NCBI RefSeq assembly: GCF_014066305.1
Contig: NW_023501081.1
Coordinates: forward strand, 372,001-436,000
Length of the DNA stretch: 64,000 nucleotides
DNA from: Letharia columbiana
Lineage: Eukaryota > Ascomycota > Lecanoromycetes > Lecanorales > Parmeliaceae
Direction of reading: 5' to 3'
This document shows positions 1 through 64,000 of the stretch, one piece after another (the first letter of the stretch is position 1; each line of letters begins with the position of its first letter). The notes beneath the pieces were generated by a model. That model was not told the DNA's origin and did not search any database. It saw only the letters and a list, made by a program, of their open reading frames with translations. The position numbers were made by a program, and so were the translations under genes.

Positions 1-3000
1 ATCTATTATCTAAATAACTAAAATAAATATTACGCTACGTCGTTAATCTATATAATATTATTATATAATATTACTCCTTCTTTAAGCTTTAATTATATAT
101 CTATTTATATATTAAATAAGTATTATATAATATAAATAAATATAATTAATTTATTAGAAGGAAAACTAATATTATACTTAATAGATATACGCTTAAGATT
201 ATTAATTTATAATATTAACTATAGCGCTATTTTTTTTAGAGTAAGCCTTTATTAAGATTAAAATAGCTTTTTATAATATTTATATATTTAATAATATATT
301 ATATAATATTATAGAAGTATAATAATATAACGAAATATCTAAATAGAATATAAAATTATTAAATAATTTATTATAATACTCTATTATTTAATATAATTAT
401 AATCTATTAAGTAAATTCCTTTATATACTTTTACTACTCGATTAAGTGAATTTAAGAGTATTTTAATAGCTTACACGCTACTATTAATATATATTAACTT
501 CTTATTTTTATACTCGATATAAAGATTTAGATTAAATAATAAAATATTATATAGCTTAATACTAGCGAAGAGATAGAAATAATATTAAAAATAGATTTTT
601 TAAAAATCTCTTAATATAAATATATTATTCGAAATTATCTTATCTAATTTAGAATAGTTATTAGAATTAATATATAATATATTAATAAAATATAATCGAA
701 ATAGCGAAGAATATAACGCGATTATATATTTTAAAAAAAAAAAAATCTAATATTTTAAAATTAATATTTATAATACTTATATTAATTATATTATTCTACT
801 TTCTTCTTTACTTTAAATAATTTTATATTATTATTCTATTCTAATATTTTATAAGATATAAATCTCTTTTTTACTTTAAATTATATCGCCTTTTCTCTAT
901 CTATATTACTATTAATATTATATTATAATATCTTTTTTAAATTAATAATAAAATATATAATAATTATTTATATATTTAATTTATTTACTCTATTTATCTA
1001 CTTTAATTAATTATAAAAAGATAAATATATACTCTATATCTTATTACCGCTATTACTATATTAGCTTTAAAACTTAAATCTAAAATTCTAATTAATTTAA
1101 AATTAAAAATTGAGTTATTATTATTATAAATAAGGTTTATAAAAATAAAATATAGATTAATAAATATCTAATTAATAAGAAGTTAAAGAAGTTTAAGAAA
1201 AGTATCTAGAAAAAGTTAAAGATATCTTTAAAGATAGATAGAGATATTTAATATATAAAAATATTACGTTAATATTAAAATTATTAATAATTCTATTATA
1301 AGATTTCTATATTATACTAATAAGAAAATATATATTATTATCTATTCTAGAATACTTAAAGATATTATTTATTTATATAATTTTTTTATTAAAAAAGTAT
1401 TAATCTATTAATCGCTTTTTTTATATACCTCGCTATTAAAAAAGAGCTCTATAATTATATTTAATATCTTTTTATATATATAAATTATATTCGCTAGATT
1501 TCTATCTTTTAAAAAAATTATAATTTAAATTATAATATTTAAGAGATAAATATTTATATTACTTTCTAATTTTTAATTAATTAACTCTAATTATTTATAA
1601 ATTTTATTTTTTAATATTTTTTAATAATATAAATACTTATATAATTTTAAATTAAATATTTTAATTAAAAAAAAATTCTATTACTAGACGCTTTAAGAAA
1701 ATATTTATTATTTAAATATATCTATTAATATTATAAGCTTTACACTAAAATTAATTTTTAATTTTTTAAATTATTTTATAGAATTATCTAAATTAGAATA
1801 TAGATATATAGATATATAATAGAACTTAAAATAATATTATTAATAGATAAATTATATCTATTTTCTTAAAATTCTCTTAAATTAAATATTAAGTATTTCT
1901 TAAATTTTTATTAAGTTTATATTTTAAGAGTTTTCTAGTAGTTTTAAAATTAGAGTTTTAATAATCTATACTTTAAATCTTAATATCTATATTTAAATAT
2001 CGTATTTCGTAAATTATATAATTTATATTTTAAATTTAATAATCTAATATCGAGATAAATAATTTTAGAGTATAGAAAATATAGCGGAATTTCTTATAGA
2101 GAGCGTTTACTTAGTAAGTATCTATAAGTTTTATTATTTTATAATTTAAATAAATATATTCTTTATTATCGAGATATAATTCTTTAAAATAAATTATCTT
2201 TATTCTATATAAATTAAATATTATAATCTTAATTTAAAAGTAAGATAATTCTTCTACGAATTAATCGCTAAGTTTTATTAAGCTATTTTATATATTTAAT
2301 ATATATAATATAATATTTCTTATTTTTAATATTAGAAAGTTTTATAATATTTATAATTTAAAATAATTTAAAATAAAAAGCGTTTAGAATAAAATTAATT
2401 TAAGAGATATAAAAGTTCTCTATTATAATAATATATATAAATATTCTAATTTACTTATATAAAAGCTAATATAGAAATACTTTATTTAAATAAGTAAATT
2501 CTTTTACTTTAATAATAATAAAATCGCTAATTTTAAATATAATTTAATATTTAAATTCTTTATATCTTAATAATTAATATTCTAATTTTATTCTAAACTC
2601 GTCTTTAATATATTTAATATATTAATATAATAAATTTATAATAAAATAAAGAAGAAGTAGAATATATCTATTTATAAAGCTTAACTTTTAATATTATTAT
2701 AATTTAATATTATAAGAAAAGATTATATTAGATTTATTATAATTAATTTAATATATCTATTATAGTATTAGAGTAAATAAATTATTATATTTAAGATTAG
2801 TAGATTAGAGTAATAATTTTTTTATTAAGATAATTTAAGATAATAGACTTTTTATATAATTTATTCTCTAAAATAATTAATTTTAACTCGCTCTCTATAT
2901 CCTTCTACTCCCTTTTAAAAAATAATAATAATTATTTAAATAATATTAGATATTAAATATAGATTTTCTATAACTCTATTATTAATTTTAATTTAAAATA

Positions 3001-6000
3001 TTATATTAAATTAGCGAGTATAAAGCGAAATAGTTAATAAATTTTTTTTTAAATAATAATATTTTAATAATATCGCGATAATTTATATATAGAATAGATA
3101 TTTTAAAGTTTTTAAATATATAAATTAGCGAAATATAACGATAATTATTAAAATAATCTCTTATCGATATTTATCTTCTTTAGAGAAGATTATTAAATTA
3201 TTCGAAATTATATACTTCTATACTATTCTAATAAAATATAATTTAATATAAATATTTAATTTATTTATAAAAGTTTAAATTTTTTTTTAATAATATCTCT
3301 TCTATAGTAAAAGACTTTATAAAATTTTTATACTTCGAATATCTTATTTTTTATATTTTATAATTCTCGAATATATTAAAAACGTCTAACTCGTTATTAA
3401 ATTTTTATTAAAATTTTATTAATATTATATCTCTAGATAAAATAGATCTCTTTTTATATTTAAATTTTAATAATATAGCGAAAGTAATATTTTAAAATAA
3501 TCTCTAAAATAATTTTTTTAATTAATATAATAAAATAATTATATTATTTTTATTTTCGTTAATTATATTATAAATTAAAATAATAATAATATTTTTTATT
3601 ATATAAATATAATATTATATAATAAAATCTATAGCGTTATACTTTAAACTCGAAGAAATAATATTCTTTATAATCTTTAAAAAGAATAATATTATTTATT
3701 TTAAATATAATTATATTTTTAGAAGTAGCGATATAATAATAGAGATTTTTATATATTTCTATATTTAGTAATTTTATAAATAATAAGTAAAAGATTATAA
3801 TTTATTCTAACTTAATAAAAAGAAAAATAGCGAAGTTTAATTATATAAGCTTCGACGTCTTTTATTATAAAAATAATCTTAATTAAAATTTACTAAACTT
3901 ATTTTATTATATTAATAAATTTTAAATACGCTATATTAATTAAATTACTTTAAATAAGATTTAGAGAAAATAAGATTTTAATAAAAAAAATCTATTTTAA
4001 ATCTATTTTTAATATTTTTAAGTAGTTAATAAAATTAGATAATAATTTTATTTTTAATTTTTTATATAAAATTCTTTAATAAAAGCGTCTATTAAATTTA
4101 ATATTAAATATTAAATTTAATTTATACTTTTTAGAGATTAAATATTTTATATAATCTCGATTTACTAGCGAAAAGCTAAATTTTATATTTTATATTTATT
4201 ACTTTATATTTTTAGTAAACGCTATTATATAAATATATATTATATACTCTATTTTATTAATCTTTATTAAAAAAAATTATTTAATTTTATTATTCTAAAT
4301 TTAATAACTTTAATAATATCTACGAACTCGCTTTTATAAGATTTTAAAGTAAGCGATAAGATATTAACTCTCCTCTTTCTTTCGTATTAATTTAATCTTA
4401 TAATAATAATATATATTTTAAGAATTAATTTATATATATTTTAATATAATTTAAATATATTTATAAAAATAAGAAAAAATATATTAATATAAGAAGATTT
4501 AGAGAAATTAAAAAGATAATATTAATTATAAATTAGAAATTCTAATTTATTATAATAAGAAGAATAAAATTATAAAGCGTTTATTAACTTAGTTTAAATA
4601 TTATAAATATTTTATATAATAAAGCGAGTTTTATAAATAGTTAGCTTTTTATTTAAGTCTATATTTAAATTCTTATAATAATAATTATAGTATATTTCTA
4701 TTTTTAAAGAATTAATTTAATTTTAAATAATATAATAAAACTTATTTTTTAAAAGAAATAGTTTTATAGTTATAGATTATAGAGAAATTAAATAATTTAA
4801 ATAGTTTAATTTAAAATAAAATAAGAAGTAAAGAAAATTAATAATAAGCTTTATTATTTTTAAATAAATTATTATCTTAATAAAATCTTTTTTAACTTCG
4901 AGAACTTTATTAAAATAAAATTTATTATTTATTATAACTAAATAATAATAATTAAGCTTTTTATAATAATAATAAATTAAATTAAATAAGAGAATTATAA
5001 AAGAGTTATTATAATTTCTAATATAATCTTCAAAATATATTTTTATTAATATCGCCTATATTATAAAATAATAGAATTCTATTAATTTATTTATAAAATA
5101 AATTATTTTAATATATATCTTTATATAAAAATTAATAGATAATAAAACGATTTTAAAGAGATATAAAGAATTAAAGAAATATATATTTTTCTAATTAGTA
5201 TAAAAAATATTTTTAGAATTCTAAATAGATAATTTCTAAAATATTATAATTATTTTTTAATATTATAATTTAATAAATAATAGCTATGTTTTAATATATT
5301 TCTTAATAATAATAATAGACTTTTATAAATTTTTTAAATTTTATAAATTTTTTAATAAATTAAATATCTTTAATAAGCTTTAATAGCTTTATCTACTTAG
5401 TTTAATTATTTAATACTATAATTTAAAAACTATTATAAAAAAATTTAATTTTATAAAATTTTTTTTATAAAAGATTTTCTTAAAAAGATTAATTATAGAA
5501 GAGTATTTTAATAGTAATAATATATTTATAATCTATTTATATAAATTATTCTTAAATATTAACTTATTAAAATTATTCTTAAAATTATTCTTAAAATTTT
5601 ATATTAATATTTTTAAAAAAGTGAAAATTAAAAACGAATTTAATAAAAGTAATAAAAAAATTTCTTTATTATTAGATTCGTTTTCTTAATTTAATATAAT
5701 ATATAAGTTATTATTTAATATAATATTCTTAATAGCTTAATAAAGATTATTTATTATAATAATAATATTTTTTTAAAATTAATAAATATTTAAAGTTAAT
5801 TAATAAAGTAAAATATAATTTTATATATTTATATTTATTTCGCTATTTATAACACTTTCTAGCGTCTTAAAATATTTATTAATTTTTTTTAAGATATTTT
5901 AAAGATATAATCTTATTTAAACTCTTCTACTCTATTTAAATTTCTTCTTTTATTATTATTTTCTACTATTTTTTAATATAATTATCTTAAAAAATAATAG

Positions 6001-6705
6001 ATTTAAAATTAAAATGTTAGAGATCTAGTATTTATATATTATTATCTTATTATATATTTATTAATTAGAAGAAATATATATTACGTAATATTATAAGCTA
6101 TATTAAGATATTTAGAGTAAATTAATTTAATAGATTAAGATTCTAATAAATTAAAAATTATAAAATAAATAAATATTAGAAATAAATAATACTTATAAAT
6201 TTAAAAAGATAATTAATAATACGTTATCTTTATAAAAAGATAAAGAAATAAGAAAAAGTTTCGAGAAAATAGATGAATATAGAGATATCTTAAAGATAAT
6301 TAATTATATTATAATAGATATCTAAGCTTACTATCTAATTAAATAATAATTTTTTTTTAAAATATTATTATTACTTAATTAGTTAAATTCTTATTAATAT
6401 TATTATTAAAAGAAATAAAGAGATTATTTATTTATTTAATATTAATTATTTCTTTTTATAAAATTTAATTCTATTATTTATAAAATAATTCTATTATTAT
6501 TAATATTTCGCTATATTATAAAAACGTATTTATTAATTTTTTAAATTATTATCTAACTTTAGATATTATATAACTAAATTTTTTAAATAATTTAAATATT
6601 TTAATTAACTTATTTTAATATTTATTAATAAATCTTTTTAAATCTTCTTTAACTATATAAATATCTTATTATTATAAAAATAATTAACTCTAAAACTTAG
6701 AGATT
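1..6705 (-). mobile_element. Unassigned repeat X, copy 1 (cut by window edge)
   Basis: This block aligns in the same orientation with 7124-13844 along its whole length; for example the tacgcta motif at 31 matches the one at 7154, an offset of about 7.12 kb that grows to about 7.14 kb at the right end. Differences between the copies are mostly C/T or G/A, as RIP predicts. It begins at the window edge, so its true end is not seen. The protein-like frame is on the minus strand. I see no terminal inverted repeat and no LTR. I do not recognise the superfamily. Confidence 0.8.
4900..6065 (-). pseudogene. Decayed reading frame of element X, copy 1
   Basis: This is the counterpart of the better-read frame at 12030-13200 in copy 2. 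Both copies keep the unusual unmutated gctatgtttt (5283-5292 here), in a stretch where TpG is otherwise almost absent. The frame is broken by TAA and TAG stops of the kind RIP makes from CAA, CAG or TGG. No domain is recognised, so no function is offered. Confidence 0.45.
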
Positions 6706-7123
6706 ACCTTATAAACCTTAGTAGTAATAAGAATTTTAGATTAATTTTATCTAGATTAATTATTTTAACGAATAATGTAAACTATATAATAAAGACTATA
6801 TATCGAATTAGATAAAATGACTTATTTTAAATAATTAATATTCTCTATAATATAATAATACGAAATATCTATCGTTCTCACTTATATTAAGTTTAATTAA
6901 ACTTATTATTTTTTTAAACTTATATATTAATAAAGAGTTAATAAATAATTAATAGATAGTTAATAATATACTAATAGCGAAATAATATAGTATTAATTTT
7001 ATATTAAAGACTTATTATATATTAGTCCACTATAAGTAACTCTATATAAACTATATTTAATATCTTTAATTATACGCGCGTATTAATATATTTAGATAAT
7101 AGATATTACTTAATAGCTATTAT
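6706..7123. other. Spacer between the two X copies
   Basis: About 420 bp separate the alignable end of copy 1 from the alignable start of copy 2. It holds no open frame. It is slightly less mutated than its neighbours, with a few remaining TpG and CpA steps (aataatgtaaac near 6771, tctcactt near 6876, tagtccacta near 7023). It does not reappear after copy 2, where element Y starts, so it is not a shared LTR. It may be the upstream end of copy 2, whose equivalent in copy 1 would lie beyond the window edge. Confidence 0.5.
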
Positions 7124-10100
7124 ATTTATTATCTAAATAGTTAAGATAAATATTACGCTACGCTATTAATTTATATAATATTATTATATAATATTACCCC
7201 TTCTTTAAGCTTTAACTATATATTTATTTATATATTAAATAAGTATTATATAATATAAATAAATATAATTAATTTATCTAAAGAAATAATAGTATTATAT
7301 TTAATAGATATACGTTTAAGATTATTAATTTATAATATTAACTATAGCGCTACTCTTTTTTTATTTAATAAATCTCTATTAAGATTAAAATAGCTTATCG
7401 TAATATTTATATATTTAATAATATATTATATTATATAGTATTATAAAAGTATAATAATATAACGAAATATCTAAATAGAATATAAAATCGTTAAATAATT
7501 TATTATAATACTTTATTATTTAATATAATTATAATCTATTAAGTAAATTTCTTTATACGCTTTTACTACTCGATTAAGCGAATTTAAAAGTACTCTAATA
7601 ATTTATATATTACTATTAATATATATTAGCTTTTTATTCTCGCGTTTAATATAAAGATTTAGATTAAATAATAAAGTATTATATAATTTAATATTAATAA
7701 AGAGATAAAAATAATATTAAAAGTATATTTCTCGAAAGTCCTTCGATATAAATATATTATTTAAAATTATTTTATCTAATTTAGAATAGTTACTAGGATT
7801 AATATATAATATATTAATAAAATATAATCGAAATAGTAGAGAATATAGCGCGGTTACGTATCTAAAAATAGAAAAAAATCTAATATTCTATAATTAATAT
7901 CTATAATATTTATATTAATTACGTTATTCTACTTTCTTCTTTACTTTAAATAATTCTATATTATTATTTTATTCTAATATTTTATAAGATATAAATCTCT
8001 TTTTTACTTTAAGTTATATCGCCTTTTCTTTATCTATATCGCTATTAATATTATATTATAATATCTTTTTTAAATCGATAATAAGATGTATAATAACGAT
8101 TTATATATCTAGTTTATCTATTTTATTTATTTACTCTAACTAATTATAAGGAGATAGATATATACTTTATATTTTATCGTCGTTATCGCTATATTAGCTT
8201 AAAAACTTAAATTTAAAATTCTAATTAACTTAAAATTAAAGATTAAGTTATTATTATTATAGATAAGATTTATAAGAATAAAATATAGATTAATAAATAT
8301 CTAATTAATAAGAAAATTAGAGAAGTCTAGAAAAAGTAGAAAAAGTTAAAGATATCTTTAAAGATAAATAAAAATACTTAATATATAAAAATATTACGCT
8401 ATTATTAAAATCGTTAATAATTTTATCGCGAGACTTCTATATTATACTAGTAAGAAAATATATATTATTATTTATTTTAGAATACTTAAAGATATTATTT
8501 ATTTATATAATTTTTTTATTAAAAAAGTATTAATCTATTAATCGCTTTTTTTATATATCTCGCTATTAAAAAAGAGCTTTATAATTATATCTAATGTTTT
8601 TTTATATATATAAATTACGCTTACTACTTTTAAAAAAATTATAATTTAAATTATAATATCTAAAAAATAAGTATTTATATTACTTTCTAACTTTTAATTA
8701 ATTAAATCTAGCTATTTATAAATCTTATTTTTTAATATTTTTTAATAATATAAATATTTATATAATTTTAAATTAAATATTTTAATTAAGAAAAAACTTT
8801 ATTATTAGATATTCTAAGAAGACGTTTATTATTTAAATATATTTACTAATATTATAGACTTTACGCTAAAATTAATTTTCTACTTCTTAGATTATTCTAT
8901 AGAATTATCTAGATTAGAATATAAATATATAAATATATAATAAAGCTTAGAGTAATATCGTTAACGAACGAATTATATCCATCTTCTTAAAATTCTTCTA
9001 AATTAAATATTAAGTATTTCTTAAATTTTCGCTAAGTCTATATTTTAAGAGTTTTCTAATAATTTTAAAGTTAAAATTTTAACGACTTATATTTTAAGCC
9101 TTAATATCTATATTTAAATATTATATTTTATATATTATATCTTATATTTAATAATTTAATATCGAGATAAATAATTTTAAAGCGCGGAAAATATAGCGGA
9201 ATTTCTTATAAAGAGCACTTATTTAGTAAGTATTTATAAGTTTTATTATTTTATAGCTTAAATAAATATATTTTTTATTATTAAGATAAAAATCTTTAAA
9301 ATAAACTATTTTAAAATAAATTATCTTTATTTTATATAAATTAAATATTATAATCTTAATTTAGAAGTAAGATAATTTCTTCGCGAATTAGTCGTCGAGT
9401 TTTATTAAGTTACTTTATACGTTTAATATATATAATATAATACTTCTTATTTTTAATATTAGAAAATCTTATAATATTTATAATTATAGATAGTTTAAGA
9501 TAGAAAGCGCTTAGAATAGAATTAATTTAAGAAATATAGAAGTTCTTTATTATAATAATATATACGAATATTTTAATTTACTTATATAAAAGCTAATATA
9601 AAAATATTTTATTTAAATAAGTAAACTTTTTCGCTCTAATAGTAATAAAGTTATTAACTTTAAATATAATTTAATATTTAGATTTTCTATATCTTAGTAA
9701 TTAATATTCTAATCTTATTCTAAACTTATTTTTAGCGTATTTAATATATTAATATAATAAACTTATAATAAAATAAAGAAGAAGTAAGATATATCTATTT
9801 ATAAAGCTTAACTTTTAATATTATTATAATTTAATATTACGAAGAAAAATTATATTAAGCTTATTATAGTTAATTTAATATATTTATTATAATATTAAAA
9901 TAAATAGATTATTATATTTAAGATTAATAGATTAGAGTAATTAGTCTAGCTTTCTAATAAATTTCTTATTAAAATAATTTAAGATAATAGACTTTTTATA
10001 TAATTTATTTCTTAAAATAATTAATTTTAACTCGCTTTTTATATTCTTCTACTCTCTTTTAAAAAATAGTAGTAATTATTTAAATAATATTAAATACTAA

Positions 10101-13100
10101 GTATAGATTCTCTATAGCTTTATTATTAATTTTAATTTAAAATATTATATTAATTTAGCGAGTATAAAGTAAAGTATTTAATAAACGCTTTTTTTAGATA
10201 ATAATATCTTAATAATATCGCGATAGTTTATATATAAAATAAATACTTTAAAGTTTTTAGATATTCGAGTTAGCGAAGTATAATAATAATTATTAAAATA
10301 ATCTTTTATTAATATTTTTTTTTAGAGAAAATTACTAGATTATTTAAAGTTATATACTTTTATATTACTTTAATAAAATATAATTTAATATAAACGTTTA
10401 ATTTATTTATAAAAGTTTAAAACGCTATTATCTTTTTTAATAATATTTCTTCTATAATAAAAGACTTCGTAAAATCTTTATATTTCGAGCGCTTTATTTT
10501 TTATATCTTATAATTCTTAAATATATTAAAAACGTCTAACTTATTATTAAATTCTTATTAAGATCCTATTAATATTATATCTCTAAATGAAATAAGTTTT
10601 TCTCTATATTTAAACTTCGATAATATAATAAAAATAGTATATTAAAATAGTCTTTAAAATAACTTTCTTAATTAATATAATAGAGTAATTATATTATTTC
10701 TATCTTCGCTAGTTATACTATAAATTAGAATAATAATATTACTCTTTATTATATAAGCGTAATATTATATAATAAAATTTATAGCGTTATATTTTAAATT
10801 TAAAGAAATAATACTCTTTATAATTTTTAAGAAAAGCGATGTTATTTATTTTAAATATAATTATATTCTTAGAAGTAATAATATAATAATAGAGATTCTT
10901 ATATATTTTTATATTTAATAGCTTTATAAATAATAAATAAAAGATTATAATCTACTTTAATTTAATAGAAAAAAAAAGTAGCGGAGTTTAGTTATATAGA
11001 CTTTAATATTTTTTATTATAAAAATAATTTTAATTAAAACTTATTAAGCTTATTTTACTATATTAGCAAACTTCGAATATATTACGTTAATTAAATTACT
11101 TTAAATAAAATTTAGAAAAAATAAGATTTTAATAAGAGAAATTTATTTTAAATTTATTCTTAATATCTTTAAGTAGTTAATAAAGTTAGATAACGACTCT
11201 ACTTTTAATTTCTTATATAAAATCCTTTAATAAAAGCGTCTATTAAATCTAATATTAAATATTAAATTCGATTTATACTTTTTAAAGATTAGATATTTCG
11301 TATAATCTCGATTTACTAGCGAAGAGTTAAATCCTATATTTTATATCTATTATTTTATATCTTTAATAAATATTATTATATAAATATATATTATATACTC
11401 TACTTCGTTAATCTCTATTAAAATTTTTTTAAATAACTTTAATAATATTTATAAACTCGCTTTTATAAGGTTTTAAAGTAAGTAATAAGATATTAACTTT
11501 TCTCTTTCTTTTATATTAATTTAATCTTATAATAATAATATATACTCTAAAAATTAATTTATATATATTTTAATATAATCTAAATATATCTATAAAAGTA
11601 AGAAAAAATATATTAATATAAGGAGATTTAGAGAAGCTAAGAAGATAATATCGATTATAAATTAGAAATTTTAATTTATCGCGATAAGAAGAATAGAGTT
11701 ATAAAGCGTTTATTAATTTAATTTAAATATTATAAATATTTTATATAATAAAGCGAGTCTTATAGATAGCTAACTTTCTATTTAAATTTATATTTAAATT
11801 CTTATAGCAATAATTATAATATATTTCTATTTCTAGAAAATTAATTTAATTTTAAATAATATAATAAAATTTATTTTTTAAGAGGAATAGTTTTATAGCT
11901 ATAGATTATAAAGAAATTAAATAATTTAATTAATTTAATTTAAAATAAAATAAGAAGTAAAGAGAATTAATAATAAGCTTTATTATTTCTAGAGAGATTA
12001 TCGTTTTAATAAAATCTTTTCTAACTTCGAGAACTCTATTAAGATAAAATTTAATATTTATTATAATTAAATAATAGTAGTTTAGCTTTCTATAACGATA
12101 ATAAACTAAATTAGATAAGAGAATTATAAAAGAGTTATCATAATTTTTAATATAATCTCTAGAATATACTTTTATTAATATCGCTTATATTATAGAATAA
12201 TAGAGTTCTATCGATTTATTTATAAAATAAGTTATTTTAATATATATCTTTATATAAAAATTAATAGATAATAGAATAATCTTAAAGAGATATAGAGGAT
12301 TAAAGAAATATATATCTTTTTAATTAATATAAGAAACGCTTTTAGAATTTTAAATAGATAGTTTTTAAAGCGTTATAACTATTTTTTAATATTATAATTT
12401 AATAAATAATAGCTATGTTTTAATATATTTCTTAATAATAATAATAGATTTTAATAGGTTTTTTAGAGTTTTTAAGTTTTTTAATAAATTAAATATCTTT
12501 AATAAGCTTTAATAACTTTATCTATTTAATTTAATTACTTAATACTATAATTTAAAAACTATTATAAAAAATTTTAACTTTATAAAAACTCTTTTATAGA
12601 GAATCTCTTTAAAAAAATTAATTATAAAAGAGTATTTTAATAGCGATAGTATATTTATAATCTATTTATACGAATTATTCTTAAATACTAACTCGTTAAA
12701 GTTATTTTTAAAATTATTCTTAAAGTTTTATATTAGTATTTCTAGAGAAATAAGAATTAAAAGCGAGTTTAATAAAAGTAATAAAAAATCTTCTTTATTA
12801 TTAGATTCGTTTTCTTAATTTAATATAGTATTTAAGTTATTATTTAATATAATATTCTTAATAACTTAATAGAGAGTATTTATTATAATAATAATATTTT
12901 TTTAAAATTAATAAACGTTTAAAGTTAATTAATAAATTAAAATATAATTTTATATACTTATATTCGTTTCGCTATTTATAACGCTTTTTAGCGCCTTAGA
13001 ATATTTATTAATATTATTATTTTTAAAATATTTTAAAGACGTAGTCTTATTTAGACTCTTTTACTCTATTTAAGTCTCTTCTTTTATTACTATTTTCTAT

Positions 13101-13844
13101 TATTTTCTAATATAATTATCTCGAAAAATAATAGATCTAAAATTAAAATATTAGAGATCTAACGTTTATATATTATTACTCCGCTATATATTCGCTAATT
13201 ATAAGAGATATATATTATATAATATTATAAATTATATTAAGATATCTAAAGTAAATTAATTTAATAAATTAAGATTTTAATAAATTAAGAATTATAGAAT
13301 AAATAAATATTAGAAATAAATAATAGCTATAAATTTAAAAAGGCGATTAATAATACGCTATCTTTATAAGAAGATAAAGAAATAAAAAAGAGTTTTAAGA
13401 AAATAGACGAGTATAGAAATATCTTAAAGATAATTAATTATATTATAATAGATATCTAAGCTTATTATCTAATTAGATAATAGCTTTTTTTTTTAGAATA
13501 TTATTATTACTTAATTAGCTAAATTTTTATTAATATTATTATTAAAAGAAATAAAGAGATTATCTATCTATTTAATATTAATTATTTCTTTTTATAAGAT
13601 TTAATTCTATTATTTATAAAATAATATTATTATTATTAATACTTCGCTATATTATATAAATATATTTATTAATTTTTTAAATTATTATCTAGCTTTAGAT
13701 ATTATATAACTAAGTTTTCTAAATAGCTTAAATATTCTAATTAGCTTATTTTAATATTTATTAATAGATCTTCTTAAATCTTCTTTAATTATATAAATAT
13801 TTTATTATTATAAAAATAATTAGCTTTAAGATTTAAGAATTAAA
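7124..13844 (-). mobile_element. Unassigned repeat X, copy 2
   Basis: Second direct copy of the element at 1-6705. It keeps more CpG than copy 1 (for example cgcgagac near 8427) and was used for reading. The right end stops at the start of element Y near 13845, where copy 1 instead continues into other sequence. Either Y landed at the end of X or X is truncated there. The long frame lies on the minus strand, so transcription would have run from right to left. No reverse transcriptase, DDE or helicase motif was recognised with confidence. Confidence 0.8.
12030..13200 (-). pseudogene. Decayed long reading frame of element X, copy 2
   Basis: Read on the minus strand, this region gives one continuous frame of several hundred codons in which nearly every stop is TAA or TAG, consistent with mutated Gln or Trp codons. 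The conceptual product is rich in Ile, Leu, Asn, Lys and Tyr, which is the expected bias after RIP. Recognisable runs include SVSYIN followed by KDIYFFNPLYLFK, then a Tyr/Ile-rich segment. I could not tie these to a known transposase with certainty. The plus strand and the other minus frames are broken much more often, which is the reason for calling the strand. Confidence 0.5.
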
Positions 13845-16800
13845 TTTAAAATCTTACTCTCACGCTATAAAGAGCTCTTTATAAAAAAAAAAGAAATTTA
13901 ATTTTAATTTTTAAAATATTAGATAATTCTATAAAACGTTTTAGATTAAAATATAATAATATTTAATTTATATAGAATATAGGATAATATTATTAATAAA
14001 GGAAAGATAACTAATTTTTTAATATTTTCGAGATATTAAAATCGCTAAATTCGCTTCTTTAATAAATATTATTTTAGAAAATCTATAGTCTAAGAGTTAA
14101 TCTATTTATACTATTTATTATTCTCCGTAATCTTCTACTTTTTTTATTTTTTTTATTTATTCTAATAGTAATAATAGTTATTCTTTTATTTATTATAATA
14201 TATAATAAGTTTTTTAAGATATCTAGTATAAAATAAATTAAGAGAATAAATATATAATTCTAATTTATTTCTATAAGCTCTTTATCTAAATCTATTTTAG
14301 AAAAAACTTTAAAAAAAAGAAAGATAGCTTTTTAACCCGCTAATATAAAGAAATTTAAAATATATAAACTCTCTAAGATAGAGTTAAATTATTAAGAAAT
14401 TACTATATTAAGCGATAAAAAAGAAAATAAAAATAAAAATAAAAGATTTAATAAGTTAAAATTTATAAAGAATAGATAAAAAATAAGTTTTCTTTTTTTA
14501 AAATATTAATATTTTTAATATATAATATTTAGAGTATTAATACTCTAGAAAAGAATAAAGTAGATAAAAAGCTTAATAATATTATACATTAAGAAGAGAT
14601 TTTTAAGAAGAGTATTAAATAGATATTTAGAATATCTAAGTCGAAGTCTTAATAGAATAATATACTATTTATATCTAAAATTAATAACTTATTATATTTT
14701 ATTAATAATATTTAAATTAAATTTAATAAGCTTTTATATAACTATCGAGTTATATATTTTATATATTTTAATTTAAATAAAGTTATATATATTATTAAAT
14801 TTATTTAAAAAGATAATATTAAGTAATATAATTAGAAATAGATTAAGAATAGATATCGCCTTAATTAAAATAATATAAATTAAAAAAATTATTTTATTTT
14901 AAATATAATTATAAATATAATTTATTTTAATATTATCTCTATAATTTATTTATTAATTAATTTTTATAAAAAAAATTAAGATTATAGACTTTTTAAAAAA
15001 GAATATAATAAATATCTTAATTACTATTATAGAATCTAAGGCTTTAATATATTAATTTATAAATAAATATTTATCTAATTCTTTTATCTAGATTTTTAAT
15101 TTTTTTAATAATATTATTAATATATTTAAATTAGATAAAATAAATAAAAAATAATATTTCTACTTTAAAAATAAATTAAATCTAAATATTTATTTTTAAT
15201 ATTTTAATATTAATCTTATAGTAAAATATTTAATTAATCTTCGATATTAGAGTTAAGCTATATATAAATTAATTTTAAAATAAAAATAAATATATTAAAT
15301 CTTCTTATTCTTATTATAATTTACTTCTTTAAATAAATAAAATAATTTTTTTATTAAAGTATAATAGCTATTAAGATAAGAACTTTATTATATTAAAGAG
15401 TAAATAATAATATAGTAATAAAGTAAAGAATAAATTAAATTTCTCGAATAACGACTTAGATTATTACTTTAAAAGAATACTATTATTATCTTTTTAATAT
15501 ATTAAAAAGTCTAATAATATCTTTATTAAAGAGAAGTAAATTATATATTAAATATTTATTACTATTTAAGATCTATATTTTATTATCTTTATATATACTT
15601 ATTTATTTAAATTTATAATTTACTATTTATCTTTACTTTATATATATTATATCTTTAAAAAAATATAATCTATTAAATTATTTAAGAGTTTATAATAAAT
15701 AGAAAATTAGAATTAATATTTACTTTTATAATAATAATACTTTAGAATATAATAAATAAATTATATTTTATAATTTAAGTAAAATATAATATTAAAATAA
15801 CTTTTATACTTTTAAAATATTTATTTAATATATATATATTAAATAATTTATAATAATAAGATAATAAAAAAAGAGTATTTTTTTAGACTTTTTAAAGAGT
15901 TATAGTATTTCTTATATATATAATTACTTTAATATTTTAATTATATCTCTATTATAAAATAGATAAAATTAAGATTTATTATAAAATATTAATAAAATTA
16001 ATTTTAAATTTTAAAGAATAATTATTAAATAATATTAAGTATAAATAAAAATATATAAATTTAATATAAAATAATAACGATAAGATAAATTATTTATTTA
16101 TTTTATTTTATTATATACTATTATAATTTTCTTTAAATTCTACTTTATTATATAAAAATCTAAATTAATAAAATAAGATTTAAAGTCTTATAATTTTTTA
16201 ATTATTTTTAACTTTAATTTTATATTACGTAATCTACTTAAACTTTATAAATTTTTTTTTTTTTATATTAATTAAATAGTAAATAATATAATATATTAAA
16301 TATTATATATATTAATTTAAAATAATATTTTTTATTTTAAATTCTAGCGTTAATATTAATAAGTTTTATTATTTATTTAATAAATTAGCTAGTTATATTA
16401 TAAAGCGCTTTTTTAAAAATATAAATATTATAATAATTAATATATTTATTATTAATATATTTATTTATCTATTTATTATTTTTAGCTTTTTAAAATTATA
16501 AAATTAAATAACTAATTTATAATATAGTAATAACTTTAATTTCTTAAAGAATATTATTTCTTTATTTTATATTTTTATTTTTATTTAAAATAATATAAAG
16601 CTTAATAATATTATTTAGAATAAAATATATAAAATTAAATTTATCTTATATAAGAAGAAGATATAGATATTAATATTAGAAAATAAGATTATAGAATTAA
16701 GAAGAGAGAGAATAAAGTAATAGATTTTAATAAAGAATAAGTATAATAGTATTTAAATAAATTATTAATTAATTAATATTACTATTTTAAATATATTATA

Positions 16801-17618
16801 AATAAAGCTAATTATATCGTAAGCGAGATTCTTAATTAAATTTTAAAGATATCTCTAAAATTAAATTATATTATTTATATAATCTTTTTAAAATAAGATA
16901 ATACTACTAAAATTACGGAATAAGTATTTTATATTAATTATAATAAGAAGTTAAATAATAATTATAATAATTAATATAGCTATCTTATTCTCTAATATCT
17001 TTAAATATAAAAAAGAATTAAAGAAAATTTAATATATAGAGAATAATTAATATATCTTTATCGCTAAATTTAATAGATAAATATTTTATTAATAGAATTC
17101 TATTCTTATATCTATAAGTTCTATATTATTAATATATTTATACTTCTTAATCTTATTTAAGATTTAAAAAAATTATAATATCTCGTTATTATTATTTAAG
17201 CTATTTTTTAATTTAAACGCTATTTATAATAGCGAATATCTAAATTAACTATATTATATATATATTATATAATATTAATTTATACTTTCCGCCGCCTATA
17301 TCTATTAATATTATAATTATAAATACGCTATTTCGATAAGTATTATTCTTCTTTATTAATGATTTATTAATAATTTATTAATTTGCAGTTAATAGAATAA
17401 TTCTATAAGATACTTTAGATTTCTTATAGCTATCTATTCTAAAAATTAAATTATTAATAATACTCTAAGCTAGATATACATTTAATATAGACGTAAAATA
17501 TATGATATATTAATAGAAATTCGAAAAGTAAGTGTTAAGTTAATGAGGTATATTTTCCGACTATATGAGTGTGGAAGGTTAGCCGAAAATTTTTAAAGTA
17601 CGTATTTCCTCTAAGGTA
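13845..17618 (+). mobile_element. Unassigned repeat Y, uninterrupted copy A
   Basis: About 3.77 kb, repeated head to tail by copy B, which begins immediately after it. Both copies start with a variant of cttaaaatctcgctttta and end with tttcctctaaggta. The last 150 bp (about 17480-17618) are far less mutated than the body and keep tgagtgtggaaggtt. No LTR or clear terminal inverted repeat is visible. The plus strand carries one long decayed frame. Copy A retains the site where copy B was hit by a Helitron (gataatattaag near 14812), so it serves as the empty site. Confidence 0.8.
14270..17060 (+). pseudogene. Decayed protein frame of element Y, copy A
   Basis: A plus-strand frame of roughly 900 codons can be followed from about 14270. 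It begins with a basic stretch (KKRKIAF), and stops are almost all TAA/TAG or TGA-derived forms explained by C-to-T or G-to-A change. The same frame is present in copy B on both sides of the Helitron. The central part is rich in Tyr, Ile and Asn after mutation. No catalytic motif was identified, so the class of element stays open; a DNA-transposon transposase is possible. Confidence 0.45.
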
Positions 17619-18590
17619 GACTTAAAATCTCGCTTTTATACTATAAAAAGCTTTTTATAAAAAAAAAATATTTAAATCTAATTATTAAAATATTAAATAG
17701 TTCTATAAAATATTTTAAATTAAAATATAGTGATATTTAATTTATATAAGATATAAGATAATATCGTTAGTAAAGAAAAGATAATTAACTTTTTAATATT
17801 TTCGAGATATTAAAATCGCTAAATTTACTTTTTTAATAAATATTATTTTAAAAAATCTATAGCTCGAGAGTTAGTTTATTTATACTATTTATTATTCTCT
17901 ATAATCTTCTACTTTTCTTATTCTTTTTATTTTTTTTAATAATAATAATAGTTATTTTTTTATTTATTATAATATATAATAAAATATTTAAAATATTTAA
18001 TTTAAAATAAATTAAGAGAATAAATATATAATTTTAATTTATTTTAATAAGCTTTTTATCTAAGTCTATATTAGTAAAGACTTTAAAAAAAAGAAAGATA
18101 GCTTTTTAACCCGCTAATATAAAGAAGTTTAAAATATATAAACTCTTTAAAGTATAATTAAATTATTAAGAAATTATTATATTAAATAATATAAAAGAAA
18201 GTAAGAATAAGAATAAAGAATTTAATAAGTCGAAGTTTATAAAAAATAGATAAAAAGTAAATTTTCTTTTTTTAAAATATAAATATTTTTAATATATAAT
18301 ATCTAGAGTAATAGTATTTTAGAAAGAAATAAAGTAGATAAAGAGCTTAATAATATTATACGTTAAGAAGAGATCCTTAAAAAGAGTATTAAATAGATAT
18401 TTAAGATATTTAAATCGAAGTTTTAGTAAGATAATATATTATTTATATCTAAGATTAATAACTTTTTATATTTTATTAATAATATTTAAATTAAATTTAA
18501 TAAACTTTTATATAATTATTAAATTATATATCTTATATATTTTAATTTAAATAAAATTTTATATATTATTAAATTTATTTAAAGAGATAA
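17619..18590 (+). mobile_element. Repeat Y copy B, left part
   Basis: Matches 13845 to about 14816 of copy A with point differences only, and stops abruptly at gagataa, where the Helitron begins. The rest of the element resumes at 24989. The junction with copy A is direct: the taaggtag that closes A is followed at once by the acttaaaatctcg that opens B. This points to tandem insertion or unequal exchange. Confidence 0.85.
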
Positions 18591-19260
18591 TTAGTATATA
18601 TAAAAGAATAAGGTAGGGCTGAGCTTAGAAATCTTAAATTTGTATATGCAGTCAATTATAAATTCGAGTCCTATACGCTTTTTAATTAGACCGGCTAAGT
18701 TAGCCCAATAGCCCTTCCAAGCTCCCTTATCAAAAATTTATATATAGAAATTTTATACTCTAAAATAACCAGCTTTTTATAGATACTATTTCTTTATAAT
18801 TTCGTAAATTAAAGAGTTTAATATACGCTTTTTAACGTTATAAAAATAATAAAGTTTAATCTACTATTAATAAATTAAATAAATATTTAAATATAGTAAT
18901 TATAGTAATTATATTAGACGCGTCCGAGATTAAATAATAATCCTTCTATCTATTTATATAACTATTCTTCTTTTATTATTCTACTATATATTAATTTCAT
19001 TAATATAAATATAATTATCTTCGATACCCCTCGCTTAAAAATTACTTAATATCTTAGATATATATACTTCTTTTATCTACCTCTTAAAGCCTCTATTAAC
19101 GCCCCTAGACTATTTCTTAGCGAATTCGCTATTATTAATAATTAAGGTTATAAGCGCGTCTAAAAACTATCTATTATTATTTATAAACAACTTAAAAAAC
19201 TCTTAAAAAGAGTCTAAACGAATACGTTCTCTTTTATAGATTTCTTCTAAGCTAGCGATA
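18591..19260 (+). repeat. Helitron 5' subterminal region
   Basis: About 670 bp match the reverse complement of 38160-38844 (unmutated copy) and the plus strand of 63107-63780. It contains the conserved ggtagggctgagctt block near the tip, a ctttttaattagaccggct segment, and a gacgcgtccg motif near 18920. No protein frame runs through it. Its conservation in every copy suggests it holds the sequences recognised by the Helitron Rep protein and a promoter, but this is inference. Confidence 0.75.
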
Positions 19261-21639
19261 GTATACTTAGCGATACTACCTCTTAAAATATATCTTTCTC
19301 CTCTATTTATTCTTTATTACTCTATTTTAAAATTTCTTAACGCGTATTAAATCTTAAATATTATTAAGAAGAAGCTTCTAAATAAGAGAAAGACGCTATC
19401 GAAAATCCTCTATTATAAGATTTACTATTAAACTTTTTTAATAATAACTCTTTCGATAGCCTACGTTCTTTTAATCTATCTTTTAATTTTTATTTAGATT
19501 TTATTTAGCTTTTAATAAGGTTTATTAACTATATCGCGTATTACTTATATACTATAAAGTCTATATAATATAATTTAAATTCTATAAATTAGATTTATAA
19601 TCGCTATAATATAGCGTTATAAAAAAATAAGATAGTTAAGTAATACTACGATAGCGAAAAAATTAAAGTTAATATATCTAAAATAAATAAGGTGAATAAT
19701 ATAAAATAAAATTATAAGGGCGTTAAAATAAGTATAAACGATTTAATTAATTCTAGCGAGTATATTATTAATTAAATCCTTTACTCTTTAATATTAAAGA
19801 CCTCGAATCTTATTAATAATAATAAAGAATTCTATCGCTATAGCGTTTAATATAATAATATAATCTCTATAGTCTTATAGTAGATTACTATTAATTATTT
19901 AATCGCTTTATATATATATAAAATTTAAAAAATAATTACTATTTATATACTTACTCTAGCGCTTTTAAAAGGCGAAAAATTGATATTTAGCTAAATCTAT
20001 ATTATAAATAATATTTAAGATTAATTTATAATACGATATAATTTTCTCTCGATCGCGTTTTTTATACTAACTTTATTAGATATAACTACTATAATTATAT
20101 TAATTAGACGCTTTATCGTAAAATAGCTATAAATCTTAGAAGTATTAATTTCTATATTAACGCCTTTAAATTGATATCTAAAAGATTAAAGATTAATTCG
20201 AATATATAGAACTATAAGCTATTTTATAAAAACTTATAATATTATAATTTATATATCTATAATTATCTTATTTTAAATAAAATCGCTATTATCTAGAAGA
20301 ATATTATTAATAACTTATTAAATATATTTAAGGCTAGAAATATATTAATAGAAGCTAAAAATAATAAGAGATTTAATATTTCATATTAATATTTAATCTA
20401 TATACTCTTATACTATTCTCTTATCTTTCTATTTAGCGAATAATTATAATATAATAATATATCTAATATAGATATTATATTAAATAGAAGTCTTTTTATC
20501 TAGCGAAGTAGAAATAGCGAAGTTATCTTATAAATTAGAGAAATTATTAAATAAGATAATTCTAAATAAATAACGCTTATTTTATATTATAGATTTATCT
20601 TATTTATTTCTTCTATTCTATTAATCGCTAACTTTTTATAAATATATAATATAAAATTATTCTAGTAAATTTAATCGCCTTTTTTATTACAATAGATTAT
20701 TATAATATTTCGTCTACGATATCTATATAACTATTAAAAATAATAAACTCTATTAATTAAAGATAAATTAGAAGACTATTTAAACTAATATCTATTAAGT
20801 AATTATCGATATTTATATTAATAAAGCTACTATAAGTGATTAGACTAGCAAATAACGTATTATCCTTTCTTCCTTCTATTAAGAAGACTTACGATTTATA
20901 AAATAACTCTATTAGAATATTATTACTCTATCTATTAAATTCAACCGATTAAATCTCTTTATAACTTTCATCTATAACTTAAAATAGATTAAGATTATCG
21001 AAAATCTTCTATTTAGCGAATACGCTATTAATCGACCTAATCTAATTACTAGAATATTTAAACTAAAGCTAAAAACTCTTATAAATAATATTCTAAAAAA
21101 AAGATATTAGATATACTTTTATTCTTCTTATTCTCTATTATAGTATAATAGTTCTCTCTTATCTTATTTAATAGAATAGCCCCTTAGACGATATATTAAT
21201 TAGACGATTAGTATAAATTATAATCTCTAAAGATATTTCTAATATAATTTAGTCTACTATATATTATAATTCTTATTAATTAGCTTTACGATATTATCTA
21301 ATTTTTTTTTTACTCTTATAAGAGCGAAGTATAGTTGATTAAAATATCGATTAGCTCTAACTCTAACTGACTTTACGAGTAATAAATCGAGTTTCGATTT
21401 ATATCTATATTATTAAATTTTAAAAACGAGATCTATCGTATACTTATATTCTTATTATTTTATACTTTAAAGATCGATTCTTTAGCGCTATTAAGGTCGA
21501 CGCCGCTATTAATATTAAGATCTCTAATTAAAAACTATTTTTTAATCTCTATACGATTATTATTAGATATATACTTTATAGAAATTATAATTAATATACT
21601 ATTAATAGAATAGATATTATTTTATCTTATTAAAATTTA

Positions 21640-21960
21640 GATAAAAATATATATAATAAGCAGTTTCCGAAGGACTTTAGCGATTATATTATCTTTAAAT
21701 TAGACTTTAAATATTTTATATATCGTCGACGTAGATCTATTAAGATATTAGATAATAAATTTAAATAGAATTACTAAGTAATATTTTATAGTCTTTATTT
21801 ATTAGTTAAATATAACGCTTATATTAATATAAAGATCTACGCTAATATTAAAGTTTATAAATATATTTTTAAATATATTTATAAGGGTAGCGATTAAGCT
21901 AATTTTTAAATAGAGCGTAAGAGCGATATAGATTAAGACGATATAGGTTTAAATTAGATA
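21640..21960 (+). pseudogene. Helitron Rep-region remnant (Helitron-like N domain)
   Basis: Conceptual translation gives QFPKDFSDY, then YRRRR at 21721, then KYNAYINIK followed by YKYIFKYIYKGSD (about 21808-21900). This order and spacing (FPK.F.D, YRRR, LL.KYN.HINVE, VKY.FKY.YKG) is the conserved block downstream of the HUH nuclease in Helitron proteins. The upstream HUH motif itself was not located with confidence, although the region 20600-21600 should contain it. Stops between the motifs are TAG/TAA of RIP type. The equivalent in Helitron 3 lies at about 42420-42740 on the minus strand. Confidence 0.85.
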
Positions 21961-22675
21961 AATAAGATTTAAGAGTATTAAAACGCACGGTAAATAGACT
22001 CTATAAAAGTCTATTAAAGGATTTTTAGCTTTAAATTATATAATTATAATCCTTCTATCGAATAGTTATTTATTTATCTTTCGAATTAATAGAGTGTAAT
22101 ATTTAATAATAATAATAATCTATTCTATATAATTAATATAGAATATAAATATTAAATTAAGCTAATAGCCTTCTTTTAGCTAAATTAATAATATTAATAG
22201 AAAAGATAAGTAGAAGATCTTTTTTATACTAATCTATCGATATAATATATCTAAAAAAAGAATAAGCGAGGTATATTTAAATAAAGTCTATATTAGAGGT
22301 ATAGGAGTATTATTATAAGAATATACTATATTAATTTAAACGCTAGAAAGCTCTTCTATCTATAATATCTCCTTCTAAACATATTAAATTCTATATTCTT
22401 CGAAGACTTATATACGATAGACGATAATATCCTTTCTTTTTATTATAATATCTATATAATAAAAGGTTTACTTTATAATAATATCGAATAAAATTAAGTA
22501 TTAAATAAAGTAGCGATTTAATAGAGAGAATACGTCTTATAAAATCTCTTTATAATAATTCTACTATAATATAAGCCCGATAACTCTCTAAATCTATAAA
22601 ATAATTATAAATTAAGATATATAAATAATTTCTTCTTTATCGAATAAAAATACTTTAAGCGTAATATAAATAGCT

Positions 22676-22925
22676 TACCGCGCTAACGGTGATATTAAAA
22701 TATTATAACTTTTTTTTAATATAATATTTCTTTTTTTATATACTAAAACTTTTCGCGCTAGATATATTTTTTCTTAATAATTTCTTTAATAAATTAAAGT
22801 ACTTTAAGCTATAGAATAAGAAGATTACCGCGCTAACGATAATTTTAAAATATTATAATTTTTTTAATATAATATTCTTTTTTTAATTATTAAAACTTTT
22901 CGCGCTAGGCGTATTTTTCCTTTTT
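22676..22925 (+). repeat. Internal 150-bp tandem duplication in Helitron 1
   Basis: Two direct copies, starting with taccgcgctaacg at 22676 and 22826, each ending with aaaacttttcgcgctag. The same two-copy arrangement is present inverted in Helitron 3 (41405-41640). It lies between the Rep block and the helicase block, where it would fall in a spacer or intron-like segment. The short motifs cgcgctaacg and cgcgctag are unusually GC-rich for the neighbourhood because CpG and GpC steps escape RIP. Confidence 0.8.
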
Positions 22926-23059
22926 TTATCTATAAATAATTTAATTCTTCTCTCGCACTTTACATATATTTCTTAACTAATACTTATTATTCTTTATTTA
23001 AATTATTTAATAATTTTATTTATATTCTTTAAACTTAGTATTATACTCTCTCTCTATTA

Positions 23060-24720
23060 AATAATATATAATATAAATAAATTATCGCGAAAGACTTTTA
23101 TCTTTATTTAATTTAAATCCGCTTAAAGAAAAATAATATTAACTTTATAAAAGATATTAATCTTATTATCGACTTTAATCTACTTATAATCTAGCGAGAC
23201 TATAAATAGTATTATATTAATAATTAAAATTAACTTCTACGCGAAGTATATAGCTATTAAATTAATATCTAAAATTAAATATAGATAAGTTTTAATAATA
23301 ATTAAATTATTATAGCTAAGATTATTTAAAATATAATCTCTTATTTTAATAGCTAACTCTTCTTTCTCGATAGCTATAAAGATATTAATAAGATTATACT
23401 TTAGAATATCGTATTATAAAGAATACGAAATAATTTTAAGATAGCTATTACTATAACTTTATTTAATATTACCTCTATTCTCCTTTAAGATAATATTATT
23501 ACTTATTCTCGCTTTAAGATTTCTCTTAATATTATTACTTAGTTTAATTATAATATATCGATAAGATTTAATTTAGCTTAATTATTAAAGGCGATTAAGC
23601 TTATTTTCTAAGATAAGATCTTTATATAAAACTACTACGATATTAAAATCATTAATTATATACTCTAAGATATTTAAAAAAACTCTACTTCTTTTAATAA
23701 TATAATTATATACTTCTACGATGATTTTTATTAAATCCTTTTAATTATTAAGAATATTAAGTTAGATTATATCGCTTAGACTACGTTAAAGGCGTTCTAT
23801 CTTTAAAATTATATTTAAATTCTTAAATTAATAGAAAATATAAAGCTTCGAAATCTTAATTTTATTAATTAAGATTAAATTAATATAAAGGAATTCGCTT
23901 AAAGACTATTAGATATAAATAATAATATCTTAATAAGCTTTAAAAAATAAGAAGCTATCGATTAATTTATTAAGTAACTATTAAACGACTTTATTATTTA
24001 GCTAATTAATACTATTTATAATAATCTTAACTTATATTAAATAGCTAATTTCTATATATTTAAAACGATTCTTTATATTCTTAATAAGAATATCGCTTAA
24101 TTTAATAATTAAGTTCTCGATAAGTTCTTTAAAATTAAGATCGTTTATAATAGTAAAGATTAAGTCGTTAATAAGAAAGATAGCTTTCTTTTATCTACTA
24201 AAATAATAAATATCTTTAAATTAACCTCGCTTTTACTCTATTATTTAGAATTAAAATAGAATTATATAATAATATTATTAAGGAATTTAAAGTAGCGTAT
24301 AGATCTATATAATAGAATATATCTATAAATTAAATATATTAGATTTAAAATACTTAATTATTATATTTTTAAAGACGAATATAATAATAAATAATATTAT
24401 ATATTATATATTCCTCTAACTCCGCCTAATTTAAACGATCTATATACTCTCTTTTAATATATTTAATTCTTAATTCGATTAGTCTTTAATATAATAATTA
24501 ATAAGATCTAGAACTAATTATTATAGTAGATTAATTTATATTTATATTCTAAAATCTTTATTTATAGTTAATTATATATAACTCTAAGTCGAGTTATTAA
24601 TAAGATCGATTTATTAATTATAATCTTAAGCGATTTATTAAGAAAGTAATTTACTTAATTAACGAGGTATATTAAAAATAAGATTATTAAGTAGATACTT
24701 CTTTTTTAAATAAGAATATA
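23060..24720 (+). pseudogene. Helitron Pif1-type helicase remnant
   Basis: The plus frame carries the full order of Pif1/RRM3-type helicase motifs in RIP-altered form. FLD-SYKDINKI at 23363-23395 occupies the Walker A position; every change from a GYGGTGKT-type loop needs only G-to-A or C-to-T. It is followed by an AITITLFNI-like segment, HSRFKI-like and LIF.DKIFI segments (Walker B region), a DF.QILLI-like segment, ILKLIENI, and near the C-terminus LTPPNLNDLY, an INKI.N.L segment and a QLYIILSRV-type motif. This is the replicative helicase half of a Rep-helicase. Many TAA/TAG stops make it non-functional. Confidence 0.9.
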
Positions 24721-24724
24721 ATTA

Positions 24725-24988
24725 ATTAGCGATCTATAGTAATAGAAGTAGATTATTTATTATATAAAAAGTAAGTAAAGTTCGATTTAACTTAGAGTTA
24801 GAGCTTTTATCTTCTTTATTAATTTTATAGTAATAAAAGTAGATTAAAAACGTATAGTAAGCGATTAGAGTTCGATTTATACTTAGAGTTAAAGCTAAAA
24901 TTCGATTTAACTTAGAAAAATCCAACTTTATTTAACTTAAAAAAATAAAAATCCAACTCCATAAATTTAATTCATAGGCCTTTACTTA
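24725..24988 (+). repeat. Helitron 1 3' subterminal repeats and terminus
   Basis: Contains several copies of a short unit around cgatttaacttaga and aaaaatccaact, then the decayed terminal hairpin and cctttactta. The intact version is at 36509-36640. A 63-codon antisense open frame here (24734-24925) has a relative in the intact copy, but both follow the repeated DNA and are best explained as chance frames in a conserved non-coding end. Confidence 0.7.
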
Positions 24989-27795
24989 TATTAAATAATA
25001 TAATTAAGAATAAATTAAGAATAAATATTATCTTAATTAGAATAATATAAATTAAAAAATTTATTTTATTTTAAATATAATTATAAGTATAATTTATCTT
25101 AATATTATTTTTATAATTTATTTATTAACTAATTTTTATATATAAATAAAGATTATTAACTTTTTAAAAAAGAATATAATAAATATATTAGCTATTATTA
25201 TAAGATCTAAAATTCTAATATATTAACTTATAAATAAATATTTATCTAATTCTTTTATTTAAGTTTTTAACTTTTTTAATAATATTATTAATATATTTAA
25301 ATTAGATAAAATAGATAAAAAGTAATACTTCTACTTTAAAAGTAGGTTAAGTTTAAATACTTATTTTTAATACTTTAATATTAATCTTTTTATAAAATAT
25401 TTAATTAATTTTCGATATTAGAGTTAAGCTATATATAAATTAACTTTAAAATAAAAATAAATATATTAAATCTTCTTATTCTCGCTATAATTTACTTCTT
25501 TAAATAAATAAAATAGATTCTTTATCGAAATATAATAATTATTAAAATAAGAATCTTATTATATTAGAGAGTAAATAACGATATAATAATAAAATAAAAG
25601 ATAAACTAGATTTCTCGAATAATAATCTAGACTATTACTTTAAGAAAATATTATTATTATTTTTTTAATATATTAAAAAATCTAATAATATCTTTATTAA
25701 AAAGAAATAAATTATATATTAAATATTTATTATTATTTAAAATCTATATTTTATTATCTTTATATATATTTATTTATTTAAATTTATAATTTACTATCTA
25801 TCTTTACTTTATATATATTATATCTTTAGAGAAATATAATTTATTAAGCTATTTAAGGGTTTACGATAAATAGAGAGTTAGAATTAATATCTACTTTTAT
25901 AATAATAATATCTTAAAATATAATAGATAAATTATATTTTATAATTTAAATAGAATATAATATTAGAATAACTTTTATATTTTTAAAATATTTATTTAAT
26001 ATATATATATATTAAATAATTTATAATAATAAGATAATAGAGAAAAAGTATTTTCTTAGACTTTCTCGAAGAGCTATAATATTCTTTATATATATAATTA
26101 CTTTAATATTCTAGCTATATCTTTATTATAAAATAAATAAAATTAAGATTTATTATAAAATATTAATAAAATTAATTTTAAATTTTAAAGAATAATTATT
26201 AAATAATATTAAATATAAATAAAAATATATAAATTTAATATAAGATAATAGCGATAAAATAAATTATTTATTTACTTCGTTTTATTATATACTATTATAA
26301 TTTTCTTTAAATTCTACTCTATTATATAAAAATTTAAATTAATAAAATAAAATTTAAAATCTTATAACTTTTTAATTATTTTTAATTATTTTTAATTTTA
26401 ACTTTATATTACGTAGATTACTTAAACTCTATAAATCTTATATTATTTTTATATTAATTAAATAGTAAATAATATAATATATTAGATATTACGTATATTA
26501 ATTTAAAATAATATTTTTCATTTTAAATTTTAGTATTAGTATTAATAAGCTTTATTATTTATCTAATAAACTAGCTAGTTATACTATAAAACGCTTTTTT
26601 AAAAATATAAATATTATAATAATTAATATATTTATTAATAATATATTTATTTATTTATCTACTATTTCTAGTTTTTTAAAATTATAAAATTAAATAATTA
26701 ATTTATAATATAGTAATAACTTTAATTTCTTAAAGAATATTATCTCTTTATTTTATATTTTTATTTTTATTTAAAATAATATAAAGCTTAATAATATTAT
26801 TTAAAATAAAATATATAAAATTAAATTTATCTTATATAAGAAAAAGATATAGATATTAATATTAAGAAATAAGATTATAAAATTAAAAAGAAAGAGAATA
26901 GAGTAATAGGCTTTAATAAAGAATAAGTATAATAATATTTAGATAAGTTATAAATTAATTAATATTAATATCTTAAATATATTAGAAATAAAGTTAATTA
27001 TATTATAAATAAAATTCTTAATTAAGCTTTAAGAACGTCTTTAAAACTAAGTTATATCGTTTATATAGTCTTTTTAGAATAAGATAATACTACTAAAATT
27101 ACGGAATAAGTATTTTATATTAATTATAATAAGAAGTTAAATAATAATTATAATAATTAATATAGTTATTTTATTTTTTAATATTTTTAGATATAGAGAA
27201 GGATTAAAAAAGGTTTAATATATAGAAAACGATTAATATATCTTTATCGCTAAATTTAATAGATAAATATTCTATCGATAGAATTTTATTTTTATATCTA
27301 TAAATTCTATATTATTAATATATTTATATTTCTTAATCTTATTTAAAATTTAGAAAAATTATAATTTTTTATTATTATTATTTAAGCTATTTTTTAATTT
27401 AAACGCTATTTATAATAGCGAATATCTAAATTAATTATATTATATACGTATTATATAATATTAATTTATACTTTTCACTATTTATAATTATCGATATTAT
27501 AATTATAAATACGCTATTTTAATAAATATCATCTTTTTTTATTAACGATTTATTAATTTATAGTTAATAAAATAATTTTATAAGATACTTTAAGTCTCTT
27601 ATAGCTATCTATTCTTAATATTAAATTATTAATAATACTTTAAGCTAGATATATATTTGATATAAATATAATATATATAATATATTAATAGAAATCCGAA
27701 AAGTGAGTATTAAGTTAATAAGGTATATTTTTCGACTATATAAGTGTGGAAGGTTAGTCAAAAATTCTTAAAGTGCGTGTTTCCTCTAAGGTAAT
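24989..27795 (+). mobile_element. Repeat Y copy B, right part
   Basis: Continues the element interrupted at 18590 and aligns with about 14817-17618 of copy A. Its last 110 bp (from about 27685) again show low mutation, keeping gtgtggaaggttagtc and gtgcgtgtttcctctaagg. Immediately after the end lies gtaattaccc, followed by the copia fragment. The plus-strand frame described for copy A continues here in equally decayed form. Confidence 0.85.
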
Positions 27796-27799
27796 TACC

Positions 27800-28510
27800 C
27801 TTTATTAAGAATAATTATATAATATTTATTAAGTTATTAAAAATTTATTAATTAGCTATTAAAGTTCTTATATATATTATATTAAATATAAAATTAAATA
27901 TTATATTCGCTATATTAATAATTTTATAATATTTTTTAAACTCTATTAAAGCTTATTACGCGGCTATTAAGCGTATCTTTTAATATCTTAAAATAATTAT
28001 TTATTAATATTTTATTTATAAAGATTTATTTTAAGATCTAATTAGTTATATTAATTTCGATTAAATTAATAATTATAATACTTATAAATTAATCTTAAAT
28101 TATATTTATAATTTAAAAAATAAAATAATTAATTAATTTTTTAAATAATAAGTTATTATTATATTATTTATTTATAAAATTAAATATATTAATTAAATTT
28201 AAACTATAAAGAAAGCTATTTAATTTTAAAGATTATTTAATTAAATTCACTTTAACGAATCGCTTTAAATAATTATTATCTTTAATAATAATTAAAATAT
28301 AATCGTTTTAATAAAGAACTCTTAATATTATAGCTATATTAAGTATATTAATATTTAATATTATTAAATATATAGCTAAATTACTAATAATAATATAGAT
28401 TTTAAATATATTTCTATTAATAAATAGATAATTAATAGATTTATTAAAGCTCTATATAAAGATAAATTTAAGCTTTTTTAAAAACTTATTAATCTAAAAC
28501 CTTATTTATA
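27800..28510 (+). pseudogene. Copia RNase H remnant
   Basis: Conceptual translation follows the standard Ty1/copia order at the end of Pol. A LAI-like segment and an AAIKRIF.YLK segment match the pre-RNase H block. Then LISYIN.D, a GAISWSSK-like segment altered to KIIN.FFK, an IYKIKY block in the position of TEAEY, IIIFNNN in the position of the D.QSAI motif, and YI.YINI..Y in the position of the RTKHIDIRYH motif. All changes are transitions of RIP type. It would have degraded the RNA strand of the reverse-transcription hybrid. It is dead. Confidence 0.85.
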
Positions 28511-28539
28511 AGATAATTATTTTTTATATCTTAATAATA

Positions 28540-28750
28540 TACTTATTATTAAAAAGAGTTAACTTTAATATCTTAAAAAGTAAATAAATTTATATTTTAA
28601 CGATATACTTATTATTAAAAAAGAGTTAACTTTAATATCTTAAAAGATAAATAGATTATTATTAAAAAAGAGTTAACTTTAATATCTTAAGAAATAAATA
28701 AATTATTATTAAAAAGAGTTAATTTTAATATCTTAAGAGGTAAATAGATT
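28540..28750 (+). repeat. 46/47-bp tandem repeat after copia RNase H
   Basis: The motif gagttaactttaatatctt (or a one-base variant) recurs at 28556, 28623, 28670 and 28716, giving spacings of 67, 47 and 46 bp. Each unit contains attattaaaaa and aaataaat. It lies just past the end of the Pol frame and is not present in this form in the complete copia copy, so it expanded within this lineage. Confidence 0.8.
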
Positions 28751-30149
28751 TCGAGTAAATTAAGTCTTTTAATCTTATTACTTATATAAGAGCTTACTTC
28801 TAATTAATTCTTATATTTTAAATAATTTATTTAGATTACTTATCGAGTCGCTATATTAAGCTTAATACTCTATAAACTTACTATTTTATATCGAAATAGC
28901 TATTTCTTTAGCGCTATTTTATTATCGCTATTAAATCTTTAAAGCTTTTTTAAAACGTTTTTATCTATATTTTATTCTATTAGCGTATTATATATAAGGC
29001 GTATATTATTACTATATCGCCGAGAATTAAATATTTAAAATATAATATAGTTATTTTTAGATTTCGACTTTTTACTTTATCTACTCTATTATAAATATTA
29101 TAAACTTTTAATCTTTAATTAATCGATCTTTAATATATATTAAGTGAATTAGAAATAAAATTTTTAAAAAACCGCTTTTTAATAAAAAATGGAATTTTTA
29201 TATAGGGTAAATAAAAATTTTCCTATATATATACCCTCTTTATCTTAATCACCCGGCGTTTAAATATAATTATTTACTTAAATAAAGAAGATAGAAGAAT
29301 AGAGATATTTTTTTATTTTTCTACTTATTTAATTTAAGTTATATTTTAAGTATATAGAAATATCGAAATATATTATCTAACTAAGTTAAAAGGTTAGCCG
29401 AGACGAGAAAGATTTACTAAGGCTTAACGATATATGTATTCGTAATACTCTCTATAGTTAGAACTAATTCCTTCTAGAGATATCGCCGACGACGATAGTA
29501 TATTCTAAGGGCGCTGGCAGCGGCGTCTTATTAGTAATACTTAAGTCTATATATAATATCTTAATATAATAACTCTAAGGGCTTAATATCTAAGGAATTT
29601 AACTATAAGCTTTTAGCTATTTTTTAATAAAGTATCTTTATATCTCTATTAAATATTTTTAAAAAAAAAACTATATAATAGATAAAGTCTTCTTATTACT
29701 CTAATAGATTACTTTATTTAATATCTCGCTATTACTATATTATTCTTTAAAGCGTATATATATTATAATATAAAAAACTTTTTTATTAAATTAAGATAGC
29801 TAAAAGAGATAACGATTAGAATTTAAAAGTTAAGAGTCTTATTAGAAGATATATTTTAAAAAATTTAAATTAAAATATAATATAGATAATTAATATATTA
29901 TATTAATTATTAATATAACGCTATAATATTAATATCTAACTCTACTAAAATTATTATAAAAGAATCTTTTTTAAATTAATAACTTAAAATTATTAATAAA
30001 TAATTTATTAAGAATTAGTTAAATAATAAAATAATATAAGAAAATAGTATATCGTTAAAACGTAGTCTATTTTTAAATAAATTATAATTTAATAATAAAG
30101 TAAATCTAATATCTATTAAGTCTCGCTAATCTTCTCTCTCTCGATATAA

Positions 30150-30520
30150 AAAATATTTTAATTTAAACTTTTTAGAGAAATAAGCTATTAAAAAAGAGGA
30201 TATTAATTAATATATATTAGAGAAGAAGAAAAGAAGAAAGTAAAAGAGAGCTAAGAAGAATAAGTAATATAAAAAGAGATAAAAGATAATAGAGGAGATA
30301 AGATTAAGAGGCGAAGACTTCTCTTAGCTCTATAAATTTTATAAGTAAAATTATTAATTATAAAATTATAATAGATTAATAAGAGAAATAACCCCCCTAT
30401 TTTTATTATCGCTTAAAATATTAATCTTTAAATAAGATTAAGTTAATATTCTCGATTCTTTTTAATTATTAATAAAGAAGAAAATAAAGAAAGCTTAACT
30501 ATAGAAGACGAATTCGATTT
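30150..30520 (+). pseudogene. Possible LINE ORF1 (Gag-like) remnant
   Basis: The plus strand contains a strongly basic run (KKRKKK-type, about 30215-30270), followed near 30335 by a segment that reads LYKFYK.NY.LYNYN. With C-to-T changes undone at the Tyr/Phe positions, this could be a CCHC zinc-knuckle spacing (C-x2-C-x4-H-x4-C). Zinc knuckles after a basic region are usual in LINE ORF1 proteins that bind RNA. The reading is suggestive only, because Tyr can arise from either Cys or His after RIP. Confidence 0.35.
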
Positions 30521-32579
30521 ATATTTTATCTTTAATAATAAAAAGCGAGATATTAAAAGAAGTAATTCTATTAAGTTATATTAAATTGAAATTTAGATCT
30601 AAACTAAGACTCTTATATATATCGATATAAGAGAGTAAAATAATATTTATTCGACGTAGTAAGAAAGAGAAAAATATTATTATCTTAGTAATATTAATTC
30701 TTAGAGATAATAAATAATTTTATTTAAAAATATTATTCGAATTATAAAAAAAGTAGAATAAATTAATTTTAAAATAAATTATAAAGAAATTAAAGAAAAT
30801 TATAAAGTTTAAAAATATAATATTTATAGAATTCTATAATATTAAAGACTAGATAATATACTATTACTCTTTTATAATTATTAAAAAAGCTAAAAACTAA
30901 AGCTTTTATATCGATATCTTAATTATAAATATTATTAAGTATTATATAAAAAAATCTTAAATATATATAATAAATAAGAGTTTATTAAATATTATAGATT
31001 TTTATCTTTTAGCTATAAAAATAGTAGAGATAAAAAACTTTAAAGATTTAAAATTTTAATTAATATATTAGAAGTTTAGAGATATTGCGAATAATAAAAT
31101 TATAATTATTTTTAAAAAAAGCTTTAAAATATATAACTTTAAGTTTATAATTAAATAATTAAGATTAAAATATAATAAAGCGTTTAATATTAGATTTAGA
31201 CTAGTAAATCTAATTAAGATATATAATATTTATAAAAAAGCGCACTTAATAATTAAATACGAGGAATTATAAATATTAAAATCTATAAATATTATAAAGT
31301 TCTTTCTTATAAAGAATAGATTTATTATATTATAATTATAACTATATATAAAATATAAATAATTTTACTTAATATTTATTTAATTTTAAATTTAAATTAT
31401 TTTAGAAAAATATATAATATAATATAAAGTTATAAAGTTAATATTCTATTACTTTAAGAGATAAATCTATTTAATAAAATTATAAAAAATTATAAAAGAT
31501 TATTCTTATAAATAGCTATTATAATTTATTAAGTTAAAAAAAATAAAATCGCTATTATTATAAATATTAAATTTATAAAATAATAAAGAGATAGAGATTT
31601 AGATTATATTCTCTATAAAGAGAATAATAGAAGAATTTTAACTTACGAGATTAAATATAAAAAATATATATTTATAATAATATTAATATACGCTTTAATT
31701 AAAGAGAATATAAGATTATTATAATTAAAAGCGAATATAAAAATACTTAAATAAATATCGCTATAGATATTTTATAATATAATAGAGAGAGATTAGAATC
31801 TTATATTAATCGCTATAAATAAAGCCTTTATAATTTTCTTATCTCTCTTATAATTATAAGCGCTATTTAAATTATTATTAAAACTTAAAGAAGATAAAGT
31901 ATATTATCTAATAGATAATTAAAGGATTTAAAATTTAAATTTTAAAGTTTTTATATATTTCTTAGACGATAGAATCTTAATTTCTAGAATTAATTAAATT
32001 TATATTTAAAATAATTAGATAGAAGAGTTAAAGAGTTAAAAGATAGCGCTTAATAAATTATTTATTAATTATAAGATTATAATAGCTATAATAAAAATAA
32101 TCTTTATAATTATTTAAAAATCTAGATAATAAAGATTATCGTTTTTATTTTTATAAAGAAATTAGATATAAATCTTATATTTAAAAGTATTATAAGCTTT
32201 TCTAGAGAAAAACTCGATAAAAGAGTAAATAATTTATAAGATATTAATAATATAATTTATAAAATATATTATAAAGAATAATTATAGAGCGAATTAGAAA
32301 GTTAAGTATAATTTATAATATAATTATCTATAATTATAAAAGAAAAGATATCTTAAATTACTAAATTTCGAATTAGAGAAAAAAATAGTAATTATTAAAA
32401 TATATAAGAAATAGCTTATAGATATATATAATTAATTTTATTTCTATAATATTATAATTAAATATCTTATTCTTAATAAAAAGCTAATAAGATAATTTTT
32501 TATAAGAGCTAGATATATAAATTATAGCTTTATTAAGACTCTAAAAAATAATTAAAAAGAGATATATATAGATTTAAAA

Positions 32580-34700
32580 GATATTCTTAAGATAATAATA
32601 GATTACTATCGAAATCTTTATAATATAAAATTCTTAGATAAAGACGTTTAAGATAAAATTTTATAATATATAATAGATCGAGTAAGCTCGATAAATATTA
32701 TTAAAATAAAAAGCCCTATTAAAGCTTAAGAGATATAAATCGCTATTTATTAAATATTCTTAGAAACCTCGCTAGATAAAAACGATCTTTTAAGCGAGTT
32801 TTATAAGATTATTATAAGATAAAAGAAGAAGAAAAAAGAGGAAACCTCGATTATTATTATATAATTAATCTTTTTCTATAATTAGATATAGTAAAAATAG
32901 AAACTTTTAGAGTATTAGATAAATAAGATTTTTATTATTCTTTTTAAAAATAAAAGTAAATAAATTAATATTAAGAATTATTATCTTTTATCTATTATAA
33001 ATATAGATTATAAGATCTTTATAAATATTTTAATATAATATCTAATAAAGACTTTAGATAAGATAATTAATAAATAATAATTAATCTTCTTATCGAAGAG
33101 ATTTATTAATAATAATATTAAAATAATTTAATATCTAATAGTTAAGTATAAATTTATTAAGAAGTTATTATAAAATAAAAAGAGAATCGCTATTCTCTTT
33201 TTTAATTAGAAAAAAATATATAATCGAGTTAATTATAAATTTCTTCTAGCGATTCTAAAAGAATTAGATATATTCGAGAAATTTATTATTTAAATATAAC
33301 TTATTTATAAGAAAGTTAAAATTAAGATTTATATTAATAATTATATTAAAGAAATAATTATAATATAAAGCGATATAAGATAAATAGATTTTTTAAATTA
33401 TCCTTTATTTATAATTATAATTAAAGATTTAACTTAATATATTATTTATAATCTTTAAATTTCGAAGATATAAATAAGAAATAGAGTATTAAAAATAATA
33501 ATATATATTAATAATACTATAATTATAATATAATTCTAAAAAGAGATAGACGTTATAATAATAATTTAAGGGTTTATTATATTATAATTAATATAAGAAT
33601 TAATTAGAATAAATTATATATATTATATATAAAAAATATCGTCTATATTTATATTATCGATATAAAGGAAATTTTTTTTAATAACTTCTATAAATATCTA
33701 GAAATATCGATTAAGATAGATATTAATTATTAATTAAATAATTTTTAAATTAAAATTCTATAAAAGGCTAAGAAATTAGTATAAAATTAATTATAATTTT
33801 ATTTATTTCTTAAAAGTAAAATAATAATCGAAACTATCTTTATAATATTTCTTTTTAAATTTACTCTACGATTTTTATATATATTTTTAATAATACGCGA
33901 TAAGTTAGAAAAGAAGTATTATAAATTAATATAGAATAATAAAGTTTAAAGTATTATTCGCGATTTTTATATTTATTATTAAATAAAAGAGAATAAAATC
34001 GAGATAATTAATTTATAAATTATTATTAATAAAAGTATTATAGCTATAATTAGTAGAGTAATTAATTTTTTTAAATTAATATAAATTATTCTAATTAAAA
34101 ATATTCTAACGTTATATATTTAAAGCCCTCTATACGCTTTAACGTTTATTAATTTTTAAATAACTTAATTCTTTAATTAATTTAATTATATTTTAAAATT
34201 AATATAAGCTATCTAATAGCGATAAAAAAAGATATCTATATAAATTCTTTAAATTAAATCTTTTTTAATTATTACGAAACTACTAATAACGCTAATATTC
34301 TATTATTTATTATTAAAAAAAACTAATTTAAAAGATATAAAAAAGTTTAACTCTAAAATTTAGTAAATTTTATAAAATAAGAATATTAGAGTCTTAGAAG
34401 ATATATAGAACTTAATATATATAATTTTAATAATTTTAGCTAGAATAGTATATAATAAGTACTCTTTTTAAATTAATTATATTATTAATAAGTTAATTTT
34501 TAACGCTATTCTATTAAATTAGCGCTTATTACTTTTAAATTTATATATATAAAAGCTAGATATATTTCGATAAAAATACTTTATAAAGATTAATAATTAT
34601 CTTATCTCTCTATTAAAGATTAGCTTTTAATAAATCTATTTAATAATTTTAAATAAAAAATTAAAAGTTATTAATTTTAGTAATAGAATTAAAAGCTTTA
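32580..34700 (+). pseudogene. LINE reverse transcriptase remnant
   Basis: Motifs appear in the right order for a LINE reverse transcriptase. SLDKNDLLSEFYK at 32769 is the altered SPGKNGLPSEFYK-type block. NYYLLSIINIDYKIF follows (NYRPISL block), then an FLSKRFINNNI block (G..PGR). AILFFN.KKIYNRVNYKFLL is the LDF.KAYDRV block. SDIR.IDFLNYPLF stands in for GVRQGDPLSP, and IIYINNTIII at 33504 for the catalytic YADDT. Stops and Asp-to-Asn changes are all transitions. A C-terminal region to about 34700 still looks protein-like. The aspartates of the active site are lost, so it is inactive. Confidence 0.9.
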
Positions 34701-35539
34701 TTCTTATTTATTAATATCGCTATAAATTAAGAATCTCGATAAATAAAATATAAGTTACGATTTATAATAAGTTTAGAATATTATATATAGAAAATCTTCT
34801 TTAATAACTACTTTATAGAAAGATTTAATTAAAAATTAATTTTACTTAAATATTAATATAATAATAATTATATTCTATTTATAATATTAATTAATCTTTA
34901 TTTTATATATAAATTAAATATATAATATTAAAAGCGATATAAGATAAGTTCTTTATTATTTTAAATCGATTAATTTTTAATTTAATATTTAAAATAAGAA
35001 TTATTAATAAGATAATCGCTTTTATAGTACTTAATCTTAATCTAAAAGATATTAATAAAAAATAATAAAATATTCTTTATTAAGCTATTATTTAATTTTT
35101 ATAAAAATATTATCTCTTATATAGTTTTAGCGATTTAGTTATATATTAGTTTTTAGATATTATTTAAAATTACTATCGAACTTTAATTTAAAAGTAAATT
35201 CTTATAGATTAAGTTTTATATCTTTATAAGAGATATTAAATTAAGAAGTATAATATATAAATATTTAAAAATCTTTAAAGTAAGTTTCTTAATTAAATAA
35301 AGATTTATAAAAACTCTATTTATATAATATTTTATTCTCTTATAATAATAAGTTAGATTAAGCGAAGAATAGTAGAAATAATTAAGAAGTTAAACGATAT
35401 TATAGAAGATTAGAATATAAATATAAGCGATATTAGTAATTAGGATAAGTTAATAGGCCTAAATCTATTATTTAGATAGTTTCTCTTTATTTTTTATTTA
35501 CTTCCTCTTTTATCTCTAATTTATTTAATTTAATATTAA

Positions 35540-35847
35540 TTTAATAAAGTTATTCGATATAGCCTCTCTCTATAAAGGCCTTCGCGTAGTACTCTATATA
35601 TACTTAAATAAGAGTAATTTACGAGTTCGAGTTTTTATAGATTTTTAGATAGAGTATCTTCGTTAAGACGACTATCTTAGCTAAATAGTCGAATAAAATA
35701 AATAACTTTTAAATTAATAGTTAGATCTAATCAATCAAGTATTCCACCTACTACTTTTAATATAGCGAACTCGAATTTATAATTGGCTATATATACAAAT
35801 TCAAGGTTTTTAAGCTTAGCCCTATCTTATTCTTTTATATATACTAA
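35540..35847 (-). mobile_element. Helitron 5' end fragment (inverted)
   Basis: The block ggctatatatacaaattca to tatatatactaa (35783-35847) matches the 5' tip of the intact Helitron at 38844 on the minus strand, with the end at 35847 reading TTAGTATATATA on the minus strand. Only 80-90 bp align closely; the more internal sequence (35540-35760) differs from Helitrons 1-3 and is only lightly mutated (tcaatcaagtattccacc near 35730). It may be a different non-autonomous subtype. Confidence 0.7.
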
Positions 35848-35852
35848 TAATA

Positions 35853-36508
35853 CGAGTAAAGGCCTATAAATTAAATTTATAATCGTTTTTTTTAATTAGA
35901 GCTATCGAGTGTAAGCGATCTTTAATAAGCGATCTTTAATGAGCGATATTTGAATTTCTTACGCTTTAATAAATATGAGACTAAATTTAATAATTCTTTT
36001 TTTATCTAAAAGCCTATATTACGTTCTATAATTTAAAAAAAGAATCTTAAAATTTTAATAGAAAATAAAAAGGTTATTTTAAAATTAAATATTCTATATT
36101 TAATTAGAGCTATTCGGCTATCGAGCGAACTTTAATAAGCGATATTTGAATTCCTTGCGCTTTAATAATTATAAGACTAAATTTAGAAATTCTTTTTTTA
36201 TCTAAAAGCCCATATTTTATTCTATAATTTAAAAAAAAATCTTAAAAATTTAATAGAAAATTAAAAAATTATTCTATATATTAATAATATATATCTATCT
36301 TTTTTAATAATTGCGAATATTAATTTATTTATTTATAGATAGCTATTACGCGTATAGTCTCTATCTACTAGACGTATAGTTTTTCCTTTAAATTAGATAT
36401 ACGTAGTCTTAAGAGCTTTTAAGCTAGTAATCTTGCTATCTATTCGATAATCGCCCGAAAATAACAAATGCGATTTCTACTACTATTATTAATACTATTA
36501 CTCTATAA
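35853..36508 (-). mobile_element. Second Helitron 3' end with 208-bp tandem repeat
   Basis: Begins with cgagtaaaggcc and the decayed hairpin tataaattaaatttata, the 3' terminus of a Helitron read on the minus strand, only 5 bp from the 5' end of the previous one. Beyond the hairpin it differs from the other copies. It has two tandem units starting with tttaattagagctat at 35891 and 36099 (208 bp apart). Its right part (36300-36390) matches the reverse complement of 47090-47175. Its own 5' end was not found, and it may be interrupted by the Helitron at 36509. Confidence 0.65.
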
Positions 36509-36640
36509 CAAGTAAAGGCCCATGAATTAAATTCATGGAGTTGGATTTTTCTAAGTCAAATGGAGTTGGATTTTTCCAAGTCAAATGGAATTTTAGCCCT
36601 AGCCCTAAGTCAAATCGAACTCTGATCGCTTGCTGTGCGT
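36509..36640 (-). repeat. Helitron 2 3' terminus with hairpin
   Basis: A 9-bp stem, ccatgaatt (36520-36528) pairing with aattcatgg (36530-36538), lies 10 nt from the terminal CTTG. This is the position of the hairpin in Helitron 3' ends that acts as a stop signal for rolling-circle transfer. The terminus is CTTG rather than the textbook CTRR. Just inside are two copies of a 25-bp unit containing gacttrgaaaaatccaactc. Confidence 0.85.
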
Positions 36641-36732
36641 TTTTGACCTACTTCCACCACTACGAAATTGATTTAATCTATGTAGTATACAGGCACATAT
36701 GTGCGGAGAGAGGCGCGCTAAGGCCTAATTAG
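36535..36732 (+). other. Small open frame in Helitron 2 end (probably not a gene)
   Basis: A 65-codon frame running antisense to the Helitron. The related frame in Helitron 1 (24734-24925) shares a segment like SKSNRTLIACCAFLTYFHH, in RIP-altered form. Shared sequence is expected because the DNA end itself is conserved. The first half is just the translation of the 25-bp repeats. No ribosome-context or domain evidence supports translation. Confidence 0.25.
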
Positions 36733-36945
36733 GAAGGTGTAATAATTGCCTATAAAAAACAGAGAAAGGCTATGTCCTTATGGCAAGAAGTATCGAAATA
36801 TCGGAAAGAAATGGAGACAACGTGCTAATTAGTGGTGTGAATCCCACAATATCTCCTGCCGCAGTGAAATTTTTCGAATAATGAAATAGCTGTAGACATC
36901 GGACGGTTTCAATTCGTCCAAATATGCATCGTTCCGGAGTGATGA
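36640..36945. other. Unique internal segment of Helitron 2
   Basis: About 300 bp without counterpart in Helitrons 1 and 3. It has normal composition and includes aggcacatatgtgcggagag near 36690 (with an acatatgt palindrome) and gggtgtgaatccc-like text near 36835. It could be a captured fragment of host DNA. A 66-codon minus-strand frame (36770-36970) crosses it but has no recognisable domain. Confidence 0.4.
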
Positions 36946-38155
36946 TTTGATGTGGAACCGTGGAGAGCATATGACGTGGGATCTTGGAGAGCTGAGCCGT
37001 GTTCTTGGTGCTGGGGGCCTTGTTGCCGCTTGGTTTCTCCGCAGTGTTCTCTATAGTGTTCTTCGCAGTGTTCTCCGCATTTGCCTGTTGTAGTTCCTCC
37101 TCTTACTCCTTAATATAGTGGGGATGATAGGCTAAGTTGCAGTGGTGTTCTCCGCTTACTAAGTAATAATTTGATGTGGAACCGTGGAGAGCATATGACG
37201 TGGGATCTTGGAGAGCTGAGCCGTGTTCTTGGTGCTGGGGGCCTTGTCGCCGCTTGGTTTCTCCGCAGTGTTCTCCATAGTGTTCTCCGCAGTGTTCTCC
37301 GCATTTGCCTGTTGTAGTTCCTCCTCTTACTCCTTAATGTAGTGGGGATGATAGGCTAAATTGCAGTGGTGTTCTCCGCTTACTGAGTGATGATTTGATG
37401 TGGAATCGTGGAGAGTATATGACGTGGGATCTTGGAGAGCTGAGCCGTGTTCTTGGTGCTGGGGGCCTTGTTGCCGCTTGGTTTCTCCGCAGTGTTCTCC
37501 ATAGTGTTCTCCGCAGTGTTCTCCGCATTTGCCTATTGTAGTTCCTCCTCTTACTTCTTAATGCAGTGGGGATGACAGGCTAAGTTGCAGTGGTATTCTC
37601 CGCTTGCTGAGTGATGATTTGATGTGGAACGGCCAAGTTGCAGTGGTGTTCTCCGCTTGCTGAGTGATGATTTGATGTGGAACCGTGGAGAGCATATGAC
37701 GTGGGATCTTGGAGAGCTGAGCCGTGTTCTTGACGATGGTGGCCTTGTTGCCGCTTGGTTTCTCCGCAGTGTTCTCCGCATTTACCTGTTGTAGTTCCTC
37801 CTCTTACTTCTTAATGCAGTGGGGATGACAGGCCAAGTTACAGTGGTGTTCTCCGCTTACTAAGTGATGATTTAATGTGGAATCGTGGAGAGCATATGAC
37901 GTGGGATCTTAGAGAGCTGAGCCGTGTTCTTGACGATGGTGGCCTTGTTACCGCTTGGTTTCTCCGTAGTGTTCTCCGCATTTGCCTGTTGTAGTTCCTC
38001 CTCTTACTCCTTAATGCAGTGGGGATAATAGGCCAAGTTACAGTGATGTTCTCCGCTTGCTGAGTGATGATTTGATGTGGAACGGCCAAGTTGCAGTGGT
38101 GTTCTTCGCTTGCTGAGTGATGATTTGATGTGGAATCGTGGAGAGCATATGACGT
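36940..38155 (-). repeat. Layered minisatellite inside Helitron 2
   Basis: The motif tttgatgtgga (one tttaatgtgga) recurs at 36946, 37170, 37394, 37618, 37671, 37871, 38071 and 38124, giving spacings of 224, 224, 224, 53, 200, 200 and 53 bp. The 24-bp difference between long and short units equals two copies of a 12-bp subrepeat (cgcagtgttctc). The 53-bp step is a partial unit, ggccaagttgcagtgg to tgatttgatgtggaac, duplicated alone. Minus-strand frames of 64-83 codons (37110-37304, 37334-37528, 37551-37781, 37838-38089) read the 12-bp unit as Arg-Arg-Thr-Leu and are by-products of the repeat. Confidence 0.93.
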
Positions 38156-38844
38156 CCGGACGCGTTTGGTGTGACTACAATATTTGAATATTAGTTTAAC
38201 CCATCTACCGCTGGCTTAGAAGGAGTATATAGGGGAGGACGTATCCGTTCGGGCTCTTTTTAAGGGCCTTTTAACGCGTTTATAAGCAGTAGTAGGTAGC
38301 TGTTAAGCTCGCTTGCGGCCTCGATTGCCAGCAGTAGCGGATTCGCCGAGGGGTGGCCTGGGGGCGTCAGTAAGGGGCTCTAATTGGGCGAGGGGTACCG
38401 AAGACGATTATGTTCATATTGGTGGAATTGGTAGAATTGATAGAATTGATAGAATTGGTAGAATAGTGAAAGAATAATAAACAGGTGGAAGGATTATTAT
38501 CCGATCCCGGACGCGTCTGGTGTGACTACCATGACTACCATATTTGAATATTCATTTAATCCACTAATAGTAGGCCAAACTTCATAATTTTTACAGCGTT
38601 AGAAAGCGTACACTAAGCTCTATAATTTACGAAATTATGAAGTAATAGCATCCGTAGGGAGCTGGTTATTTCAAAGTGTAAAACTTCTACATACAAATTT
38701 TTGATGAGGGAGGCGCGGGAGAGCTACCGGGCTGACTCAGCCGGTCTAACTAAAAAGCGTACAGGACCCGAATTGATGATTGGCTGCACATACAAATTCA
38801 AGGTTTTCAAGCTCAGCCCTACCTTATTCTATTATATATACTGA
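38156..38844 (-). repeat. Helitron 2 5' subterminal region with duplicated block
   Basis: A block of about 45 bp beginning ccggacgcgtYtggtgtgac occurs at 38156 and 38507, 351 bp apart, and is followed both times by atatttgaatatt. Between them is a 9-bp microsatellite, five units of the ggtagaatt/gatagaatt type at 38421-38465. The same arrangement survives in mutated form at 60470-60950. The outer 330 bp, with a gggctgactcagccggt near 38729, are shared with all other Helitron 5' ends in the window. Confidence 0.88.
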
Positions 38845-39140
38845 TTACTATATAATCTATACTTAATAATCTAGATCCATTCTATAGACTCTATTTAATC
38901 CTTTCTATTATAAAATTATTCTTTATAATTTCCTTTATAATATAAAGAGACTTTATATATAGTATATCCCCCTCTAATCTTTAACACCTTTCTACTATTA
39001 TTACTAATTTCTCTACTAAAATATCTCTTTCAAATATTAAAATAAGATATAAAATACTATCGAATAGTATTTAAATCTTATTAGTTATAATTATTTTATA
39101 GTAATTTTTAATAGGTTAATAATCGAAGAAAAAGGAAATA
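38845..39140. other. Low-copy AT-rich flank
   Basis: About 300 bp with no gene and no repeat partner seen in the window. It is AT-rich but not of saturated RIP type, keeping tagatccattc, atatccccctc and taacacctttc. Removing Helitron 2 joins it to 36508, giving an uninterrupted ctctataa/ttactatat at the target. Confidence 0.5.
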
Positions 39141-39148
39141 AAAAAAAA

Positions 39149-39199
<51 letters not shown>

Positions 39200-39226
39200 T
39201 TTAAAAAAAATAAAAAAAAATTATTA

Positions 39227-39312
<86 letters not shown>

Positions 39313-39314
39313 AT

Positions 39315-39368
<54 letters not shown>
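39141..39368. repeat. Long poly-T / poly-A tract
   Basis: About 30 T (39152-39181) followed by nearly 190 bases that are almost all A, with a few T interruptions. It sits exactly where Helitron 3 should have its 3' hairpin. A similar tract lies near the other end of that Helitron (45777-45932). It may be a real low-complexity sequence or an assembly or consensus error. Confidence 0.8.
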
Positions 39369-39373
<5 letters not shown>

Positions 39374-39599
39374 TTTTTCTAAGTTAAATAAAGTTAGATT
39401 TTTCTAAGTTAAATCGAATTTTAGCTTTAGTCTTAAGTTAAATCGAACTCTAATCGCTTACTATACGTTTTTAATCTACTTTTATTACTATAAAATTAAT
39501 AAAGAAGATAAAAGCCTTAACTCTAAGTCGAATCGAACTTTATTTACTTTCTATATAATAAATAATCTACTTCTATTACTATAAATCGCTAATTAATTA

Positions 39600-41260
39600 T
39601 ATTCTTATTTAAAAAAGAAGTATCTACTTAATAATCTTATTTTTAATATATCTTATTAATCGAGTAAATTATCTTCTTAATAAATCGTTTAAAATTATAA
39701 TTAATAGATTAATCTTATTAATAATTCGACTTAGAATTATATATAATTAATTATAAATAAAGATCTTAGAATATAGATATAGATTAATCTACTATAATAA
39801 TTAGCTTTAAAATTTATTAATTATTATATTAAAGATTAATTAAATTAGAAATTAAATATATTAAAAGAAAGTATATAGATTATTTAAATTAGGCGGAGTT
39901 AGAGGAATATATAATATATAATATTATTTATTATTATATTCGCTTTTAAGAATATAATAATTAAGTATTTTAGATTTAATATACTTAATTTATAGATATA
40001 TTTTATTATATAAATTTATACGCTACTTTAAATTTCTTAATAATATTATTATATAATTCTATTTTAACTTTAAATAATAAGATAAAAGTAAGATTAATTT
40101 AAAGATATTTATTATTTTAGTAGATAGAAGAAAGCTATCTTTCTTATTAACGACTTAATTTCTATTATTATAAATAATCTTAATTTTAAAAAACTTATTA
40201 AGAACTTAATTATTAAATTAAGCGATATTCTTATTAAGAATATAAAGAATTATCTTAAATATATAGAAATTAGCTATTTAATATAGATTAAGATTATTAT
40301 AAATAGTATTAATTAGTTAAATAATAAAGTTATTTAATAATTACTTAATAGATTAATTAATAGCTTCTTATTCTTTAAAGCTTATTAAGATATTATTATC
40401 TATATCTAATAGTCTTTAAGCGAATTTCTTTATATTAATTTAATCTTAATTAATAAGATTAAGATTTTAAAGTCTTATATTTTTTATTAATTTAAGAATT
40501 TAAATATAATTTTAAAAATAGAATATTTTTAATATAGTTTAAGCGATATAATCTAACTTAATACTCTTAATAATTAAAAGAATTTAATAAAAGTTATTAT
40601 AGAAGTATATAACTATATTATTAAAAGAAGTAAGATTTTTTTAAATATCTTAAAGTATATAATTAACGATCTCGATATTATAGCGATTTTATATAAAGAT
40701 CTTATTTTAGAAAATAAGCTTAATTATCTTTAATAATTAAGTTAAATTAAACTCTATTAATATATTATAATTAAATTAAATAATAATATTAAGAGAAATC
40801 TTAAAGCGAGAATAAGTAATAATATTATTTTAAAGAAGAATAAAGATAATATTAGATAAAGCTATAGTAATAGCTATTTTAGAGTTATTTTATACTCTTT
40901 ATAATATAATATTCTAAAGTATAATCTTATTAATATCTTTATAGTTATTAAGAAAGAAGAGTTAACTATTAAAATAAGAGATTATATTTTAAATAGCGTT
41001 AGTTATAATAATTTAATTATTATTAAAACTTATTTATATTTAATTTTAGATATTAATTTAATAGCTATATACTTCGCGTAGAAGTCGATTTTAATTATTA
41101 ATATAATATTATTTATAATCTCATTAAATTATAAATAGATTAAAGTTAATAATAAGACTAATATTCTTTATAGAGCTAATATTATTTTTCTTTAAGCGAA
41201 TTTAAATTAAATAAAAATAGAAGTCTTCGACGATAATTTATTTATATTATATATTATTTA
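39600..41260 (-). pseudogene. Helitron 3 helicase remnant
   Basis: Reverse complement of this interval aligns through its length with the helicase block of Helitron 1 (23060-24720), including the segment that carries the altered Walker A loop (about 40925-40960 here, ttaatatctttatagttatt on the plus strand) and the C-terminal LTPPNL block near 39895. Independent C/T and G/A differences from Helitron 1 show that each copy decayed separately. No intact frame remains. Confidence 0.82.
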
Positions 41261-41404
41261 ATAAAAAAAGAATATAATATTAAGTTTAAAGAATATAAAT
41301 AAGATTATTAAATAATTTAAATAAAGAATAATAAGTATTAATTAAGAAATATATATAAAGTATAAATAAAGAATTAAATTATTTATAGATAAAAAAAGGA
41401 AAAA

Positions 41405-41640
41405 TACGTCTAGCGCGAAAAGTTTTAATAGCTAAAAAAAGAATATTATATTAAAAAAAGTCGCGATATTTTAAAATTATCGTTAGCGCGATAATCTTCT
41501 TATTCTATAACTTAAAATACTTTAACTTATTAAAGAAATTATTAAAAAAAAATATATCTAACGCGAAAAGTTTTAATATATAAAAAAAGAAATATTATAT
41601 TAAAAAAAGTTATAATATTTTAATATTATTATTAGCGCGA
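41405..41640 (-). repeat. Duplicated 150-bp spacer block in Helitron 3
   Basis: Two units with ctagcgcgaaaagttt or ctaacgcgaaaagtttt and cgttagcgcgata-type ends, the inverted equivalents of 22676-22925. Because the duplication is present in both Helitrons, it predates their separation. Confidence 0.78.
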
Positions 41641-42399
41641 TAAGCTATTTATATTATACTTAAAGTATTTCTATTTAATAAAAAAGAAATTATTTATATA
41701 TCTTAATTTATAATTATTTTATAGATTTAGAGAATTATCGAGTTTATATTATAGTAGAATTATTATAAAGAGATCTTATAAATAATATTCTCTCTTTTAA
41801 ATCGCTACTTTATTTAATACTTAATTTTATTTAGCGTTATTATAAAGTAAGCCTCTTATTATATAGATATTATAATAAAAAAAAAGAATATTATTATTTA
41901 TTATATATAAGTCTTTAAAGAATATAGAATTTAATATATTTAGAAGAAGATATTATAGATAAAAGAGCTTTCTAGCGTTTAAATTAATATAATATATTCT
42001 TTTAATAATATCTCTACGCCTCTAACGTAAACTTTATTTAAATATATCTCGCTTATTTTTTTTTAGATATATTATATCGATAGATCGATATAGAAGAAAT
42101 CTTCTATTTATCTTTTCTATTAATATTATTAATTTAATTAAAAGAAGACTATTAGCTTAATCTAATATTTATATTTTATATTAATTATATAAAATAAATT
42201 ATTATTATTATTAAATATTACGCTATATTAATTTAAAAGATAAATAAATAATTATTTAATAGAAGAATTATAATTATATAATTTAAAGCTAAAAATTCTT
42301 TAATAGACTTTTATAGAGCTTATTTATTATATATCTTAATACTTTTAAATCTTATTTATCTAATTTAACTCTATATTATTCTAATCTATATTATTTTTA

Positions 42400-44500
42400 T
42401 ACTCTATTTAAAAATTAGCTTAATCGCTACTCTTATAAATATATTTAAAAATATATTTATAAACTTTAATATTAATATAGATCTTTATATTAATATAAGC
42501 GTTATATTTAATTAATAAATAAAAACTATAAAATATTATCTAATAATTCTATTTAAATTTATTATCTAATATCTTAATAGATCTATATTAATAATATATA
42601 AAATATTTAAAATCTAATTTAAAGACGATATAATCGCTAAAGTTCTTCGAAAATTACTTATTATATATATTTTTATCTAAGTTCTAATAAGATAAAATAA
42701 TATCTATTCTATTAATAATATATTAGCTATAATTTCTATAAAGTATATATCTAATAATAATTATATAGAGATTAGAAAATAGATTTTAATTAGAGATCTT
42801 AATATTAATAGCGATATCGATCTTAATAACGCTAAAGAATTAATCTTTAGAGTATAAAATAATAAGAATATAAATATATAATAAGCCTTATTTTTAAAAT
42901 TTAATAATATAGATATAGGTCGAAACTCGATTTATTACTTATAAAGTTAGTTAGAATTAAAGCTAATCGATATTTTAATTAATTATACTTCGCCTTTATA
43001 GAGATAAAAAAAAAATTAAATAGTATTATAGAGCTAATTAATAGAAATTACGATATATAATAAATTAAATTATATTAGAAGTACTTTTAGAAATTATAAT
43101 CTATATTAATTATCTAATTAATATATTATTTAAAAAACTATTCTATTAAATAAAATAAGAAAGAGCTATTATATTATAATAAGAGATAAAAAGAATAGAA
43201 GTATATCTAATATCTTTCTCTTTAGAATATTATTTATAAGAGTTTTTAGCTTTAATCTAAATACTTTAATAATTAGATTAAATTAATTAATAGCGTATTT
43301 ATTAAATAAAAGATTTTTAATAATCTTAATTTATTTTAAATTATAGATAAAAGTTATAAAGAGATTTAATTAATTAAACTTAATAAATAGAGTAATAATA
43401 TTCTAATAGAGTTATTTTATAAATTATAGATCTTCTTAATAGAAGAAAGAGAGAATAATATATTATTTATTAGTCTAATTATCTATAATAACTTTATTAA
43501 TATAAATATTAATAATTACTTAATAGATATTAATTTAAATAATCTTCTAATTTATCTTTAATTAATAAAGTTTATTATTTTTAATAATTATATAGATATT
43601 ATAAATAAAATATTATAGTAATCTATTATAGTAAAAAAAATAATTAAACTTATTAAAATAACTTTATATTATATATTTATAAAAAGTTAGTAATTAATAG
43701 AATAGAAGAAATAAATAAAATAGATCTATAATATAAGATAAGCGTTATTTATTTAAAATTATCTTATTTAATAATTTCTCTAATTTATAAAATAACTTCG
43801 CTATTTCTACTTCGCTAAATAAGAAAACTTCTATTTAATATAATATCTATATTAAATATATTATTATATTATAACTATTTATTAAATAGAAAGATAAGAG
43901 AATAGCGTAGAGATATATAGATTAAATATTAATATAAAATACTAAATCTCTTATTACTTTAAGTCTTTATTAATATATTTCTAATTTTAGATATATCTAA
44001 TAAATTATTAATATTACTCTTTTAGATAATAGCGATTTTATCTAAAATAGAATAATTATAAATATATAAATTATAATATTATAGATTCTTATAAAATAGC
44101 TTATAATCTTATATATTCGAATTAATCTTTAATCTTTTAGATATTAATTTAAAAGCGTTAATATAGAAATTAATACTTTTAAGATTTATAGTTATTTTAT
44201 AATAAAGTATCTAATTAATATAATTATAATAGCTATATCTAGTAAAGTTAATATAAAAAACGCGATTAAAAGAAAGTTATATCGTATTATAAATTAATCT
44301 TAAATATTATTTATAATATAGATTTAATTAAATATCGATTTTTCGCTCTTTAAAGATATTAAGATAGATATATAAATAGTAATTACTTTCTAGATTTTAT
44401 ATATATATAAGATAATTAAATAATTAATAATAATCTACTATAAGATTATAGAGGTTATATTATTATACTAAACGCTATAACGACGAAATTCTTTATTATT
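42400..44500 (-). pseudogene. Helitron 3 Rep-region remnant
   Basis: The interval 42420-42740 is the reverse complement of the Rep block of Helitron 1, with the KYN..INIK and FKYIYK segments readable on the minus strand at about 42440-42530. The region up to about 44500 aligns with 19800-21640 of Helitron 1, where the N-terminal part with the HUH nuclease is expected. The frames are broken throughout. Confidence 0.7.
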
Positions 44501-45519
44501 ATTAATAAGATTTAAGATCTCTAGCGTTAAAGAGTAAAGGATTTAATTAATAATATACTCGCTAAAATTAATTAAATCGTTTATACTTATTTTAATACTC
44601 TTATAATTTTATTTTATATTATTTATCTTATCTATTTTAGATATATTAACTTTAATCTTTTCGCTATTATAGTATTACTTAACTATCTTATCTTTTTATA
44701 ATATTATATTATAGCGATTATAAATCTAATTTATAAGATTTAAATTATATTATATAGACTTTATAATATATAGATAATACGCGATATAGCTAATAAGTCT
44801 TATTAAATATTAAATAGAATTTATATAAAAATTAAAAGATAAGTTAAAAGAATATAGACTATCGAAAAAGTTATTATTAAAGAAATCTAATAGTAGATCT
44901 TATAATAGAGAATCTTCGATAGCGTCTTTCTCTTATTTAAAAGCTTTTTCTTAATAATATTTAGAATCTAATACGCGTTAAGAGGCTTTAAAATAGAATA
45001 ATAAAGAATAAATAAAGAAAGAAAGCGCGTTTTAGAAGATAATATCGCTAAATTAAAAGATATTATCGCTAGCTTAAAAGAAATCTATAGAGAAAAATAT
45101 ATTCGTTTAAGCTCTTTTAAAGAGTTTTTTAATACGTTTATAAGTAGTAATAGATAGCTATTAAACTCGCTTACGGCCTCGATTATTAGTAAGTAACAAA
45201 TTTATAAAAGATAATCTAAAGATTATTAGTAGAGGCTCTAAAAGAAATAAAAAGTAAAAGAAGAATATATATATCTAAAAGATATTAAATAATCTTTAAA
45301 TACGTCTGATATAACTATCATAATGATTTATTTAAATATTTTTTTTTTCGAATATAAGACTATTATTATATTTATAGGTTAATAAAGAATTAATATTTAT
45401 AATAAAATAGTAAAAGAATAATAGTTATAGGTAAATAGATAAAAGGATTATTATTTAAAATTTTAAATATTTCTCTATAAAAAATTATTATATTTAAATA
45501 TTTATTTATTAAAAAAATT

Positions 45520-45834
45520 TTTATAAATTAAAAAAAAAAAAAAAATAATTAAATTTTAAAAAAAAAAAACTATCTTATTCTTTTATATATACTAATAGAA
45601 AAACTTAAGAATTTAAAACTTCTCTTTTATATTTTTAATTAATTCTTTTTAAAAATAGATAGAACTATATAACTATTTATACTAGTCTTATTAAAATATT
45701 TTCTTTTTAAAAATAGAATTATTAATTCTCTCTTATATTATATATAATAATTAAGACTAAAATAAAATTATTTTCTTTTTAATTTTTTTTTAAAAAATTT
45801 TTCTAAATAAATAAAGGAGAAACTTTTTAAAAAA

Positions 45835-45865
<31 letters not shown>

Positions 45866-45932
45866 AAAAAATTTAAAAAAAAAAAAAAAAAAATAATATA
45901 AAAAAATAAAAAAAAAAAATTTTTTTTTTTTT
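45520..45932. repeat. A/T homopolymer-rich stretch
   Basis: Runs of A at 45530-45545 and 45560-45569 and alternating long A and T runs at 45777-45932 (for example nine or more T then A, repeatedly). Between them (45600-45770) is ordinary mutated DNA without features. As at 39141-39368, the sequence may be unreliable here. Confidence 0.7.
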
Positions 45933-47278
45933 AATTATAGCTAGCTTAGATTTAATAAAATAATTATTTATAAAGAAAATAGAATTATAAGATAATATAT
46001 TAATAGTTAATTTAAATATTATAATTAATATATCTAAGATTCTTAATTTTTAATTTACTTTTAAGATTCTATATAAAAGAATATTAGATATAATTATAGA
46101 GATAGCCTTTATCGCTTATTATAAAAAATTTATATCTCTTCTTAATTAGCTTATTTAGAGTTATTATAAAATAATATATATATTTTATCTTTTTAATTAT
46201 ATATTTATTAATTATAATATAAAAATTTAGAGTATAAAGCTTCTTTTAATTACTTTATATTTTATTTATAAATAATTAAAGTTTTTTATATTATATAAAC
46301 TATTTATATCTATCTATTTTAATAATTCTAAAGTTCTCTTTAATAGAGTTTAAATAATAAATAAATTTTCGAAGAAGAATATAGCGATTTCGAGTTATAT
46401 TTCTAATAATTAATAAAATTATTAAAGTAATTTTATTAATTCTTTAATAATTATAAATAATAGAAAAATAAAAGATTTCTATATAGATTATAATAATAAT
46501 AATAAATTTTAACTTTAAAATATCGATAGATTTCTAAATAAAAATTAAAGTACTTTATAGAGAAATATATAAGTTAGTATTTATATAAAGTATATCCTAA
46601 ATAGTAATAGTCTATATAAGATTAAATATTATATATAAAGTAATTTTTATATCGCTCGAAAGATAATTAATAATTATATAATACTTAATTTTTATTAGCT
46701 AATTATCTAATAGTAAAGATATACTCTAAAAAAGAATATTACGCTATTTAAATCTCTTCTTTCTTATATTAATCTAAGCGTCTCTTTTCTAATATTTTAT
46801 AACTTAATTTTTTTTTATTAAAAATAGATAGAGTAGTAATTTTAGTTATATTAAACTTAATATAATAAAGTTATTAAGATAAATAAATAAAATCGCGTAG
46901 TTAAGATGCGGAGAAAAATTACGCTAATTTATTACCTCGGTCTAGGCGGTTATCGAATAGAGCGGTCATGAGTGAATAGAATTCTCCCTTCCTTCGAGGG
47001 GCCTTTCTAATACATAATCGCTCCTTCGCTCTTACGGTGCGCTGGAATTTAAATAGACTAGCCCTATCGGGGGTTAACGGCTAAATCTCGAAGATATAAT
47101 TTAGACGTAAAGGGTATATACGTCTAGTAGATAGAGACTATATACGTAATAGCGATTTATTTATAATAAATTAGTCGATCTAATTAAAAAGCGTAGCGAA
47201 CTCGAATTTATAATTAACTATATATATAAATTCAAGGTTTTTAAGCTTAACTCTATCTTATTCTTTTCTATATACTAA
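45933..47278 (-). mobile_element. Probable non-autonomous Helitron 5' part
   Basis: Ends at 47278 with the family 5' tip on the minus strand (TTAGTATATAGAAAAG), preceded by the shared aattcaaggtttttaagctt block (47230-47249). The interior (45933-46890) is heavily mutated and matches nothing else I could find in the window. It is followed by a GC-richer island. The tip is directly next to inverted copia gag sequence (47279 onward), so this Helitron inserted into a copia element. Its 3' end was not found. Confidence 0.6.
46895..47175. other. GC-richer, weakly mutated island
   Basis: About 280 bp keep gatgcggagaaaaa, ggtctaggcggtta, cggtcatgagtgaa, cttcgaggggcc, cttacggtgcgctgg and tatcgggggttaac, surrounded by saturated AT-rich DNA. 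It has no open frame and did not fold by eye into a tRNA. Its right end (47090-47175) matches the reverse complement of 36300-36390, so part of it belongs to a Helitron-borne repeat. It may be captured host DNA. Confidence 0.6.
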
Positions 47279-47430
47279 TATATAATAATATTATTATCTT
47301 TAAAAAATAATAAATAAATTTCTTTATTTATCGCGATATAGATAATCTTATTAAATTTAATAATCTTATTATTATATAGTTTATAAATATAAATATAAAT
47401 TATTAATTAATTTTTAATATATAAAGTATC
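47279..47430 (-). mobile_element. Copia gag-region fragment, inverted
   Basis: The reverse complement matches 52430-52575 of the complete copia element, including tatatcgcgataaataaa. Its left edge is the Helitron 5' end at 47278, so this is the flank of a Helitron insertion. Confidence 0.75.
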
Positions 47431-47684
47431 AAACAATCTAGATTTTTCTCTTAAAGAATCACTTTTTAATAAAAAGTAAAATTGAAATTATATTTTAATA
47501 AGGAACATATTATAATATAGTTATTTTTAAATTTCGACTTTTTACTTTATTTACTCTATTATAGACGTTATAAATTCTAAATCTTATAATTTTATTTTTA
47601 TTTATATAGAAAGATAGAAGTATAAGAAATATAAAAGATATATTTTTATACTAGCTACTCGATATTAACTTATCTTAATTATTT
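47431..47684 (+). mobile_element. Copia 3' untranslated fragment, plus orientation
   Basis: Matches 57010-57255 of the complete copia copy, with actttttaataaaaagtaaa near 47452 and tatactagctactcgatatt near 47648. It stops at ttatcttaattattt, where a sliver of Helitron 5' end follows. It is in the opposite orientation to the copia pieces on both sides. Confidence 0.75.
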
Positions 47685-47723
47685 GTATATATAATAGAAT
47701 AAGATAAGACTAAACTTAGAAAC
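47685..47723 (+). mobile_element. 39-bp sliver of Helitron 5' end
   Basis: gtatatataatagaataag at 47685 is the Helitron 5' tip lacking its first three bases, continuing as ataagactaaacttagaaac before meeting an inverted copia LTR. It is a junction filler between two copia pieces of opposite orientation. Confidence 0.7.
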
Positions 47724-47874
47724 TGTTAAAATATAAGATAGAATACTTAGTTATATTGATTATAGAGTTCTATAAAAGAAAAGAGCGACTAGATATAAAT
47801 ATACTAAGGCGTATTATATAATTATATTATATAATTACTAAGACGCTAAAAGTTATATAATTTAAATTTTAATA
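47724..47874 (-). repeat. Copia LTR, inverted copy
   Basis: Reverse complement of the 147-bp LTRs at 50468 and 57460, with small insertions. It shares the tcgctcttttctttta block (on the minus strand) and the gacgctaaaagttatat block. Its outer end tgttaaaat at 47724 is the clearest TG...CA boundary in the window. Confidence 0.8.
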
Positions 47875-47994
47875 CTTCTCTTTATATATATTCTTTTATA
47901 CGCGAAATTTAATAAATATAAAGTTTAACGCTAACGGTGTTAAAATTAAATAGATAAGATAAAAATAACTTAGTCGATTTTCGTTAGAGTTTAG

Positions 47995-48195
47995 CGCTAA
48001 ATAATTAAAGTGAAGTTCGAATTAAATAGTTAAAGTAAAGTTTAAGTTAAGTAATTAAAGTAAGTTTTAATATTAAATAATTAAGATAAAGTTTAAATTA
48101 AATAGCTAAAGTAAGTTTAACGTCGAGTAATTAAGATAAAGTTCGAGTTAAGTAATTAAAGTGAGTTTAGCGCCGGGTAATTAAAGTAAAAAGTC
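47995..48195 (-). repeat. 25-bp minisatellite inside copia 3' end
   Basis: About eight units of roughly 25 bp of the form agttaagtaattaaagtaa; unit marks fall near 48003, 48028, 48053, 48079, 48105, 48129, 48154 and 48179. The same array, mutated and shorter, is at 57240-57400 before the 3' LTR of the complete element. Confidence 0.8.
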
Positions 48196-48599
48196 GAAAT
48201 CTAAAAATAACTATATCAAACCTTAAATTCCACTTTTTATTAAAAAGCGGTTTTTTAGAAATTTTATTTTTAGGCTATCTAGTATATACTAAAAATTAAT
48301 TAATTTAAGATCGAAGGATATTCGTAAGAATAATTAAATAAAATAATTAAAAGAAATTCTTTATTCTATATATTATAACCGGCTATAAAACTTCTATAGA
48401 GTCGTTTTAGATATTTAATTCTTTAATAATAGTAACTAATAATATAAGGGTATTTTAAAAAAGCCTTAAAGATTTAATAGCGATAGCGGTAATAGCGTTA
48501 AAGAAATAGCTGTTTTAATATAGAATAGCGAGTTCGCATTAAACTTAAGGCTCGGCGAGCGACTTAAATAAATTATTTAAACTGCGGGGATTAATAAAA

Positions 48600-49700
48600 T
48601 AACTTCTCTAGATTCAAAATTAATTTCTCTAAATAAATAATATTATAAACGATATTTTAGCTTAATTAGTATATAAAACTTCTTAAACTTATTTTTAAAT
48701 AATATCTTAATAAATTTATTAATTATTTATTATTTAATAGAAATATATTTAAAAATAACGTTATTAGTAATAACTTATTTCTATATATAATAATATTAAA
48801 TATTAATATATTTAATATATATATAAAATTAAGAATTTTTAATAAAAGCTATAATACTTTAATTATTATAATAAATAATAATAATCTATATATACTTAGC
48901 GTTAGAATTAAATTAATTAAAAAGTTTATATAATTAAACTATTTTTTTAATAATTTATATCTAATTAATATATTTAATCTTATAAGAGAATAGCGTTATA
49001 ATAAATTATTATTTCGATAATTAATTAATAATAGTATTACTTATATTAAAAATATAATTAAAAATAGAATATTAAATATTTTAATTACTCGTTTAGTTCG
49101 TATTTATATAATTAATAAATAATTTTAAATCTCCTCTAAATATTAATTACTAGTTTTTAATATTATTTAAATATTAAAAAATACGCTTAATAGTCTTTTA
49201 ATAAGATTTATCGAGATTTAAAATATATTTAGAGATTATTAAAATAATAAATATAAGATCGAATTAAGTATCTAATATTATATATATAAATAATTTTATA
49301 ATTAATTAATAGATATAATAAGATTAATTAATAAAGATAAAATTATCTTTAATAATATAAAATTTATTATTATTAATAGAAGTAGATAATAGCGTAAAGC
49401 TTAATATATTATATTTCTTTAAAAATTCTTAATATAATCTTTTTAACTAAGATATAGAATTCGATTAATATAATTTTTAATAATTATTATATTAAAATAA
49501 TAGATATAAGATCTTAAATTAATTATCTTAAATTTCTTATTAAGCTTATTCTTAATATCTTATATTTCGATTTTATTAAAATTTATAAATAGAATATTAT
49601 TTATATAAATAGTAATAATAATATTATTATTAATAAATATAGAGAGATTAATAATAATAGATTTAAAATCTAATTTTTTTAGATAGATTATAAAAATATT
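48600..49700 (-). pseudogene. Copia RNase H remnant, inverted
   Basis: The minus strand of 48620-48900 reads through the end of a copia Pol: a segment in the position of KHIDI.YH, then an ISLNYIST-like and an LLTKYYLKISLRSF-like C-terminus, before the frame ends near 48600. More upstream parts to about 49700 are RNase H and reverse-transcriptase derived, with RIP stops. No intact frame. The sequence differs enough from 55890-56400 to be a separate insertion. Confidence 0.6.
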
Positions 49701-50467
49701 ATATTAAACTCTAGAGGATTATTTTAAATTATAAAATATCTTAATAAATTTATATATTTTATTTTTTTAATCTTTAATCTTAAAGCTAGTAAGTTAAATA
49801 ATATAAATTATTTTCTTAATATTATTATATAGAAAGATAATTTTAATATTTATTTATTTAAGTTTTTAATTTAAAATAGTTATTAATATAAAGATTACTT
49901 TATAATTTATAGATTTAATAATAAAAACGAAGATTTTATTAAAGTTAATTTCTTCTTATTATTTAAAGTCGCGAATAATTTAGCGAGCTTTATATTATAT
50001 AATCTCTTTTATAAAATTACGCTTAAGCTTATAAATCTATTAATCTTTTAAAATATATATATTTAATAAAAGATTTATTAAAGTTTAAGTTCTATTAATA
50101 ATAAGCGAATCGACTTCTTTTTATATAATAATTTCTTAATATATCTTATAATAGAAATTCGATATAATCTTTTTATAGATTTAAGATTTATAAGATTTAA
50201 AAGAGAAGGCTTTTATTAATAGCGCTAGAGGATTTAAAGAGAATTCTTTATATATTCTTAAGATATTAAATAGATAATTTATCGCTAGAATCGAATTATA
50301 ATTATTTATAAAGTAAGTAATAAATCTAAAAGGCGTCGTTATAAAAGCTATAGAGAGAGTTTTATTATTAAATATATTAAATAATTACTCTTTTAAAGAT
50401 TTCGAGTTAATTAAAATTATTAATTAAGTTCTTTTAAAGATTTAAATAAAATTAAATAAGTTATTAA

Positions 50468-50614
50468 TGTTGAAATTCGGATCACGTAACTCTTAGCGTC
50501 TTGGCGATTACGTAATATAATTATATAATACGCCTTAGCGTATTTATATTTAGTCGCTCTTTTCTTTATAATAACTTTATAATTAATAACTAAGTATCTT
50601 ATCTTATATTTCTA
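50468..50614 (+). repeat. Copia 5' LTR (147 bp)
   Basis: Starts with tgttgaaattcggatcacgt, one of the least mutated spots of the region, and ends with ttatatttcta (CA mutated to TA). It has the same length as the 3' LTR. The sequence just inside, aaattataagtttaaac, is where the primer-binding site should lie, but it is too altered to name the tRNA. Confidence 0.88.
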
Positions 50615-52999
50615 TAAATTATAAGTTTAAACTTTATTTAATAATTATTATATTATAACTACTATTTACTTTTATAATTATAACTATTCTTAAACTTTTA
50701 GTATTTATTTTATAATATTTAAAGTTTATTATATAAAAATAAAAATAGTTATATAAAAATATTCTTTTAATCTTCTTAATAGAGATATTTTTTTCTTTTA
50801 AAATAGTTATAAATCTAAATAAGTATAATTTATTAATAATATAAGAGGTTAAGAGTCGCTATTATCTTTATTTTAAGCGAGTTAAGATATATTATCTTTA
50901 ATTAAAATATTAAACTCGCTAAATATATTAAATATATAATTATATTATTATATAATTAAGTTATATCGCTAAAATCTTTTCTAAATCTTATTAATTTTCG
51001 CTAAATTAGAATATTTAATTTTATTAAAAATAAAATTATTTTATATTAATATTAACTTTAAAATTATATATTAATTATTAAATTAATAATTATTAATTAA
51101 AAGTAGCTAGATACTAGTATTAATAGTTTAATTATAATTTAAAATATTTTAAAGCTAGTACTATTATTTTTTAATATACTTATAAACTTATTAAGATTAA
51201 AATAATAAAAATATCTTATTAATATTAGCTTCTAGATCTTTAAAAGTCTTTTAAAAAAAAGAATTAAGACTTTATTATCGAATTCTTTTTTTATAATTAT
51301 TTATATTTTATTATTATAATTATAAAGCTAGAATAATTTTCGAAGTCTTATAATAATAGCTAGCGATATAAATATTTTAAATTTAAATTTTTAAATAAAT
51401 AATATAAAAAGAATATTAATCTCTTTTTAAAAAGGAGGTTTATATATTTATAATAATTATACTTTATATAATCTTATTAGAAACTAGCTTTTATTTATAA
51501 ATTATTTTTATTATTAAATATCTTTTATTTTAATTATATTACTTATATTTATTATAGCTTTATATATAAATATTTCTTATTTTTTATATAAGAATTTAAA
51601 GTTTAAAAATAATAGTTAATTAATATTAATAAGATTTTTAAAAACTTTAATAATAATTAGAGTATTTATTCTACTTTCGCTATTTTATTAAATAATAATT
51701 TTATTAATTTTAAATTTAAAGCTAGCGAAGATATCTTTAAATTTTAAGCGATATTAAGCTATTTAATCTTTATATTAATAAGCTTATTTTATCTACTTTA
51801 AAGTTATTCTTAGAATCTTTCTTTAAATTTATTATCTTATTTAAAATAATAGCTAAATTATTATTACTATTATTATTATTACTCTCTCTATTAATATTCT
51901 ATATATCTTTATTTAAATTATCTTTTAATAATAATAAATTTAAATAATTAATTATAGCGCTTTATAATTAATATTTTTAATTAATTTTAATTTAATAAAA
52001 ATAATTTTCTTTTAATCTTTATTATTATTTTAAAATTTAATATAAAATATATTAAATAAAGATAAGATATTAAAAGCTAATTAATATTTAATAATCTTTT
52101 ATTTTTTATTAAAATTATTAAATTTAAGATTTATATAATTATTTTTTAATATTTTAAATATAATAGTTATTAGCTTATCGAGATTAATTATAATAATAAA
52201 GATTTTTAAATAATATTAAATATTATTATTAAATATTATAAATTTAAAAGCTTTAAATTTTATATAAAGCTAATTCGCTAATTATTTAATATTATTTTTA
52301 TTTTTAAAAAAGATATTCGCTAATATAAAAAGAATTTTTATAAAATTATTATTAAAATCGCTAATCTATATAAATTACTTATTTTATTAAAATTCTTTCT
52401 AATTTAACTCTTTCTTATAAGATTTAAAAACTCTTTTAATATTTTTATAATTATTTATATCTAGATTTATAAGCTATATAATAATAAGATTATTAAATTT
52501 AATAAAATTATTTATATCGCGATAAATAAAAAAATTTATCTACTATTATTTAAAGATAATAATATTATTATATATATTATTTATAATAATAGCGATAAGA
52601 GTAAAGATAAATAATTCGCTAGATATTATAAAATCGATAATTTAAAAATTAATTATAAAATTTATTTTTTATATAAAATTATCGAATATAAATTTAGATA
52701 TTCTTTCGCTAAATATTAAATTAAATTCTTTTATCTAAAATTTAAAAAATTTATATTAAATAAGAAAAAGAAGAAGAAGATTTAAATTATTATAATTAAT
52801 TTTAATAATATAAGAGAGAGTTTTAATATTAAGTATAAGCGTATTAAAGAAATACTTTTTAATATCTTTATTTTAGAAGAGAATAAGTACTTTAATATTA
52901 ACTATATCTTTCTAAAAGAATTAAATTTAATTATATATTATATAAATCTTAGTTTTAATAATTTTAATATTTTTAATATAATTAATAATAAAAAAGTTA

Positions 53000-53400
53000 T
53001 TAATTTAATAATTATCGATTTTAATTTAAAGTATAATTTAATAACTATTAACTTCGTCGATCTATACTCTTATATAATAATAAATTCTAACTACTCTTAT
53101 TATTTCTTTATTAATTATTTAATATTTATTATTTATAAAAAAATCTATTTTTATTTTATTCGCGATATTAAAAATAATTAAATTTAGTTTTTTAATCGCG
53201 ATATTATTAATTTAAATTACTTTATTTAAGATAAGCGTATAAATATTATTTTATTTAATATTTTATATATATTTAATATAAGCGTTAATCTTCTTTTTAT
53301 TAATAAACTCTTAAATTCTAATATTATAATTATTTTTTATAAGACTAATTATACTCTAATTAAAGATAATTTAAAATTTATAAATACTTATAATTAAGAT
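53000..53400 (+). pseudogene. Copia protease region remnant
   Basis: Reads as an NLITINFVDLYS segment, then ILFNILYIFNISVNLLFINKLLNS near 53245-53320. The latter is the conserved V.YVP.L..NLLS..KL block that follows the active site of copia proteases. The catalytic D-S/T-G upstream is not securely read because Asp and Gly codons are altered by RIP. It would have cut the Gag-Pol polyprotein. Confidence 0.7.
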
Positions 53401-53559
53401 TTTTTTTTTTAATCTCTAAAATAATTTAAATAATATCTTAATAATATATAATATTTCTTTAAACTTAATTTATTAATTTTAATATATTTATATAAATTAT
53501 TTAAATTAATAAAATTTAAATAAGTTCTCTATAATAATAATAAATATAAATTTAATTAA

Positions 53560-54150
53560 GAATATTATAAATAAGTATATTTATAAGTATTATATTATAG
53601 AGTATTAGAAGACTATCTCTTATATTAATTCTATTACGCTTAATATATAATTAAATAAATTTATTTATAGCGATCTTATAAAGTTTTTATTCTCTATTAA
53701 TTTTAATAATTATAAATACTTTATAATATTTAAAAATAATTTTATCTTTTATTTTAAAGTTTACTATATTTATTATAAGAGTAAAATCTTTATTATATTT
53801 TTATAATTTAAAATTTATCTTAAATTATATAATTATAAAATCTTTTATATTTATTTTAATAATAAGAGTAAATATATATTTAAAGTTTTTTTTAATTATC
53901 TCGCTTTATTAAATATTAAATAAAAATTTATTATTTTTAATAATCTCTAGATAAATAATACGACTAAGCGTTTTAAATAAACTTTATTATATAAAATATA
54001 TTTTATTCTATTAAATTTTAATCTTAATAAATTCTTTTAATTTAAAATTATTATTATTATTAATTATTTAATAATATAATTATCTAATATTAAAATTATT
54101 ATAATCTCTTTCGAAGTCTTCTATTAATAAAAGTTTATTCTTTTTTACTT
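53560..54150 (+). pseudogene. Copia integrase remnant
   Basis: Order of blocks: SCIIEY.KTISYIN, as in the GAG-pre-integrase CxxC end; then IYSDLIKFL, as in the first catalytic H-S/T-D block; then NYKYFIIFKNNFIFYFKVY, as in the G.KYFV.F.DD.SR...VY block; then an IFNN.SKY-like segment, in the place of the DNGGEY block with the second Asp; and further on an NNTTKRF segment, in the place of NG.AER. Integrase inserts the cDNA through a DDE triad. Several of the Asp and Gly codons are mutated. Confidence 0.8.
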
Positions 54151-54399
54151 ATATATAATTAATTTTATTACTTATATAATAAAATAAATTTAGAAAAAGC
54201 TTATAAATTAAAATAAAAAATATATATTATTAGAATATAAAGGGGAATATATTTTTTAATTATATAATCTTATTAAGAAGATAGTTATTTATATTAATAG
54301 CGTATATTTTATAAAAAAATAATCTCTAATTATAGATTTAAAAGAAGAAATTAAGATTTATAAGCTTTTAAATAAATAATAATATTTAATAATATTAAT

Positions 54400-55760
54400 A
54401 TTCGCTATAGAGAAGATATTAAATAAATAATATATTATTAATATTTCGAAAGACGTTAAATCTAAAGACGTTATATTTATAATTAAAATAATTACTAAAT
54501 CTTTAATAATTTTAAGATTTTTAATATTTATAAGATTAAGATTAAATTTTCTCTAATTAATTAATAAGTAAGCGTCTTCGCGAAGATTTATATAAGAGTT
54601 TTTAATATAATAAATTTAATTAATTACGCGAAAGCTTTTAATTTAAATATCTTTAATATAAGTTACTTAATTTATTTAATTAAATATTATATTTATATTT
54701 ATATTAAGAATTTAATTTATATTATTTATATAAGAAATTTCTTTAGACTTAAATTTATTATTTATTATTATTAAAATTATATAAACTATTCGCGAAGATT
54801 ATAAATTAAATACTATTTAAAGAATATTATATAATTATTTAAATCTTATAATTTCGAATCTATAAGATCTATCTTCTAATTCTCTTTCGAAAATCTTTAT
54901 AATATTTATCTTACTTATAAATTATATTAATAAATTAAATATTTTTAAATTTATTATTTATAAGTAAACTATATCTAATTAGCTATTTTAAATAAATTAA
55001 AAACTTTCTATAAAAAATAAATATAAATCTTTTATAAATAATAATACTTAATATCTTATTTAAACGCCTTTCGAGGTTTATATTCTAAAAAATAAATAAA
55101 TTTATATTTTAAAATAAGATCTTAATAAGAAAATTATTCGCTATAAAATATATTAAATTATTTAAGAATTCGAATAATAAAAAAATTATAATTATTATAA
55201 TACTTTTATATTAATAATAAAATTTATAAATTATAAAATAATCTTCGCGCTTATAATCGCTTTAAATTAAAATCTAAAATAAATAAATATTAAAATTATT
55301 TTTTTATATAATAATATAAAGAAAGAGATTTATATACGCTAATTCGATAGCTTTAATAAAGATAATATTAAGATTTATAAGCTAAATAAGATACTATATA
55401 ATTTAAAATAATTCTTTTAAATTTAATATTAATATTTTTTAAAGTATATAAAGAAGCTAAGTCTTCTCTCTATTAAATTAAATAATAGCGTATTTATAAA
55501 CTCTAAAGAGAATATTATTATAGCGCTTTATATTAATAATATCTTAATTATTAATTTTAATAAAGTCGAGATTTAGCGAATTAAGAAGAAACTTAATACG
55601 AAGTTTTATATATCGAATTTAGAATTATATATTTATTATTTAAATATAACTATTAAGAGAGATCGCTATAGCGATATTCTTCGCCTAAAATAAGAGATTT
55701 ATATTACTTAATTTTTAAATTATTTTAATTATTAAAATCTTATTTTAATATTAATATTTC
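54400..55760 (+). pseudogene. Copia reverse transcriptase remnant
   Basis: The best block is at 55310-55640. EIYIR.FDSF matches the VYM.QP.GF block, and KIYKLNKILYNLK matches the C.L.KALYGLKQ block. ALYINNIL at 55523 stands in for LYVDDIL, with both catalytic Asp codons gat changed to aat. KLNTKFYISNLELYIYYLNITIKRD matches the F.M.DLG...YFLG..I block. This is the polymerase of the element. The double Asp-to-Asn change alone would abolish activity. Confidence 0.92.
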
Positions 55761-55889
55761 TCGAAATTAGTTATAAATTAACTTTTATCGAAGAAGATTA
55801 TATCGCCTTAAGAAAATTATAAAAAAACTATTAATTTATAATAAAATCTCTTATATATATTATACTCGATATTTATTTTAATATTATTA

Positions 55890-56400
55890 ATAAATTATTA
55901 CTTAGTTAACTCGACTTTAGCGTATTAAAATATAATTATTTAAATCTTTTAATATCTAAGAGATATAGTATATTATAAATTTATATATAAAAATCTTTTT
56001 AAGAGCTTATTAATTATATTAATTCTAATTAGATTAATAATATAATTCGAAAATTTATATCTAATTATCTTTTTAATATAAAAAGCGATATAATTAATTA
56101 GTTATCTAAGTATTAAGCTATTATAATATTATTTATTTATAAAATAAAATATATTAATTAGACGTAAGCTATTAAGAAAGTAATTTAATTAAAAAATCTA
56201 TTTAATTAACTTCTTCGCCTCGATAATATAAATCTTAAAATTATTATTATTTTCAATAATAATTAAAGCGTAATTACTCTCGCATAAAAACGCTTAATTC
56301 TATACTTATATTAAATATATTAATATTACTTATTATTTTATATAAGAAAAAATTAATAATAATATTATAAATATATAATATATTTTTATTAATAAATAGA
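55890..56400 (+). pseudogene. Copia RNase H remnant
   Basis: The frame reads LINYINSN, then IRKSISNYLFNIKSDIIN (from a RKSTSGY.F..G.G.ISW block), then YKIKYIN in place of the TEAEY block, AIKKVI.LKNL (A.KEAIWL..LL), IIIIFNNN in place of the D.QSAI block, and a YIRKN-like end. The order and spacing match copia RNase H and the related fragments at 27800 and 48600. Stops and amino-acid changes are RIP-type transitions. Confidence 0.88.
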
Positions 56401-57239
56401 TAACTAATAAGCTTATTAAGGCTTTTTATTTAAATAAATTTATTATTTTTTAAAACGCCTTTAGAATAAAAGCTATATCTACTTATCTCTTAGATAATTA
56501 TTAATTTTACTATTATCTTAATATAGTCTTATTTTAATATTATTTAATAAAAAAGTTATTCTATTATATCTATATCTAAATCTAAGAAAGTTATCTATTA
56601 TCGCCTACTTTAAAAAAGTTATTTTATTAATTCTTATATTATAAATAATTAATTTAAATTATTTATCGAGCTATTATATTAGACTTAATACTTTATAAAC
56701 TCGCTATTTTATATTAAAATAGCTATTTCTTTAACGCTATTATTATTATCGTTATTAAAACTTCTAAAACTCTTTTAAAAAATTTATATCTATTTATTAT
56801 TAATATCTTAAATATTATATCTTTAAATTATTACTATTATAATTATTATTATTAAGAATTAATTATTTAAAATAATCTTATAAAGATTTTATAGTCGGCG
56901 ATATATAGTTAAAAGAATTTCTTCTAATTATTTTAATTATTCTTATAAATATCCTTTAATCTTAAATTAATCGATTTTTAATATATATTAAATAATCTAA
57001 AAATAAAATTTTCGAAAAACCGCTTTTTAATAAAAAGTAAAATTTAAGTCGAATTTTAATAGAGGCTTAATCTAATATAGTCGTTTTTAGATTTCGACTA
57101 TTTACTTTATCTATTTTATTTTAAATATCGCGAACTTTAAATCTTATATTTTTTAATTTTATTTATATAGAGAAGTAGAGATATAGAGGGTAAAGGGGAA
57201 AGAATATATTTTTATACTAGCTACTCGATACTAACTTAT

Positions 57240-57400
57240 CTTAATTATTTAATATTAATTTTATTATTATTATTTAATATTAATTTACTTTAATTATTTA
57301 ATTTAAATTTTACTTTAATTACTTAATATTAATCTTACTTTAATAATTTAATAAAAGTCAATTAAATTATTTTACTTTATTTATTTAATTTTAATATTAT
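57240..57400 (+). repeat. Minisatellite before the copia 3' LTR
   Basis: Several imperfect units of about 25 bp of the form tttactttaattatttaat, the mutated equivalents of the array at 47995-48195. Position just upstream of the LTR is conserved between the two elements. Confidence 0.7.
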
Positions 57401-57459
57401 TAATATTAAACTTTATATTTATTAGATTTCGCGTATAAAAGAATATATACGAAGAGAAA

Positions 57460-57606
57460 TATTAAAATTCGAATTATATAACTCTTAGCGTTTTAGCGAT
57501 TATATAATATAATTACGTAATACGTCTTAGTATATTTATATTTAATCGCTCTTTTCTTTATAGTAACTTTATAATTAATAACTAAGTATCTTATCTTATA
57601 TTTTCA
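57460..57606 (+). repeat. Copia 3' LTR (147 bp)
   Basis: Starts with tattaaaattcgaatt (TG mutated to TA) and ends with ttatattttca. It aligns over its full length with 50468-50614; differences are nearly all C/T or G/A. The equal lengths fix the limits of the element. Confidence 0.88.
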
Positions 57607-60370
57607 TAATTAACTTTATCTTTAATAAAAATTATTTATCTCTTTTAGCGATTTTTCTTTAAAATTATAGATAAAGAAAAAAGATAACTCTTGAAATAAT
57701 TAATAGTTTTAATAAGCTAGCGATCGTTATAATAGATTATTATTTTAATATTATTATATATATTCTTTTTTAAAATAAAGAATATAAACTTAAAAGAGAC
57801 GTTATCGAATTATTTAATATTAAAAATAATAGTAATTTTATTATTACTTAAAAATATATAATAAAAATAATCTTAATAATTTATAAATTATTCTTTAATT
57901 ATATAATTTTAATATTTTTTTTAATTAATAATTTTAAATATAATCTAATAAAAATCTATTTATTTAATAATATATAAATAAGAAATATTAAAAAAAAAAA
58001 AAAAGTCTTAAAAGAAGTAATATCTCGCTTAATTATGAGTTAATAATTATATAAATAATTCTTAATATAAATAAACTTAATCTAATACTTCTATAATAAA
58101 TCGCTCTTCTTAAATATTACGCTAGTTTTATATTAAATAATAACGCTTAATTATTTAAACTTATTATTTATTTAAAAATTTCTCGATATAATATCTTTTT
58201 AAATAATTTAAATAAAAGGCTTTTATTTTATAATTTTATTATTTTATATTATAATTAAAGCGAAAGCGAGTATAATAATAATTATTATATTTTATATTAT
58301 TAAGAAAAAGTTTAAATATAATAAGAATAAATTTATTAGATTTATTTAATAGAAGATAGATATTAAAGTATAAAGTAAAATTATTTAAAAAGATAATTAT
58401 AAATATATAGTCGTTATAAAAAGCGTTAAATAATTTTTAAAGATTAATATAAATTAAATTATTTTTTTATCTTTAAAAATAATATAATATTTATAAAGTT
58501 TTATTTTAAGACTAACTACGAAGTATAGCTTATAAATATTATTAAAAAAAGATTTAAAAAGATCTATTTCGATATATATTTTAATTATCTTTTTAATATT
58601 CTAAGTATTTAAATAATTTATATAAATATATTATATATATAAAGTCTTTTTATAAATTTAAAATTTTTATTAATTAGAGAGCTTTATAGACTTAATAAAG
58701 AACTTATTATAAGCGAGAATTTCTTTATTAATAATAATTAAGATTAGAGAGATATCTTTTTAAATATTAAGTATATAAAGACGACTTTAAATATATTTAA
58801 AGAAAAATTATTATTTTCTTATAAAAAGATTATTAGAAATAAAAGAAAGCGAGTATTATTACTTCTTTAATTATTTTTTAAAAATAAAAATAAAATTATA
58901 TTTAGATATATATTAGATATTATTAAAAATTTAAATACACTTAATATTCTTTATTTTATATTTAAGATTAATATTATTAAAATCGAAAGTTATATAATTA
59001 TTATCGACGAGTTTATTAATAAAATAATATTCTTAAAATTTAAAGAAGATTTTAAAAATTAAGAAATTATAAATAATATATTAAATATATATATAATTAT
59101 AAAGTTAGAGAGAGAATATTATCGCTATAATAAAAAGTATAATAATAAAAACTTTATTTAAGAATTTAATTTTAAAAAATTTATAAATCTTATTATTTAA
59201 AATTTAAGAATTAGTAATAAATATAATAGCGATATAAATAATAAAATAGCGAGTTATTATAGATTAGATAATTATAATAGCTATCTTAACGCTAAAAAAT
59301 TAATTCTTTTCTTTTTTAAACTTTTTAAACTTAGATTTAATATTAATATTATTATCTCTTTAATTATCTCTTTTATTTTAATTACTATAATTATTATAAT
59401 CTCTATTTTTAAAAATTTAAAATTCTTTATAAGCGCGCTTACGCTTTAACTATTTGAGATATTTCTTAATAAAATAAAAATTCTTATTATAAATAATATA
59501 ATATTTATAAATCTATATTTAGATATAAGAGTTATTAAAATTAATATCGTTTTAAATATAATATTTAATTAATATAGATATTATAGAAATAAGAATATAA
59601 ATATTTATTTTAATATAGATAGTTATTATATAAGTATTAAAGAATTTAATAAAATTAGTAAAATTAGAGATAATATTAAATTATTATATTTTAATATAAA
59701 TTAATATAAATTTAAAAGATTTATTTTTATTATAAAGGTTATAATTTTAATTATAAATCTCGCGATACTAAGTATACTAGTTATCTAGATTTTTATAAAA
59801 ATAATAAATCTTTTAATTCTTATTAATAATAAAAAGAAATTTCTTAAATAGATTATTAATTTTATATAATAGACTAATAAATTAATTAATATATATTTAT
59901 AGCTTATTTTTATAGATAGTAAAGATAAGAGACTTTAATCTCTAAATAATAAAATTAAGAATATTTAATTTATAAAATTTATATTTTTTTAAGTTCTTTT
60001 AGATAATTATAATATTAATATAACTTTTAATAAGATCGCGTAGATTATTCTTATAGCGAGTTTTTATTATAATATAAAGTTTATAATACGTTTTAATTTA
60101 TATTATAATATCTATATTAATAATAATTTTAAAAGTATTTTTTATAGATCGCTATTTGATTATAGCTCTTATAATAATTACTAAATAAGAAATTAATTAA
60201 ATTATATTAATTTTAATATAATATTAGAGATCTAATAAAACGAAGAAATCTTATATATCTCGCTTTTATTTATAATAATTAAAAGTATTTTTAAATATAG
60301 AAATTTAATAAAGTTAGCTTAAATTAGTTAAAAGCTTAATATTAATATATTTAAATATAATATTATTTAT
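57607..60370. other. Unclassified decayed sequence
   Basis: About 2.8 kb of saturated RIP-type DNA between the copia 3' LTR and a Helitron 5' region. A plus-strand stretch at about 58940-59210 reads ESYIIIIDEFINKIIFLKFK and later YNNKNFI.EF.FKKF, which could be an altered integrase (..FVDDFTRK..., ..DNG.EF...). The rest could not be placed. It may be the body of a Helitron whose 5' end is at 61216, an older retroelement, or both nested. Confidence 0.4.
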
Positions 60371-61216
60371 AAAGAATTAATTTAATTTTTAAAGTTTAAG
60401 CTCGTTTACGATCTTAATTACTAGTAATAATAAATTTATTAAAAAATAATTTAAAAACATTAATAGAGACTTTAAGAGATAAGTAAAAGAAATATATATA
60501 TTTAAATCGAATATATTTAATATAATTATAATATTTAAATATTAATTTAACTTATTTATTATTAGCTTAAAAGAAATATAAAAAAAATAAAAAATTATTT
60601 AAACTCTTTCTAAAAGTTTTTTAATATATTTATAAATAGTAGTAGATAGTTATTAAACTCGCTTATAATCTTAATTACTAATAATAATAAATTTATTAAA
60701 AAATAATTTAAAGATTATAAGAGCTTTAAAGAATAAATAAAAGAGATATATATATTTAAAATATTAAGTAATTTTTAAATAAGAGATATTAAAGATAATT
60801 ATATTTATATTAATAAAATTAATAAAATTAATAGAGTAATAAAAGAATAATAATTATATAAATAGATAAAAGAATTATTATTTAATTTTAAACGCGTTTA
60901 ATATAATTATAATATTTAAATATTAGTTTAATCTATTAATAGTAAATTAAATTTTATTATTTTTATAGCGTTAGAAAGCGTAAAGCGAGTTTTATAATTT
61001 AAGAAATTATAAAATAATTATATATATTATAAGCTAAATACTTTAAAATATAAAATTTCTATATATAAATTTTTAATAAGAAAAATATAAAAAGACTATT
61101 AAATTAACTTAGCTAATCTAATTAAAAAATATAGAAAATTTAAATTTATAATTAATTATATATATAAATTTAAGATTTTTAAGCTTAACTCTATCTTATT
61201 TTTTTATATATATTAA
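60370..61216 (-). mobile_element. Helitron 5' region, inverted, with tripled subterminal block
   Basis: On the minus strand it ends with TTAATATATATAAAAA at 61216, the mutated family tip. The block ataattataatatttaaata, the mutated form of the tggtgtgactac...atatttgaatatt block of Helitron 2, occurs near 60520 and 60910. A further partial unit upstream (60385-60450) repeats the gctcgcttgcggcctcgat segment, so the arrangement is extended relative to Helitron 2. The tip is inserted in the inverted LINE fragment. The 3' end was not found. Confidence 0.8.
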
Positions 61217-63106
61217 TTAATATATAAAATAAAAATTAATTAATATTATAAATAGAGTATAGCTATTATTATATTAATATTTAAATAAAATTAATTTTTA
61301 ATTAATTCTTTCTATAAAGTAATTATTAGAGAAGATTCTCTATATACGATATTTTAAATTTATTATAAATTGCAATTTATATTTTATTTATTAAAACTCT
61401 TAATCTATAGCGATATTAATAAATAAAAATAAAGCTCTTAATTTTTTCGCTAAAATTAATAACTTTTAATCTCTTATTTAAGATTATAAAATAGACTTAT
61501 TAAAAATTAATTTTTAATAAAAAAACAAAAAAATTATTAATCTCTATAAAGTATTTTTATTAAAATATATTTAATTTTTATATATAAGATTAAGAGTAAT
61601 AGATATTAATTTAATAAAATAATATTAAAAATTAATTTATTAATAATATAATTAATTTAGAAAGAATATTTATTATATATTATTCTAACTAAAACTATAA
61701 AGATTATATATATTGAATTTTATATATCTTTTAAAATCCTAATACTTCTATTTTATAAAGCTTATTAAATCTTAAAGTTAAACTTTTTTATATTTTTTAA
61801 ATTATATTTTTTTAATAATAAATAATAGAATATTAGCGTTATTAATAATTTTATAATAATTTAAAAAAATTTAATTTAAAAAATTTATATAAATATCTTT
61901 TTCTATTATTACTAAATAGTTTATATTAATTTTAAAATATAATTAAGCTAATTAAAAAATTAAGTTATTTAAAAACTAATAAAAATTAAAATATATAAAA
62001 AGCTTTAAATATATAATATTAGAATATTTTTAATTAGAATAATTTATATTAATTTAAAAAAGTTAATTACTTTATTAATTATAATTATAATATTTTTATC
62101 AATAACGATTTATAAATTAATTATTTTAATTTTACTCTCTTTTATCTAATAATAAGCGTAAAGATTATAAATAATATTTTATATTTTATTATTCTATATT
62201 AACTTATAATACTTCTTTTCTAATTTATTATATATTATTAAAAATATATATAAAAATTATAAAGCGAATTTAAAAAGAGATATTATAAAGATAATTTTAA
62301 TTATTACTTTACTCTTAAGAGATAAATAAAATTATAATTAATTTTATATTAATTTCTTAATCTTTTATAGAATTTTAATTTAAAAATTATTTAATTAAAG
62401 GTTAATATCTATTTTAATTAATATCCCTAGATATTTATAAAAATTATTAAAACAAAATTCTTTATATTAATAATATAAATATAAATAATATTTTCTATAA
62501 ATAGTATATATAAGATTAATCATAACATAATAAATCTTTAAAACTATTATTATAATATTTATCTCTATTTAAAATTATATTACGATTATAATATTATTAA
62601 TATATATCGTTATCTTTAATATTCTATTTTCTATTTATACTCTTAGAATTTAGAGATTATAGATAATATATCGAATAAAATCTTTAATTATAATTATAAA
62701 TAGAGAATAACTTAAAGAATCCTCTTATCTTATATTACTTTATATTATAATTATTTTTTTAATATAATTATTAATATAGATCTTAATTTTAGCTTTCTTA
62801 TAGATAAGTTATATTTAAATAATAATTTTTTTAAATATATCTAATTCTTTTAGAATCGCTAGAAGAAATTTATAATTAATTTAATTATATATTTTTTTCT
62901 AATTAAAAAAGAGAATAGCGATTTTCTTTTATTTTTATAATAATTTCTTAATAGATTTATATTTAATTATTAAATATTAAATTATTTTAATATTATTATT
63001 TATAAGTTTCTTTAATAAAAAGATTACTTATTATTCGCTAATTACTCTATTTAGAGTCTTTATTAAATATTATATTAGAATATTTATAAAAAATTTATAA
63101 TTTATA
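61217..63106 (-). mobile_element. LINE copy 2 fragment, inverted, between two Helitrons
   Basis: Reverse complement of roughly 32990-34912 of LINE copy 1. The left edge is a Helitron 5' tip (61216) and the right edge another Helitron 5' tip (63107), in opposite orientations, each at an A/T junction. The remaining LINE parts should lie beyond those Helitrons. Confidence 0.85.
61900..63106 (-). pseudogene. LINE reverse transcriptase remnant, inverted
   Basis: The minus strand reads KNYYPLSIIN near 63095, then the AIL/AYDRVN-type block near 62900, a GVRQGDPLSP-position block near 62740, and YINNI near 62600 in the place of YADD. The blocks and spacing match LINE copy 1, but the RIP changes differ, so the copies decayed independently. 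The fragment starts inside the fingers region and is cut by the Helitron on its right. Confidence 0.82.
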
Positions 63107-64000
63107 TTAGTATATATAAAAGAATAAGATAGAGCTGAACTAGAAAACCTTGAATTTATATATACAGTCAATTATAAATTTATTAGATCTACGCTTTTTA
63201 ATTAAATATCGCGGGTAAATAAATTAACGTTCATAACTATTAAAAATCTATAAAAATCTATATATAGAAGTCTTATCCTCTGAAATAACTAGCTTTCTAT
63301 AAATACTATTTCTTTATAATTTAATAAATTATAAAGCTTAATATACGCTTTCTAACGCTATAAAAATAATAAAGTTTAATCTACTATTAGTAAATTAAAT
63401 AGATATTTAAATATAATAGTTATAATAATTATACTAGACGCGTTCAAGATCAAATAATAATCCTTTTTTCTATTTATATAACTATTCTTCTTCTATAATT
63501 CTATTAATCTATTAATTATAAATAAATTCGCTCTTAATACCTCTCGACTAAATGTTACTAAGTATCTAAGATATATATCTCTTTCGCTTATTTTTTAAAC
63601 CCCTTATTAACATCTTTAAGTTACTCTTTAGTAAATTCGCTACTACTAATAATCGAGGCCGTAAGCGAGCTTAATAACTATTTATTACTACTTATAAACG
63701 CGTTAGAAAACTCTTAAAAAGAGTTTAAACGAATTTATAGCTATCGTTCTTCTCTATATACTCCTTTTAAGCTAGCGATAATATCTTTGAATCTAGCAAT
63801 ACTATTTCTTAAAATACATCTTTCTTCTTAATTCATTCTTTATTACTCTATTTTAATTATATTTCTTAGCCGCTTAATTAATATTATCTATTCTATTAGC
63901 TTAGTAATTCACTTAATTAAATTATTAATTAATTACTAAGTTATTTACTTAGTTAGTTACTCAGCTAGCTACTTAGTTTAATACTCTATAAAAGAAGAAG
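63107..64000 (+). mobile_element. Helitron 5' part, truncated by window end
   Basis: Starts with TTAGTATATATAAAAG directly after ttata of the LINE (A/T target). It follows the family 5' region to about 63855, with agagctgaactagaaaacc near 63133 and gacgcgttcaagatc near 63439. After that it departs from Helitron 1 and enters a short-period repeat. It is less mutated than Helitron 1 in places (tcctctgaaataac near 63275). Confidence 0.85.
63890..63985 (+). repeat. Short-period gttacttagttag-type repeat
   Basis: Imperfect repetition of ttacttag, ttagttactcag and ctagctacttag (63930-63980). It has no counterpart in Helitrons 1 or 3 and suggests a different interior in this Helitron. Confidence 0.55.

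Follow-up and report, generated by a model that had tools for sequence, protein, structure and literature searches.

A probable non-autonomous Helitron with Helitron1-like anatomy in RIP-mutated DNA of the lichen-forming fungus Letharia columbiana

A 2336 bp segment on the minus strand of contig C46 of Letharia columbiana (NCBI RefSeq NW_023501081.1) was identified as very probably (about 93%) a non-autonomous Helitron with Helitron1-like anatomy, mobilised by the mechanism proposed below. The element occupies coordinates 36509..38844 of the 64,000-nucleotide stretch of DNA that was analysed (the window; contig positions 372001–436000), in an assembly of 52.24 Mb and 161 contigs. The assignment draws on exact ends common to other copies, on the empty site and on GC content, and these features, together with the target, the RIP signature and the presence of identical termini on Rep-helicase copies, were observed directly. 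GC content is 0.459 in the element versus 0.225 and 0.134 in the flanking kilobases, and 114 other 2336 bp stretches had a mean GC of 0.138 and a maximum of 0.201, making the element the sole GC-normal block in the window. No open reading frame of 120 amino acids (aa) was present anywhere in the window, the array inside the element included, and searching this stretch for Rfam families and tRNA genes gave 0 matches.

In minus-strand orientation, the first bases of the element are TCAGTATATATAATAG and its last part is a hairpin followed by GCCTTTACTTG, and the layout at its boundaries is A|TCAGTATATATAA ... hairpin, GCCTTTACTTG|T. The true 5′ terminus, TCAGTATATATAATAGAATAAG (38823..38844, minus strand), is preceded by a host A and includes a 5′ TC, as TCAG at 38841–38844. 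The same terminus was found on Rep-helicase copies at two other loci, L071 and L073, and reads TTAG at the corresponding 5′ end of L071, which is RIPed. A region of ~640 bp at the 5′ side (38205..38844) is shared with a 6.4 kb autonomous element, with 72% identity to window positions 18593–19261, and repeat analysis revealed an internal tandem array of 200- to 224-bp units at 36932..38155. The 3′ region (36510..36672) is also shared with the autonomous element (80% identity, 170 columns), and includes a subterminal hairpin with an 8-bp stem (36520..36538) lying 11 nt from the true 3′ end. When folded as DNA this hairpin has an energy of -6.3 kcal/mol (z -2.55), and only 3 of 200 shuffles fold equally well or better, whereas no such advantage over shuffles is seen at the true 5′ terminus (z 0.90). 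The true 3′ terminus, CTTG (36509..36512, minus strand), is followed by a host T, and the boundary at 36508..36509 together with that at 38844/38845 forms an A|T empty site.

The two end regions were used as BLAST queries against 38 fetched loci and the window, giving 34 rows for the left end and 56 for the right. The base flanking the left end was A in 33 of 34 rows, and that flanking the right end was T in 48 of 51, a count that leaves out 5 of the 56 rows, in which over 4 bases at the end were unmatched. The rows are partly non-independent, with one locus (L061; C108:28748–31572) giving an identical left flank twice. The left flank and terminus are repeated in this locus at 175 and 2783, ~2.6 kb apart, resembling a duplicated segment. 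Genome-wide, the end patterns were counted 650 and 1675 times with at most one mismatch, figures that take in autonomous copies and fragments, while reversed-pattern controls gave 0 and 0. Exact 3′-end patterns had 0 matches in viral and prokaryotic contig collections. Elsewhere in the window, at 35826–35872 on the minus strand, a family 3′ terminus (ending CTCG) and a 5′ terminus lie 5 bases apart.

The empty site was examined using the window flanks joined at 36508/38845 as a query, and 40 of 111 genome candidates were scored. Two of the 40 rows were the window itself and 2 stopped short of the junction, while the remaining 36 crossed it. The matched length was equal in query and genome in 19 of these 36, though the other 17 showed small net length differences, with small indels somewhere in the row, which counts against the Helitron reading. 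Since 36 paralogous sites in the genome match these flanks without interruption, the element entered a member of a dispersed repeat at an exact A|T, without duplication or loss. We infer from present composition that this repeat was already RIPed at the time of insertion. Three nested insertions in sister copies (L053, L038 and contig C35) gave the same picture, their joined flanks aligning gap-free to uninterrupted copies across A|T. The shared ends of dispersed copies and the lack of a target duplication make the element a Helitron in the broad sense. That the segment is no transposon at all, and instead a GC-rich piece of host DNA surviving among RIPed sequence, is scarcely credible: tandem arrays without a long open reading frame could be read in that way, but there are many copies with exact ends, and a host relic is ruled out by the 36 paralogous sites running across the junction. 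The initial annotation, which had placed a non-autonomous Helitron of normal base composition, with exact family ends and an A/T target, at precisely these coordinates, is borne out by the base composition, the end counts, the flanking bases and the empty site. It had also named ends that failed to coincide in other copies as grounds for giving up the idea, and the ends do coincide.

A RIPed autonomous relative of 6398 bp with ends TTAG...CTTA was located on the plus strand of the window (18591..24988), and is 79% identical over its length to L071, a second full-length RIPed Rep-helicase copy with family ends. It includes the remains of a Rep domain (PF14214; 20634..21104, plus strand) with 12 stops and of a PIF1 helicase (PF05970; 23309..23923, plus strand) with 18 stops, both detected as profile matches, and was thus as dead as had been claimed. 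Rep precedes the helicase in the 5′-to-3′ sense, and the sense of these two genes identifies the TC end as the 5′ end. This copy and L071 therefore provide the autonomous partner, with Rep, a PIF1-type helicase and identical ends, though both are RIPed. The sequence YIFKY, which we take to be the two-tyrosine motif of Rep, is retained in both. HAHI, presumably the HUH motif and found in a relative at locus L070, corresponds in the alignment to YTYI for the window copy and to HIYI for L071, the pattern expected of C>T changes in histidine codons. The HUH motif is therefore incomplete in both of the RIPed family copies read, a point against the Helitron reading. A second RIPed copy of the autonomous element lies on the minus strand at 39369..45399 and is 88% identical to the first over that stretch, with the last 40 positions unmatched; by this copy, a true 5′ terminus is found at 45574–45595 (minus strand). 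A poly-T and poly-A tract occupies 39152–39368, where its 3′ end is expected. Direct repeats ~10.2 kb apart (14962–16542 and 25133–26728) flank the first autonomous copy on both sides, and a series of direct repeats with a spacing of about 7.13 kb at 1–14200 is probably two adjacent RIPed copies of a 7-kb unit.

Canonical Helitrons (Helitron1) have a TC 5′ end, a hairpin near the 3′ end, an A|T target and no target duplication, as outlined in the relevant part of a Fusarium oxysporum study (PMC5148889). The window element has the TC, the 3′ hairpin, expected about 10–12 nt before the end, and the A/T insertion. However, canonical Helitron1 ends in CTRR, and the window family has CTTG, or CTTA in the autonomous copy in the window. 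This also weighs against the main reading, though CTTG is published for HELPO2. The element works like Helitron1, yet is not filed as a strict Helitron1 because the 3′ CTRR is absent. HELPO2 of Pleurotus ostreatus is described as having a 5′ T[C/G], a 3′ CTTG, AT insertion and a subterminal palindromic hairpin, in 6.4-kb elements encoding Rep and helicase (PMC4289320). That anatomy is common to the window family, the likeness being one of published description rather than of compared sequences. Passages of that paper on HELPO2 give intact non-autonomous copies for HELPO1 only and do not report RIP, whereas the window family has both.

In Helitron2 and Helentron elements, the target is TT, or TTTT followed by T or C, and there are asymmetric terminal inverted repeats and hairpins at both ends; the window element has A|T instead, and its 5′ terminus does not fold above background. 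Reading the segment in the forward sense, as a Helitron2- or Helentron-like element starting CAAGTAAAGG and ending CTGA, is very improbably correct. CTGA does fit CTRR, and reversed-sense transposase genes are reported for FoHeli4 and FoHeli5 of F. oxysporum (PMC5148889), but TC, a co-directional Rep-helicase and the hairpin placed 11 nt before the 3′ end all belong to the minus sense, and no inverted repeat between the element ends was seen by eye. FoHeli1–5 are described there as ascomycete Rep-helicase elements with non-autonomous derivatives, and one insertion adjoining another copy is reported (PMC5148889). They differ from the window family in having asymmetric terminal inverted repeats, different ends and different targets, according to the same passages (PMC5148889). 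Satellite-bearing non-autonomous Helentrons are described for the Pacific oyster (PMC7492417). Those elements and the window element both carry tandem repeats inside a non-autonomous rolling-circle element, though the former are of Helentron type and in an animal host (PMC7492417).

The genome was also searched for an intact source. A Rep-domain profile gave 28 matches, 26 of them over the cut-off (all 35 candidates scored), and a helicase profile gave 33 (all 34 candidates scored). A complete intact Rep-helicase with family ends TCAGTATATATAA / CCTTTACTTG (CTTTACTTG end) was not found among the three open regions read (L073, L070 and L069), which is a further point against the main reading. 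Each of the three is truncated or internally deleted. L073 (C8:840800–846800, minus strand) contains a 4540-bp element with family ends, a GC content near 0.5 and an open helicase frame of 593 aa, but lacks a ~1.7-kb stretch found in the window autonomous copy, and the part of Rep bearing HAHI and YIFKY had no match in this locus. It is an un-RIPed deletion derivative of an autonomous Helitron, arranged head to tail with a non-autonomous copy. L069 (C8:878500–887500) has an open Rep domain with no helicase match listed nearby, and we take it, from its sequence, for a diverged relative of the element. A reverse-transcriptase-like frame (PF00078, below cut-off) and an element-like tandem array come after this Rep, within 3 kb. 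The same locus (C8 near 886.5 kb) was considered as a host source of the tandem unit and dropped, as further similar units and an element-like stretch were present in its sequence. On C135 the Rep part is open and the helicase has 1 stop, while Rep on C65 has 4 stops. C10 and C25 have helicase matches with no Rep match listed, and PIF1 genes of the host may account for these. When two helicase frames were compared with known proteins, close relatives were obtained, and the organisms named among the 120 listed for each were plants. The enzyme of the family may be lost, unassembled, or one belonging to a sister family.

The last of these possibilities, cross-mobilisation by a sister family in which the 3′ end is hairpin-GCCTAAACTTG instead of hairpin-GCCTTTACTTG, seems unlikely, at perhaps one chance in several. 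It is favoured by L070 (C9:116500–124500), which carries an open helicase frame of 588 aa and an open Rep part of 420 aa with HAHI and YIFKY, and lies near a sister 3′ end, CTAAACTTG. The pattern GGCCTAAACTTRT has 18 occurrences versus 4 for its reversed form. However, only the last 24 of 191 Rep-domain positions are matched in L070, with no further part listed nearby, and its 5′ end was not found.

Head-to-tail arrangements were found at several places. At L073, a copy resembling the window element is represented by its array and 3′ side, and the CTTG at its end directly abuts the TCAG of the next element. Junctions of this CTTG/TCAG type number 21 in the assembly with at most one mismatch, 8 of them exact (control 0), and duplicated segments may be among them. 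These junctions would arise if a new copy inserted at the A|T that another copy forms at its 5′ boundary, the alternative being a rolling-circle concatemer. A broader scenario is offered only tentatively, being doubtful to the same degree as the role of the sister family: in a lichen fungus with active RIP, a family of hundreds of non-autonomous copies would have persisted after the loss of its own enzyme, and would now be moved by the sister family with the CTAAACTTG 3′ end, occasionally inserting end to end against another copy, at the A|T target of its 5′ boundary.

The mutation load of the element was assessed over 688 bp of the true-5′ region, using the majority of 21 other GC-rich copies as the reference. 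The window element carries 27 C>T/G>A changes, as against 2 in the reverse direction, and 7 transversions; an earlier tally, in which the window copy voted in the majority, gave 23 RIP-type changes, 1 reverse and 5 transversions. RIP-type changes affect 17 of 79 CpA sites versus 10 of 238 other C:G sites (Fisher p 1.3e-5), and the element is thus RIP-mutated DNA, with directional C>T/G>A change and a CpA preference. Among the 41 sampled copies, taken from the window and the 38 fetched loci wherever most of the 688-bp region was covered, it ranks 21st by RIP load, with 20 of the 40 others having fewer RIP-type changes. The range is 7 to 170, and heavily mutated copies are under-represented as the loci were fetched as best matches to the window element. 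TCAG is kept in only 6 of 100 listed termini (of 1675 counted), and the window element belongs to this minority. The description of the element as nearly unmutated therefore holds for its normal GC content and its TCAG, but not for its 27 RIP-type against 2 reverse changes, and its place in the middle of the ranking removes it as the unmutated reference for the family.

As many as 23 of the 27 RIP-type changes are common to other GC-rich copies, and the 4 private ones are close to the number expected if changes were placed at random by context, 5.0 (sd 1.9); hot spots common to the copies are thus enough to explain the shared changes. The idea that these changes were necessarily inherited from a scarred source was rejected, as the private count is near expectation. 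None of the 7 transversions is private, and they may be inherited. The RIP marks would have been made after insertion. Seven matches to PF00145 (DNA methylase) at 5 places in the genome are consistent with a capacity for RIP.

The initial annotation had further proposed that the element is the newest insertion and that an intact source exists or recently existed. A newest copy whose source is still in this genome would fit the lack of any other GC-normal block in the window and the 4540-bp relative on C8, with identical ends and an open 593-aa helicase frame, but it is improbable. The RIP-type bias of 27:2, with CpA enriched, argues against it, as does the distance to the nearest sampled relative (L055), which differs at 34 of 688 sites, whereas the closest sampled pair (L032 and L033, both on C8) is separated by 7 transitions and 0 transversions in 688 bp. 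Furthermore, the C8 relative is without the Rep part carrying the HUH and two-tyrosine motifs, and the three regions read contained no intact Rep and helicase pair. Young as the window element is relative to its surroundings, its family has cleaner and newer copies.

By analogy with known Helitrons, mobilisation of the non-autonomous Helitron would begin with a Rep-helicase supplied by a relative nicking at the TC end and unwinding the element, with one strand copied and copying halting at the hairpin and CTTG. The strand would then be joined enzymatically to an A|T target, in this case within a dispersed repeat, leaving no duplication, and RIP would subsequently have lightly altered the new copy.

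A Helitron has not been described for Letharia in the literature searched, a weak negative as it covered few subscription papers, and a paper on Letharia ploidy mentions repeats but not Helitrons in the passages concerned (PMC10512270). A report on another lichen fungus, Cladonia rangiformis, describes RIPed segments that contain new insertions whose GC content is genic (PMC12542154). The present analysis adds, from a lichen-forming fungus, an abundant Helitron family with empty-site proof to a kind already known. A GC-normal island in RIPed DNA can itself be lightly RIPed, and copies should be compared before one is used as an unmutated reference. The graded RIP damage across copies with identical ends, from 7 to 170 changes, could order bursts of transposition against RIP.
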